Below, piece by piece: positions 1 to 52,137 of a stretch of 52,137 nucleotides of DNA (positions within the stretch are counted from its first letter, which is position 1; each line of letters begins with the position of its first letter). Below the pieces are notes generated by a model. The model did not search any database. It was not told the origin of the DNA and saw only the letters and a list, made by a program, of their open reading frames with translations. Origin of the DNA: Propionibacteriaceae bacterium (GTDB lineage Bacteria > Actinomycetota > Actinomycetes > Propionibacteriales > Propionibacteriaceae); NCBI GenBank assembly GCA_031271975.1, contig JAISUR010000024.1:1-52137 (forward strand). Reading direction: 5' to 3'. Made by a program: the position numbers and the translations under genes.

Positions 1-9
1 GGAGCCCAA

Positions 10-1215
<1,206 letters not shown>

Positions 1216-1231
1216 GTTCTTCCGCAAGCTA

Positions 1232-1277
1232 GCGAATCGCGCCAGTCCCGCAGGGGCTGGCGCGATTCGTCTTTCCG
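1232..1277 (+). terminator. Rho-independent terminator of tuf
   Basis: A perfect 13-bp inverted repeat (1233-1245 with 1257-1269) is extended inward by CCC/GGG pairs to a three-base loop and is followed by TCTTTCC. It starts 17 bases after the tuf stop codon. This is the strongest hairpin of the terminator type in the window. Confidence 0.88.
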
Positions 1278-1315
1278 CGCGCCGCTTGCGGGCGGGAGCA
1301 GATCGGATTCTTCGC

Positions 1316-1328
1316 TAACCTTGAGGGC
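1316..1328 (+). promoter_or_regulatory. Leaderless-type -10 box of hisF
   Basis: TAACCT (1316-1321) lies 7 bases before the hisF ATG, the spacing expected if transcription starts at or next to the start codon. There is a GAGG near the ATG as well, so a very short leader is also possible. Confidence 0.55.
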
Positions 1329-2090
1329 ATGTCATTAGCGCTGCGCGTCATTCCCTGCCTGGACGTACATGACGGCCGGGTCGTGAAGGGCGTCAACTTC
1401 CGCAACTTGCGCGACGCGGGCGATCCGGTCGAGTTGGCCGCCGAATACGGGCGCGAAGGCGCGGACGAACTGGTCTTCTTGGACATTTCGGCGTCGGCCG
1501 AGCAGCGGGCGACGACTTACGACGTGGTGCGGGCGACGGCCGAAACCGTCTTCATTCCACTGTGTGTGGGCGGGGGAGTGCGCTCGGTGGAAGATGTCGA
1601 CCGGCTGCTGCGGACCGGCGCCGACAAGGTGGGGATCAACACTGGCGCGATCACCCGGCCGGACGCCATAGACGAGATCGTGGCGCGCTTCGGCAATCAG
1701 GTGTTGGTATTGTCCTTGGACGCGCGGCGCGAGGCGGGGCAACCTTCTGGCTTTGGCGTGACGACGCACGGGGGCCGGGTGTCGGCGGGCTTGGACGCCA
1801 TCGAGTGGGTGAAGCAAGCCTGTGACCGGGGTGCGGGCGAGGTATTGCTCAACTCCATGGACGCGGACGGGACCACCGACGGATTCGACTTGGAGATGAT
1901 CCGCGCCGTCAAGGCGGTCGTGGATGTGCCCGTGATCGCTTCCGGCGGGGCCGGGACCGCCGAGCACTTCGTGGCGGCGGCCCAGGCGGGCGCGGACGCC
2001 GTGCTGGCTGCGTCCGTGTTCCACTACGGGACGCTGACGATTGGTGGAGTCAAAGCCGCCTTGGCCGAAGCCGGCGTCACCGTTCGCTGA
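1329..2090 (+). CDS. hisF: Imidazole glycerol phosphate synthase, cyclase subunit HisF
   Basis: This 253-residue TIM-barrel protein is the cyclase half of imidazole glycerol phosphate synthase. With HisH it turns PRFAR and ammonia into IGP and AICAR in histidine synthesis. The N-terminal [15 protein letters not shown] carries the first catalytic Asp, LSLDARR near residue 130 carries the second, and the phosphate-binding GGV and ASGGAG loops are present. The length is normal for HisF. The other his genes are not in this window, so hisF stands alone here. ATG 1329 is favoured by the -10 box just upstream. Confidence 0.95.
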
Positions 2091-2121
2091 GCTCCCGACC
2101 GTCTTCCTGGGCACCCCGCCC

Positions 2122-2167
2122 GTCATCGAAGAACTTGTTTCAGGACCTTGGACGAGGGCTGCCCCCG
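2122..2167. repeat. Decayed copy of a dispersed palindromic repeat
   Basis: In the 273-bp gap between hisF and the HIT gene, this stretch aligns with 25866-25912 inside an ABC ATPase gene. GTCATC matches exactly; after a short mismatched stretch, 17 of the next 23 bases (from ACT to GGACGA) match, five of the six differences being transitions; both copies end in CCCCGC. I read it as an old, degraded member of the repeat family that also makes the tandem array in the maltokinase gene. The alignment was made by eye. Confidence 0.45.
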
Positions 2168-2322
2168 CATTCGGCGACGCTGTGGACCCCCTTGTCAGGG
2201 TTTGCGGACTACTAGGGGAGCGTGTGTCGCTACTCAATCGCGACTCTGGAACCGCATTGCGGGGGAACTAGGTTCCTAATATGACCGCAATCACCTAAGT
2301 GCTAGCCGCACCACCCCTAGGG

Positions 2323-2351
2323 CGGGAGAGGGCCCTGGTGGCCCTCTCCCG
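2323..2351. promoter_or_regulatory. 12-bp perfect inverted repeat at the HIT gene promoter
   Basis: CGGGAGAGGGCC (2323-2334) and its exact complement (2340-2351) flank a 5-base CTGGT spacer and abut the TAGACT -10 box of the HIT gene. No T-run follows on either strand, so a DNA operator, or a weak terminator for hisF read-through, are both possible. Confidence 0.5.
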
Positions 2352-2363
2352 TAGACTACGGGC
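2352..2363 (+). promoter_or_regulatory. Leaderless-type -10 box of the HIT gene
   Basis: TAGACT (2352-2357) is 6 bases before ATG 2364, and no purine-rich ribosome binding site is present. This fits a leaderless transcript. Confidence 0.6.
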
Positions 2364-2759
2364 ATGAGTTGCCTGTTCTGCCGGATTGTGGCCGGTGAGA
2401 TCCCCTCCAGAGTCGTCTATGCGGACGACACGGCGATAGCGTTCTTGGATATCAACCCGTGGCATCGCGGCCACACGTTGGTGATTCCGCGCCGCCACGT
2501 GGACGACGTCGTTTCTGATCCGGCCGCCCTGCCCGAGATCGCTCCTGCGATTGCGGCCACTGCGAAGCTACTGGTGGAAAAGCTGGGCTGCGACGGCATC
2601 AACCTGCTGTCCAACGCGGGCGCCGTGGCCGGCCAAGAGGTTTTCCACCTGCACGTCCACATCATCCCGCGCTACGCGAGCTCCCCAGGCCTGCGGGCGA
2701 TGATCGGGCCAGACCCGGCGATCGACGTCGACGAGGTCTTCGCCGCGCTGCGGGGATAA
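2364..2759 (+). CDS. HIT family nucleotide-binding protein
   Basis: This 131-residue protein of the histidine triad family is probably a nucleoside phosphoramidase or nucleotide hydrolase acting on AMP conjugates. The diagnostic HLHVHIIP motif lies near residue 95. The N-terminal CLFC with later histidines resembles the zinc site of Fhit/HinT-type proteins. Family members of this size are usually general adenylyl-conjugate hydrolases, and the exact substrate cannot be read from sequence. A truncated XRE remnant lies 4 bases downstream. Start ATG 2364 is supported by the -10 box 6 bases upstream. Confidence 0.9.
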   Translation: MSCLFCRIVAGEIPSRVVYADDTAIAFLDINPWHRGHTLVIPRRHVDDVVSDPAALPEIAPAIAATAKLLVEKLGCDGINLLSNAGAVAGQEVFHLHVHIIPRYASSPGLRAMIGPDPAIDVDEVFAALRG

Positions 2760-2763
2760 GACA

Positions 2764-2874
2764 GTGGACGAGCGGCTGCGGGCGGACATCGCCGCGCTGG
2801 GAGCCTCCGTGCGTGTCGAGCGCCAGCGGCAGGGCCTTTCCCTGGAAGCGCTGTCGAACGCCGCCTACCCGTAG
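2764..2874 (+). pseudogene. Truncated XRE-type HTH regulator remnant
   Basis: A GTG-started frame of 36 codons encodes a peptide containing ASVRVERQRQGLSLEAL, which looks like the first two helices of an XRE/Cro-type helix-turn-helix domain (IGxxVRxxRxxxGLSLExLA). It then ends abruptly at TAG, where the convergent SpoIID-like gene begins to overlap it by 10 bases. The recognition helix and the rest of the protein are missing. I read it as the 5' stump of a regulator cut off by a rearrangement that brought in the neighbouring gene. It is unlikely to bind DNA as it stands. Confidence 0.5.
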
Positions 2875-4424
2875 CTGATCACGCAGTCCGCGGCGTCCGA
2901 GTCCGCCGCGGGGCAACTGATGAGGCCTTTGGCGAAGGTGGCGCGCACGCCCTTGGACATGCCCTCGACGATGTCGTCCGAGAAGGTCGTGACGTCGCTG
3001 GTGGGCCAGCCCAAAGCCGACTTGGCGGCGCCGCCGTCGCCGATATAGGCGTCCCAGACGCTGCCGGTCAGCAGGTAGCTCTTCTTATTGTCGGCGGTGT
3101 AGAGCCCGCCGCCCGTGAAGGGCGCGTACAGGCCCGAGCCAATCACCGTTTCTGAGCCGGTCGGCACGCCGATAGCCCCGTTGACCTGTTTCGTGTCCAC
3201 CCAGCGCTTGTAGTTCGCCGACGACGTGGCCAGGCCGCCCACCGCGATCAGCAGGCGTTCCCGCAGGCCGAAGGTCGACTTGAAAGAACTGCCCGTGACA
3301 GTCTTGGAGCCCTTGGAGCCGGTGATCTTCACCTCGGTGATACGGCCGCCCCATGGCCCGTTTCCGTCGCGCTTGAACGTGAACGACTTGAAGGTGCCGA
3401 TGGTGGTGTACTTCTTCTGGATCGCCGACGCCGTCAGCGTCACCAGCCGGTACTGGTTGAGCATGTCGTCGTCGTAGGGATCCTCGTGGGCCGTCAGGTA
3501 GGGGTAGTCGCCCTTGGCGGACCAACCGCCGTTCGACGAAGAGAACATCGTGTACGCGATCGTGTCCTTGTACTTCAAGATGATGCCCGCGGTGGCCTTC
3601 ACGGCCGAGTCAGAGGCGGAATACTCCTTCGACGTGCCGTAATAAGCCTGGCAACTGGTCGTGTCGCAAATGTCGTACGGCTTGGAGGTGGCCACATTCT
3701 GCTTGTAGCGCGCCGCATATGAGCGGGCGGCGACAGCTTGGGCCTTGACGGCCTCGGAGCTCCAACTCGCCGGCATTTCGGACGGCACCACGGAACGGAG
3801 GTAGTCCTCCATCTTCACGCGGTTCATCGTGATCGCCCCGCCGTTGTACAGCTTGTAGATCATCTCGCCGCGGTAGGTGCGCGTGGAGCCGCCCGGAAGC
3901 TGGATCTTCACCGTCCCGGCTTTGGTTGTCACGTACCACCACTTCTTGGCGTTCAGCCCGGTGGAGTACTTGACCCATTTGCCGCTGGCGTTCTTGTAGT
4001 ACATGACCCGCTTGCCGGAGACCCGCTTGATGCGCCACAGCTTGTACTTGGAACCGGTCGGCAACACCTTCGTCTTGCCCGTCGTGTCACGCACCTGGAG
4101 CCCGGAGGCCGGATAGAAGTGCAGGATGTTGTCGTTGTCGGCCGAGATCCACACGTCGAGGGTCGACGATGTCGAGATGGTGTCTTGGCTCGTGCCGGGG
4201 TAGTAGAAGTCCAGAATCTCGCCGAACTTCTTGCCGGCTTTGGCCATGCCGTAGGCCCCGTATTGCGACATGCCGATGCCGTGACCCCAGCCGGAGGTGA
4301 CGATGGTGACGGTCGAGTTGACCGCTGTGATTGTCTCGTCGGCGGCGTGCGCGGCGGGCGCGCTCAGGCCCAGGCTCATCGCCAACGCTCCGGCGGCGAC
4401 GCCAACTATCGTTCGTATTGCCAT
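2865..4424 (-). CDS. Secreted SpoIID/LytB-domain protein with LGFP-like repeats
   Basis: This 519-residue exported protein has a SpoIID/LytB domain. SpoIID of Bacillus is a lytic transglycosylase acting on peptidoglycan glycan strands; in actinobacteria the domain is found in secreted cell-wall proteins. The ATG at 4424 has a strong AGAGGGGAAG ribosome binding site and starts a clear signal peptide ending near AHA-AD. An upstream in-frame ATG (4481) is rejected because it would put 19 polar residues in front of the signal. The SpoIID core includes GHGIGMSQYGA, VVPSEMPASW with the expected catalytic Glu (about residue 216), and AVAARSYA. The last ~110 residues carry two LGFP-like motifs (GAIGVPTGSE, SALGWPTSDV), usually associated with cell-wall attachment. 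The gene is monocistronic and divergent from the ilv operon. Confidence 0.88.
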   Translation of the reverse strand: MAIRTIVGVAAGALAMSLGLSAPAAHAADETITAVNSTVTIVTSGWGHGIGMSQYGAYGMAKAGKKFGEILDFYYPGTSQDTISTSSTLDVWISADNDNILHFYPASGLQVRDTTGKTKVLPTGSKYKLWRIKRVSGKRVMYYKNASGKWVKYSTGLNAKKWWYVTTKAGTVKIQLPGGSTRTYRGEMIYKLYNGGAITMNRVKMEDYLRSVVPSEMPASWSSEAVKAQAVAARSYAARYKQNVATSKPYDICDTTSCQAYYGTSKEYSASDSAVKATAGIILKYKDTIAYTMFSSSNGGWSAKGDYPYLTAHEDPYDDDMLNQYRLVTLTASAIQKKYTTIGTFKSFTFKRDGNGPWGGRITEVKITGSKGSKTVTGSSFKSTFGLRERLLIAVGGLATSSANYKRWVDTKQVNGAIGVPTGSETVIGSGLYAPFTGGGLYTADNKKSYLLTGSVWDAYIGDGGAAKSALGWPTSDVTTFSDDIVEGMSKGVRATFAKGLISCPAADSDAADCVISYG

Positions 4425-4531
4425 AGCTTCCCCTCTGTGGCGGTACCGCTCCATACTTCCTGAAGAAAAGCTGAGAGACAAACGCCGCGGTGGTCATGGG
4501 CGGCAAGTCAGGAGTTGGGGTTGAGGTTTAT

Positions 4532-4579
4532 CGGTAAACACGCCCGTCTCGGCAGAGTTGACAAACGCGGGGTTTACCG
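4532..4579. promoter_or_regulatory. Inverted repeat spanning the ilv promoter
   Basis: CGGTAAAC (4532-4539) and its exact complement GTTTACCG (4572-4579) flank the -35 box of the ilv leader promoter. The two halves are 32 bases apart, about three helical turns, as for a regulator bound at two sites. The cognate protein is unknown. Confidence 0.4.
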
Positions 4580-4592
4580 CGAGTCTTGTCCC
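4558..4592 (+). promoter_or_regulatory. Promoter of the ilv leader and ilvBNC operon
   Basis: A consensus -35 TTGACA (4558-4563) is followed after 17 bases by GAGTCT (4581-4586). The leader-peptide ATG is 6 bases further on, so the leader peptide itself would be translated from the very 5' end of the mRNA. Confidence 0.65.
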
Positions 4593-4634
4593 ATGCGTTT
4601 GTTCGCGCTCGTAGTTAGTAGGCGTGTCGCCTAG
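4593..4634 (+). CDS. ilvL: ilvBNC leader peptide (attenuator)
   Basis: A 13-codon frame encodes [13 protein letters not shown], with Leu, Leu, Val, Val and a final Val. It sits directly upstream of a hairpin and a T-run terminator that precede ilvB. Branched-chain codons in a short leader before an ilv operon are the hallmark of transcription attenuation, as described for Corynebacterium ilvBNC: ribosome stalling at Leu/Val codons when these amino acids are scarce should favour read-through. The stop codon lies inside the first hairpin. I did not resolve a complete alternative antiterminator pairing by eye. Confidence 0.7.
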
Positions 4635-4683
4635 AGCCCCTAGCGACACGCTCCCTCGTCTGCCTTGGCGGCGAGGGTTTTTT
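4622..4683 (+). terminator. ilv attenuator: pause hairpin and terminator
   Basis: The first hairpin pairs GCGTGTCG (4622-4629) with CGACACGC (4644-4651), plus an inner CTAG/CTAG, around the leader stop codon. The second pairs CCCTCGTC (4653-4660) with GGCGAGGG (4670-4677) and is followed by six T residues. The second hairpin is an intrinsic terminator 26 bases before the ilvB start, as expected for attenuation. Confidence 0.75.
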
Positions 4684-4708
4684 GTTGGGTAAACGAAAGG
4701 AGCAGAAG

Positions 4709-6438
4709 ATGGCCGGGTCGCAGATGACAGGTGCGCAGGCCCTGGTTGAGTCGTTGGAGCGAGTCGGCGTCGAAGTAATTTTCGGCATCCCGGGCGGGAC
4801 CATCCTTCCCGCGTATGACCCGCTGATGGACTCGAAGATCAGGCACATATTGGTGCGCCACGAACAGGGCGCCGGGCATGCCGCCGAGGGATACGCGGTC
4901 ACCACGGGGAAGGTCGGCGTGTGCATGGCCACGTCAGGCCCCGGCGCGACCAACTTGGTGACGGCGATCTCGAACGCCTACATGGACTCGACGCCGATCG
5001 TCGCGATCACCGGGCAGGTGGCGGCTTCGGCCATCGGCACCGACGCCTTCCAGGAGGCGGACATCCGCGGCATCACGTTCCCCATCACAAAGCACTCGTA
5101 CCTGGTCAAGACAGCATCCGACATCCCCAAGGCGATCAAGGCGGCTTTCGAACTGGCCAAGACCGGACGCCCGGGGCCGGTGCTCGTCGACATCACCAAG
5201 GACGCGCTGAACGCGACCGTTGAGTTCGAATGGCCGCAGGACTTGGTGTTGCCCGGCTACCGCCCGACCGTGAAGCCGCACCTGCGCCAGATCCGCGAAG
5301 CCGCCAAGCTGATCAGGGCCGCCGAGCGCCCGGTGCTCTACGTGGGCGGCGGCGTGTGCAAAGCCAAGGCCTACAAGCAGCTTGCCAAGCTGGTGGAGCT
5401 GACCGGCATCCCGGTGGTCACTACGCTCATGGCACGCGGCGCCTTCCCGGATTCACACCCGCTCAACTATGGCATGCCCGGCATGCACGGCACGGTGGCC
5501 GCGGTGGGCGCCCTACAGCGGGCGGACCTGTTGATCGCCCTCGGCGCGCGCTTCGACGACCGGGTCACCGGCCGGCTGGATTCCTTCGCGGTGGGGGCCA
5601 AAGTCATCCACGCCGACATCGATCCGGCGGAGATTTCCAAGAACCGCATCGCCGACGTGCCGATCGTCGGCGACGTCGGGCACACCCTGAACGAACTGGT
5701 CGACCTGTTCGCGGAGGGCAAGAACGCGGACATTTCCGGCTGGGTGCGCTATCTGGACAATCTGCGCTCGCGCTACCACGCGGACACTACGCCGCTGGAG
5801 GAAGGCGTGCTGAGCCCGGAATATGTCATCAAGCGGATTGGCGAACTGGCTGGTCCAGACGCCTACTATGTGACCGGCGTCGGGCAGCACCAAATGTGGT
5901 CGGCGCACCTGCTGCCGCACCAGGAGCCGGGCCACTTCGCCACTTCCGGCGGCGCGGGCACGATGGGGTTCTGCGTGCCGGCCGCGATGGGCGCGCAAGT
6001 GGGCCACCCGAAGGCGCAGGTGTGGGGCATCGACGGCGACGGCTGTTTCCAGATGACGAACCAAGAGTTGGTCACCTGCGCGCTGAACGGTATCCCGATC
6101 AAGATCGCCGTAATGAACAACCAAAGCCTCGGTATGGTGCGGCAGTGGCAGACGCTGTTCTACGGCGAGCGCTACTCGAACACCGATCTGAAGTCGCTGA
6201 CGCTGCCCGATTTCCCGAAGCTCGCCGAAGCGATGGGGGCCGTTGGGTTGCGGGCGGTTGAGCCGGACCAAGTCGACGAGGTGATCAAGCAGGCAATGGC
6301 CATCAACGACCGCCCCGTCGTGATCGAATTCGTCGTCCACAAGGATTCCATGGTGTGGCCCATGGTCGCCGCGGGCGCGAGCAACGACGACATCAAGATC
6401 GCAAGAGACCTTGCGCCGATCTGGGAGGAGGAAGACCT

Positions 6439-6442
<4 letters not shown>
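4709..6442 (+). CDS. ilvB: Acetolactate synthase large (catalytic) subunit
   Basis: This 577-residue ThDP-dependent enzyme condenses pyruvate to acetolactate, or pyruvate with 2-oxobutyrate to acetohydroxybutyrate, the first common step of valine/leucine and isoleucine synthesis. [12 protein letters not shown] and [15 protein letters not shown] (catalytic Glu52) mark the pyrimidine-binding domain. [14 protein letters not shown] with [12 protein letters not shown] marks the ThDP/Mg domain (about residues 443-480). ATG 4709 has AAAGGAG upstream; an earlier in-frame TTG (4682) lies inside the terminator T-run and is rejected. The stop overlaps the ilvN start (GTGA). Expression is predicted to be governed by the upstream attenuator. 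Confidence 0.96.
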
Positions 6443-8009
<1,567 letters not shown>

Positions 8010-8042
8010 GCCAAACTCCGGGCTAGGGGTTTCTCCACAAGC

Positions 8043-8055
8043 TAGGCTTGGCCGG
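8043..8055 (+). promoter_or_regulatory. Leaderless-type -10 box of the P-ATPase gene
   Basis: TAGGCT (8043-8048) lies 7 bases before GTG 8056. This favours 8056 over an in-frame ATG at 7969, which would overlap ilvC by 41 bases. Confidence 0.6.
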
Positions 8056-10482
8056 GTGACCGCACATCCCGGGCTGACGACAGCCGAAGTGGCCGAGCGC
8101 GTAGCCGCCGGCCAAGTCAACACGCTGCCGCCGCGCTCGGGCCGCACCGTTTGGGACATCGTCAAAGCGAACGTCTTCACCAGGATCAACTTCTTGTTGA
8201 TGGTGTTGTTCATCATGGTGCTGACCACCGGCTCCTGGGTGAACGCCCTGTTTGGCGTGCTGGTGATCTTCAACGCCGGCGTGGGCATGATCCAAGAGCT
8301 GAAGGCCAAGAAGACCCTCGATTCGCTCGCAGTCGTCGGCGAGGGGCATCCGAAGGTGCGCCGAGACTGCGTGACAGTGGAGTTGGCCCGCGACGAGATC
8401 GTGCTGGGCGACGTCATCGAGTTGGTGCCCGGCGACCAGATCGTCGTCGACGGCGAAGTGCTGGAAGCCGAGTACCTGGAGGTCGACGAATCGCTGCTGA
8501 CCGGCGAATCCGACCCGGTGGACAAAGCTCCCGGCGCGGAACTCATGTCGGGCAGCCACGTGATTGCCGGCACGGGCGCGTTCCGGGCCACGAAGGTGGG
8601 CGCCGATTCATACGCGACCAAGCTGACGGCTGAGGCCAACAAGTTCGCCTTGACCAAGTCGGAATTGCAGGGCGGCATCAATGTCATCTTGAAGCTCATC
8701 ACCTGGCTGTTGATCCCGGTGGGGCTGGCTACGATCTACGTGCAATGGGACCAGGTGGGGACTTGGCAGCAGCGCGTCCTGTCAATGGTGGGGGCACTGT
8801 CGCCGATGGTGCCGGAAGGGCTGGTGCTGCTCACCTCGCTGGCGTTCGCCGCCGCCGTCATCCGGCTGGGTCAGCAGCAGGTGCTCATCCAGGAATTGCC
8901 CGCCGTCGAGGGCTTGGCGCGCGTCGACGTGGTCTGCGCGGACAAAACGGGCACGCTCACTGAGAACGGCTTGCGCTTTGGGGAGTTGATCAAACTGTCG
9001 GACGCGGATTGCGGGGCCATTTTGGCCCAGTTGGCCGCCGCCGACATCACGCCCAACGCGTCCATGCAGGCCGTTGCCGCCGAGTTTCCGCTGGCGGGCG
9101 ACAAATGGGAGTTGACCTCGTTGGCGCCCTTCACGTCCGCGAAGAAATGGTCGGGGGCGACTTTCGCACACGCTTCATACTATTTGGGCGCCCCCGACGT
9201 GTTGGGCGCTCCAGACAGTGCCGAGGCGGAGCGCGCAGAGCAAATCGGGGCCACCGGCCGCCGGGTGATCCTGCTGGGGCAAGGCGAGTTGCCCGTCGAC
9301 GATCCGGCCGCGCCGGGACAAGTGACGCCGCTGGCGTTGGTCGTCCTGGAACAGCGGGTGCGCCCGGAGGCGCGGGACACCCTTGCCTATTTCGAAGCCC
9401 AAGACGTGGCCGTCAAGGTCATCTCCGGCGACAACGCCAAGTCGGTGGGCGCCGTGCTGGAGTCGCTGGGCGTGCAAGCCGGGGAGGTGGTCGACGCCCG
9501 CGAACTCCCCGAAGGCGACGCGTTCGCCGAGGCCGTCGACACGCACACCGTTTTCGGGCGGGTCACGCCGCAGCAGAAACGCGCCATGGTCGCCGCACTG
9601 CAATCCCGCGGCCACAATGTGGCGATGACCGGTGACGGCGTCAACGACGTGCTGGCGATCAAAGACTCGGACCTGGGCGTGGCCATGGGCTCTGGGGCGG
9701 CGGCCACGCGCGGCGTGGCGCAAGTAGTGCTGCTCAACGATTCCTTCGCGACGTTGCCCTCCGTGGTGGCGGAGGGCCGCCGGGTGATCGGCAACATCGA
9801 GCGGGTGGCGAACTTCTTCTTGACCAAGACGATGTACTCGATCATCCTCGCTTTGCTGGTGGCTGTGGCTGGGCTGCAATTCCCGTTCTATCCGATCCAC
9901 ACTTCTGTGGTGGGCTGGTTCACGATCGGCATCCCCGCGTGCCTGCTGGCGTTGGCCCCTAACGTGGAGCGGGCCCGGCACGGCTTCCTGCGGCGGGTGC
10001 TCAACTTCGGCCTGCCCGCGGGCATCGTCATCGCCGTCTCGGTGTTTATCTCGTACATGCTCATCCGCCCGGCCGGGGACGACGTCACGCTGCGTTTTCA
10101 GGCGACGTCCGGAGCGTTGGTGACGCTGCTGATGGCCGGCACTTGGGTGATGGTGGTCACCTCCCGGCCGTACCGCTGGTGGAAGGTCGGCATGATCGTC
10201 TTCTGCATTTTCATGTGGATCTTGATCTATGCCGTCCCAGTGTTGCTGCCGTGGTTCCCGATCGTTTGCTCGAACGCCTGCCAAGGCGCGGATTACCTGT
10301 TCATGATCGACCCGCGTAACCCGGCCATGATGCAGTCGGGGATCGTGATCGGCCTGATAGCCATGGCCATTATCGAGATCCTCTGGTGGAGCGTGGGCTG
10401 GATCACCCACGAACGCCGCAAGTTCTGGGACTTCCGGCCAGCGAAACAGGATGCGCAGACCCCCCACAGTCTCAACCGTTGA
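8056..10482 (+). CDS. ctpE: CtpE-like P-type cation-transporting ATPase
   Basis: This 808-residue P-type ATPase has every core motif: TGES in the actuator domain (near residue 148), PEGL in TM4 (near 252), the phosphorylated Asp296 in DKTGTLTENG, and GDGVNDVLAIKDSD (near 526). About ten membrane helices are visible, with four to six in the C-terminal third. The opening GLTTAEVAERVAAGQVN, the ELKAKKTLDSLA segment and the overall length resemble mycobacterial CtpE, reported to import calcium, rather than heavy-metal pumps; no N-terminal metal-binding CxxC domain is present. Calcium as substrate is inferred from that resemblance. It appears to be transcribed on its own between ilvC and the convergent leuB. 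Confidence 0.88.
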   Translation: MTAHPGLTTAEVAERVAAGQVNTLPPRSGRTVWDIVKANVFTRINFLLMVLFIMVLTTGSWVNALFGVLVIFNAGVGMIQELKAKKTLDSLAVVGEGHPKVRRDCVTVELARDEIVLGDVIELVPGDQIVVDGEVLEAEYLEVDESLLTGESDPVDKAPGAELMSGSHVIAGTGAFRATKVGADSYATKLTAEANKFALTKSELQGGINVILKLITWLLIPVGLATIYVQWDQVGTWQQRVLSMVGALSPMVPEGLVLLTSLAFAAAVIRLGQQQVLIQELPAVEGLARVDVVCADKTGTLTENGLRFGELIKLSDADCGAILAQLAAADITPNASMQAVAAEFPLAGDKWELTSLAPFTSAKKWSGATFAHASYYLGAPDVLGAPDSAEAERAEQIGATGRRVILLGQGELPVDDPAAPGQVTPLALVVLEQRVRPEARDTLAYFEAQDVAVKVISGDNAKSVGAVLESLGVQAGEVVDARELPEGDAFAEAVDTHTVFGRVTPQQKRAMVAALQSRGHNVAMTGDGVNDVLAIKDSDLGVAMGSGAAATRGVAQVVLLNDSFATLPSVVAEGRRVIGNIERVANFFLTKTMYSIILALLVAVAGLQFPFYPIHTSVVGWFTIGIPACLLALAPNVERARHGFLRRVLNFGLPAGIVIAVSVFISYMLIRPAGDDVTLRFQATSGALVTLLMAGTWVMVVTSRPYRWWKVGMIVFCIFMWILIYAVPVLLPWFPIVCSNACQGADYLFMIDPRNPAMMQSGIVIGLIAMAIIEILWWSVGWITHERRKFWDFRPAKQDAQTPHSLNR

Positions 10483-10595
10483 CCGCTCCAGCAGTTACTC
10501 ACTAGCTGCCCTCGTCCATCAACGCGGACACGGCGCACCTGCCAAGGATCACCGAGTCGGAGCAACAACTCGCGCTCGGGCCGCGTACCTAGGCG

Positions 10596-11645
10596 TCAGA
10601 GGCGTGCGGCGATCTCGTCGCCGATCTGCTGGGTGCCGCGGCGGGCGTCGCCGCGTGCGGCCACATCCGCGTTTACGGCGGACTCGATCTTCGCGCTTTC
10701 TTCCGGCATCCCCAGGTGGTCCAGGAGCATTGCCATGGAGAGGATCGCGGCCGTCGGGTCGGCAATGCCTTGGCCGGCGATGTCCGGCGCGGAGCCGTGG
10801 ACCGGTTCGAACATCGAAGGGCAAACCCTGGCGGCGTTGATGTTGGCGCTCGCCGCCAAGCCGATACCGCCGGTAATCGCGCCGGCCAAGTCAGTGATGA
10901 TGTCGCCGAAGAGGTTGTCCGTGACGATCACGTCGAAACGCTGCGGGTCTTGCACCATTGCGATCGTGGCCGCGTCGATGTGGAGGTAGTCCGTGGCGAC
11001 CTGGGGATACTCGCTTGCGACCGCGTTGAAGATGCGGTTCCACAGGCCGCCGGCGTTGACCAGGACGTTGTGCTTATGGACCAGCGTCACCTTGTTGCGG
11101 CGCTTGACCGCCCGCGCGAAGGCGTCGCGGACGACGCGCTCGACGCCATAGGCGGTGTTCACGGAAAGCTCATTGGCGATCTCGGCGTCGGTGCCCTGGC
11201 GGACCACGCCGCCGTTGCCGCAATACAGGCCCTCGGTCCCTTCGCGAACTACCACGAAGTCGATCGGCCCGCGCGCCACCACCCAGTCGGCCAGCGGCGT
11301 CTTCACGCCCGGATAGAGCTTGGACGGCCGCAAGTTGATGTACTGGTCGAAGGCGAACCGCAGCTTCAGCAGCAGGCCGCGCTCCAGCAGGCCGCTGGGG
11401 ATGGCCTTTGAACCGGGGGCTGCCCCGACGGCGCCCAAGATGATGGCATCGCACGCCTTGAGCTTGGCGAGGTCTTCATCCGGAAGCACCTCGCCGGTGC
11501 GTTGCCAGCGTGCGGCACCCAAATCGAAATGGATGTAATCGAACGTGTCCTCGCCGGTGCACGCCTTGAGCACTTTGAGCCCCTCGGCCACGACTTCGGG
11601 GCCGATTCCGTCACCGGGGATGACTGCGATGGTCTTCTTCGTCAC
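10596..11645 (-). CDS. leuB: 3-isopropylmalate dehydrogenase
   Basis: This 349-residue NAD-dependent decarboxylating dehydrogenase oxidises 3-isopropylmalate in leucine synthesis. [10 protein letters not shown] opens the protein. [22 protein letters not shown] holds the substrate-binding Arg residues. [24 protein letters not shown] holds the metal-binding Asp residues, and [20 protein letters not shown] is the NAD-binding segment. The same enzyme also oxidises D-erythro-3-methylmalate in the citramalate pathway, which matters because cimA lies 5 kb away. GTG 11645 follows a TAACCT box by 6 bases. It is convergent with the P-ATPase gene. Confidence 0.94.
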
Positions 11646-11657
11646 GCTGCGAGGTTA
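11646..11657 (-). promoter_or_regulatory. Leaderless-type -10 box of leuB
   Basis: Read on the minus strand, TAACCT (11657-11652) is 6 bases before the leuB GTG, with no ribosome binding site between. Confidence 0.6.
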
Positions 11658-11710
11658 CTGGGAGCGGGGCTCAGGGCGCTACTTTGTCTCATTTGTCACT
11701 ACCAGAACGC

Positions 11711-13516
11711 CTATCCGATGCGCCAGACACCGACAGCGGGGCCGGCGCCGGAGATTTGCAGGCCGAAGTGGGTGGGGGTGCACGTGGCTGGCTGGGCGAG
11801 GCGGCCCTGGTAGAGCGGGTGTGGGTCACCCTTGAAGGGGAGCGTGGTACCCGCCCAAGGGGCGCGGGCCAACACCACCAGCACTTTCTCGCGGGCAGTT
11901 TCGCGCAGGAAGCCCACGGCGTCCTCCGCGGCGAAAACCCAGCGCAGGCCGCCGGTTCGCAGCGGCGCGCAGGCGTGGCGCAGCCTGCCCAACTCGTGGA
12001 AGACGGCCGCCGTGTCCGGATCCCAGCGGCGGCCGCCCGCGGGGATGTCGTCCCAGGGCATCGTTTGGCGCGCGGCTTCGCCGTTGTGTCCCAGCAGGCC
12101 GCCTTCGTCCCCGGCGAAGAAGAAGGGGCTGCCCGGATATGTGAAGGCGAGCGCGGCGGCGACTTCCACCAGCGCGGCCGAACCCACCAGCGTGCGGATG
12201 CGCGGAGTGTCGTGCGAGCCGATGATGTTCCACTGGGCGGATGTCACCTTCCAGGGCACTGTCGCGCCGAATTCTTTGAGCGAGGTGACCAGTTGGCGCC
12301 CGCCCCGGGCGGGGATCCACACCGCCTCCTTGCCGTGCGGAGTGTGCTGCTTGGACAGCCACGACCACATCGGGCGGGTGAAGCCGGAGTAGTTCATGTT
12401 GGCGTGCCAGCCGTCACCGCGCAGGTCGTGCTGGGCGTCGTGCCAGTGTTCCGATATCAGCAGTGACTCCGGATCGGCTTCTTCCATCGTGGCGCGGATG
12501 TGGCGGGCCACCTCGTTGGCGTGGTCGTCCGTTTGGAAACGGCCGGTCATGTTGGCCACGTCGATGCGCCAGCCGTCCAACTCGAATGGCGCCGACAAGT
12601 ACTTGGCCACAATCGAATCCGGCCCGTCGACCATGCGCTCCCACAGCCGCTCGGCACCCCAATTCAGCTTCGGCAAGGACTTATGGCCGAACCAACCCAC
12701 ATAGTCCAGGCCGCGATACGGCTGCCAATAGTAGAAGTCGCGCTCGGTGCGGAACCACTCGTGTTCCGACCCGGTGTGGTTCGTGGTCAGATCCGAGAAG
12801 ATCTTGATGCCGCGTGCGTGGGCCGCCTTGCTCAGCGACGCCAGCGCTTGGTCGCCGCCCAACAGCGGATCGACGTGGTCGAAGCTGGAGGCGTTGTAGC
12901 GGTGGTTGGACGGCGCGGGAAAGACGGGGGTCAGGTAGATCGCGTCGACACCCAACGCCGAGATGTGCGACAGGTGCTCCTCGATGCCGCCCAGGTCGCC
13001 GCCGTAGAACTGCAACGCCGCCTTGCCCGGGACGCCGATGGACTCGTCGTTCCAGCGCGCCGGTTTGGCCCAAGCGGGGGTGGGGTGCTGGTCGGCGTGC
13101 GCGGAGCGGGCGAAGCGGTCGGGGAAGATCTGGTAGATGACGGCGCCGCGTGCCCAACTCGGGGCGGGCGCGAAAGTCGTGATCCGGAAGTCGGCCTCGT
13201 CGGTGACGTCGTGGTCTATCACCCCGCGGCCGTTCAGCCAAAACGACGTGGACCCCACGTCCAACTGCCACCGGTAGTTCGACACCAGATGGTGGATCGG
13301 CAACTCGGCGGCGTACCAGCGCTCCCCGGGCCCGTTCCCGGCCCGCTTGGCGCGCACCAGTTGCGGCTCGCCGTCTTCCACGTGGCGCAACCACACCGCA
13401 CGCTCCCCGAAATCGGCCGGGATGCGGACGCGCAACTCGACGGACTCTCCCAGTTGCGGTGTCTCGTTCTCGACATACAGCGCCGAGCCGTCGTGATGGG
13501 GTTGCATGCCAACCAT
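11711..13516 (-). CDS. GH13 alpha-amylase family enzyme (neopullulanase/cyclomaltodextrinase-like)
   Basis: This 601-residue cytoplasmic glycoside hydrolase has an N-terminal CBM34-like beta domain (about residues 5-115) followed by the GH13 barrel beginning GAVIYQIFPDRFARS. Predicted catalytic residues are the nucleophile Asp319 (GWRIDVANM), acid/base Glu356 (LISEHWHD) and Asp436 (SHDTPRI). No signal peptide is present. This architecture is typical of the subfamily that degrades maltodextrins, cyclodextrins or pullulan inside the cell, or acts as a maltogenic amylase. The gene diverges from the maltokinase gene across only 22 bp, suggesting co-regulation: one enzyme releases short maltosides, the other phosphorylates maltose. 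ATG 13516 is set by TAATGT 6 bases upstream. Confidence 0.88.
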   Translation of the reverse strand: MVGMQPHHDGSALYVENETPQLGESVELRVRIPADFGERAVWLRHVEDGEPQLVRAKRAGNGPGERWYAAELPIHHLVSNYRWQLDVGSTSFWLNGRGVIDHDVTDEADFRITTFAPAPSWARGAVIYQIFPDRFARSAHADQHPTPAWAKPARWNDESIGVPGKAALQFYGGDLGGIEEHLSHISALGVDAIYLTPVFPAPSNHRYNASSFDHVDPLLGGDQALASLSKAAHARGIKIFSDLTTNHTGSEHEWFRTERDFYYWQPYRGLDYVGWFGHKSLPKLNWGAERLWERMVDGPDSIVAKYLSAPFELDGWRIDVANMTGRFQTDDHANEVARHIRATMEEADPESLLISEHWHDAQHDLRGDGWHANMNYSGFTRPMWSWLSKQHTPHGKEAVWIPARGGRQLVTSLKEFGATVPWKVTSAQWNIIGSHDTPRIRTLVGSAALVEVAAALAFTYPGSPFFFAGDEGGLLGHNGEAARQTMPWDDIPAGGRRWDPDTAAVFHELGRLRHACAPLRTGGLRWVFAAEDAVGFLRETAREKVLVVLARAPWAGTTLPFKGDPHPLYQGRLAQPATCTPTHFGLQISGAGPAVGVWRIG

Positions 13517-13538
13517 CGTGGCACATTAGGCTCGGATT
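13517..13538. promoter_or_regulatory. Overlapping divergent promoters of the GH13 and maltokinase genes
   Basis: The whole 22-bp intergenic region holds two back-to-back -10 boxes sharing two base pairs: TAGGCT on plus (13527-13532), 6 bases before the maltokinase GTG, and TAATGT on minus (13528-13523), 6 bases before the GH13 ATG. Any -35 elements must lie inside the opposite coding sequence, for example TTGCAT at 13502-13507 for the plus-strand promoter. Confidence 0.6.
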
Positions 13539-14828
13539 GTGCGGGATTCTTGGATGGATGCGCGCTGGTTCCAGGCCAAAGGCACCGACGCCGAGATCGA
13601 GCGCGTCGAGCCGCTGGACTGGTATTGGCAAAGCCCGGAATGCTCCGTGCGCTCGGAGTTGGCCTACGTGCGCGCGCAAGGGGCCCTGGAGTGCTACCAC
13701 CTGCTATTGGGGTACGCGGCGGGTGCGGGGGGAACCGCACTTCGTGCGGAGATGCCGGAACAAGTCCGGCATGACGGGTGGGGTGTTGCGGAGGTGCCGG
13801 AACAAGTCCGGCATGACGGGTGGGGTGTTGCGGAGGTGCCGGAACAAGTCCGGCATGACGGGTGGGGTGTTGCGGAGGTGCCGGGCCAGGTCCGGGGTGG
13901 CATAGACGTCCCCTCTTCGCCGGTGACTATGCGGGCGTTCTTGCGCGGCGTGATCCCGCTGGTCGACTGGCTTGGGGAGCCGCCGGACCCGGAGCTGCCG
14001 AGCAGGCTGTTCACGGTGGAGCAGTCACACACCAACGTGGCCGTCGGCGACGTGCTCTGCAAAGTGCTGCGCAAACTGGCTCCAGGCCCGGGGCTGGAAG
14101 CCGAAATGCTGGCGGCCTTGGCCGGGAGCGGGATCACGCCGGAGTTGCGCGGAGTCCTGCGCGGCGGCGGCTACGAGTTGGTGCTGTTCGTGGACCTGGT
14201 CTCGCGTGCGGAAGACGGGTGGGAGCATGCTCTGACGGCTCCGGCGTTGGAAGACGACATGCGATCGCTGGGCGGAACGCTGCGCCAGCTGCATACGCTG
14301 CTCGCCGACCGTTTTGGCGCGGCGCCTGGCGACCCGGCGCAGGTGGCGGCCGCGATGCGGCAGCGTTTGGCGCAAGCCATTGCCGAGTTCCCCGAGTTGG
14401 GGGAGTACGCGCTCGCTGTTTCCGCGGCGTTCGACCGCCTGGCTGACCTGCCTTTCCTGACCGTGCAGCGCCTGCACGGCGACTTCCACCTGGGCCAAAC
14501 TCTGCGGACGCCGACCGGCTACAAGATCATCGACTTCGAAGGGGAGCCGTTGAAGACTCCCGCTCAGCGCCGCGAGCCGGATTCGGTGTGGCGCGACGTC
14601 GCCGGGTTGACCCGTTCCCTGGACTATGCGAGGGCGGCCGGGCGGCACACCGAGCACTGGCGCGATTCCGCCCGGACGGCCTTCCTGGAGGGCTATGGGG
14701 CCGATGCCGGCGCCGAACTAGCGGCATATGAGGCCGACAAAGCCGTCTACGAATACCGCTACGAGGCCCGCAACCGTCCCAGTTGGCTGGCGATCCCCGC
14801 CGGCGGGTTGCGCAGGCTCTCGATTTGA
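13539..14828 (+). CDS. mak: Maltokinase with an in-frame tandem repeat insertion
   Basis: This 429-residue kinase of the aminoglycoside-phosphotransferase-like fold is predicted to phosphorylate maltose to maltose-1-phosphate, the precursor for GlgE-dependent alpha-glucan synthesis in actinobacteria. RLHGDFHLGQTL (His313-Gly-Asp) holds the catalytic loop, and IIDFEGEP (Asp332) binds metal. The C-terminal VYEYRYEARNRPSWLAIPAGGLRRL is typical of maltokinases. Residues about 72-115 are three copies of a 14-residue unit, EVPEQVRHDGWGVA, encoded by a 42-bp DNA repeat, plus a decayed fourth; it sits between the N-terminal cap and the kinase core. The rest of the protein is intact, so the insertion may be tolerated in a surface loop. 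GTG 13539 is set by the -10 box. Confidence 0.82.
   Translation: MRDSWMDARWFQAKGTDAEIERVEPLDWYWQSPECSVRSELAYVRAQGALECYHLLLGYAAGAGGTALRAEMPEQVRHDGWGVAEVPEQVRHDGWGVAEVPEQVRHDGWGVAEVPGQVRGGIDVPSSPVTMRAFLRGVIPLVDWLGEPPDPELPSRLFTVEQSHTNVAVGDVLCKVLRKLAPGPGLEAEMLAALAGSGITPELRGVLRGGGYELVLFVDLVSRAEDGWEHALTAPALEDDMRSLGGTLRQLHTLLADRFGAAPGDPAQVAAAMRQRLAQAIAEFPELGEYALAVSAAFDRLADLPFLTVQRLHGDFHLGQTLRTPTGYKIIDFEGEPLKTPAQRREPDSVWRDVAGLTRSLDYARAAGRHTEHWRDSARTAFLEGYGADAGAELAAYEADKAVYEYRYEARNRPSWLAIPAGGLRRLSI
13746..13895 (+). repeat. 42-bp tandem repeat (3.5 copies) inside maltokinase
   Basis: Units start at 13746, 13788 and 13830, almost identical, with a diverged partial copy from 13872. Each unit contains a GCCGGA-ACAAG-TCCGGC hairpin followed by ATGACGGG. 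Because 42 is divisible by three, copy number can change without a frameshift. The hairpin core matches, in reverse complement, a copy at 25860-25890, so this is a member of a dispersed palindromic repeat family. Confidence 0.9.
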
Positions 14829-14875
14829 GCCATTCGACGAAGTGGTGCGGTGCTGCTACCCCCGCGACCAGGCGA

Positions 14876-14888
14876 TAGCATTTCCCCC
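14876..14888 (+). promoter_or_regulatory. Leaderless-type -10 box of ilvE
   Basis: TAGCAT (14876-14881) is 7 bases before ATG 14889. An upstream in-frame GTG at 14850 would lie before the box and adds non-family residues. Confidence 0.55.
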
Positions 14889-15965
14889 ATGGAGTATCCG
14901 TTGACGCCCAACCCGCGGCCGGCCAGCGCCGCCGACCTGTCTGCCATCCACGCCAACCCTGGTTTCGGCGAATACCTCACTGACCACATGGTCGTCGCCA
15001 CGTGGAAAAAAGGCGAGGGTTGGGTGGATGACGCGGTGGTTCCCTATGGCCCGTTCCAGATGAACCCGGCCGCCGCGGTGCTGCACTACGCCCAGGAGGT
15101 CTTCGAGGGCATGAAGGCCTACCGCTGGTCAGACGGGTCGATCTGGACGTTCCGCCCCGAAGAGAACGCGCGGCGGTTCAACAAGTCCGCCGCCCGGATG
15201 ATGCTGCCGCAGATCCCGGAAGCGGACTTCATCACAGCTGTGCGGCGCCTGGTCGAGGTGGACGCCGCATGGGTCCCTGAGCCCGAGGGCGAGAAGAGCC
15301 TCTACATCCGGCCGTTCATGTTCGCCTCGGAGAGTTTCCTCGGCGTGCGCGCCGCCGAGACCGTGACGTTCTGCGTGATCGCGTCGCCGGTTGCCCCGTA
15401 TTTCGCCGGCCCCAAGCCCGTGGACATCTGGGTCACCGACAAGTATTCCCGCGCGGGCGAAGGCGGCACCGGCGAGGCGAAGTGCGGCGGCAATTACGCC
15501 GCGTCCCTCATCGCGCAGTACGAGGGTTATGAGTACGGCTGCTCACAGGTGCTCTTCATCGAGGCCGTCGGCAAGGACCGCGTCGAGGAATTGGGCGGCA
15601 TGAACCTCATGCTGATCACGTCCGACGGGAAGCTGTACACCCCGCAGTTGAGCGGCACAATCCTCGATGGAATCACCCGCAAGTCCGTGCTGCAGGTGGC
15701 CGCAGACCTCCTTCTGGAGCCCGTCGAAGCCCGCCTGACCAAAGACTTCCTTTTCGACAAGGTGCTTTCGGGCGAAGTCGTGGAGGCCTTCTCATGTGGT
15801 ACCGCCGCCGTGATCGCGCCAATCTCCAGCTTCAAGTCGGTTGACGGCGAGTTCCCGCTGCGTGAGCCGGTGGGCGAACGCACGGTCGCGCTGCGCAACC
15901 GCCTGATCGACATCCAGTACGGCCGCACGCCGGACACCCACGACTGGATGGTCAAGATCGTCTGA
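14889..15965 (+). CDS. ilvE: Branched-chain amino acid aminotransferase
   Basis: This 358-residue class IV (fold type IV) PLP enzyme transfers an amino group from glutamate to the 2-oxo acids of leucine, isoleucine and valine. NPGFGEYLTDHMV and EVFEGMKAYRW are typical N-terminal family segments. The PLP-binding lysine is Lys198 in GEAKCGGNYAAS. GGMNLM and the LSGTILDGITRKSVL segment follow, and EAFSCGTAAVIAPI is close to the C terminus. It completes the last step of the pathway supplied by ilvBNC, leuB and cimA in this window. It is a separate transcription unit. Confidence 0.96.
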   Translation: MEYPLTPNPRPASAADLSAIHANPGFGEYLTDHMVVATWKKGEGWVDDAVVPYGPFQMNPAAAVLHYAQEVFEGMKAYRWSDGSIWTFRPEENARRFNKSAARMMLPQIPEADFITAVRRLVEVDAAWVPEPEGEKSLYIRPFMFASESFLGVRAAETVTFCVIASPVAPYFAGPKPVDIWVTDKYSRAGEGGTGEAKCGGNYAASLIAQYEGYEYGCSQVLFIEAVGKDRVEELGGMNLMLITSDGKLYTPQLSGTILDGITRKSVLQVAADLLLEPVEARLTKDFLFDKVLSGEVVEAFSCGTAAVIAPISSFKSVDGEFPLREPVGERTVALRNRLIDIQYGRTPDTHDWMVKIV

Positions 15966-16017
15966 CCACATCAGGTAGGGATTCCGGAAAACGCGCACGA
16001 ACGGCGCCAAAGGCTGC

Positions 16018-16029
16018 TAGACAAGTCTC
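16018..16029 (+). promoter_or_regulatory. Leaderless-type -10 box of tpx
   Basis: TAGACA (16018-16023) is 6 bases before ATG 16030; no ribosome binding site is visible. Confidence 0.45.
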
Positions 16030-16524
16030 ATGGCAGAAACATTCAAGGATGGCCTCCTGATTCACACGGCCGGCGACTTGCCTGAAATCGGCGCGCAGCT
16101 TCCCGCCTTCCAAGTGGACGCGGCGGACCTGAGCCCGGTGACGAACGCTTCGGTGGCGGGCTCGCGGGTGATCCTCAACATCTTCCCGTCCATCGACACC
16201 GGCGTGTGCGCGATGAGCGTGCGCAAATTCAACGAACTGGCCGCGGGCTTGCCGAACACGAAAGTGGTTTGCGTGTCCAAGGATCTGCCCTTCGCGCTGG
16301 GGCGCTTCTGCGGGGCGGAGGGCATAGCGAACGTCGTGACCACGAGCGCGTTTCGATCCACGTTCGGCGAGGACTTCGGCGTGACGATGGTCGACGGCCC
16401 GCTGCGCGGCTTGCTGGCCCGCGCCATAGTGGTGGCCGACGAGACGGGCGTGGTGCTCTGCCACGAACTGGTGGCGAACATCGCCCACGAGCCGAATTAC
16501 GACGCCGCGGTCAGCGTGCTGTAG
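16030..16524 (+). CDS. tpx: Thiol peroxidase (Tpx, atypical 2-Cys peroxiredoxin)
   Basis: This 164-residue peroxiredoxin reduces hydrogen and alkyl peroxides using thioredoxin. The peroxidatic Cys60 lies in PSIDTGVCAMSVRKFN and the resolving Cys94 in LPFALGRFCGAEG, the spacing seen in E. coli Tpx. It is full length and cytosolic. It lies between ilvE and cimA, but its own -10 box suggests independent transcription. Confidence 0.96.
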   Translation: MAETFKDGLLIHTAGDLPEIGAQLPAFQVDAADLSPVTNASVAGSRVILNIFPSIDTGVCAMSVRKFNELAAGLPNTKVVCVSKDLPFALGRFCGAEGIANVVTTSAFRSTFGEDFGVTMVDGPLRGLLARAIVVADETGVVLCHELVANIAHEPNYDAAVSVL

Positions 16525-16652
16525 CTCCTTATCGGAAAGTACGCACGGCTGCGGATTCCCTTTGCGTCGTTCCGGAATCTCCGGGCGTAGTCCGGACGGT
16601 TGTCGGGCATATAGACTATCCCGGTTGCTTTGAAGAACGACGAGGGGTTCCG

Positions 16653-18209
16653 ATGAGAGATTACCCACAGCGGTTCGATGTCTACGACACCACGCTGCGC
16701 GACGGGGCGCAGCAGGAGGGGTTGCGGCTCACCGTTTCCGACAAGCTGCGCATCGCCAAACTGCTCGACCAATTGGGTGTCGGGTTCATTGAAGGCGGCT
16801 GGCCGGGTGCGAATCCGAATGACACCGCGTTCTTCGAGGCCGCCGCCCAGTTGGAGTTCCAGCACGCGGTGCTCACGGCGTTCGGCGCCACGCGGAAGGC
16901 CGGGGTTCAGGTGGAAGACGATCCGCTGGTCCAGGCCCTCATCGACGCGGGCACGGACGTGGTCTGCATTGTCGCCAAGAGCCACGATGAGCACGTGTTC
17001 CGGGCGCTGAAGACGACGTTGGAGGAGAATCTCGCGATGGTGCGCGACACCGTCGCCTACCTGCGTTCGCACGGCAAGCGCGTCTTCGTCGATTGCGAGC
17101 ATTTCTTCGACGGGTATCGCGCGAACCCCGAATACGCCCTGCAAGTGGTACGCGTTTCGGCCGAAGCGGGAGCCGAGGTAGTGGTGTTGTGTGACACCAA
17201 CGGCGGGATGCTGCCGACTTGGGTGGGTGAAATCGTCACGCAGGCAGTCCAGACTGGCGCCAACATCGGTATCCACTGCCACAACGACACGGGTTGCGCC
17301 GTGGCTAACACGCTGGCCGCGGTGGACGCCGGGGCCAACCATGTGCAGGGCACGATCAATGGCCACGGAGAACGCACTGGCAACGCCGACCTGATCACGG
17401 TCGTCGCCGATTTGCAGCTCAAGTACGGTTGGCCGCTGACGGATTCGCTGAAGGATGCCTCGCGCATCGCCCACGGGATCGCCGGCGTCACCAACGTGCC
17501 CGTGTCGGGGCGGCAGCCGTATGTCGGCCAATCCGCCTTCGCGCACAAGGGCGGGCTGCACGCTTCGGCGATCAAGGTGGACGCCAACCTCTACCAGCAC
17601 ATCGATCCGGGGCTGGTCGGCAACGACATGCGGATGCTGGTGTCCGACATGGCCGGCCGCGCCAACGTGCAGATCAAGGGCAGCGAGCTGGGGTACGACT
17701 TGGACGGTCCCAACGCCGCGCGCATCACCGACCGCGTGAAAGCGGCCGAGATGGAAGGATACTCGTACGAATCCGCGGATGCGTCGTTCGAGCTTGTCAT
17801 CCGCGACGAACTGGGCCTGGGGCAGGACTTTTTCAAGGTGCTGAGCTGGCGGGTGCTGACCAGCAACGTGGTTTCGCCGGAAGGGGATTCGGAGGCCGTC
17901 GTGAAGCTGCGCATCGGCGACAAGGTGGAAGCGCTGGTGGGGGAGGGCGAAGGCCCGCTGAACGCCCTCGACGTGGCCCTGCGCAAAGGCCTCGAAGGGA
18001 CCTACCCGCAGGTGGAAAATTTCGAACTCACCGACTACCGGGTGCGCATCCTCGACCAGGGGCACGGCACCGACGCCATCGTCCGCACCCTGATCGACGC
18101 CACCGACGGCGAACGCACCTGGACGACGGTCGGTGTGGGCAACAACGTCATCGAAGCCAGTTGGGAAGCCTTGTTGGACTCCTACCGCTGGAGCCTGTCG
18201 GTGCTGTGA
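16653..18209 (+). CDS. cimA: Citramalate synthase
   Basis: This 518-residue enzyme of the isopropylmalate/homocitrate synthase family makes (R)-citramalate from pyruvate and acetyl-CoA, starting a threonine-independent route to isoleucine. [14 protein letters not shown] at the N terminus and [13 protein letters not shown] with [10 protein letters not shown] provide the metal and catalytic residues. The sequence [10 protein letters not shown] matches the CimA group rather than LeuA. The C-terminal 150 residues form the LeuA-like allosteric domain, where isoleucine feedback would act. ATG 16653 has GAGGGG upstream, and a TAGACT box near 16611 gives a leadered transcript. leuB can oxidise the later methylmalate intermediate; leuCD is not in this window. 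Confidence 0.92.
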
Positions 18210-18259
18210 GCCACCCGCTCCAACTGGTCCCAGATGGCAGGCAGTGGCTGTGGGGTGGG

Positions 18260-18272
18260 TAGAGTAGCGCCC
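18260..18272 (+). promoter_or_regulatory. Leaderless-type -10 box of the hydroxyacid dehydrogenase operon
   Basis: TAGAGT (18260-18265) is 7 bases before ATG 18273. Confidence 0.55.
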
Positions 18273-19214
18273 ATGGGAATCAGGGTCTGGCTGCCGTACC
18301 ACTCGTTGGAGAAGGCTGAGGCCGCGTTGGGCCCGCTGCCCGAGGGCATCGACGCGGATTTCTTCTTGGCCGACGGCGACGTGCCGGATTCGGTGGGCGA
18401 GGTGGAGTTTTACGTCGCGCCCTACATGTACCGGGCCGAGGACGCGATGGCCTTCGCAGACCAGATGGCGAGCCTGAAATACGTCCAGATCCAATCGGCC
18501 GGATTTGACGACTTCCTGCCATTGATGCCTCCTGGGGTGAAGCTGTTGAACGCAGCGGGCGTGCATGACGCCGCGACGGCCGAAATGGCGGTCTCGCTCG
18601 CGTTGACGGCGAACCGCTTCCTGGACCGCTACGCGCGCAACATGAGCCAAGGCTTGTGGAAGGCCGATTTCGCGGTCTCGCTCGCCGACCGGCATTGCCT
18701 GATCGTCGGCTACGGCCACATCGGGAAAGCCATCGCGGCGCGGTTGGCCGGATTTGAGGTCAGTTCGGTCACGGCGGTCGCCTCGCGGGCTCGCGACGAA
18801 GACGGCGTTTACGTGCATGGTTTCGAAGAACTGGCAGACCTCTTGCCAGCCGCGGAAGTGGTCTTTCTGAGTTGCCCGCTGACGCCGCAGACTGAGGGGT
18901 TGTTCTCGGCGGAGTTGATCGCCGCCATGAAGCCGGGCGCGCTGCTGGTCAATGTCGCGCGCGGCAAAGTGGTCGACACCGACGCCCTGCTGGCCGCGCT
19001 GCTGGACGGGCGGATCCGCGCCGCCTTGGACGTCACCGAGCCCGAACCATTGCCGCCGGACCACCCGCTGTGGCACGCCCCGAGCGTCTACATCACGCCA
19101 CACTGCGGCGGCCAAGCGGATTCGTTCTATCCGCGTTCGCGCAAGCTGATCGCGGAGCAGTTGCGCCGGCTGGCCGCGGGCGAGCCGTTGTTGAACCAAG
19201 TGGCGGAGGGGTAA
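18273..19214 (+). CDS. D-isomer-specific 2-hydroxyacid dehydrogenase
   Basis: This 313-residue NAD(P)-dependent dehydrogenase reduces a 2-oxo acid or oxidises a D-2-hydroxy acid. The cofactor motif is GYGHIG (about residues 147-152). The catalytic triad is Arg in VNVARGKVVD, Glu in DVTEPEPLPP and His in ITPHCGG. It lacks the C-terminal ACT region of SerA and is shorter, so it is not a standard phosphoglycerate dehydrogenase; the glyoxylate/hydroxypyruvate-reductase-like group is an alternative. The next gene starts in the stop codon (TAATG), so it is co-translated with the FAH-family enzyme. A similar set of leuB, serA-like, ilvBNC and FAH genes is known near one another in other actinobacteria. 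Confidence 0.88.
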   Translation: MGIRVWLPYHSLEKAEAALGPLPEGIDADFFLADGDVPDSVGEVEFYVAPYMYRAEDAMAFADQMASLKYVQIQSAGFDDFLPLMPPGVKLLNAAGVHDAATAEMAVSLALTANRFLDRYARNMSQGLWKADFAVSLADRHCLIVGYGHIGKAIAARLAGFEVSSVTAVASRARDEDGVYVHGFEELADLLPAAEVVFLSCPLTPQTEGLFSAELIAAMKPGALLVNVARGKVVDTDALLAALLDGRIRAALDVTEPEPLPPDHPLWHAPSVYITPHCGGQADSFYPRSRKLIAEQLRRLAAGEPLLNQVAEG

Positions 19215-20011
19215 TGCGGATAGCAAGGTTCAGCGCCGGGGGAGAACCGCGCTACGGGCTGGTCGAGTTGGCCGAAGACCACGGCGAAAACCCCGAATCC
19301 ATCGCGGTGTTGAACGCCGATCCGCTCGCGGGCCCCGTGAAGCTCACTGGAGAACGCGTGCTGCTTTCGGAGGCGCGGCTGCTGGCGCCGGTGATCCCGC
19401 GATCCAAAGTCGTCGGAGTCGGCCGCAACTACGCCGCGCACGCCGCCGAGTTGGGCAACCCGGTTCCCGACGAGCCGGTGCTGTTCTTCAAGCCGAACAC
19501 GTCGGTGATCGGGCCGGGCGAGCCCGTCATCTGCCCGCCGGAAACGCAGAACCTGCACTTCGAGGGCGAGTTGGCCGTGGTCATCGGCCGGATCTGCCGC
19601 CGCGTCCCCATCGAGCGGACGGCGGAAGTGATTTTCGGCTACACCATCGGCAACGACATCACCGCCCGCGACCTGCAATCCTCTGATGCGCAGTGGACCC
19701 GGGCCAAGGGCTTCGACACGTTCTGCCCGTTGGGGCCGTGGATCGTCACGCATTTCGCCCCCGACGACGTGCGGGACTTGGATATCTCCACCACGGTGAA
19801 CGGCGAGGCGCGCCAAGCCGGCAACACCTCCGAGATGCTGCGCGGCGTACCGGAACTGATCGCCTACATCAGCGCGTTCACCACGCTGCTTCCCGGCGAC
19901 GTGATCCTGACCGGCACCCCCGCCGGAGTGGGACAACTGGCCGTCGGCGACGAGGTGAGCGTCTCGGTGAGCCAGATCGGCACGCTTTCCAACCCGGTGA
20001 TGGCCGGCTAG
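19214..20011 (+). CDS. Fumarylacetoacetate hydrolase (FAH) family protein
   Basis: This 265-residue protein belongs to the FAH superfamily, whose members hydrolyse or decarboxylate beta-diketo or oxaloacetate-like substrates using a divalent metal. VGVGRNYAAHAAELG opens the core, HFEGELAVVIGR holds the acidic metal ligands, and GYTIGNDITARDLQ plus GDVILTGTPAGVG are signature segments. Length and motifs fit the 2-hydroxyhepta-2,4-diene-1,7-dioate isomerase/oxaloacetate decarboxylase-like group; the substrate is unknown. ATG 19214 shares one base with the upstream stop, and the stop shares one base with the GTG of the following gene, giving a tightly coupled three-gene unit. Confidence 0.88.
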   Translation: MRIARFSAGGEPRYGLVELAEDHGENPESIAVLNADPLAGPVKLTGERVLLSEARLLAPVIPRSKVVGVGRNYAAHAAELGNPVPDEPVLFFKPNTSVIGPGEPVICPPETQNLHFEGELAVVIGRICRRVPIERTAEVIFGYTIGNDITARDLQSSDAQWTRAKGFDTFCPLGPWIVTHFAPDDVRDLDISTTVNGEARQAGNTSEMLRGVPELIAYISAFTTLLPGDVILTGTPAGVGQLAVGDEVSVSVSQIGTLSNPVMAG

Positions 20012-20922
20012 TGGCCATCGAACTGCGCGATCCGGAATCGGGGCTCAGCTATCCCGAGACGCTGGTCACCGCCGCCGAACCTTTCGCACAGCGTTCGGTG
20101 GCCGGGGTGCTCGGCACGTTTCTGGCCGTCGTCACGTATTTGGTGGTGGTGCCGATCGTGGCGCTGGCCGGAAATATGGCCGCTTGGGCGCTTGCCGGAT
20201 CGCCGGGGGAGTTCAAGGACTACGCCGCCCGGGCACAGGCGATGGAAATTCCCGCGGGCATGTTCACCCGGCACCTGGCGGTCGCCTGCCTGATTCTGAT
20301 CGCCCTGGCGGCGGTGGGCTGGTTCCACCGGGTCCGGGTGCGGTGGCTGTTCTCGGTGCAGCCGGGCTTCCGTTGGCGGTTCGGATTCTTGTGCTTCGCC
20401 GCGTCACTGGTGATCTTGTCCCTTGCGGGCTGGGCGGAGACCGGCTTCGCCACGCTCGCCGTGACGCCACAAGCCGACTTCGGCTGGTTCCTGGCCATGA
20501 TCATCTTGACCACGCCGCTGCAAGCGGCCGCCGAGGAGATCTTCTTCCGCGGCTACTTGCTGCAGTCGTTGACGCTGGTGGCGCGGAACAAGTGGGTGGG
20601 TGTGGCCCTGTCGGCGGCGCTGTTCGCCTTCTTCCACGCCGGGACAGATCCGCTGTTGTTCTCCTATCGCTTCGGCTTCGGGCTGATCGCCGGCGCCATC
20701 GTGGTGCTCACCGGCGGCCTGGAAGCCGGCATCGCCGCGCATGTGGTAAACAATCTGCTCTCTTTCACGACGGCGGCGCTGACCACATCAGTCGCTACGG
20801 CGCTGGTCGTGACCACCATCACCTGGAACCAGCTCGTCTTCCCGCTGCTTGGCTTCGCCGCCTGCGGTGCGGTTGCGGTGGCTTTGGGACGCAAGCTGCG
20901 AGTCGCCACCCAAACTCCATAA
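20011..20922 (+). CDS. CPBP-family intramembrane glutamic endopeptidase
   Basis: This 303-residue polytopic membrane protein has about eight predicted helices. It contains the CPBP/Abi (Rce1-like) motifs EEIFFRGYLL (catalytic Glu-Glu and Arg), FAFFHAG and HVVNNLLS. Family members cleave prenylated or signal-like peptides in the membrane, or act in bacteriocin immunity; the substrate here is unknown. GTG 20011 overlaps the FAH stop by one base. The N-terminal 35 residues are cytosolic and polar. Co-translation with two soluble metabolic enzymes is unexplained. Confidence 0.85.
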   Translation: MAIELRDPESGLSYPETLVTAAEPFAQRSVAGVLGTFLAVVTYLVVVPIVALAGNMAAWALAGSPGEFKDYAARAQAMEIPAGMFTRHLAVACLILIALAAVGWFHRVRVRWLFSVQPGFRWRFGFLCFAASLVILSLAGWAETGFATLAVTPQADFGWFLAMIILTTPLQAAAEEIFFRGYLLQSLTLVARNKWVGVALSAALFAFFHAGTDPLLFSYRFGFGLIAGAIVVLTGGLEAGIAAHVVNNLLSFTTAALTTSVATALVVTTITWNQLVFPLLGFAACGAVAVALGRKLRVATQTP

Positions 20923-20950
20923 TCGCTTGTCTTATCCGAAATGCAGGACC

Positions 20951-20984
20951 GCCCGGCACCCGGCGGCCCGGCGCCGTTTTCCCT
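20951..20984 (+). terminator. Probable terminator after the CPBP gene
   Basis: A GC-rich dyad (GGCACC... and CGGCGGCCCGGCGCCG) ends in GTTTTCCC, 30-60 bases after the stop. The pairing is imperfect, so this is a moderate call. Confidence 0.4.
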
Positions 20985-21021
20985 TGTTAAGCTGCCCTTA
21001 CCCCGGGGCGCTTAAACAAGG
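20982..21021. promoter_or_regulatory. Inverted repeat upstream of the secreted-protein gene
   Basis: CCTTGTTAAGC (20982-20992) pairs with GCTTAAACAAGG (21010-21021) with one bulged A. It lies 30 bases before the next start codon. No T-run follows, so an operator or a 5'-leader hairpin is likelier than a terminator. Confidence 0.4.
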
Positions 21022-21051
21022 CGCGCCCACGAATCATCAGGAGGATGAAAA

Positions 21052-22101
21052 ATGAGGAAGGCAATACTGGGAGCGGCACTCACCGCGGCCCTTGTTGTCG
21101 GCTCCGCAGTTCCGGCACATGCCGCGCAGACCCAAGCCGAGGCCGACGCGACCGCCACGCGCGAGGCGCTGGTGGAGATTGTCCGCCCGGCCGTGGATGC
21201 GGCGTACGACAATGTTGAAAGCACAATGGCCGCTTTGGTGAAGACGAGCGTGAAGTCGACGGTGGGCACGTCGGCGTCGCTGAAGACATTCGTCAAGCCG
21301 CTGCTGACCGCTGCCGTAACGGGCGCGCTGGCACAGTACGGCATCGCGGACCAACGCCTCACCGACCTCATCGACCGGGCTTTCACCGAGGCGCTGGAAA
21401 GCAAGCTGGTCACGAAGGTGCTCGATTCGTCGTTCACCCAGGCCGTCATCGACCGCACGGTTGACTACGCGGTGGCCGACATCGTCAGCCAGCTCGGCCT
21501 CGACGCGGAGGCGGAGCAGCAAGTCGCGGCCTTGGTGGAGAAGGTATTCAACGCCCCGCTGCAGTCCGTCGGCACCGCCGCCACGAAAGTCAAGGGCGAT
21601 TCCAAGCCGGCCTACACCGCCGGTGTGGGCGTCAACACCTCCTACTATGCCTACGACATCAACTCGTGGAACCAGGAAACCAGCTGCCTCGGCATCAAGA
21701 TCGGCAGCCGCTGCGTGGGCGTCACCGTGACCGGCAACTCAACGCCGAGCGACATCACCGTCACCGGCTGGAATACTTCCACCATCAAGACGCTGGTCTC
21801 GGCCACGGTGGGCGTTTCGTCGCTGGCCGCACTGGCCACCGCCAAGGACAAGCTGGCGCAGGTGGATCTGAAGGCCGTGCTCCTCAAGGCCGTGCAAAAG
21901 GCGATCGTGGACGAGATCAAGGCCCGCATCGACGCGCTGCTGCTGAAAGTCAAGACCGAAATCGTCAGCGCGCTGCAGGCCGAATTGAAGCAGATCGGCG
22001 TCACCGTGACGTTGAATCCGGCGGATTCCTACCAGGTGACGTTCACCAAGATCCTGGACGCGCTCAAGGCGAAAGGCATCAGCTACATCCCGAAGAAGTG
22101 A
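21052..22101 (+). CDS. Secreted helical protein of unknown function
   Basis: I do not recognise this 349-residue protein. A clear signal peptide (KAILGAALTAALVVGSAVPAHA-AQ) shows export, with no lipobox, sortase signal or membrane anchor. Residues about 30-165 and 260-349 are rich in Ala, Val, Leu, Lys and Asp and look helical. Between them is a short Gly/Tyr/Thr segment with two cysteines (SCLGIKIGSRCVG) that could form a disulfide. The repeated pattern of VxxVxxxAxxxAIVD-like stretches suggests amphipathic helices. ATG 21052 has a strong AGGAGG. It is flanked by unrelated genes and probably transcribed alone. Confidence 0.75.
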   Translation: MRKAILGAALTAALVVGSAVPAHAAQTQAEADATATREALVEIVRPAVDAAYDNVESTMAALVKTSVKSTVGTSASLKTFVKPLLTAAVTGALAQYGIADQRLTDLIDRAFTEALESKLVTKVLDSSFTQAVIDRTVDYAVADIVSQLGLDAEAEQQVAALVEKVFNAPLQSVGTAATKVKGDSKPAYTAGVGVNTSYYAYDINSWNQETSCLGIKIGSRCVGVTVTGNSTPSDITVTGWNTSTIKTLVSATVGVSSLAALATAKDKLAQVDLKAVLLKAVQKAIVDEIKARIDALLLKVKTEIVSALQAELKQIGVTVTLNPADSYQVTFTKILDALKAKGISYIPKK

Positions 22102-22118
22102 GGGACGCCTGTATGGCC

Positions 22119-22146
22119 TAGGCTAGTCCCGAACAAGGAGGGGGAC
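22119..22146 (+). promoter_or_regulatory. -10 box and ribosome binding site of the DyP gene
   Basis: TAGGCT (22119-22124) is followed by a short leader with AAGGAGGGGG before GTG 22147, so this gene is leadered, unlike many neighbours. Confidence 0.5.
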
Positions 22147-23088
22147 GTGGCCGTAAGCCCGCACATCGCCCAGGACGTCTACAAGGACGTCGGGCAGAAC
22201 GTAGTTTTCATCACGCTGGCGCTCAACCGGAGCGACCAGCAGGCCGAACGGGAAGCCGTCGCAGAGTTGGCGGGACGTCTTCCCGCGGTGCTCAACTCGA
22301 TGCGCATCCGGATGCCGGAGGCGGACGTGAAGTGCGCGCTGGGCTTCTCCGCGCAGGCGTGGGACTACCTGTATCCCGACGCCGCCAAGCCACGGGAGTT
22401 GGAGGACTTCGCCGGCTTGGCGGACAAGGGCTACACGATGCCGGGCACGCCCGCAGACCTGTTTCTGCATCTGCGGGCGGGCCAACAGGCCGTCTTGTAC
22501 GAGATCACCGACCAGTTGCGCGAGTTCTTCGCTCCTGTGGCGTCGGTGGTGGACGAGACGGCCGGGTTCCGCTATTTCGAGGGCCGCGCCATCATCGGCT
22601 TCATCGACGGCACCGAAGCCCCGGCCGAGTTCGAATCGGCCGACTACGCCATCATCGGCGACGAGGACGCCGAGTTCGCGGGTGGCTCGTATGCGTTCGC
22701 CCAAAAGTGGATCCACGACATGGACTTCTGGAAGTCGCTTCCGGTCGAAGAGCAGGAGCGCGCCGTGGGGCGCCGCAAGTTCTCGGACCTGGAGCTCGAC
22801 GACGCGGCGAAGGCGCCAAACGCGCACAACGTCGCGGCCAAGGTCGAACTGGATGGCGAAGAGCAGAAGATCGTGCGCATGAACGTGCCGTTCGCCGATC
22901 TGGGGACCGGAGAATCCGGCACCTACTTCATCGGCTACGCACGCAGTTGGCACGTGACGCGGGCGATGCTGGGGCAAATGCTCGAGCTGGGGGACTACCT
23001 GTTGCAGTTCAGCCGAATTGTCACCGGGCAGTTGTTCTTCATCCCGTCGCGGCCGCTGCTGGGCCGCATCGCGGACGACGATCTGTAG
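22147..23088 (+). CDS. Dye-decolourising (DyP-type) heme peroxidase, YfeX-like
   Basis: This 313-residue protein is a DyP-type peroxidase using heme to reduce hydrogen peroxide. The distal GxxDG motif is GFIDGTEAP (Asp acid-base residue). GGSYAFAQKWIHDM and VGRRKFSDLEL follow, then the proximal His in APNAHNVAAKVEL, and the distal Arg in the IVRMNVPF segment. RLPAVLN and the short length without a Tat signal match the cytosolic YfeX/P-type subgroup. Such proteins are sometimes cargo of encapsulin shells, but no C-terminal cargo peptide or encapsulin gene is evident here. It is monocistronic. Confidence 0.9.
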   Translation: MAVSPHIAQDVYKDVGQNVVFITLALNRSDQQAEREAVAELAGRLPAVLNSMRIRMPEADVKCALGFSAQAWDYLYPDAAKPRELEDFAGLADKGYTMPGTPADLFLHLRAGQQAVLYEITDQLREFFAPVASVVDETAGFRYFEGRAIIGFIDGTEAPAEFESADYAIIGDEDAEFAGGSYAFAQKWIHDMDFWKSLPVEEQERAVGRRKFSDLELDDAAKAPNAHNVAAKVELDGEEQKIVRMNVPFADLGTGESGTYFIGYARSWHVTRAMLGQMLELGDYLLQFSRIVTGQLFFIPSRPLLGRIADDDL

Positions 23089-23114
23089 CGGCCAGCCAGG
23101 CTTAGCGAAGGCCA

Positions 23115-23147
23115 AAATGCAAGTATGCAAGCACATGCTTGCATTTC
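23115..23147. promoter_or_regulatory. TetR operator
   Basis: ATGCAAGCACATGCTTGCAT (23125-23144) is a perfect 9-2-9 palindrome. A third ATGCAAG half-site lies at 23117-23123. It overlaps a TTGCAT -35 box (23140-23145) placed 16 bases before the TACCTT -10 box of the TetR gene, as expected for autorepression. Confidence 0.7.
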
Positions 23148-23173
23148 ACCGTTGATCGCGCTACCTTGGTGTC
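23140..23173 (+). promoter_or_regulatory. Promoter of the TetR-efflux operon
   Basis: TTGCAT, 16 bases, TACCTT (23162-23167), 6 bases, ATG. This is a leaderless-type start overlapping the palindromic operator. Confidence 0.6.
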
Positions 23174-23782
23174 ATGAGCGATGGCGAAGGGGTCAACCAG
23201 ACCAGGCAGGCGATCTTGGATGCGACATTCCAGGTGCTTGCCGAGGGCGGTTTGCGCGGGGCCACGACGCGGGGTATAGCTCAGGCGGCGGGCGTCAACG
23301 AGGTGACGATCTTCCGCCACTTCGGCTCCAAGAACAACTTGATCACGTGTGCCCTCAACACCCGGTTCGCGGCCGTGCGGCGTGAAGCCGTGCAGTACAC
23401 GGGTGACATTGAGGCGGACCTGATTCGATTGGCGAGCAATGTGGGCGCCGCGTTGGAGGCGTTTGGCCCCGTTGTCCGCACACTCTTTGCCGAACTGCCG
23501 CTCGATCCGGAGTTGGCATCCGGCGTGGTCGGGCCGCGGGAGCTCTTCAGCGCGATCACCGCGATGCTGAATCGCTATCAACAAGCTGGCTTGCTCGTCA
23601 ACGAACCTGGCGGAAGCCTCGTTCCGGCATTCATCGGGCCGCTTTTCGTCCGCTTCTTGGTGATGGGCCATCCAGTGGCGCCGGTCGAATTGGGCGCACC
23701 TTTCGACGCTGAGCGGCATGTGAAGCGGTTCCTGTACGGCCGGCTCGCCGTGCCAGCGGACAGTGGCGACAAGGAGCCATGA
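23174..23782 (+). CDS. TetR-family regulator of the export operon
   Basis: This 202-residue protein has an N-terminal TetR helix-turn-helix (QAILDATFQVLAEGGLRGATTRGIAQAAGVNEVTIFRHFGSK, about residues 11-52) and a C-terminal ligand-binding domain with no recognisable ligand. It is the first gene of a seven-gene transport operon, overlaps the next gene by four bases (ATGA), and has a matching palindrome over its own promoter. The likely role is a repressor released by the compound that the pump exports. Confidence 0.9.
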   Translation: MSDGEGVNQTRQAILDATFQVLAEGGLRGATTRGIAQAAGVNEVTIFRHFGSKNNLITCALNTRFAAVRREAVQYTGDIEADLIRLASNVGAALEAFGPVVRTLFAELPLDPELASGVVGPRELFSAITAMLNRYQQAGLLVNEPGGSLVPAFIGPLFVRFLVMGHPVAPVELGAPFDAERHVKRFLYGRLAVPADSGDKEP

Positions 23783-24996
23783 TGCGCAAGTCGGCGACTG
23801 CGCTGGCTTCGTTGGCGATCTGCGCGGGGCTGCTGGCCGGCTGCACCCCCGCGTCTTCGGGGATCACCGTCACGGGCACGGTTGACGATGCGACCGTCGC
23901 GGTGGCGGTGCCCGCAATCGCCGGTCCAGCCGCGGTGAGCGCCGCCAGCGTCCTTGGTTTGGGATCAGTGGTCTCGGTCACGTCGGTGTCCGTGCGCGTC
24001 GGTGATGAAGTTGCCGCGGGGCAGGTGATCGCTGTCGTCGACGCCGACCCGCTGCAGGCCCAGTTGGCCGCGGCCCAAGCAGACGAAGCCGCTGCCAGCG
24101 CCCAGGTGCAGGTGCTCGCGTCTTCCATCGACGCAACTTATGACAAGGCCGCCGATATCGCCGACGCGAAAAAGAAGATCAACAAGGCGATCAAAGAGTT
24201 GAAGAAGACGCGGGCCAAGCTGGTGAAGGCCCAAAAGCAAGCCAAGAAGGCGCGCACGCAACTGGCGAAGCAGTTGCAGCAGGCCCAGGCCTTGCTGGAC
24301 AACTATCCGCCTTCCCCTCCTCCGGGCACGCCGACACAGGCTGAATTGCAGGCGGCGATCAAGCAACTCAAAGCAGCCATCAAGAAAGTCGACGCTGGTC
24401 TGAAGACCATCAAGAAGGCGCTGCCCAAGCTTGACAAGGGGCTTGCCACTGCCAAGAAGGGACTCAAGGACCTCAACAAAGCGTCTACCAAGCTGACAGA
24501 CGCCCGGGCAACTTTGAAAGACGCCAAGGAAGTGGCCGAGATCGCCGCCGGCGCGTCCAGCATCCCCGTGGAAATGGTGCAGGCCCAGCTCGCGGTCGGC
24601 GAGGTGGCCGCCCCGGTTTCCGGCGTCGTGGTGTTTGCGGCCAAGGTGGGGGACCGGTTGGCTCCGGGAGCCAGCTTGGTCACCATCCGCGAGCAGCAGC
24701 CCAGCACGGTCACGGCGTGGCTTTCCCCAGCGCAGGCGGCCCGGGTGTGCGTCGGCGACGCCGCGCAGATCACCGGAGACTGGATGCTGCCCGGCAGCAC
24801 TGTCGGCGCCAAGTTGACGCGGTTTGCCGAGTCGTATGCCTATCCGCCCACCGACGTGCCCACTGACGAAATCCATCTGACTACCGCGTTGGAGGTCGAA
24901 TTCACGGCCGACGCGCAACTGCCCGCCGGAGTGCCGGTGGACATCTCGCTCCCTGGCTGCCGTCCGGCGGCCGATCCGATCCAAACGAACGGATGA
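23779..24996 (+). CDS. Lipoprotein membrane-fusion protein with long lysine-rich coiled coil
   Basis: This 405-residue protein is a periplasmic-adaptor-like (HlyD/biotinyl-lipoyl) subunit of an exporter. Its signal peptide ends in a lipobox, LLAGC (Cys about 22), so it is probably lipid-anchored outside the membrane. A split lipoyl-like domain (VRVGDEVAAGQVIAVVDADPL and GEVAAPVSGVVVFAAKVGDRLAPGASLV) flanks two long helices (about residues 115-260) very rich in Lys, Ala, Leu and Gln, separated by a proline turn PPSPPPGT. That is the classical helical hairpin of membrane-fusion proteins. In an organism with no Gram-negative outer membrane such a hairpin must serve another purpose, such as extending through the cell wall. 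It lies just upstream of a second adaptor. Confidence 0.82.
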   Translation: MMRKSATALASLAICAGLLAGCTPASSGITVTGTVDDATVAVAVPAIAGPAAVSAASVLGLGSVVSVTSVSVRVGDEVAAGQVIAVVDADPLQAQLAAAQADEAAASAQVQVLASSIDATYDKAADIADAKKKINKAIKELKKTRAKLVKAQKQAKKARTQLAKQLQQAQALLDNYPPSPPPGTPTQAELQAAIKQLKAAIKKVDAGLKTIKKALPKLDKGLATAKKGLKDLNKASTKLTDARATLKDAKEVAEIAAGASSIPVEMVQAQLAVGEVAAPVSGVVVFAAKVGDRLAPGASLVTIREQQPSTVTAWLSPAQAARVCVGDAAQITGDWMLPGSTVGAKLTRFAESYAYPPTDVPTDEIHLTTALEVEFTADAQLPAGVPVDISLPGCRPAADPIQTNG

Positions 24997-24999
24997 ATC

Positions 25000-25806
25000 A
25001 TGGCTGATAAGAAGTTCCACGGCCCGCCGATCCCGGTCCGCATCGCTGTGTTGTTGCTGCTGCTGGGCGGCGGCTTCTGGTGGTGGTGGTCGTCCAACGC
25101 CGCGGAGAATCCGGCCGACGATGCCGCCACCACGCTGAGCGGGTCGCTGGAGGCCGTCGAGTACCAAGTGTCGCCGGCCATCGCGGGCCGGGTCGTCGAG
25201 TTGAACGTGGCCGAGGGCGACAAGGTAGCGGTCTCAGACGTGCTCGTGAAACTCGACGACACCACGCTGGCCTTGCAAGTCGAGCAGGCTAAGCAGGCCG
25301 TCACGGTTGCCAAGGCCAATCAGACCAACGTCAAGAACGACAAGGACAAGACCAAGGCTGATCGCACGGCGGCCGCGGCGAAAGTGGCCCAAGCCGAGGC
25401 TGCGGTAAAGCTGGCCGAGGCGCAGCTCTCCTACGCGACGATCACCGCGCCACAGGCGGGCACGGTCACGTCGGTGACAACGAACGTCGGTCAGAACGCC
25501 GCGCCCGCCAAGACGCTGCTGACCATCGTGGAGACCGACCATCTGTTTGCCCGCGTATACGTGTCGGAGACCGAGATTGGCAATGTCTTGGTGGGGCAGG
25601 GGGCTCAGGCGACCACTGATTCGAGCCAGCAGACGTTCGCGGGGAAGGTGACCTTCATCGCCTCGCAGGCGCAGTTCACACCAAACACCATCCAGACCAA
25701 AGAACAGCGCGTAAAGCTCGTGTACGAGGTGCGGGTGGAGTTGGATGACCCGTCCGGCACGCTGAAACCCGGCATGCCGGTCGACGTGACCCTGGCCACG
25801 TCATGA
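25000..25806 (+). CDS. YbhG-like HlyD family membrane-fusion protein
   Basis: This 268-residue single-pass protein has one N-terminal membrane helix (IAVLLLLLGGGFWWWW, about residues 13-29). The lipoyl half SPAIAGRVVELNVAEGDKVAVSDVLVKLDD, a short helical hairpin (about 92-135), and the second half SYATITAPQAGTVTSVTTNVGQNA follow. FTPNTIQTKEQRVKLVYEVRV near residue 225 closely resembles the C-terminal part of YbhG/EmrA-like adaptors of the YbhGFSR exporter. It follows the lipoprotein adaptor after 3 bases and its stop overlaps the next start (ATGA). Confidence 0.87.
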   Translation: MADKKFHGPPIPVRIAVLLLLLGGGFWWWWSSNAAENPADDAATTLSGSLEAVEYQVSPAIAGRVVELNVAEGDKVAVSDVLVKLDDTTLALQVEQAKQAVTVAKANQTNVKNDKDKTKADRTAAAAKVAQAEAAVKLAEAQLSYATITAPQAGTVTSVTTNVGQNAAPAKTLLTIVETDHLFARVYVSETEIGNVLVGQGAQATTDSSQQTFAGKVTFIASQAQFTPNTIQTKEQRVKLVYEVRVELDDPSGTLKPGMPVDVTLATS

Positions 25807-26849
25807 GCGAGCCCGCCACCGGCGCCCGGGGCGGGACCACCGGGCCTGTGGACCCCGCGCTCCCCGTCATCCCGGACTCGTTCCGGCATCTCGGACGAAG
25901 TCCGGTCCCCGCCACCGGGTTGGCCGTGCAAGTCCGTGGCCTGCGCCGCACTTTCGGTGAAACAGTCGCCGTCGGGGGTGTCACCCTGGACGTGCCCATC
26001 GCGGCGGTGTTCGGGCTGCTGGGTCCGGACGGCGCCGGCAAGTCCACGCTGATCCGGATGCTGGCCACCACGCTTCTCCCCGATGAAGGGGACGCGGAGG
26101 TGTTTGGGGTGTCAGTGACCTCGAATCCCAAGGCGGTCCGTCCCCGCATCGGCTACATGTCACAGCGATTCTCGATGTATCCGGATCTGTCCGTCCGCGA
26201 GAACATGGACTTCTTCGCTTCCATCCGCGGGGTGTCCAAAGCCGATCGCCGCACGCGCGGCGATGCGCTGCTGGAGTCGATGGGGCTGGCCGAATTCGCC
26301 GGCCGCCAAGCGATGCGCTTGTCGGGTGGCATGAAACAGAAGCTGATGCTGGCCACCACCTTGATGCACGAGCCCGACTTGCTGCTGCTGGACGAGCCGA
26401 CCACGGGCGTCGACCCCGTGTCGCGCCGCGAGTTCTGGCGGATACTGGCGGACCTGCACGAAGCCGGCAAGACGGTGCTGGTGGCCACCCCTTACATGGA
26501 CGAAGCCGAACGCTGCACGGACATCGCCTTCCTTGATTCGGGCATGATCCGCGAAGCCGGGACACCCGCGGAAATCAAGGCCAAAGTCCCGGGGCGCCTG
26601 CTCGAATTGCGCGCGGGGGATCCGCGTGCCGCGACGCGTGCCATCGCGGGGTTGCCGGGCGTGTTGTCGGCACATCCGCTCGGTGACAATGTGCGCGTGT
26701 TGTGGGATTCCAGCGCCGATCCGGAGCCCGTCCTGGCAGCGGCCCTGTTGGAAGCCGGGATCGCCGAGTCAGGCGTCCGCGAAATCGCGCCCGATATGGA
26801 AACGGTCTTTTCGCATCTCGCCGAGTCTGGTCCGGAGGCGGCGGCGTGA
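25803..26849 (+). CDS. ABC exporter ATPase, YbhF-like (first half)
   Basis: This 348-residue nucleotide-binding subunit has Walker A GPDGAGKST (Asp instead of the usual Asn), signature LSGGMKQKL, and Walker B LLLLDEPTTGVDP. It resembles the first ATPase half of YbhF; the second half is encoded separately at 29116. The first 38 residues are an extension containing LPVIPDSFRHLGRSPVPAT, coded by a copy of the dispersed palindromic repeat, before the ABC domain starts at GLAVQVRGLRRTFGE. The ~70-residue C-terminal tail resembles DUF4162. Start ATG 25803 overlaps the upstream stop; a later GTG at 25923 would remove the repeat and is a real alternative. Confidence 0.88.
   Translation: MSEPATGARGGTTGPVDPALPVIPDSFRHLGRSPVPATGLAVQVRGLRRTFGETVAVGGVTLDVPIAAVFGLLGPDGAGKSTLIRMLATTLLPDEGDAEVFGVSVTSNPKAVRPRIGYMSQRFSMYPDLSVRENMDFFASIRGVSKADRRTRGDALLESMGLAEFAGRQAMRLSGGMKQKLMLATTLMHEPDLLLLDEPTTGVDPVSRREFWRILADLHEAGKTVLVATPYMDEAERCTDIAFLDSGMIREAGTPAEIKAKVPGRLLELRAGDPRAATRAIAGLPGVLSAHPLGDNVRVLWDSSADPEPVLAAALLEAGIAESGVREIAPDMETVFSHLAESGPEAAA
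25860..25912. repeat. Dispersed palindromic repeat inside an ABC ATPase gene
   Basis: In reverse complement, 25860-25890 matches the maltokinase repeat core (GATGCCGGAAC, then AGTCCGG, then ATGACGGG) with only a few changes. A second CCGGA-like dyad follows to 25912. It is read in frame as residues about 19-37, PALPVIPDSFRHLGRSPVP. Confidence 0.65.
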
Positions 26850-27988
26850 AGGGCCTGGGGCGAATGGGCGCGGTGGTGGCCAAGGAATTCAAACACCTGG
26901 GCCGCGACCCGCGGATGCTCGCCGCCGTCATCCTGCTGCCGATCATGCAGTTGCTGCTGTTCGCGTACGCGCTCAGCTTCGACGTCGATCAAGTTCCCAC
27001 GGTTGTGATCGACATGGACAAGACCCAGACCAGCCAGCAGTATGCGGGCCGGTACGAGCAGTCGGTCTTCTTCAACGTCGTCCGCCATGGCGAAACGATG
27101 GACGACGCGGACGTGTCTTTTCAGCGGGGCGTCGCCCGGGTGGCGGTGATCATCCCGGCCGGGTTCGAACACCAGATCAAGTCTGGAGCCCAGGCCGAGG
27201 TGGCCGTCCTGGTCGACGGCAGCGAGCCCAACTCCGCACGGGTGGGCCAGTTGTATTCGGTCGCGCTCAACCAGTTGTTCAGCGCGGAACTCACCCGGGA
27301 ATGGGCCGAGCGGCAGGGGCTGGATCTGTCGGCCGTCAGCGGCATGGAGCCGCGTGTCCGCACCTGGTACAACCCGAACCGGCGTTCGTCCGACTTCCTG
27401 ATCCCCGGCCTGATGGTGGTGATCCTGGCGATCGTCACCATCCAGCAGACCGCCGTCACCTTGGTGCGCGAACGCACGCTCGGCACGCAAGAGCAGCTCG
27501 AAGTCAGCCCGATGCGCCAGGTGGAGTTGATGCTGGGGAAGATCATCCCGTGGGCGCTGCTGGCGTTCGTGGACGTTGTAGTGATCATCGCGATCGGCGT
27601 TTTCGGCATGGGCGTGCCGCTGCGTGGGAGCATCCCCATGCTGGCCTTGGGGGCGACGTTGTTCATCTTGTCGTCGCTCGGCTTTGGGTTGGCGATTTCG
27701 GCCGTCGCGCCAACCGAGGACACCGCGAACATCGGGGCGCTGATGCTGGCGTTCCTGCCGTCGTTCCTGCTTTCGGGATTCGTGTTCCCACTTGGGCAGA
27801 TGCCCGAAGTCGTGCAGTGGATCTCCTACGTGTTCCCGGCGCGGTACATGATGTCGCTGTCGCGCGGCGTGTTCCTCAAAGGGGCCGGCTTCGCGGAATT
27901 GTGGCCGGAGCTTGCGGCACTCGCCGTCACCTCGTTCATCCTCATCGCCATCGCCACCGTTTTGTATGCGAGGAAGGTGCGGCAATGA
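26846..27988 (+). CDS. ABC-2 type permease, YbhS/YbhR-like (first)
   Basis: This 380-residue permease has the YbhS/YbhR plan: an N-terminal helix (LAAVILLPIMQLLLFAYALSF), a large extracellular domain (about residues 45-170), and five more helices at the C-terminal end. NPNRRSSDFLIPGLMVVIL, ERTLGTQEQLEVSPMRQVELMLGK and SGFVFPLGQMP are family signatures of the ABC-2 export domain. GTG 26846 overlaps the stop of the ATPase gene and its own stop overlaps the second permease. The substrate is unknown; relatives export drugs, sodium or lipids. Confidence 0.88.
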   Translation: MKGLGRMGAVVAKEFKHLGRDPRMLAAVILLPIMQLLLFAYALSFDVDQVPTVVIDMDKTQTSQQYAGRYEQSVFFNVVRHGETMDDADVSFQRGVARVAVIIPAGFEHQIKSGAQAEVAVLVDGSEPNSARVGQLYSVALNQLFSAELTREWAERQGLDLSAVSGMEPRVRTWYNPNRRSSDFLIPGLMVVILAIVTIQQTAVTLVRERTLGTQEQLEVSPMRQVELMLGKIIPWALLAFVDVVVIIAIGVFGMGVPLRGSIPMLALGATLFILSSLGFGLAISAVAPTEDTANIGALMLAFLPSFLLSGFVFPLGQMPEVVQWISYVFPARYMMSLSRGVFLKGAGFAELWPELAALAVTSFILIAIATVLYARKVRQ

Positions 27989-29106
27989 GCGCCAAGCGAG
28001 TCCGCCTGCTGATCTGGAAGGAATTCCTGCAACTGCGCCAGGATCCGTTCCTGGCCGGGATCCTGCTGGCGGCGCCGATCCTGCAGTTGATCGTGTTCGG
28101 CTACGTGGTCGCCGTGGACATCAGCCACCTGAACACGGCGGTCGTCGACCTCGACCACACCTACATCTCGCGGCAAGTCGATTCCGCATTCACCAGTTCG
28201 GAGTATTTCACCGTGACCCGCCGCCCGGCTTCCGAAGGGGATATCCAGGAGTTGATGGATCCGGGTGAGATTCAGTTGGCCGTCGTCATCCCGCAAGGCA
28301 CCCAGTCCGCCCTGGCCGCGGGCAAGACCGCCCCGATCGGCATCATCGTGGACGGCTCCGACTCCCAGGTCGCGTCGGTTGCGGGCGGCTATGCGTCCCA
28401 GGTGATCGCGCAACTCAACGCCGAGCGTGCCGCGTTGGCGGGGGCGTCGCTTTCCGGGCCGGGTGTGGACGCCGAGGTGCGGGTGTTGTACAACCCCACC
28501 CTGGCTGCGATCAACAACATGCTGCCCGGCCTGATCGCCGTTATTTCGATGATCTCCCTGCTGGTGGTAATGAGCCAGGCCGTCGTAAAGGAACGCGAGT
28601 CGGGCACGTTGGAGCAGATGTTCGTCACCCCGATCCGGGCGGGGGAGTACATCATCGGCAAGATCACCCCTTATGTGCTGCTGGCCATCGCGCAGATCGG
28701 GGTCATCTCGTCCGTGGGGTTGGGTTGGTTCCATGTGCCGTTCAACGGCGACGTCGCGGTGATAGCCGTGGCGATGCTGCTGTTCATGATGACCAGCATT
28801 GGGTTGGGCCTGCTGATTTCGCTGATCTCCCGGACCCGGCAGCAAGCCATTCAGACGATGATCTTCCTGATGCTGCCGTTCATGATCCTGTCCGGGTTCA
28901 TCTTCCCCATCGAGTCCATGCCCAACTGGTTGCAGCCGCTCAGCCAGGCCATCCCCATGACGTATGCGATGCGCGTCTTGCGGGCCGTGTTCGCGAAAGG
29001 TTCCACTTTCGCCGACCTGTCCACTGAGCTGATCGTGCTGGCCGGCTTTGGCGTGGTCATTTTCACCATCGCGGTCGCCGCCACCCGCCGAAGGATTACG
29101 GAATGA
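27985..29106 (+). CDS. ABC-2 type permease, YbhS/YbhR-like (second)
   Basis: This 373-residue paralogue of the upstream permease has the same topology: an N-terminal helix (ILLAAPILQLIVFGYVVAV), an extracellular domain and five C-terminal helices. NPTLAAINNMLPGLIAV, ERESGTLEQMFVTPIRAGEYIIGK and LSGFIFPIESMP match the first permease at corresponding places. The two probably form a heterodimer, as YbhR and YbhS do. ATG 27985 overlaps the upstream stop (ATGA). Confidence 0.88.
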   Translation: MSAKRVRLLIWKEFLQLRQDPFLAGILLAAPILQLIVFGYVVAVDISHLNTAVVDLDHTYISRQVDSAFTSSEYFTVTRRPASEGDIQELMDPGEIQLAVVIPQGTQSALAAGKTAPIGIIVDGSDSQVASVAGGYASQVIAQLNAERAALAGASLSGPGVDAEVRVLYNPTLAAINNMLPGLIAVISMISLLVVMSQAVVKERESGTLEQMFVTPIRAGEYIIGKITPYVLLAIAQIGVISSVGLGWFHVPFNGDVAVIAVAMLLFMMTSIGLGLLISLISRTRQQAIQTMIFLMLPFMILSGFIFPIESMPNWLQPLSQAIPMTYAMRVLRAVFAKGSTFADLSTELIVLAGFGVVIFTIAVAATRRRITE

Positions 29107-29115
29107 GGGGTGGCA

Positions 29116-29886
29116 ATGACTGACAGCGCGGCGATTCCCGCCATCTCAATCCGCGGGTTGACAAAGACCTTCGGCCGCTTCACCGCCGTGGACCGCGTGG
29201 ACTTGGAGGTGCCCGGCGGCCAGATCTTCGGCTTCCTGGGCCCGAACGGCTCCGGCAAGACGACCACGATCCGCATGCTCACCGGGACGATGCAGCCTAC
29301 TGCGGGCACGGTCCGCGTCTTGGGTGCGGACGTCGTGCGCCACCCGCATCGCGTCCGGCATCGGATCGGCTACATGAGCCAGAGATTCTCCCTGTTCGAG
29401 GACTTGACCGTCGAGCAGAATTTGAAGTTCTACGCCGGGGTGTACGACTTGCCTGCCGAGCGCTACGCCGAACAGCGCGACTACGTGCTGCGGATGGCCA
29501 ACCTGGTCGGCCGCGAGAACGAACTGACCCGCAACCTGTCCGTGGGTTGGCGGCAACGCCTGGCCTTGGGCGCGGCCACGATCCACGATCCGGAGCTGCT
29601 GTTCCTCGATGAGCCCACCTCCGGTGTGGACCCGGTGGCCCGGCGCCAATTCTGGGACTTGCTCTACGAGTTGGCCGGCCGCGGCGTCACGTTGTTCGTC
29701 ACCACGCACTACATGGACGAAGCCGCCCACTGCAACCGCCTGGCGTTCATCTACCGCGGCCACATCATCGCCGACGGAACCCCGGCCGAATTGCGCTCCA
29801 ACTATGCCGGCGGCGAGCCAGACCCGACCATCGAGGACGTCTTCGTCAACCTGGTAACCGAGGAGGAACGCGCGGGCAGTGCGTAG
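29116..29886 (+). CDS. ABC exporter ATPase, YbhF-like (second half)
   Basis: This 256-residue ATPase has Walker A GPNGSGKTT, an atypical signature LSVGWRQRL instead of LSGGQ, and Walker B LLFLDEPTSGVDP. A degenerate signature in one half is also seen in the second ATPase domain of fused YbhF, so with the earlier gene this makes a split YbhF. It would have one consensus and one weakened ATP site. ATG 29116 has GAGGGG at proper spacing; a GTG at 29110 is the alternative. Last gene of the TetR operon. Confidence 0.88.
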   Translation: MTDSAAIPAISIRGLTKTFGRFTAVDRVDLEVPGGQIFGFLGPNGSGKTTTIRMLTGTMQPTAGTVRVLGADVVRHPHRVRHRIGYMSQRFSLFEDLTVEQNLKFYAGVYDLPAERYAEQRDYVLRMANLVGRENELTRNLSVGWRQRLALGAATIHDPELLFLDEPTSGVDPVARRQFWDLLYELAGRGVTLFVTTHYMDEAAHCNRLAFIYRGHIIADGTPAELRSNYAGGEPDPTIEDVFVNLVTEEERAGSA

Positions 29887-29974
29887 GCACGTCTCTCAGC
29901 CGAGGCCAGGCCCCGCCAACGTGGCCATCGAGGAGAGCTGAGAACGCGCGGAGGCTGAACGTGTCTTGGACGGC

Positions 29975-30352
29975 TCAAACCACTACTTGGATGCCGTAGG
30001 AGGCGAATGCGCGATCAACCGTCGCGATCGGCAGGCCCTCGGACAACGCTTGGGCGATGAGCATTCGGTCGAACGGGTCGCGGTGGTGCCACGGCAGTGT
30101 CGCCAGCAAATCCCCGTGGGACACGGTGAACGGCATCTCGGTGAAGCCCAACTCGCCCAGAATGGAAGCCACTGGCCTTGGGAATGGCGGCAGTTTGCCG
30201 ATGGACGTCTTGATCGCAATTTCGGCAGCGCTGACGCTTGACACGTAGACGGTCGTTTGCGGGTCTTGGACGATGCCCCGCATTGTTTGGCTGACGCTGG
30301 CATGCCCCTGCACCCAGCGGATCAGGATGTTGGTGTCGAGCAGGAGTCGCAT
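29975..30352 (-). CDS. vapC: VapC-type PIN-domain toxin
   Basis: This 125-residue PIN-domain protein is predicted to be an RNase toxin. The acidic active-site residues are Asp in LLLDTNILIRW (residue 5), Glu in SAAEIAIK, and the Asp residues in HHRDPFDRMLIAQA and IATVDRAF. The IGKLPPFPRP and MLIAQALSEGLPIATVD segments are typical of this group. The start ATG 30352 shares one base with the antitoxin stop, the usual coupled arrangement; upstream in-frame codons would overlap the antitoxin. Confidence 0.88.
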   Translation of the reverse strand: MRLLLDTNILIRWVQGHASVSQTMRGIVQDPQTTVYVSSVSAAEIAIKTSIGKLPPFPRPVASILGELGFTEMPFTVSHGDLLATLPWHHRDPFDRMLIAQALSEGLPIATVDRAFASYGIQVVV

Positions 30353-30597
30353 CAGTTGCCGTACCACATCTGCTCGTCGTCGTCTGTCCAGGCCTTCCAC
30401 TCTTCATCGATGACGTAGTCGGGGAACAAGCCGAATGGACGCGGGGCTGCTGGCGCATCGGGGACGGCTGTGAGGAGGGCAGCCCTGCTGCCGTTGCGCG
30501 TGATGACGACATCCGTGCCTGACGCCACCATATCCAGAAGCTTGGACAAGTGTGTCTTCGCATCATAGACGCCGACTTCCACGGGCGGTGCGCTCAT
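30352..30597 (-). CDS. Phd/YefM-type antitoxin
   Basis: This 81-residue antitoxin has an N-terminal DNA-binding Phd fold (VGVYDAKTHLSKLLDMVASGTDVVITRNGSRAALL, about residues 8-43) and an acidic, aromatic C terminus (EEWKAWTDDDEQMWYGN) of the kind that wraps around a PIN toxin. It is the promoter-proximal partner of the VapC gene and probably autoregulates the pair through the repeated operator upstream. Confidence 0.88.
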   Translation of the reverse strand: MSAPPVEVGVYDAKTHLSKLLDMVASGTDVVITRNGSRAALLTAVPDAPAAPRPFGLFPDYVIDEEWKAWTDDDEQMWYGN

Positions 30598-30636
30598 GAG
30601 GGCAGCATATCAGACTAGACTAGACCAGACTAGACA
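30598..30636 (-). promoter_or_regulatory. Toxin-antitoxin promoter and iteron operator
   Basis: On the minus strand TATGCT (30609-30604) is 6 bases before the antitoxin ATG. Just upstream, 30611-30636 is built from CAGACTAGAC (30611-30620), TAGAC (30621-30625), CAGACTAGAC (30626-30635). These five-base-phased repeats cover the expected -35 region and are a likely antitoxin binding site. Confidence 0.55.
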
Positions 30637-30690
30637 GTGATTTGCGTCAGCCGCGTTGAACCTGAAGCACTCGCGTGGAAGACTGGTCCG

Positions 30691-31032
30691 GTGGACGAAA
30701 GCTGGATCGAGCATCGCCGGGGCCGTGACCGGGAACTCTTGGGTTGGATCGCGCCGCGAGGGGACCAGTTCGTGCCCATCTCGCTGCTCGGGCGGGAACT
30801 GTCCGGGCCCGTGGATTGGGTGGACGCCGAACAAGCCTTGGAAGACGCGGGCTTGGGCTACTTGAGCGGCGTATGGCTGCTCGAAACGGACGAAGGCACC
30901 ATCTGCGTCCGCATCGCCGAAGTCACGCCCGAGCGCATCCGCGTCATCACCGACAACTTTGGCGCGATCGACGTGCCGTTCGACGAGATCACCTTGGGCT
31001 TCCCAGCCCCTGACTCGCTGCGTCCGGCGTAG
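30691..31032 (+). CDS. Conserved hypothetical protein
   Basis: This 113-residue soluble protein starts VDESWIEHRRGRDRELLGWI and has no membrane segment or known catalytic motif. The sequence (LGREL..VDW..AEQALEDAGLGYL, then IRVAEVTPERIRV) resembles small hypothetical proteins I associate with actinobacteria; I cannot assign a function. GTG 30691 lies 6 bases after AAGACT (30679-30684), the same spacing as other starts here. A longer reading from GTG 30637 is possible, but it would run through the iteron region. Confidence 0.6.
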   Translation: MDESWIEHRRGRDRELLGWIAPRGDQFVPISLLGRELSGPVDWVDAEQALEDAGLGYLSGVWLLETDEGTICVRIAEVTPERIRVITDNFGAIDVPFDEITLGFPAPDSLRPA

Positions 31033-31124
31033 ACATCGCCTGGATCAGCCCGCCAGGAGCCTGCCCAGCGCTACGGGGTGTAGGCCTAGACCGTCCCCAG
31101 CCGGACGAACCTTTCACCCCTACC

Positions 31125-31173
31125 AGACATTATGTCGGGTATATTTGACAGTATGACAGATTCGTGTTACCTT
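31125..31173 (+). promoter_or_regulatory. Promoter and dyad of the XRE gene
   Basis: TTGACA (31145-31150), 17 bases, TACCTT (31168-31173). A small dyad GACAT-T-ATGTC (about 31126-31136) sits upstream, and another ATGTC follows the -10 box, suggesting autoregulation. The gene has a GGAGGT ribosome binding site, so this transcript is leadered. Confidence 0.6.
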
Positions 31174-31191
31174 ATGTCTGGAGGTAGTGAC

Positions 31192-31398
31192 ATGAAGAAC
31201 CTGAAAATGAAAGCGGCGAGAGCTGCTAAGGACATGTCTCAACAGCAGTTGGCCGATGCGGTTGACGTTGCCCGCCAGACGATCAACGCCATCGAGATGG
31301 GCGATTACAACCCCTCGCTGAACCTCTGCATCGCCATCTGCCAAGCACTCGACACCACACTCAACGATCTGTTCTGGAAGGACTCCCCCGATGCCTAA
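31192..31398 (+). CDS. Small XRE-family regulator
   Basis: This 68-residue protein is essentially only a helix-turn-helix domain (KAARAAKDMSQQQLADAVDVARQTINAIEMGDYNPSLNLCIAICQALDTTLNDLFW). It matches the compact YozG-like XRE proteins that are usually paired with a small membrane protein. ATG 31192 has GGAGGT at the right distance; an earlier in-frame ATG (31132) overlaps the promoter. The downstream membrane-protein gene begins within its last codons (8-bp overlap). AT content is higher than in neighbours and some codons are atypical, hinting at transfer. Confidence 0.88.
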   Translation: MKNLKMKAARAAKDMSQQQLADAVDVARQTINAIEMGDYNPSLNLCIAICQALDTTLNDLFWKDSPDA

Positions 31399-31852
31399 GA
31401 AATACGATTACGACGAGCGCCAGCTCGCCGCCCAACGCCTGGTCTGGCGCAACATGTTCGGCGTCCTGGTGACGCTGCTCCTGGTAGATGCCGCTATCGT
31501 CTCGAACATTTACCCCTGGACGGTGTATCCCGAAGACAAGATCTTCATCTTCGTCATGATCGCGGCCATCATTGGCGTCTTCATGGAGATCGGGACTGGC
31601 TCCTTCTTCCCCAAAGGCAAGATCCTCTGGCCGGTGATCGCCGCCTTCGCCGTCATCTGCCTGCTCTGCGGCGTGTTCACGATAATCTCATTCACCCGGA
31701 ACGAGCCCTTCTTCACCGCTGGCAAGCTCGACACCGGCGCTCTGTTTGTCATCCTCACCGCCTTTGCCCTGGTCGGCTTCATCGCCAGCTTGGTGAGCGG
31801 GATCAAAGAAGCACGAGCCCAGGCCGCCGACTCCGACCCTGCGCTCGGGTGA
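31391..31852 (+). CDS. Four-helix membrane protein paired with XRE regulator
   Basis: This 153-residue protein has four predicted membrane helices (about residues 21-39, 50-65, 75-97 and 115-135), a charged N terminus (KKYDYDERQLAAQR), and a short cytosolic tail. No catalytic motif is visible. The XRE/small-membrane-protein pair is a common arrangement in which the membrane partner may sense a signal, but its function here is unknown. The start overlaps the XRE gene by 8 bp, so translation is coupled. Confidence 0.82.
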   Translation: MPKKYDYDERQLAAQRLVWRNMFGVLVTLLLVDAAIVSNIYPWTVYPEDKIFIFVMIAAIIGVFMEIGTGSFFPKGKILWPVIAAFAVICLLCGVFTIISFTRNEPFFTAGKLDTGALFVILTAFALVGFIASLVSGIKEARAQAADSDPALG

Positions 31853-31876
31853 ACCGCAGCGTCCCCATCCAACAAG

Positions 31877-31912
31877 ACCCCTCGATCAGCACACCGCTGG
31901 TCGGGGGGTTTG
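31877..31912 (+). terminator. Terminator of the XRE/membrane-protein operon
   Basis: ACCCCTCGATCAGC pairs with GCTGGTCGGGGGGT through a five-base ACACC loop, with G-T wobbles but no mismatch, followed by TTGG. It lies 24 bases past the stop codon. Confidence 0.75.
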
Positions 31913-31921
31913 GTCGGTGTC

Positions 31922-31969
31922 TCCCAAAGAAATGCAATGGCCTAGTCAAACATGATCTGACTAGGCCAT
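31922..31969 (-). terminator. Terminator of the tRNA-Gln/tRNA-Glu transcript
   Basis: A perfect 12-bp inverted repeat (31937-31948 and 31958-31969) is followed on the minus strand by ATTTCTTT. It lies 12 bases downstream of the tRNA-Glu 3' end. Confidence 0.82.
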
Positions 31970-31981
31970 CGAAACGAAGAG

Positions 31982-32054
31982 TAGCCCCGAGCGGATTCGA
32001 ACCGCCGTTTCAGCCTTGAGAGGGCCGCGTGCTAGGCCGCTACACAACGGGGCC
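31982..32054 (-). tRNA. tRNA-Glu (CTC anticodon)
   Basis: A 73-base tRNA folds cleanly by hand. The 7-bp acceptor stem has G1-U72, seen in other actinobacterial tRNA-Glu; D stem GTGT/GCAC; anticodon stem CGGCC/GGCTG with loop CTCTCAA; T stem GGCGG/CCGCT with TTCGAAT. CCA is not encoded. Confidence 0.95.
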
Positions 32055-32065
32055 AATATTCAGTT

Positions 32066-32166
32066 GTTGGGGTGTTCGGCAGCAAAGCTGCTTATCACTT
32101 CACAGTCCTCGCAAGAAGACTCGCTCGGACTGCGTTGGGGTGTTCGGCAGCAAAGCTGCCTATCAC
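32066..32166. repeat. 33-bp direct repeat between the two tRNA genes
   Basis: Two copies, 32066-32098 and 32134-32166, are identical but for one base and start 68 bp apart. Each contains a GGCAGC-AAA-GCTGC hairpin. Both copies start with GTTGGGGT, which also occurs at the 3' end of tRNA-Gln (32303-32310). Confidence 0.8.
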
Positions 32167-32184
32167 CCCTGCCTTGGCCTCACC

Positions 32185-32286
32185 ATACGGTGCTGCGCAC
32201 CGTATTCCGTATCGCATGCTGGCCCGAGTGAAAGCGAGCTTTCCCTCGTTCCATCCTGCAATCCGGTCAGCCGGCGCTCCGCGCCG
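32185..32286. repeat. Cluster of short perfect palindromes
   Basis: Three more hairpins follow the direct repeats: ATACGGTGC-TGC-GCACCGTAT (32185-32205), GAAAGC-GA-GCTTTC (32230-32243) and CGGCGC-TCC-GCGCCG (32272-32286). With those in the 33-bp repeat, five small hairpins fill the 249 bases between the tRNA genes. No open reading frame of note is present. Confidence 0.6.
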
Positions 32287-32303
32287 TCTGGGTTCGGCTT
32301 TCG

Positions 32304-32375
32304 TTGGGGTACCAGGACTCGAACCTGGACTGACGGAACCAGAATCCGGCGGGCTGCCAATTACCCCATACCCCA
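32304..32375 (-). tRNA. tRNA-Gln (CTG anticodon)
   Basis: A 72-base tRNA has acceptor TGGGGTA/TACCCCA, D stem GGGT/GCCC, anticodon loop TTCTGGT and T stem CCAGG/CCTGG with TTCGAGT. The bottom pair of the anticodon stem (27-43) is C-U, a mismatch; other pairs are sound. It is upstream of tRNA-Glu in the same transcript direction. CCA is not encoded. Confidence 0.93.
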
Positions 32376-32481
32376 AGGAATCAGCGAGGCTTGACTTTAC
32401 TAGACAACTGGCCTTGGAGCCAAACGTCTGGGTCGGCGGGGCGGGGGACAAGCGTCGAGGACGCGCACTTGCCTTCAAGTC

Positions 32482-32518
32482 TTGACAGCAATGGCTTGTC
32501 GGGCTCAAACTTGTGGCC
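32482..32518 (+). promoter_or_regulatory. Promoter of the first ROK regulator
   Basis: TTGACA (32482-32487), 18 bases, CAAACT (32506-32511), then 7 bases to ATG 32519, a leaderless-type start. Confidence 0.5.
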
Positions 32519-33697
32519 ATGGCTGAACGACCTGGATCGACTGCCGCATTGCATCGTCGCAACACCGCCCTCGTGTTGTATGCAGTCCGATCCTCTGGGG
32601 GGCTTGTGCAGGCTGAAATAGCCCGGCGCACGGGGCTTTCGCCGGCTACTGTGACCAACCTGGTGCGCGAGCTTGTCGACGAGGGGGTCATCGGCTCCGA
32701 GGATCGGGTCCACCAGGGGCGGAAGGCCAAATGGATCTCGCCCAGGGCCGGGGCAGAGTGCGTGCTCGGCATCGATGTCGGCCGCAGCCACGTGCGTATC
32801 GCGCTGGTCGACCTGGGTTTCAACGTACTTGGCGAGTTGCAGCAGCGCCTGGCCCGCAACACGCCCAGCGCGGACATTCTGGCGCTGGTGGGCGAAATGC
32901 TGGAGGAATTGCTTGCCACCACAGGCGTCGAGCGCGCCAGTATCGTGCGTGCGGGAGCGGGAATCCCGGGGCCCATCGACCAGAAGCGCCACCGGATCGG
33001 CACCCCCTCATTGTTGCCTGAGTGGGCGGGGATCGACCTTCCGGCGGCCTTCGAAGCAGCCACGGGCGTGCCCACCAGCGTCGACAACGACTCCAACTTG
33101 GGGGCACTCGGAGAGTATGCGTGGCCGCCCGCCCTCGACGTGGATTCGCTCTTCCGCGTCCGGCTGACTACGGGTATTGGCGGCGGCTTGGTCATCAATG
33201 GCAAGCCGTGGCGCGGCGTGGACGGCACGGCGGCGGAGATCGGGCATCACTCGATTGACGAATCCGGCGCGCTGTGCCGCTGCGGCAACCGCGGCTGTGT
33301 GGAGGCCATCGCTTCCGTGCCCGGTTTTCTGGAAGTCCTGGGAAGGGCGGTCGGCCACGAGGTCGACCCGGACGAGTGGGTGCAACTGGCCCAACAGGGA
33401 AACACCACGGCCGGGCGGTTGCTGGAGGACTTGGGCAGGCACGTCGGCGTGGCCGTCGCCAACATCGTGAACCTGGTCAACCCCAGCCGCATCCTCATCG
33501 GCGGCCCCATCTCCGCCGTGGGGGACATCTTGCTGGCGCCGCTGCGCGCGGAAGTGCGGCAGCGAGCCGTCCCCGCCGCCACGCGCGGCATCCGGATCGA
33601 ACTGGGGCGTTGGGGCGACCTGGCCGAAGTGTACGGGGCTGCGATCATGGCGATGCAGGCTCAGGACTCGGTCACGTATTCAATACCTAAATGGTAG
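32519..33697 (+). CDS. ROK-family transcriptional regulator (NagC/XylR type)
   Basis: This 392-residue protein has an N-terminal winged helix (RRTGLSPATVTNLVRELVDEGVIG, about residues 32-55) and a ROK sugar-kinase-like domain. GIDVGRSHVRIALVDL is the ATP-binding-like loop, AEIGHHS the sugar-binding segment, and CRCGNRGCVEAIAS the zinc site. It stands directly upstream of a GguAB/ChvE-type importer, with BadF kinase and nagBA beyond, so a sugar-responsive repressor for this import operon is likely. A GTG at 32513 is an alternative start. Confidence 0.9.
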   Translation: MAERPGSTAALHRRNTALVLYAVRSSGGLVQAEIARRTGLSPATVTNLVRELVDEGVIGSEDRVHQGRKAKWISPRAGAECVLGIDVGRSHVRIALVDLGFNVLGELQQRLARNTPSADILALVGEMLEELLATTGVERASIVRAGAGIPGPIDQKRHRIGTPSLLPEWAGIDLPAAFEAATGVPTSVDNDSNLGALGEYAWPPALDVDSLFRVRLTTGIGGGLVINGKPWRGVDGTAAEIGHHSIDESGALCRCGNRGCVEAIASVPGFLEVLGRAVGHEVDPDEWVQLAQQGNTTAGRLLEDLGRHVGVAVANIVNLVNPSRILIGGPISAVGDILLAPLRAEVRQRAVPAATRGIRIELGRWGDLAEVYGAAIMAMQAQDSVTYSIPKW

Positions 33698-33729
33698 ATA
33701 CCGAATTGATAACGAACCGCCTTCATAAC

Positions 33730-33758
33730 TTGCATCATTCGTCAACTGGTGCCACTCT
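33730..33758 (+). promoter_or_regulatory. Possible promoter of the sugar importer operon
   Basis: TTGCAT (33730-33735), 17 bases, CACTCT (33753-33758). An upstream dyad TACC-TAAAT-GGTA (33684-33696) overlaps the end of the ROK gene and could be its operator. Both are weak matches. Confidence 0.35.
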
Positions 33759-33788
33759 GGTTGCCATCCCTGACGAAGGAGAAACGCG

Positions 33789-35342
33789 GTGGGCGACAGC
33801 GATGTCATTTTGGAGATGCGCCACATCTCGAAGGAGTTTCCCGGGGTTAAGGCGCTCGAAGACGTCACCATGGTCGTGCGCCGCCCGACGATCCATGCAA
33901 TTTGTGGAGAGAACGGGGCGGGCAAGTCCACGTTGATGAAAGTGCTGACGGGCGTGTGGCCCCACGGCACCTACACCGGCCAGATCATCTACAACGGCGA
34001 AGAGATGCGTTTCAAGACGCTGAAGAGTTCCGAGAAGGTCGGCATAGCCATCATCCACCAGGAACTGTCACTCATCCCCGAGCTTTCGGTGACGGAGAAC
34101 ATCTTCATCGGCAACGAGAAGACCACAAACTTCCTCATCGACTGGACGGAAGCCCGCCAGCGCGCCGAGAAGATAATGGAACGCGTGCACCTCGACGTGG
34201 ACCCCGACACACCATCCAAAAACCTCGGTGTGGGGCAGCAGCAGCTCATCGAAATCGCACGTGCCTTGTCCAAGAACATCCAGTTGCTGATCCTCGACGA
34301 GCCCACGTCAGCGCTGAACGAAGAAGAGTCCGACAACCTATTGCAGATCCTGCACGAGTTGAAGGACGAGGGCATCACCTCCATCATGATCTCCCACAAG
34401 TTGGAAGAACTGACGCGCACGGCCGACGCCATCACGATCATCCGCGACGGCCACACGGTGGAAACGATCATCGCCGACGAGGCCGCGCCAGAGCGCTACG
34501 ACATCAACCGCATCATCCGCGGCATGGTCGGACGCCCGCTGGACAACCGCTATCCATCGCATGAGCGGCTGTCGGGCCCGGTCGTCTTCAAGGTTGACGG
34601 CTGGACGGTGCGGAATCCGATCCGGCCCGACATGTTGTCCGCCAACAACGTCAGCTTCGAAGTCCACGCGGGCGAGGTCGTCGGCTTCGCAGGCCTGATG
34701 GGGGCCGGCCGTACGGAATTGTTCCGCTCGATCGTGGGCCGGTCCTGGGGCAACTTCGTTTCCGGCCGGGTGAAAGTCAAAGGCCAGGAGGTGGACACCT
34801 CCACCGTTCCGAAGGCCATCGACGCGGGCCTGGCATACGTTCCCGAGGATCGCAAGATGCTCGGCCTCAACTTGCTCGACACGGTGTCGCGCACGATCGT
34901 GTCGGCTGGGCTGTCGCGCATATCGGAGCACTTCCTCATCAACGGCGACAAAGAGGCGATGGCCGCCGAATCGGCGCGTGACGATCTTCACATCAAGACG
35001 CCGACAATCCTCGAAGGCGTCGACAAGCTGTCCGGCGGCAACCAGCAGAAGACGTTGCTCGGCAAGTGGCTGTTCACCGAGCCGGACGTCCTGATCCTCG
35101 ACGAGCCGACGCGTGGCATCGACGTCGGCGCCAAGTACGAGATTTACTCGCTGATCTTCGAACAGGCCGCGCTGGGCAAGGCGGTAGTCGTCATTTCGTC
35201 GGAACTGCCGGAATTGCTGGGCATCTGCGACGTCATCTACGCGTTCCACGAGGGCCGGATCACCGGCATGGTCGACGCGCGCGAGACTAACCAAGAGGAG
35301 CTCATGCGCATGATGACCGGCATCGAAACCACCGCGGCATAG
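33789..35342 (+). CDS. gguA: Sugar ABC transporter ATPase with two ABC domains (GguA/XylG-like)
   Basis: This 517-residue double-ATPase energises a monosaccharide importer. The N-terminal ABC domain has GENGAGKST, LGVGQQQLIEIARAL and LLILDEPTSAL. The C-terminal domain has a degenerate Walker A (GLMGAGRTE), LSGGNQQKTLLGKWL and LILDEPTRGIDVG. One consensus and one weakened ATP site is normal for the XylG/MglA/GguA group. GTG 33789 has GAAGGAG. It is the first gene of gguA-gguB-chvE-badF, 19 bases before the permease. Confidence 0.93.
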   Translation: MGDSDVILEMRHISKEFPGVKALEDVTMVVRRPTIHAICGENGAGKSTLMKVLTGVWPHGTYTGQIIYNGEEMRFKTLKSSEKVGIAIIHQELSLIPELSVTENIFIGNEKTTNFLIDWTEARQRAEKIMERVHLDVDPDTPSKNLGVGQQQLIEIARALSKNIQLLILDEPTSALNEEESDNLLQILHELKDEGITSIMISHKLEELTRTADAITIIRDGHTVETIIADEAAPERYDINRIIRGMVGRPLDNRYPSHERLSGPVVFKVDGWTVRNPIRPDMLSANNVSFEVHAGEVVGFAGLMGAGRTELFRSIVGRSWGNFVSGRVKVKGQEVDTSTVPKAIDAGLAYVPEDRKMLGLNLLDTVSRTIVSAGLSRISEHFLINGDKEAMAAESARDDLHIKTPTILEGVDKLSGGNQQKTLLGKWLFTEPDVLILDEPTRGIDVGAKYEIYSLIFEQAALGKAVVVISSELPELLGICDVIYAFHEGRITGMVDARETNQEELMRMMTGIETTAA

Positions 35343-35360
35343 CGGGAAAGAAGGAGAATA

Positions 35361-36704
35361 ATGAACCGGCTCAAGGAGTTTTTCGGCGGGTCACTGCGCC
35401 AATCGGGCATGATCTTCGCACTGGTTTTCCTGATTGCGTTCTTCCAGATCGCGACTGGCGGCAAGGTGCTGACCCCGACCAACGCGATGAACATCGTCAA
35501 CGGCAACTCATATGTGTTCCTGATGTCGATGGGCATGGTCCTGGTGATCGTCATCGGCCAAATCGACCTGTCAGTGGGCTCAGTGGCCGCTTTTGTGGGC
35601 ATCTGCGTGGCGCTGTTGATGTCGGACTTCGGCCTGCCGTGGTGGCTGGCGATGCTCGCGGGGCTGGGGCTCGGCGCCGCGGTCGGCGCGTTCCACGGCT
35701 TCTTCCTGGCGAAACTCACCATTCCCGGGTTTATCACGACGCTGGCCGGCATGATGCTGTTCCGCGGCCTGCAAACCTGGATCGGAAACTCCCAATCCAT
35801 CCCGACCCCCGAAGCGTTCTGGATCTTGGGCGGTTCCAGCGCCAACGGCTCGCTGCCGGACTGGGGCCCAGACTTCGGCCTGAACAACTCCACCCTGCTG
35901 TGTGGGCTGGTGGCGATCGGGTTCCTGTGGTGGTCCAAGCTGCGCACGCGGGCCAAGCGGATCGCCCTGGTGGGCGAAGCCGAGGCCATGTGGGTGACGG
36001 TCGCCAAGAACGTCATCATGACGCTTGTCATCGGCTATGCGACGTGGCTGTTCGCGTCGGGCCATTCCGACCTGCCGGGACGGGTGCACACCGCCCTGCC
36101 GATCCCCGGCGTGATCGTGATCGTGCTCGCCATCTTCTACCACACGCTCTCGCAGCGCACCGCTTTCGGCCGCCATATCTACGCGGTGGGCGGCAACCGG
36201 CTCGCGGCCCCGCTGACGGGCATCAACGTGCCGCGCACCTACTTCTTCACCATGATGAACATGTCGATCCTGGCCGCCATCGCGGGCATGATGTTCATCG
36301 GCCGTTCCCGCGCGTCCGGCCCGTCCGACGGCACCGGTTGGGAGTTGGACGTCATTGCGGCGGTGTTCGTGGGCGGCGCGGCCGTCTATGGCGGCATCGG
36401 CACGGTGATGGGGTCGCTCGTCGGCGGCCTGGTCATGGCGGTGCTGAACAACGGCATCCAGTTGTTGGGTCTGGGCACGGAGATTGGCAAGATCGTCAAG
36501 GGCATGGTGCTGCTGCTGGCGGTGACTTTCGACGTGATGAACAAGGTGCAAGGCAAACCAAGCTTTATAGGCCGTCTGATGGACGGCCTGAGACCGAAGA
36601 AGGGGGACGAAGCCGGCTCCGCTGAGCCTCCCGCCACCGAGGAGCCGCGCGATCCCGAGTGGCCCGCCTACGAGCCACAAGATCCAACCGAAGCGCCTGC
36701 CTGA
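35361..36704 (+). CDS. gguB: Sugar ABC transporter permease (GguB-like)
   Basis: This 447-residue permease has about ten membrane helices with the BPD_transp_2 motif VGSVAAFVGICVALLM and the cytosolic AFGRHIYAVGGNRLAAPLTGIN loop. Two ABC-type segments (GALRGxxT/IPGFITTLAGMMLFRGLQ and GGIGTVMGSLVGGLVMAVLNNGI) match the xylose/arabinose/galactose permease group. The last 50 residues are a charged tail. It follows the ATPase by 18 bases with GAAGGAG. Confidence 0.92.
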   Translation: MNRLKEFFGGSLRQSGMIFALVFLIAFFQIATGGKVLTPTNAMNIVNGNSYVFLMSMGMVLVIVIGQIDLSVGSVAAFVGICVALLMSDFGLPWWLAMLAGLGLGAAVGAFHGFFLAKLTIPGFITTLAGMMLFRGLQTWIGNSQSIPTPEAFWILGGSSANGSLPDWGPDFGLNNSTLLCGLVAIGFLWWSKLRTRAKRIALVGEAEAMWVTVAKNVIMTLVIGYATWLFASGHSDLPGRVHTALPIPGVIVIVLAIFYHTLSQRTAFGRHIYAVGGNRLAAPLTGINVPRTYFFTMMNMSILAAIAGMMFIGRSRASGPSDGTGWELDVIAAVFVGGAAVYGGIGTVMGSLVGGLVMAVLNNGIQLLGLGTEIGKIVKGMVLLLAVTFDVMNKVQGKPSFIGRLMDGLRPKKGDEAGSAEPPATEEPRDPEWPAYEPQDPTEAPA

Positions 36705-36804
36705 GGGCACTTTTCAAGGCGGCGCGCCGCTGCGCCGTCCCGGCCGACGCTGGCCACCTAGTTCCTATCCACTCGACAACACACTCCAACAAGAGAGGTA
36801 ACAA

Positions 36805-37917
36805 ATGAAGAAAATCGCTACCGCTGCCGGCTTGGCCATCGCTGCCAGCCTGCTCCTGAGCGCCTGCCAGCCGGCGGCGACCACTGCGCCACCGGCCAGT
36901 GACGGCGGATCTGCGGCCCCCGAGGTGGGTTTCGCCGCCGACGCCACCATCGGCGTGGCTCTGCCGCAGAAGACGTCGGAAAACTGGGTCCGCGCTGAGG
37001 ACATGTTCAACGAGGGCCTGTCAGCGGCCGGTTTCAACAAGATCGTCCAGTTCGCCGACAACGGCGTTTCCGAGCAGCAGTCGCAGATCTCGGCCATGGT
37101 CGAGTCCGACGCCAAGGTCATCGTCGTGGGTGCCATCGACGGCTCTCAGTTGGGTGACCCGCTGGCCGCCGCCAAGGCCAAGGGCGCCTACATCATCGCT
37201 TATGACCGCCTGCTGAAGAACACCGACGCCGTCGACCTCTATGTGGCCTACGACCCGTATCGCGTGGGCGAACTGCAGGGCGAGGCCCTGATCGAGGGCC
37301 TGACCGCCAAGGGCTGCAATCCGTGCAACATCGAGCTGATCGCCGGCTCCGCTGACGACGCGAACTCGACTCCGTTCTTCGAGGGCGGCATGTCCAAGCT
37401 GCAGCCGAAGATCGACTCCGGCGAATATGTCGTAGTCTCCGGTCAGACGTCGTTCACCCAGGTCGCCACAGAAGGCTGGCTGGCCGAGAACGCGCAGAAG
37501 CGCTTCGACACGCTGCTCGCCGCCAACTATGCCAGCGCGACGCTCGACGGCGTGCTTTCGCCGAACGACACACTGGCCCGCGCCGCGCTGACCGCTGTTG
37601 AGACGGCCGGCAAGCCCGCCATCGTCATCACCGGCCAGGATTCCGAGGTCGAGTCCGTGAAGCTGATCCTCGAAGGCAAGCAGTATTCGACGATCAACAA
37701 GGACACCGGCGTGCTGGTGAACAAGGTCATCGAGATCATCAAGGGCCTGCAGGCCGGCACCCAGCCCACGCCGAACGGCGACCCGCTGGACAACGGCGTC
37801 ATCCAGGTGCCCGTGGTCTACCTTGACCCGGTCATCGTGACCCAGGCCAATGTCTGCACCGCATACGAAGGCGACACGGTCGTCCAGAAGGTGCTCGACG
37901 AGTCTGGCAAGTGCTGA
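36805..37917 (+). CDS. chvE: ChvE-like sugar-binding lipoprotein
   Basis: This 370-residue periplasmic-binding-type protein has a lipobox LLLSAC (Cys about 19) and a short linker rich in Ala, Pro and Thr. The ligand-binding core IGVALPQKTSENWVRAEDMFNEGL resembles ChvE/XylF. DRLLKNTDAVDLYVAYDPYRVGELQG and GLAVITGQDSEV-like segments line the sugar site. Given the neighbouring BadF kinase and nagBA, GlcNAc is a candidate ligand, but ChvE relatives usually bind galactose, xylose or arabinose. It lies 100 bp after the permease, with AGAGAGGT as ribosome binding site. Confidence 0.9.
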   Translation: MKKIATAAGLAIAASLLLSACQPAATTAPPASDGGSAAPEVGFAADATIGVALPQKTSENWVRAEDMFNEGLSAAGFNKIVQFADNGVSEQQSQISAMVESDAKVIVVGAIDGSQLGDPLAAAKAKGAYIIAYDRLLKNTDAVDLYVAYDPYRVGELQGEALIEGLTAKGCNPCNIELIAGSADDANSTPFFEGGMSKLQPKIDSGEYVVVSGQTSFTQVATEGWLAENAQKRFDTLLAANYASATLDGVLSPNDTLARAALTAVETAGKPAIVITGQDSEVESVKLILEGKQYSTINKDTGVLVNKVIEIIKGLQAGTQPTPNGDPLDNGVIQVPVVYLDPVIVTQANVCTAYEGDTVVQKVLDESGKC

Positions 37918-37944
37918 ACTAGTTAGCTGAAAGCGGGGGGCGTC

Positions 37945-38841
37945 ATGTCGGCGTTGCTGGCCATAGATTCCGGGCAGACCGGGATCAAGGTCCGGCTGCC
38001 GGATGGCGCCCCCCGCACTTTTCCCGGGATACGCACCAACCAGCGCTTGCTGCCGCAGCTCGCCGAGGTGGTCCACGAATCGGCCCTTGGTGGCGCCGGT
38101 CCGCTGGAACTGGCCATCGGCACCACCGGCCTGACGAAGCTGGAGGCGAATCCCACCGAACTCTTGGAATTGTGCCGCGCCGACGGCGTCGAGCGGGTCG
38201 CGTTGGCACATGACTCCGTCACTTCTTTCCTGGGGGCCATGGGCTACCAGACAGGCGTCGTGGTGGCCGCCGGCACCGGCGTGGTGACCCTGGGCGTGGG
38301 CCCCACGGCCGTCTCCCGCGTGGACGGTTGGGGCAATCTGATCGGCGACGCCGGTTCTGGCTTTTGGATTGGCCGCGCCGGGCTCGACGCCGTGATGCGC
38401 GCCTTCGACGGGCGCGGCCAGGCAACCGCTCTGACGGCGTTTGCCGAGGCGGAGTTTTCCGCTCTGGACAACGCCTACATCGAATTGCAAACCGACCCGG
38501 GCCATGTGCGCCGGATCGGGTCGTTCGCCAAATACGTTTCCGACTTGGCCGCCACCGACCCGGTGTGCGCCCGGATCTGCGAGCAGGCCGGGGCAGAGTT
38601 GGCCACATCGGTCGCGGCAGCCGCCAAGAACGTTGGATTGGACGTCCCCCAGGTGGCGTTGTTGGGCGGCGTTTTCCGGTCGCCGGCGATTCGCGAGGCA
38701 TGTGTGGCCGCGCTGCGAATGCGCTGGCCGGGCTTCCAGCCAGCCGAACCCCTGGGCGACATCTTGGATGGCGCCGCCGCGCTGGCGTCTCTACCAGCCG
38801 GGCATCCCCTGGCCGCACAGGTGTTGGTTGCGGCTGTTTGA
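37945..38841 (+). CDS. BadF/BadG-family N-acetylglucosamine kinase
   Basis: This 298-residue ATPase of the BadF/BadG/BcrA family has the actin-like fold motifs LLAIDSGQTGIKVRL (phosphate-1), VVVAAGTGVVTLGV (phosphate-2), GWGNLIGDAGSGFWIGR and VALLGGVFRS (adenosine). This group includes eukaryotic and bacterial GlcNAc kinases. It follows chvE by 27 bases with a GGGGGG ribosome binding site, and nagB/nagA come next, so it probably makes GlcNAc-6-phosphate from imported or released GlcNAc. Glucosamine kinase is the main alternative. Confidence 0.85.
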   Translation: MSALLAIDSGQTGIKVRLPDGAPRTFPGIRTNQRLLPQLAEVVHESALGGAGPLELAIGTTGLTKLEANPTELLELCRADGVERVALAHDSVTSFLGAMGYQTGVVVAAGTGVVTLGVGPTAVSRVDGWGNLIGDAGSGFWIGRAGLDAVMRAFDGRGQATALTAFAEAEFSALDNAYIELQTDPGHVRRIGSFAKYVSDLAATDPVCARICEQAGAELATSVAAAAKNVGLDVPQVALLGGVFRSPAIREACVAALRMRWPGFQPAEPLGDILDGAAALASLPAGHPLAAQVLVAAV

Positions 38842-38913
38842 GCCGCATTTCCCCTGATTCCCCTTGTTCCGGCGGCAATTTGCCGCAGTTCGGAGTAGCC
38901 CGGCGGCGAGTAT

Positions 38914-38932
38914 GTTAGGGTAGCTTACAATC
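38914..38932 (+). promoter_or_regulatory. Possible ROK operator at the nagBA promoter
   Basis: GTTAGGGTAGCTTACAATC shares the pattern GTTAGNNNNNNTTACNNNC with the inverse of the dyad at 41005-41023 upstream of the second ROK gene. TAGCTT (38921-38926) inside it may be the -10 box, followed by a leader with GGGAGG. Confidence 0.4.
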
Positions 38933-38945
38933 ACGGGAGGATGAC

Positions 38946-39749
38946 ATGGATGTGATCATTTGCCGCGACGACGACGAGGTCGGGGCGTACGCCGCGGCCA
39001 AGGTGGCCAAGGTGGCCGAGGCGGCGCAGAAGGTCGGCAAGAATGTGGTGATCGGAGTGGCCACGGGCTCGTCGCCGCTTGCCACCTACACGGCATTGGC
39101 CGCGCTGATCCAGGCCGGGAAGCTGGACTTGAGCCAGGCCTCCGCCTTCGCGTTGGACGAGTATGTGGGCTTGCCAGCGGGCCATCCGCAGAGCTATCGC
39201 GAGGTCATCCGGCGCACGGTCGCCGAGCCGCTGGGCCTGCGCCCGGAGCGTGTACACGTGCCCGATGGTTTCGCCCAGGACTTGGAACGGGCTGCCCGCG
39301 ATTATGAGACGGCGATCCGGGACGCCGGGGGAGTGGACGTGCAGATCCTCGGCGTGGGGTCCAATGGCCACATCGGTTTCAACGAGCCGACATCTTCGCT
39401 GAGTTCGCGCACCCGCATCAAGACGCTGACCGCGCAAACCCGCAACGACAACGCCCGTTTCTTCGACAGCTCGGAGTTGGTGCCGCAGCACTGCCTCACA
39501 CAAGGATTGGGCACCATCATGGACGCGCGGCACTGCGTGCTGGTGGCCTCGGGGGAAGGCAAGGCCGACGCCATCAAGGCTGTCGTGGAAGGGCCTGTCA
39601 CGGCCATGGTCCCCGGATCGGTGCTGCAGTTGCATCCCAAGGCCACTGTGATCGTGGACCAGCGGGCGGCGTCCAAGCTGGAACTGATTGACTACTACCA
39701 GCACATGTATCAGAACTTGCCCGATTGGCAACGGGTGGTGCTGGCTTAG
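38946..39749 (+). CDS. nagB: Glucosamine-6-phosphate deaminase
   Basis: This 267-residue enzyme converts glucosamine-6-phosphate to fructose-6-phosphate and ammonia. GVATGSSPLATYTAL binds phosphate, FALDEYVGLP holds the catalytic Asp, and GVGSNGHIGFNEPTSS holds the catalytic His and Glu. It has the length and ring-opening residues of NagB. ATG 38946 follows GGGAGG; an ATG at 38941 out of frame overlaps it. It is followed by nagA after 14 bases, so the two are co-transcribed. Confidence 0.96.
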   Translation: MDVIICRDDDEVGAYAAAKVAKVAEAAQKVGKNVVIGVATGSSPLATYTALAALIQAGKLDLSQASAFALDEYVGLPAGHPQSYREVIRRTVAEPLGLRPERVHVPDGFAQDLERAARDYETAIRDAGGVDVQILGVGSNGHIGFNEPTSSLSSRTRIKTLTAQTRNDNARFFDSSELVPQHCLTQGLGTIMDARHCVLVASGEGKADAIKAVVEGPVTAMVPGSVLQLHPKATVIVDQRAASKLELIDYYQHMYQNLPDWQRVVLA

Positions 39750-39763
39750 GGAGGTGGGCGGCG

Positions 39764-40849
39764 GTGATCATCGCGGGCAATCTCTTGTTCGAAGGCGCCT
39801 TCGAGCCGGGTTGGCTCGAATGCGCCGATTCCCGTATCACCCGCGTCGGGCGCGGCCGTTTTGACGGCACGCCGGACCTGGCCCCGGAAGGGTTCGTGGT
39901 ACCGGGATTCGTGGATGTGCACTCCCACGGCGGAGGTGGGGCTGCGTTCACCGAGGGAGCCGACGCGGCACGGACGGCGTTGGCCGCGCATCGCGCCCAC
40001 GGCACCACGACGATGATCGCCTCGCTGGTCACGGCCACCATTGGGGAATTGCTGCAGCAGGTGGAGGCCTTGGTCCCGCTGGTCGTGTCGGGCGAGTTGG
40101 CCGGCATCCACCTGGAGGGACCGTGGATTTCCCCGCAGCAGAAGGGCGCGCACGATCCGGGAAAACTGGCCGCCCCGCTGGATGATGCCGTAACGGCCAT
40201 CACCTCGTTGCCCCCCGGCTTGGTGCGGATGGCCACCCTCGCCCCGGAACTGCCGGGCGGCCTCGCTGCGATCCGGCGTTTGCGGGCGGCAGGCATCGTC
40301 GTCGCGCTCGGCCACACCGCGGCCGACTACACGCTTGCCCGACGCGGTTTCTCGGTTGGAGCCAGCGGCGTGACGCACTTGTTCAACGCCATGCCCGACC
40401 TGCTGAAACGCGATCCCGGACCGGTATTGGCCGCCCTGGAGTCGGACGCCTGGCTGGAATTGATTTTCGACGGCCATCACGTGGCCGCGCCGTTGGCGGC
40501 GTTCATCTGCCGCCGCTACGCCGAGCGGGTGGTATTGATCACCGACGCCATGGCCGCCGCGTGTTTGGGAGATGGCGACTACACGCTGGGTGGCCTGCCG
40601 GTGCGCGTCGCGGGCGGCGTGGCGCGCCTCACGACCACCGGTGCGCTGGCCGGCAGCACAATCACTTTGGCGCACGCCGTGGCGAACGCCGTCGCCGCCG
40701 GAGTCGAGTTGGCCGCCGCGGTGCGCTGCGCCACGGCCAATGCCGCCGCCTACCTTGGCATCTCCAACGTGGGCCGGCTGCGTGCCGGAAACTTGGCCAA
40801 TGTGCTCGAACTGGACGCGTCCGGACGGCTGTTGCGCGTTCTCGCCTGA
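39764..40849 (+). CDS. nagA: N-acetylglucosamine-6-phosphate deacetylase
   Basis: This 361-residue amidohydrolase removes the acetyl group from GlcNAc-6-phosphate. VPGFVDVHSHGGGG gives the metal-binding HxH, GIHLEGPWIS the metal Glu, GHTAADY and THLFNAM further His ligands and substrate contacts, and LITDAMAAA the catalytic Asp. GTG 39764 has GGGAGGTGG upstream; an earlier in-frame ATG at 39725 lies inside nagB and adds a non-family stretch. Last gene of its transcription unit. Confidence 0.94.
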   Translation: MIIAGNLLFEGAFEPGWLECADSRITRVGRGRFDGTPDLAPEGFVVPGFVDVHSHGGGGAAFTEGADAARTALAAHRAHGTTTMIASLVTATIGELLQQVEALVPLVVSGELAGIHLEGPWISPQQKGAHDPGKLAAPLDDAVTAITSLPPGLVRMATLAPELPGGLAAIRRLRAAGIVVALGHTAADYTLARRGFSVGASGVTHLFNAMPDLLKRDPGPVLAALESDAWLELIFDGHHVAAPLAAFICRRYAERVVLITDAMAAACLGDGDYTLGGLPVRVAGGVARLTTTGALAGSTITLAHAVANAVAAGVELAAAVRCATANAAAYLGISNVGRLRAGNLANVLELDASGRLLRVLA

Positions 40850-40877
40850 AGCGCCCCGGATGCGGCCGAGGAGAGTG

Positions 40878-40957
40878 GCGTAGTGGAGAACTTTGTGGGG
40901 TGATGTGTCGGGGTCCCCGCAAAGTATCGGAGCGTAGTGGAGAGCTTTGTGGGGTGA
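40878..40957. repeat. 26-bp direct repeat downstream of nagA
   Basis: 40878-40903 and 40932-40957 are identical but for one base (GCGTAGTGGAGA then A/GCTTTGTGGGGTGA), starting 54 bp apart. They fill most of the nagA to ROK gap. Confidence 0.8.
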
Positions 40958-40991
40958 CCATAACGATCTGGTCACATGACCTGGCGGACGC

Positions 40992-41027
40992 TTGACGCGA
41001 GATAGTCAGTAAGGTTTACTAACAATC
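40992..41027 (+). promoter_or_regulatory. Promoter and palindromic operator of the second ROK gene
   Basis: TTGACG (40992-40997), 17 bases, TTTACT (41015-41020), 7 bases to GTG 41028. The dyad GTCAGTAAGGTTTACTAAC (41005-41023) has 8-bp arms with one mismatch and covers the -10 box. This fits autorepression by the ROK protein. Confidence 0.6.
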
Positions 41028-42155
41028 GTGATCAACAGGATCCCCCTTGGTGAACCGACGGGCCCGAATGTGGCCAGCCGCGGCTTCCGGCCACGCGACG
41101 GCAGGCAGCAGAATCTGGCCTTGGTCATCCAGGCCCTCTACGACAATCCGGGGCTGTCGCGGGCCGATTTGGCGCGGCTGACGGGCCTGACGCGGGTGAC
41201 GATCTCCGACATCGTCGCCGAATTGCTGGCCGACGGCCTGCTCGTGGAAACGGGCGCTTCGGACAAGGTCCGTCCCGGAAAACGCGCTACGAAACTGCAA
41301 GTGGCCGCAGACTCCCGAGCAATCCTGGCCGTGGACATCTCTGGCGAAACGACACTCGTGGGCGCGGTCTATTCGCTGGGCGGCGAAGTGCTGCACCGCA
41401 GTTCGCGCCCGCTCAGCAAGTCCGATGCCGCGTTGTCGGAACTCCGCGGCCTGCTGGGTGAACTCGTCGCCGCCGCGGAAAGCCCGATTCTCGGTGTTGG
41501 CATCGGCACGCCGGGCACGGTGGAAGGCTCGGTGGTGACCGCCGCCAATCTCGACTGGCATTTCCTCGATCTCGCCAAGTCGTTGGCGGCGGTAACCCAC
41601 GCTCCCATCGAAGTGGAGAACGACGCCAACGTCGCCGCCTTGGCCGAGCGGCGGTTCGCCGGAGGAGAGGACGACCTGATTCGCATCCAGATTTCCCGCG
41701 GCGTGGGCTCCGGTCTGCTGCTGGGAGGGGTGGCGATCACCGGGTCATCTGGCGCCGCGGGCGAAATCGGCCACGTGGTCATCGAACACAATGGCACACC
41801 CTGTTCCTGCGGGAAGCGGGGATGCCTGGAGACGTGGATATCCGTGCCCGCGCTCTCCGGGCGAATCGAGTCCGACCCGGACGGTAGGGAAGAGACTCTC
41901 GCCGAAGCTGGGAGGCGGCTGGGGATGGCCCTCTCTCCGATTATCGGCATGTTGGACCTCGTGGACGTCGTCGTCGGGGGTCCGGCGGAACTGGTCGCAG
42001 GCCCATTCTTGGAAGCGGCCCAAGACCTGGTCCGGGAGCGTATCGGCATCGAGTCGCGTCGGCCGGTCCAGCTTCGGCAATCAACGTTGGGCGATGACGC
42101 GGTCCTGCTGGGGGCCGCGGCGCTCGTCCTGCGCAATCAACTTGGCGTCTACTGA
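41028..42155 (+). CDS. ROK-family transcriptional regulator of the chitobiose cluster
   Basis: This 375-residue regulator has a winged helix (RADLARLTGLTRVTISDIVAELLADGLLVE, about residues 45-74) and a ROK domain with AVDISGETTLVGAVYSL, GVGIGTPGTVEG, EIGHVV and the zinc motif CSCGKRGCLETW. It is the first gene of an operon with a DasABC-like importer and the chitobiose enzymes. It has a dyad over its own promoter that resembles one at nagB, so it may coordinate both units in response to GlcNAc or GlcNAc-6-P. In Streptomyces the comparable genes answer to DasR, a GntR-type protein. Confidence 0.9.
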   Translation: MINRIPLGEPTGPNVASRGFRPRDGRQQNLALVIQALYDNPGLSRADLARLTGLTRVTISDIVAELLADGLLVETGASDKVRPGKRATKLQVAADSRAILAVDISGETTLVGAVYSLGGEVLHRSSRPLSKSDAALSELRGLLGELVAAAESPILGVGIGTPGTVEGSVVTAANLDWHFLDLAKSLAAVTHAPIEVENDANVAALAERRFAGGEDDLIRIQISRGVGSGLLLGGVAITGSSGAAGEIGHVVIEHNGTPCSCGKRGCLETWISVPALSGRIESDPDGREETLAEAGRRLGMALSPIIGMLDLVDVVVGGPAELVAGPFLEAAQDLVRERIGIESRRPVQLRQSTLGDDAVLLGAAALVLRNQLGVY

Positions 42156-42176
42156 CGCTGAAACGAAAGGAAAACA

Positions 42177-43532
42177 ATGAAGCGCACGATAGCAATGGCG
42201 GCTCTGTTGGCCGTCGGCGCCTTGACGCTGTCCGCATGCGGCGGTCCCGCCGCGACCACACCGGCCGCGGATCCGTCGGCGGCCGAACCGGCGGGCCAGA
42301 ACATCACCTTGTGGTTGGCCGGCGGCGACACCCCGGATGCCCTGCGTGAGTATCTCAAGACCGAGTACAACAAGGCCACCGGCGGCACGCTCACCATCGA
42401 AGAGCAGTCTTGGGGTGACTTGGTCGCCAAGTTGACCACGTCGCTGCCGGACGCGGCCAACACCCCCGACGTGGTCGAGGTTGGCAACACGCAGTCGCCC
42501 ACCTTCACCAACGTGGGCGCTTTCGCCGACATCTCCGACATGTACGCCGAGCTTGGCGGCGACAAGCTGCTGCAGTCCTTCGTGGAAGTCGGCAAGGTCG
42601 ACGGCAAGAACTACACCCTGCCTTACTACTTCGGTTCGCGTTACATGTTCTACCGCAAGGATGTCTGGAAGGCGGCGGGCGTCGAGGTGCCGACCACGCT
42701 GGACGAGTTCAACAAAGCCGTCGTGACGATCGCCGAGAAGAACCCGAACAACATCAAGGACTTCTCCGGCTTCTTCATCGGCGGCCAGGACTGGCGCAAC
42801 GGCATCTCGTGGGTCTTCGCCAACGGCGGCGACTTGGCCAAGTACGAGAACGGCCAGTGGACCTCCACGCTGAGCGACCCGAACACCATCAAGGGCCTGC
42901 AACAGTTGCAGGACATCCAGAAAGCCGCCTCGAACGCGCCCAGCACCGCCAAGGATGAGAGCCCGTGGCTCTACATCAACGACTCCGACGCCGTGACGAA
43001 CGACGACGGCACGGTCACCGAGACGTCCTTCAACGCCGCCACGATCATGGCCCCCGGCTGGGCGCACTGGTCCATCGGCGACTTGGTGAAGAACGACGAG
43101 GGCACCGAGGTGCGCCAGTGGAACTCCGACAAGTTCGGCGTGTTCGTCCTGCCCGGCAACGACGGCAAGCCCGCCCCGGTGTTCGCCGGCGGCTCCAACA
43201 TCGGCATCTCCGCGGCTTCCCAGAAGCAGGAAGGCGCCCGCGAGCTGCTGAAGATCATCTTCTCCGCCGAATATCAACAGCTGCTCGGCCAGAACGGGCT
43301 TGGCCCGGCCAACTCGGACTACACGTCCGCGCTGGGCGACGACGAGTTCGCCAAGGCGCTGACCGAGTCGGCGTCCAATTCCAAGCTGACCCCGGCCGCG
43401 CCGGGTTGGGCGACGGTCGAAGGATCGATGAAGCTGGAGGAGTTCTTCTCCAAGGTTTCGGACGGTGGTGACATCGCCGCGTTGGCCGCGGAATACGACG
43501 CCATCATCACGCCGATGCTGAACGGGAGCTAA
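42177..43532 (+). CDS. Sugar-binding lipoprotein, DasA/NgcE-like
   Basis: This 451-residue extracellular solute-binding protein has a lipobox LTLSAC (Cys about 20) and an Ala/Pro/Thr linker. The binding core starts at NITLWLAGGDTP. TPDVVEVGNTQSPTFTNVGAFADIS, YYFGSRYMFYRKDVWKAAGVEVPTTLDEF and VFAGGSNIGISAASQKQEGA are typical of family-1 oligosaccharide-binding proteins. Its position next to chitobiose-type enzymes makes N,N'-diacetylchitobiose the likely ligand. AAAGGA precedes ATG 42177. A strong hairpin follows the stop. Confidence 0.88.
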   Translation: MKRTIAMAALLAVGALTLSACGGPAATTPAADPSAAEPAGQNITLWLAGGDTPDALREYLKTEYNKATGGTLTIEEQSWGDLVAKLTTSLPDAANTPDVVEVGNTQSPTFTNVGAFADISDMYAELGGDKLLQSFVEVGKVDGKNYTLPYYFGSRYMFYRKDVWKAAGVEVPTTLDEFNKAVVTIAEKNPNNIKDFSGFFIGGQDWRNGISWVFANGGDLAKYENGQWTSTLSDPNTIKGLQQLQDIQKAASNAPSTAKDESPWLYINDSDAVTNDDGTVTETSFNAATIMAPGWAHWSIGDLVKNDEGTEVRQWNSDKFGVFVLPGNDGKPAPVFAGGSNIGISAASQKQEGARELLKIIFSAEYQQLLGQNGLGPANSDYTSALGDDEFAKALTESASNSKLTPAAPGWATVEGSMKLEEFFSKVSDGGDIAALAAEYDAIITPMLNGS

Positions 43533-43545
43533 CAACTCGGGTAGG

Positions 43546-43575
43546 GGGCCGGGCCCAATCGCGCGGGCCCGGCCC
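43546..43575 (+). promoter_or_regulatory. Intercistronic hairpin after the binding-protein gene
   Basis: A perfect 11-bp stem (43546-43556 and 43565-43575) with an 8-base loop and only TT after it lies between the binding-protein and permease genes. Such hairpins often stabilise the upstream mRNA so that binding protein exceeds permease. Confidence 0.55.
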
Positions 43576-43595
43576 TTCCGAGTGATCGAGAAGCC

Positions 43596-44480
43596 ATGAA
43601 ACGAATCCAAATCACCCCGTACGCGCTGCTCACCCCGGCCATCGTCGTCCTGCTGGCGGCGCTGGCCTACCCAGTGGGCTGGCAGTTCTGGACGTCGCTG
43701 ACCAAGTACGGCCTGAAACAGCAGTTCGGACAACCGCCGGAGTTCGTCGGCGCCGAGAACTACGCCGCCGTTTTCACCAATCCGGAAATCTGGGGCGTGA
43801 TCGGCCGATCCGTCGCGTTCTGCCTCGTCAACGCGGTCGTCACTGTCTTGATCGGCATGGGGTTGGCGCTCCTGATGAACGCCGCGGCGAAAGCCGCCCG
43901 GCTCGCCCTGCAAGTGGCCATGTTGCTGGCCTGGGCGATGCCCGTGGTGGCCGCGATGACGGTGTGGCTTTGGCTGTTCAACTGGCACCACGGCGTGATC
44001 AACTGGCTGCTCACCCAAGCGGGTGTGGACATGACCGGCCACAATTGGCTGGAGGATCCGCTCAGCTTCTATTTCGTGGCCACCGTGATCGTGGTGTGGA
44101 TGTCGGTCCCGTTCGTGGCGTTTTCGATCTTCGCCGGCTTGACGCAGGTCGCCCCGGAGATTCTGGAGGCGGCCGAGGTGGACGGCGCCACCGGTTGGCA
44201 GCGTTTCCGGACCATCATCATCCCGATGATCCGCCCAGTGCTGATGATCGTGCTGCTGCTGCAGGTGATCTGGGATCTGCGGGTGTTCACCCAGATCCAA
44301 ATGCTGCAGGACGCCGGCGCCGACTACACCTCCACGAACCTACTGGGCACATTCATCTACCGCACCGGCGTTGGCGCCGGCGACTTCGGCATGGCGGCCG
44401 CGATGTCGGTCTTCGTGTTGGTGTTGACGATGCTGTTGTCCGCGCCCTACGTGCGTTCGCTGATGAAGGAGGAAAACTGA
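43596..44480 (+). CDS. Sugar ABC transporter permease (DasB/MalF-like)
   Basis: This 294-residue permease has six helices and the binding-protein-dependent EAA loop ILEAAEVDGATGWQRFRTIIIPMIRP (about residues 189-214). It resembles the first permease of oligosaccharide importers such as DasB or MsmF. It is co-translated with the next permease (TGATG). No ATPase gene lies in the operon, so it probably uses a shared MsiK-like ATPase. Confidence 0.9.
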   Translation: MKRIQITPYALLTPAIVVLLAALAYPVGWQFWTSLTKYGLKQQFGQPPEFVGAENYAAVFTNPEIWGVIGRSVAFCLVNAVVTVLIGMGLALLMNAAAKAARLALQVAMLLAWAMPVVAAMTVWLWLFNWHHGVINWLLTQAGVDMTGHNWLEDPLSFYFVATVIVVWMSVPFVAFSIFAGLTQVAPEILEAAEVDGATGWQRFRTIIIPMIRPVLMIVLLLQVIWDLRVFTQIQMLQDAGADYTSTNLLGTFIYRTGVGAGDFGMAAAMSVFVLVLTMLLSAPYVRSLMKEEN

Positions 44481-45334
44481 TGGCCGCCAAAGCCAAAGAC
44501 AAGATGCGCCCCGGCAAAGCGGCCGCCTCCGCGGCGGCTGTGGTCCTCACGCTGATCTGGGTCTTCCCGGTCTACTGGATGCTCTCCTCGTCGCTGTTGC
44601 CAAACACCGTGCTCACCGCCACCACGCCCACGTTCTTCCCCGCTGGCGGCAGCCTGAACAACTTCGCCGCCGTGCTGTCTTCCGGCACGTTCTTCGCGGC
44701 GCTCGGGACCAGCTTGGCCGTCACGCTCATCGCGGTGTTCTTCTGCCTGTTGTTCGCCTTCTGCGCCGCGCTGGCCATCAGCCGCTATCACTTCAAAGGG
44801 CGGACGAGCTTCGTCCTGGCCGTGCTGTTCATCCAGATGCTGCCGGCCGAGGGCCTGTTCATCGCGCAGTACAAGCTGCTCTCGTCGGCAGGGCTGCTGA
44901 ACAACGTGCTGGGGCTGTCGGTGCTGTACGTGGCGGCGGTGATCCCGTTCACGGTCTGGATGCTGCGCGGCTTCGTAGCTGGCGTCCCCGCTGACCTGGA
45001 AGAAGCCGCCATGGTGGACGGCTGTTCGCGCACCGGGGCGTTCTTCCGCATCACCTTCCCGCTGTTGGCTCCCGGTTTGGTCGCCTCCGGCGTCTATGCC
45101 TTCCTGCAGGCGTGGAATGAGTTCACGATAGCCCTGGTCATCATGCAGTCCGAGGCTTCCCGGACGCTGCCGCTGTGGCTGCGCACGTTCATCCAGGCCT
45201 CCGCCACCCGGGAGACGGACTGGGGTCAGGTAATGGCCGCTTCCACGCTGGTGGCGGTGCCGGTGATCATCTTCTTCTTGCTGGTCCAGGGCCGGATGAC
45301 GTCCGGTTTGGTGGCCGGCGCCGTGAAAGGCTGA
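44480..45334 (+). CDS. Sugar ABC transporter permease (DasC/MalG-like)
   Basis: This 284-residue permease has six helices with the EAA loop LEEAAMVDGCSRTGAFFRITFPLLAP (about residues 174-200) and a long N-terminal cytosolic segment. It is the second permease of the DasABC-like importer. ATG 44480 shares one base with the upstream stop; GAGGAAAA is the ribosome binding site. The following gene starts 6 bases after its stop. Confidence 0.9.
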   Translation: MAAKAKDKMRPGKAAASAAAVVLTLIWVFPVYWMLSSSLLPNTVLTATTPTFFPAGGSLNNFAAVLSSGTFFAALGTSLAVTLIAVFFCLLFAFCAALAISRYHFKGRTSFVLAVLFIQMLPAEGLFIAQYKLLSSAGLLNNVLGLSVLYVAAVIPFTVWMLRGFVAGVPADLEEAAMVDGCSRTGAFFRITFPLLAPGLVASGVYAFLQAWNEFTIALVIMQSEASRTLPLWLRTFIQASATRETDWGQVMAASTLVAVPVIIFFLLVQGRMTSGLVAGAVKG

Positions 45335-45339
45335 GGCAA

Positions 45340-47508
45340 GTGGAAAACAGGGCTATCAAGGCGGTGGTGCTCGCCGCCGGCCATGACGTGACGACCCGGG
45401 AGTTGCTGCTGAAGCCTCTGGGCAACGCGACGGTCATCGAGTTGGTGTTGCGCAACGTGCTGGCGGTGGTCGCCAAGCAAGATGTCATCATCGTGGTCGA
45501 CGAGCACGACGGCTCCGTGCGCGACCACCTGGGAGATTCATGGCGCTACGTGGTGCAGACCGTGCAGGCCGGGACAGGGGACGCCGTGCGCTGTGCCCGC
45601 TTCGAGTTGGAGGGTTTCGACGGCGACGTGCTGATCGTCTACGCGGACACGCCTTTGCTGCGGGCCGATTCGCTCAAAGGCCTGCGCAACCGGCATCTGC
45701 TCAAGAACGCGCGGTTTTCGCTGCTTTCAGCGCGGCTGGACGATCCCGGGCATTATGGCCGCATCGTGCGCGACGAGTCGGGCGCCGTGGCTGGAATCGT
45801 CGAAGCCACGGATCTGGACGGCCGCACGCGCGAAGTCAAGGAGATCAACGTCGGCGCGTATGTCGTCGACAACGCGCTGCTGATCCCGCAATTGGACGAG
45901 ATGGCCAAGTATGGCGAGCATCGGCTGACCGAACTCGCCAAACGGCTGATCGGCCAGGGCGTCAAGGTCGCCTCCTATGTGACAGTGGACACCGACGAGG
46001 TGCATGGGATCAACACCCCCGCCGAGTTGCAGGCGGCCAGCGACATCGTGCTGAAACGGCTTTTCGCACCGCGCCGGGAGGTGGAGACCGGCGAAATCGC
46101 CTTCGGCACCGGCGGCTGGCGGGCCCGGATCGGCGAAGGCTACACGCTGCATAACGTGCGGCGGCTGTGCCAGGCCATCGCCAACGAGACGGCGCGGCGG
46201 TCGCTGGAAGCCAAAGGTGTGGTCATCGGGGGAGACCGCCGCTTCCTGTCGGCGGAGAGCGTGCGGACCGCCGCCGAGGTCTTCGCGGGCAACGACATTC
46301 GGGTGACCATCCTGCCCGACGACGTGCCTACGCCGCTGGTGACGTTCGCGGCGCCTTTCCTGGACGCCGCCTACGGGCTGGTTTTCACCGCCTCGCATAA
46401 TCCGCCACAGTGGAACGGCCTGAAGGTGTTCCGATCCGACGGCTCCCTGCCGCTGGACGACGAGACCAGCCGCTATTCCGCGGAGGCAAACTCACTGCGC
46501 AACCAGGACATCATCGCGCTGGACTACGAGACGGCCGCGGCGGCCGGTGTGGTGCGCACCGTGGACCTGACCAACGAATACGTCGACGCGATCGAGCGGA
46601 TAGTGGACGTGGAAGCCATGCGGCAGTCCGGGCTGCGCATCATCGTCGACCCGATGTACGGTACCTCCCAGCGCACTTTGGGAATGGTGCTCTCGGACGC
46701 CCGCGCCCGGGTGGAGTTCATCCACGAACGCCACAATCCGCTGTTCGGCGGGCGTTCCCCGGCTCCCGACGAGGAGGCCCTGTCCACGATGATCGAGGCG
46801 ATCAAGTCCACCGGCGCCTACGACCTGGGCATGGCCACCGATGGGGACGCCGATCGCATCGCGATCGTGAGCGAGGCCGGCGAGTACATTTCCACCAACG
46901 ACCTGCTGCTGCTCATCTACTGGTATTTGCACGAGGTGCGCCGGGAGTCCGGCGGGGTTGTCCGCAACCTGGCGACGACACATCTGCTGGACCGCCTCGC
47001 GGCAGCCTTCGGCGAGCGGTGCTTCGAGGTGCCGGTGGGATTCAAGCATGTGACCGCGGCCATGCTGGATCACGACTGCGTCCTGGGCGGCGAGTCATCC
47101 GGCGGCCTGACGATCCGGGGCCACATCCTGGGGAAGGACGGCGTGTTCGCGTGTGCGCTGGTGGTGGAAATGCTCGCCCGCACCGGCAAGTCGATCAGCG
47201 AACTGCGCGAGCACATCTATTCGCTGGTGGGCCGGATGTACGCCCTGGAAGCGGCCGTGCCCGCAACGCCGCAAATGCGCGTCGAGGTGCCCAGGCGCCT
47301 CGACCCGGCGGGCTTGGCCGAGGTCGCCGGGCAGCCGGTCCAGCGCGTGGACACCCTGGATGGGATCAAGATCTACCTACCGGGGGATTCTTGGGTGCTG
47401 CTGCGCTTCTCGGGCACCGAGCCGGTGTTGCGCGTGTTCGTGGAAGCGCAGACACCTCAGGACGCCGAACGGCTATTGTCGTGGGCCAAGGAGGTGGTCT
47501 CGGCGTGA
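45340..47508 (+). CDS. Fusion of a GlmU-like nucleotidyltransferase with a phosphohexomutase
   Basis: This 722-residue protein joins two enzymes. Residues 1-245 resemble the GlmU uridyltransferase: VVLAAG, QAGTGDAVRCA, YADTPLL, LDDPGHYGRIVRDESGAVAGIVE, EINVGAYV and EVHGINTPAEL match GlmU block by block. The catalytic loop GxGTRM is changed: position 18, Arg in E. coli GlmU, is Thr (LAAGHDVTTREL), although Lys25 remains. Residues 250-722 are a complete phosphohexomutase: active Ser352 in TASHNPP, metal site DGDADR (501-506), GGESSGG (583-589) and RFSGTEP (689-695). The mutase should interconvert GlcNAc-1-P and GlcNAc-6-P. GTG 45340 has GAGG; its stop overlaps the GH94 start (GTGA). No left-handed beta-helix acetyltransferase domain is present. 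Confidence 0.85.
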   Translation: MENRAIKAVVLAAGHDVTTRELLLKPLGNATVIELVLRNVLAVVAKQDVIIVVDEHDGSVRDHLGDSWRYVVQTVQAGTGDAVRCARFELEGFDGDVLIVYADTPLLRADSLKGLRNRHLLKNARFSLLSARLDDPGHYGRIVRDESGAVAGIVEATDLDGRTREVKEINVGAYVVDNALLIPQLDEMAKYGEHRLTELAKRLIGQGVKVASYVTVDTDEVHGINTPAELQAASDIVLKRLFAPRREVETGEIAFGTGGWRARIGEGYTLHNVRRLCQAIANETARRSLEAKGVVIGGDRRFLSAESVRTAAEVFAGNDIRVTILPDDVPTPLVTFAAPFLDAAYGLVFTASHNPPQWNGLKVFRSDGSLPLDDETSRYSAEANSLRNQDIIALDYETAAAAGVVRTVDLTNEYVDAIERIVDVEAMRQSGLRIIVDPMYGTSQRTLGMVLSDARARVEFIHERHNPLFGGRSPAPDEEALSTMIEAIKSTGAYDLGMATDGDADRIAIVSEAGEYISTNDLLLLIYWYLHEVRRESGGVVRNLATTHLLDRLAAAFGERCFEVPVGFKHVTAAMLDHDCVLGGESSGGLTIRGHILGKDGVFACALVVEMLARTGKSISELREHIYSLVGRMYALEAAVPATPQMRVEVPRRLDPAGLAEVAGQPVQRVDTLDGIKIYLPGDSWVLLRFSGTEPVLRVFVEAQTPQDAERLLSWAKEVVSA

Positions 47509-49919
47509 GATACGGCCACTTTGACACCGAGCGGCACGAGTACGTCATCGACCGCCCCGAGGCGGTGCCCGTGTCGTGGATCAACTACTTGGGTGTCAAA
47601 GACTATTGCGCGGTGCTAAACCAGCACGCCGGGGGATACTCGTTCTTCCGTTCGTCCGAGCGCGGCCGGGTGACGCGTTTCCGGCCGAACGCCGTCCCGC
47701 AAGACCGGCCCGGCCACTGGGTGTACCTGCGCGACGGAGCGGAATTCTGGTCGCTGACGAGCCAACCTTGTGGGGCCGAAGCCCGTTACACCACACGGCA
47801 CGGGCTGTCCTATTCCATCTTCGAATGCGAGCATCGCGGCATATTCGCGACCCAGCGGGTGTTCGTGCCGCTGGACGAGGACGGCGAGGTCATCGAGGTC
47901 ACGCTCACCAACCGCTCCAGCGAACCGCGCAGCCTGGATGTCTTCGGCTACGTCGAGTTCTCCTACCATTCGATCACCATCGACAACCAGAACTTCCAAA
48001 TGTCGCGCTATGCGGCTGGATCGTCGCAGCGCGATGGCGTGATCAGCTACGACTTCTACTACGAGCCGTGGACATACCACTTCTTCACCTCCAACGTCCC
48101 CGAGTGCGGGTTCGACGCCTTGCGAGACGCGTTCATCGGCGAGTGGCGCGACGAGTCCCGGCCCGTGGCGGTCGATGCCGGAAGCTGTTCCGGGTCGCAA
48201 GGCACCACCGGGAACCACTGCGGCGCGTTGCAGCACCGCGTCGAGTTGGCACCCGGCGAGACGAAACAAGTCTGCTACCTGTTGGGATACGGCGGCCACG
48301 ACGCCGGCGTGGCCATGCGGGAACGTTTCGCCAAGCCGGAGCAGGTGCAGCGGGCCTTCGACGACTTGGCTCGGTATTGGGACCAGAAGCGTTCCAAGCT
48401 GGCCGTAGCGACCCCTTCCGAGGCGATGAACGAACTGCTGAACGTGTGGACGTTGTTCCAGGCCGAGACCTGCGTGGTCTGGTCGCGTTTCGCCTCATTC
48501 GTCGAGGTGGGCGGGCGCGCCGGGTTGGGCTATCGCGACACCGCGCAGGATTCGATGGCGGTGGCGCACACCAATCCCGCCAAGACCAAGCAGCGGCTGC
48601 TGGAGCTGCTGCGCGGCCAAACTTCCGCCGGCTTCGGATTGCATCTGTTCGACCCGCTGCTTTTCGGCGGCCCGCGGCCGGACATCCCAGTGGGGGTGAA
48701 ACTGCCCACCATCGTTCCCAGCCGGGCAGAAGACCAACTCCACTCCATCGCGGACGCGTGCTCCGACGACCACCTTTGGCTGGTATGGGCGGTGCTCAAT
48801 TACGTGATCGAGACCGGGGACGAGGGCTTCTTGAGCCAACTGGTGCCGTTCGCGGACGGCGGCGAGGACAGCGTCTACGGCCACCTCAAACGCGCGGTGG
48901 ATTTCACCACCGCCCACCAGGGCGCACACGGGATCGCCCAAGGATTGCGGGCTGACTGGAACGACTGCCTCAACTTGGGCGGGGGAGAATCCGCGCTGGT
49001 CACGTTTCTGCACGTGTGGGCCGCCGAATCGCTGGCCCGCGCTGCCGAACATCTGGGCCGCGCCGACGACGCCGCGGACTACCGGGCGTTGGCCGCGGCG
49101 ACGCGGAAACGCGCCGACGAAGTGCTCTGGGATGGGCGCTGGTATGCGCGGGGTTTCACCAAGGCCGGGCAGGTGATCGGATCGCAGTCCAACGCCGAGG
49201 GGAAGATATTCCTGGAGCACCTGCCCTGGGCGGTCATCACCGGCTGCGCTCCCAGGGATCGCGCGCTCTTGGCCATGGACGCCGTGGGAGAACTGCTCGC
49301 CAGCGAATATGGCGCGCACCTGGTGTGGCCGTCGTACACCCAGATTGACGACTCGGTCGGCTACGTGACGCGGGTCTATCCGGGAGTCAAGGAAAACGGG
49401 GCGGTTTTCTGCCACCCCAACGCTTGGCCGGTGATCGCCGAGGCCATGTTGGGCCGCGGCGACCGCGCGATGGCGTACTACCAGGCGCTGGCCCCCTACA
49501 ACTTCAACGATGCCGCCGAGGTGCGCCGCGCCGAACCGTACGTCTACTGCCAGTTCCTTTACGGCCGGGACCACCGGTTGTTCGGCCAGGCCGAGAATCC
49601 CTGGCTGACGGGGACGGCGGGCTGGATGTACCAGGCCGCTACCCGGTACATCTTGGGCGTCCGCCCCGACTTTGACGGGTTGGTCATCGACCCGTGTATC
49701 CCCGCTGGCTGGGAGGGTTTCCAGATGGTCCGGCAATGGCGTGGGACGCGCTACGACATCACCGTGCGCAATCCGGACCACGTGTGCGCGGGTGTGGTCC
49801 GCGCGGCGGTTGGCGGACAGGATGTGCCGACCGTCTGGGACGGCCAGGTGTCGCGGCGATGCCTCAAACTCCCGCTGTCGCCATGCGAAGCGGTGTCGGT
49901 GGAAGTGTGGTTGGGCTGA
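47505..49919 (+). CDS. chbP: GH94 N,N'-diacetylchitobiose phosphorylase
   Basis: This 804-residue GH94 enzyme is predicted to split N,N'-diacetylchitobiose with phosphate into GlcNAc-1-phosphate and GlcNAc. WINYLGVKDYCAVLNQHAGGYSFFRS, DNQNFQMSRYAAGS and especially AETCVVWSRFASFVEVGGRAGLGYRDTAQD follow my recollection of Vibrio chitobiose phosphorylase, where cellobiose phosphorylases instead have a SRSASYFESGIGRGMGFRDSNQD-type segment. GLRADWNDCLNLGGGE holds the general-acid Asp (D484 or D487 of DWND). The length matches Vibrio ChbP (about 800). No signal peptide: the enzyme is cytosolic and acts on imported sugar. GTG 47505 overlaps the mutase stop. Confidence 0.88.
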   Translation: MRYGHFDTERHEYVIDRPEAVPVSWINYLGVKDYCAVLNQHAGGYSFFRSSERGRVTRFRPNAVPQDRPGHWVYLRDGAEFWSLTSQPCGAEARYTTRHGLSYSIFECEHRGIFATQRVFVPLDEDGEVIEVTLTNRSSEPRSLDVFGYVEFSYHSITIDNQNFQMSRYAAGSSQRDGVISYDFYYEPWTYHFFTSNVPECGFDALRDAFIGEWRDESRPVAVDAGSCSGSQGTTGNHCGALQHRVELAPGETKQVCYLLGYGGHDAGVAMRERFAKPEQVQRAFDDLARYWDQKRSKLAVATPSEAMNELLNVWTLFQAETCVVWSRFASFVEVGGRAGLGYRDTAQDSMAVAHTNPAKTKQRLLELLRGQTSAGFGLHLFDPLLFGGPRPDIPVGVKLPTIVPSRAEDQLHSIADACSDDHLWLVWAVLNYVIETGDEGFLSQLVPFADGGEDSVYGHLKRAVDFTTAHQGAHGIAQGLRADWNDCLNLGGGESALVTFLHVWAAESLARAAEHLGRADDAADYRALAAATRKRADEVLWDGRWYARGFTKAGQVIGSQSNAEGKIFLEHLPWAVITGCAPRDRALLAMDAVGELLASEYGAHLVWPSYTQIDDSVGYVTRVYPGVKENGAVFCHPNAWPVIAEAMLGRGDRAMAYYQALAPYNFNDAAEVRRAEPYVYCQFLYGRDHRLFGQAENPWLTGTAGWMYQAATRYILGVRPDFDGLVIDPCIPAGWEGFQMVRQWRGTRYDITVRNPDHVCAGVVRAAVGGQDVPTVWDGQVSRRCLKLPLSPCEAVSVEVWLG

Positions 49920-50824
49920 TGGGCAGCGTCGTAGCGGTAGATGTGGGCGGCACGTCGGTGAAAGCGGCGCTCGTTTCCGAGTTGCCCGCGCGTGAGATTC
50001 TCCAGTTCCCAACGCCGCCCGCTGGCGGGCAGGATGTCGTGGCGGCCGTCATTTCGGCCATCGAAGCCGTGGGAGGCAGCCCCGAGGCGATTGGGCTGGC
50101 CGTGCCCGGCATCGTCGACGAAACGGCGGGCGAAGTGCGGCAGGCCAAGAATTTGGGCTGGGAAGACTTGCCGTTGGCGGCCCTGGTGGGCGAGCGGTTC
50201 GGCCTCCCAGTGGGATTGGGCCACGATGTGCGGGCCGCCGCGCTGGCCGAATACCAGTTGGGGGCGGGACAGGGCGCCGACCGCCTGGTGTTCGTCGGCA
50301 TAGGGACCGGCATATCGGCCGCGGTGTTGGTGGGCGGGCGCCCGCTCAACGGCTCGGCGGGCGAAATCGGCCACGGGGGTGCGGTGAGCGGCGACCTGTG
50401 CGCCTGCGGCGGCCGCGGCTGCCTGGAGTCGTATGCGTCGGCGGCGGCCATCGCGCGGCGCTACGCGGCGCTGACGGGACAGCAGGTTGCCGGGGCCGCC
50501 GAGGTGGCGCAGGCGGTGTCTGCTCGGGATCGGATTGCCCAAGAGGTCTGGGACGATGCGGTGGCGGGGCTGGCGCGTGAACTCGCTGGGATCGTGCGGC
50601 TGCTCGGCGAGGTCCGCATCGTCATCGGCGGCGGGCTGTCGCTGGCCGGGCCGGCGCTGCTCGATCCGCTGCGGGAAACGGTTCAAGCGCTGCTGACCGT
50701 GCACCCGGCGCCGGAAATCCTGCCTGCGGCATTCGGGGACCGGGCGGGAATTCACGGCGCGGCGATGCTGGCCAGGCGGCAACTCGCCCGACATGCTGGA
50801 GAGGTGGCCGCAACGACCGGTTAG
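49919..50824 (+). CDS. ROK-family sugar kinase (probable GlcNAc kinase)
   Basis: This 301-residue ROK protein has no DNA-binding domain, so it is a kinase. SVVAVDVGGTSVKAALV is the ATP loop, LAVPGIVDE and GHDVRAAALAE the catalytic Asp region, GEIGHGG the sugar-binding segment, and CACGGRGCLES the zinc site. As the last gene of the operon, starting in the stop codon of the GH94 gene, it probably phosphorylates the GlcNAc freed by phosphorolysis. Glucokinase activity is an alternative, since ROK kinases are often broad. Confidence 0.85.
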   Translation: MGSVVAVDVGGTSVKAALVSELPAREILQFPTPPAGGQDVVAAVISAIEAVGGSPEAIGLAVPGIVDETAGEVRQAKNLGWEDLPLAALVGERFGLPVGLGHDVRAAALAEYQLGAGQGADRLVFVGIGTGISAAVLVGGRPLNGSAGEIGHGGAVSGDLCACGGRGCLESYASAAAIARRYAALTGQQVAGAAEVAQAVSARDRIAQEVWDDAVAGLARELAGIVRLLGEVRIVIGGGLSLAGPALLDPLRETVQALLTVHPAPEILPAAFGDRAGIHGAAMLARRQLARHAGEVAATTG

Positions 50825-50903
50825 GCGACGGAATCGAGGTTGTCGTGAGAATCAGGCAGTGGTCAGAGAACACCCCCAGGGCGAGCTTGTGGCGGACAGA
50901 ATC

Positions 50904-50954
50904 GTGGGCAGTTTTGTCCTAGAAATCTTGCTAAATCGATGCAAAACCGCCCAC
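50904..50954. repeat. Large inverted repeat between the ROK kinase and the Ig-like gene
   Basis: GTGGGCAGTTTTG (50904-50916) pairs with CAAAACCGCCCAC (50942-50954), 12 of 13 bases, across a 25-base AT-richer loop. It lies in the 190-bp convergent gap and could be a bidirectional terminator: T-rich tracts lie inside both arms. Confidence 0.5.
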
Positions 50955-50972
50955 AATCCTGTCCCGATACAG

Positions 50973-51000
50973 GGCTGCCCTGTCTAAGGACAGGGCAGCC
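50973..51000 (-). terminator. Hairpin downstream of the Ig-like gene
   Basis: A perfect 12-bp stem GGCTGCCCTGTC with a 4-base loop lies 14 bases past the stop of the minus-strand Ig-like gene. No T-run follows, so termination is likely but not certain. Confidence 0.55.
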
Positions 51001-51014
51001 TCACAGCATCCGTT

Positions 51015-52137
51015 TTACGTGGTGGGGGTGACTGCTGGCGATGTCCAGGCTGGTTGCGCGGTGTAGCCGGACTTGCTGATAGTCACTTTCACCGTGATCT
51101 GCTTGCCCGCATCAGCCTTGGCGAGCTTGTAGGACGACTTCGTTGCTTTGGAAATAGCCTTGCCATCGCGGTACCACTGATATTTCAACGACGGCACCGG
51201 CTGCCAGCCCACCGAAGAAACTTTCACCGTTTGGCCAACTACATAGCCAGCCGCTGGAGCAACCAAAGACAACTGCCCAACCTGCTGGTAGGGCCACAAC
51301 CAGCTATTCGACAACACTTTCGTGGTGTAGCCGGTGGCGCTACCGGTCACTTTCACACTGATTTCTTTGCCAACGTCGCCCGAAACCAGGGTGTAAGAGT
51401 CGTTAACCGCGCCCTTGATCGCTTTACCCGCCCGGTACCACTGCACCTGCACCTTCGGGGCCACTCCAGCAGACCAAACGCCACGCTCAACACTCAACGT
51501 GTTGCCAACTCCCAGCGTCCCGGCGACCTGCAACTGCTCAGGGTCAACACCCAACACGCCCTTGGCGACCTTCACCGATTTAGAGGTCTTCGAGGCGGTG
51601 CTATAGCCCGCCTTCGATCCGGTCACCTTCACCGTCAACTTCTTGCCGGCATCAGCGCCAACCAACGTGTACGAATCCTTCGTCGCGCCCTTGATCGCTT
51701 TGCCCGAGCGATACCACTGATAGGCAAGCGCCACCGAAGTATCATCAGCCTTCGCCGCCTGCCACGGGCTCACCGACACCTGAACGGTGTTGTCAACCTG
51801 CGCCGTTCCCGAAATCACCGGCGTGTAGGTCTTCAACGACGCTTTAGCCGCCTTCTTAGACTTGGAAGTCTTAGAAACAGCCTTGTATCCATCCTTGCTG
51901 CCAGTGACGCTCACCGTGATCTTCTTGCCCACGTCGCCAGCAGCAACCTTGTACGTGCTGGCAACAGCGCCCTCGATGTTCTTGCCGTTCGCCTTCCACT
52001 GGTAGGCCAACTCAACCGGCGCAGGACCCCAAGCGGACACCTTCGCGGTCAGCACCTCGTCAACCTTCGCCGTCCCAGAGATACTCGGCGTCTTCGCAGA
52101 CAACGTCACAACCTTATAGGTCAGTGTCAGCGTTCCT
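51015..52137 (-). CDS. Ig-like repeat surface protein (C-terminal part, runs off the window)
   Basis: This is the 3' part of a gene whose start is beyond the right edge; the frame stays open to the last base. The visible ~374 residues are four tandem units of about 90 residues, each with a hydrophobic strand ending in YQWYRxGKxIxGAT, a SYxLxxxDxGKxxTVKVTGSKxGY segment, and a Lys/Ser/Thr-rich tail. Such Ig-like beta domains are found in exported proteins of actinobacteria, often as spacers in cell-surface proteins or glycosidases. The C terminus has no sortase motif, membrane anchor or catalytic domain. The upstream part will decide its role. Confidence 0.85.
   Translation of the reverse strand, partial: GTLTLTYKVVTLSAKTPSISGTAKVDEVLTAKVSAWGPAPVELAYQWKANGKNIEGAVASTYKVAAGDVGKKITVSVTGSKDGYKAVSKTSKSKKAAKASLKTYTPVISGTAQVDNTVQVSVSPWQAAKADDTSVALAYQWYRSGKAIKGATKDSYTLVGADAGKKLTVKVTGSKAGYSTASKTSKSVKVAKGVLGVDPEQLQVAGTLGVGNTLSVERGVWSAGVAPKVQVQWYRAGKAIKGAVNDSYTLVSGDVGKEISVKVTGSATGYTTKVLSNSWLWPYQQVGQLSLVAPAAGYVVGQTVKVSSVGWQPVPSLKYQWYRDGKAISKATKSSYKLAKADAGKQITVKVTISKSGYTAQPAWTSPAVTPTT

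Follow-up and report, generated by a model that had tools for sequence, protein, structure and literature searches.

The window, i.e. the whole stretch of 52,137 nucleotides that was analysed, carries a run of genes in which the gene for a fusion protein is flanked by those for an ABC transporter permease and a GH94 enzyme (Table 1). The fusion gene is real; it starts with GTG, 5 nucleotides 3′ of the stop codon of the upstream permease gene, encodes 722 amino acids and ends with a TGA codon, its last 4 nucleotides being also the first 4 of the GH94 gene, which likewise starts with GTG. The two-part homology of its product is far beyond chance: on searching solved structures with phmmer, residues 8-241 matched GlmU (E 7e-30) and the C-terminal part matched a mutase (E 9e-66).

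The adjoining GH94 protein was found to score 906 bits against the chitobiose phosphorylase 1v7v versus 497 bits against the best cellobiose phosphorylase, a gap that bears out the chitobiose setting proposed in an earlier note on this DNA and points to an operon for chitobiose import and phosphorolysis. As judged from its genes, the operon most likely serves to take up chitobiose and to cleave it phosphorolytically, giving GlcNAc-1-phosphate (GlcNAc-1-P) and GlcNAc. The GH94 enzyme is the probable source of GlcNAc-1-P, and we infer that the ROK-family kinase probably acts on free GlcNAc.

Table 1 Genes of the operon and features of the fusion protein, with their positions in the window
Feature	Position	Strand	Evidence
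BadF-type kinase, NagK-like	37945..38841	+	NF046058 53 bits, well below cut-off of 370
NagB glucosamine-6-phosphate deaminase	38946..39749	+	TIGR00502 267 bits, cut-off 236.9
NagA-like GlcNAc-6-phosphate deacetylase	39725..40849	+	TIGR00221 201 bits, just below cut-off of 225.65
ROK/NagC-type transcriptional regulator	41028..42155	+	Pfam ROK and winged-helix domains
ABC transporter solute-binding protein	42177..43532	+	Pfam SBP_bac_1
ABC transporter permease 1	43596..44480	+	Pfam BPD_transp_1
ABC transporter permease 2	44483..45334	+	Pfam BPD_transp_1
Fusion protein	45340..47508	+	between permease 2 and GH94 genes
GlmU-type nucleotidyltransferase (GT-A) domain, residues 1-245	45340..46074	+	phmmer, GlmU models, AF2, Foldseek
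Replaced catalytic loop, residues 15-27	45382..45420	+	alignments, structure model
Phosphohexomutase (PGM/PMM domains I-IV), residues 252-722	46093..47505	+	Pfam, Foldseek
Presumed phosphoserine loop TASHNP, residues 350-355	46387..46404	+	invariance among aligned fusions
Presumed metal loop DGDADR, residues 501-506	46840..46857	+	invariance among aligned fusions
Presumed phosphate-binding loop SGTEP, residues 691-695	47410..47424	+	invariance among aligned fusions
GH94 N,N'-diacetylchitobiose phosphorylase	47505..49919	+	Pfam GH94 domains; bit scores to 1v7v
ROK-family sugar kinase	49919..50824	+	Pfam ROK 190 bits

Relatives of the fusion were collected by pooling a contig scan with genome searches, which after removal of copies gave 47 distinct fusions including that of the window: 31 from Actinomycetota (mainly Propionibacteriaceae, together with Cellulomonas and Promicromonosporaceae kin), 10 from Chloroflexota and 6 in a Bifidobacteriaceae branch. 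A fragment beside a GH94 gene (L039), cut by the contig end and devoid of the N-terminal domain (N-domain), was excluded. In the contig scan, 38 fusions among the best 80 of 123 relatives reach the N-domain, at 49-86% identity; the fusion in L001 is 86% identical to that of the window, whose nearest named relatives are Propionibacteriaceae genomes, which points to this family for the window as well.

Domain make-up and predicted structure

The C-terminal half of the protein is a member of the phosphohexomutase superfamily, as seen from its domains and all of its motifs. Four Pfam domains (PF02878, PF02879, PF02880 and PF00408) cover residues 254-712, all above their cut-offs, and T350, S352, H353 and N354, then D501, G502, D503, D505 and R506, and finally SGTEP were found to be invariant in 36 of the 36 aligned fusions. 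We take TASHNP to be the phosphoserine loop, DGDADR the metal loop and SGTEP the phosphate-binding loop of the mutase; all catalytic motifs are thus present, and the mutase half is intact, as the earlier note had held. The GlmM equivalog models gave 172 bits (TIGR01455, cut-off 447.55) and 287 bits (TIGR03990, cut-off 439). Judging from the GH94, NagA and NagB neighbours, the mutase would interconvert GlcNAc-1-P and GlcNAc-6-P.

The N-domain was recognized by the Pfam NTP_transferase model over residues 26-213 (34 bits, cut-off 21.2) and by the NCBIfam GlmU models over residues 2-253, where scores of 143-158 bits were obtained, every one below its cut-off because the acetyltransferase half is missing. 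With TIGR01173, the fusion of the window reached 143 bits against a cut-off of 366.85, and the other fusions 91-180 bits. No hexapeptide domain of a left-handed β-helix acetyltransferase was detected by Pfam in the fusion, residues 252-722 being mutase. By membership, therefore, the protein is not a GlmU; its N-domain has the GlmU fold, and the protein lacks the loop, the score and the acetyltransferase half.

An AF2 model of the N-domain was obtained with a pLDDT of 91.2. When it was compared with known structures by Foldseek, ranks 1-37 were all occupied by GlmU (first E 2e-27), with RmlA appearing at rank 38. The best match holds UDP-GlcNAc; apo and inhibitor forms of GlmU score nearly equally, so the top match is uninformative on the ligand of the N-domain. 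With the full-length model, the 50 matches listed were mutases only, and the best structural match of the mutase half was the PGM/PMM enzyme of T. thermophilus (1tuo). In the AF2 model, the replaced loop forms a short helix (residues 17-22). Structure model A1 was built from 36 of the 47 fusions and A2 from 25 of the 47, without the shrunken Bifidobacteriaceae forms.

Loss of the catalytic loop and retention of most of the pocket

In GlmU, R18 and K25 are, we assume, essential residues. Both were found in 23 of 23 separate GlmU proteins, including the window genome's own; this comparison set comprised 22 proteins from the fusions' own genomes and one from E. coli, and it includes L148 and L163, the loops of which read GQGKRM and GEGVRM. 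Some comparisons with GlmU (Y197 and the tree) were made with 21 proteins, L148 and L163 being left out. Among the 47 fusions, the GxGTR sequence was not found in a single loop, K25 is absent from all and R18 from 46, the exception being L028. The loop is three residues shorter than that of GlmU in all 31 actinobacterial fusions.

For the protein of the window (residues 15-27, HDVTTRELLLKPL), translation confirmed the loop reading GHDVTTREL that had been given in the earlier note. The same note had R18 replaced by Thr; the Arg is indeed gone, but the Thr assignment needs an ungapped register, and once gaps are allowed, R18 is among the deleted residues. Its statement that K25 remains was traced to a misalignment, in that the Lys of LLLKPL aligns with H28 of the E. 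coli enzyme and the K25 position is occupied by Leu. The position of H28 itself is not conserved among the fusions, where R, Q, H, K, E or S is found. It had also been proposed to align homologues and look for a normal GTRM loop; as none of the 47 distinct fusions has one, the altered loop is not a local accident, and the change is fixed among those collected. A sequencing error or an accident of one genome is thereby ruled out.

The rest of the domain presents another picture. The motifs GTG, ADTPLL, YGRI...GIVE, EIN and GINTPAEL, listed earlier, are present in the translated N-domain. When the Bifidobacteriaceae branch is set aside, all of the remaining 41 fusions keep Q76, G81, T82, D105, G140, E167 and N169; N227 is kept in 40 of them (46 of 47 overall) and E154 in 36, the remaining five having Asp. 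Q76, G81 and D105 are found in all 47. Q76 and G81 presumably face the uracil in GlmU, D105 is taken to be at the metal site, and E154, N169 and N227 are likewise assumed to be pocket residues. Y197, invariant in 21 GlmU proteins, is replaced in 41/41, and Q79 is kept in just 23/41.

The contrast between the loop and the rest was also expressed without a chosen list of residues, using the 37 alignment columns that are near-invariant in the 23 GlmU proteins and counting a column as kept when 90% or more of the fusions retain it. With the Bifidobacteriaceae branch left out (41 fusions), 0 of 7 loop columns versus 19 of 30 elsewhere were kept (Fisher p 0.003). The contrast becomes weaker when every one of the 47 fusions is counted (0/7 versus 11/30, p 0.08), because the six Bifidobacteriaceae proteins have lost the stretch 139-168 and have T82 changed to Pro and N169 to Asp; Q76, G81 and D105 stay. 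These six lack the sugar subsite yet keep the operon, which indicates that binding in the pocket is not essential there.

In all 12 close pairs compared, the dN/dS ratio of the N-domain was between 0.06 and 0.40, and in 10 of the 12 it was higher than that of the mutase half. Purifying selection acts on the N-domain, with a weaker constraint than on the mutase half.

Occurrence, descent and link to chitobiose phosphorylase

The fusion is rare. It was found in 6 of 196 genomes in the window's order and in 11 of 198 in the order of G593; at the scale of phyla, where the two best candidates per genome were scored, it was seen in 1 of 396 genomes of the window's phylum (the window's own) and in 5 of 400 Chloroflexota genomes. 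In the window's order, 36 further genomes out of the 196 have no fusion and only a mutase that stands alone, at 42-47% identity.

In a midpoint-rooted tree of 68 N-domain sequences, a branch with 100/100 support separates the GlmU proteins from the fusions. The actinobacterial and Bifidobacteriaceae fusions form one 100/100 group nested among the Chloroflexota fusions, the Bifidobacteriaceae proteins having a shrunken domain and a long branch (0.85), and the Chloroflexota fusions nearest to this group (L024 and L124-L126) are linked to GH94. This nesting suggests that the fusion originated once, probably in Chloroflexota, and was tied to chitobiose later. Locus L119 encodes an unfused nucleotidyltransferase beside a mutase, and descent of the N-domain from this protein was ruled out by family scores: it reached 112-117 bits with the Arch_glmU/AglF models and 41 with TIGR01173, the fusion of the window 66 with Arch_glmU and 143 with TIGR01173.

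A separate GlmU-like protein with both R18 and K25 was identified in 22 of the 23 fusion genomes searched, in 21 of them above the family cut-off. The window's own genome measures 2.70 Mb in 49 contigs. In G594, a draft assembly, the fusion was found alone and a separate GlmU was not seen. Hence, the fused domain is not needed for the uridyltransferase reaction, and a role as a stand-in for a missing GlmU is ruled out.

With respect to the neighbourhood, 36 of 46 relatives have a GH94 gene on the same strand at a distance of no more than 1.2 kb, downstream of the fusion in 35 and upstream in one; by group, these are 27/30 Actinomycetota, 5/6 Bifidobacteriaceae (the sixth being cut off by its contig end) and 4/10 Chloroflexota. 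Of the ten relatives without such a neighbour, three (L012, L017 and L035) have a contig end at most 50 nucleotides downstream, and their genomes encode GH94 proteins of 64-68% identity. The other seven are L011 and six Chloroflexota fusions, whose genomes have no GH94 or just one at 34-40% identity. These six branch deeply. The available DNA around them contains no GH94 gene and the rest of their genomes none close to the chitobiose type, which means that the fusion cannot have first served in chitobiose use.

The two orders together gave 394 genomes, the draws being apparently identical for the fusion and GH94 queries. Of the 17 with a fusion, 16 also encode a GH94 that is at least 57% identical or is that of the window itself. 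Two of the 377 fusion-free genomes encode such a GH94, in each case cut short by a contig end ahead of the expected place of the fusion; in three others a GH94 of 44-46% identity was found, and the 11-12 kb around it contain no fusion.

Possible roles and comparison with known systems

Three roles had been offered for the N-domain: a sensor controlling the mutase, a transferase of changed specificity and an active branch-point enzyme. The sensor-type role is the best supported, the sugar-nucleotide side of the pocket being kept, the loop lost and a separate GlmU-like protein present in 22 of 23 fusion genomes; the other two lose weight since K25 is gone everywhere. The displaced but conserved Arg of the actinobacterial forms leaves room for a transferase or a branch-point enzyme.

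On balance, we lean towards a catalytically dead GlmU domain which binds UDP-GlcNAc or a related uridine nucleotide, tunes the mutase and so shares GlcNAc-1-P between wall synthesis and catabolism. According to this proposal, the chitobiose phosphorylase would supply GlcNAc-1-P, from which the cellular GlmU would make UDP-GlcNAc and the mutase GlcNAc-6-P for NagA and NagB. The N-domain would bind UDP-GlcNAc (or UTP or GlcNAc-1-P) without turnover, and its bound state would change the activity of the attached mutase. With plentiful UDP-GlcNAc, the mutase might be on and the sugar burnt; with scarce UDP-GlcNAc, it might be held back, leaving GlcNAc-1-P for the wall, though the direction of the effect is a guess. 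UDP-GlcNAc, as the end product of the competing branch, would be the most expected ligand by analogy with GMPPA (see below).

In favour of such a sensor, the uracil, metal and sugar sides of the pocket are mostly kept, the loop that would handle the triphosphate is lost and the mutase motifs are intact, so that binding without turnover would be the simplest mechanism; purifying selection on the N-domain, the separate GlmU-like proteins and the frequent GH94 neighbour speak for it too. Several observations count against it: Y197 is replaced, Q79 persists in 23/41, six Bifidobacteriaceae proteins lack the sugar subsite, the displaced actinobacterial Arg could be catalytic, the dN/dS of the N-domain is the faster in 10/12 pairs, six Chloroflexota fusions are without GH94, and no allosteric route is visible. 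A broader version, in which a GlmU without its chemistry has become a covalent UDP-GlcNAc gauge on the competing mutase, sets the split between wall and catabolism on chitobiose, and may have arisen in Chloroflexota before it became linked with chitobiose phosphorylase and then have spread as part of the operon, is put forward tentatively, with slightly less than even confidence.

It seems unlikely that the N-domain is a rebuilt, active nucleotidyltransferase in which the displaced Arg of the short helix, perhaps with other residues, replaces R18 and K25, giving a bifunctional uridyltransferase or pyrophosphorylase plus mutase that possibly uses another nucleotide or runs in reverse. This Arg belongs to a pattern, [STG]R-x-[LF]L, that is present in all 31 actinobacterial and all 6 Bifidobacteriaceae fusions, and retention of the metal-site residue D105 (47/47), of N227 (46/47) and of the sugar pocket (41/41) is in keeping with activity; the pattern is, however, missing from all 10 Chloroflexota fusions, K25 is lost throughout (47/47), the actinobacterial loop is three residues shorter, and 22 of 23 fusion genomes already have a GlmU-like protein bearing both residues.

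A domain that just aids folding or oligomerisation of the mutase, its pocket being a leftover of GlmU or a constraint of the fold, is likewise doubtful. The six Bifidobacteriaceae proteins, with their shrunken domain and long branch (0.85), are still found in the operon (5/6 beside GH94), and in 10/12 pairs the N-domain is the faster-evolving half; it is possible that this explanation is at its most plausible in Bifidobacteriaceae. Against it, pocket residues, not those of the loop, are identical in 41/41 fusions across two phyla and long branches, and purifying selection was found in 12/12 pairs. That the N-domain, free of nucleotide, holds GlcNAc-1-P and channels it to the mutase or shields it from GlmU is improbable, for although the sugar side is retained (G140 and N169 in 41/41, E154 in 36/41) and the gene adjoins the GlcNAc-1-P producer in 36/46, Q76 and G81, kept in 47/47, would be idle, stand-alone mutases (42-47% identity) manage without the domain, and the sugar subsite is missing in six Bifidobacteriaceae fusions.

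GlcNAc-1-P released by chitobiose phosphorylase is one step from UDP-GlcNAc and one from catabolism. Its division in users of this enzyme is seemingly undescribed in the open-access literature, where no description of a GlmU-type/mutase fusion was found either. If the preferred reading, a dead GlmU domain tuning the mutase, is true, a single-chain pseudo-uridyltransferase/mutase would make this division testable with one protein, offer a ready-made UDP-GlcNAc-responsive module for sensors and provide a clear prokaryotic parallel to GMPPA. It should also be cautioned that naming such proteins GlmU from homology alone is unsafe.

On comparing the fusion with known systems, its N-domain resembles that of GlmU in sequence, fold and most pocket residues, and differs in having no GxGTRM loop, no K25, a replaced Y197 and no β-helix acetyltransferase half. 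The other half shares all four domains with the PGM/PMM/GlmM phosphohexomutases, as well as their Ser, metal and phosphate motifs; unlike these, the fusion falls below the GlmM equivalog cut-offs and carries an added GlmU-type N-terminal domain. In Vibrio, chitobiose phosphorylase (chbP) is followed by conversion of GlcNAc-1-P to GlcNAc-6-P by separate enzymes, named only as 'several other mutases or kinases' in a passage that makes no mention of a GlmU-type domain (PMC9364117).

L201, a protein of 835 amino acids of the mannose-1-phosphate guanylyltransferase type from the genome of the fusion L038, is similar to the fusion in that a nucleotidyltransferase lies N-terminal to a PGM-type domain. 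It is otherwise a mirror image: the transferase loop is kept (GGEGSRLRPLTIGRPKPM), a β-helix is present, and the mutase part, as judged by eye, is without TASHNP and DGDADR. A parallel in mode of working only is GMPPA, which is reported to be non-catalytic, to bind GDP-mannose and to inhibit GMPPB (PMC11228364, PMC9168903). In both cases, a sugar nucleotidyltransferase homologue without catalysis would bind the product nucleotide-sugar and feed back on a partner; the residue pattern of the fusion agrees with this. GMPPA belongs to another branch of nucleotidyltransferases, has a β-helix and acts, within a complex, on a catalytic paralogue of itself, whereas in the fusion the putatively dead domain forms one chain with a mutase, which works in the competing branch.

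Domain erosion in the Bifidobacteriaceae fusions

In the fusion homologues of Bifidobacteriaceae (L027, L029, L030, L032, L033, L035), the sugar-binding stretch 139-168 of the GlmU-type domain (E. coli GlmU numbering) is deleted and T82 and N169 are both altered. The branch of these fusions is long (0.85), and a dN/dS of about 0.28 was obtained for them despite the deletion (two pairs tested).

Gene surroundings of the fusions and of mutase relatives

Features of the window and of loci in other genomes
Location	Strand	Feature
Window 35361-37917	+	Sugar ABC permease-like and substrate-binding-like proteins (read by eye)
Window 51015-52136	-	Open-ended frame, repeated Ig-like units (YQWYR...GKAIKGA...DAGKKLTVKVTGSK)
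L028 891-7918	+	Chloroflexota fusion and upstream genes
L116 8464-11899	+	Stand-alone mutase relative and neighbours
L119 8614-12178	-	Stand-alone mutase relative and neighbours
L201 1805-4312	-	Nucleotidyltransferase/beta-helix/mutase-type protein, 835 aa

Because the permease-like and substrate-binding-like genes lie directly upstream of the nag genes in the window, a second sugar transporter may adjoin the operon. The Ig-like repeat frame is probably a portion of a surface or cell-wall protein. The Chloroflexota fusion is immediately preceded by a ROK regulator, a solute-binding protein and two permeases; no gene of GH94, the family that includes chitobiose phosphorylase, was found within 8 kb downstream of it, and this fusion may be supplied by another sugar route. 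Both stand-alone mutase relatives are adjoined by a GalK-like GHMP kinase, and next to that of L119 there is also a nucleotidyltransferase, likewise stand-alone, whose loop reads GLGTRM; these gene sets perhaps represent a further sugar-1-phosphate branch point.

A genome with the reversed domain state

When draft genome G594 was searched with the GlmU model TIGR01173 at a threshold of E 1e-25, the fusion (L038) was the sole match and no separate GlmU was found, an absence likely due to contigs missing from the draft. The same genome encodes the L201 protein, whose transferase loop (GSRLRPLT...PKP) is intact and whose mutase part lacks both the TASHNP and the DGDADR motif, an arrangement opposite to that of the window's fusion.
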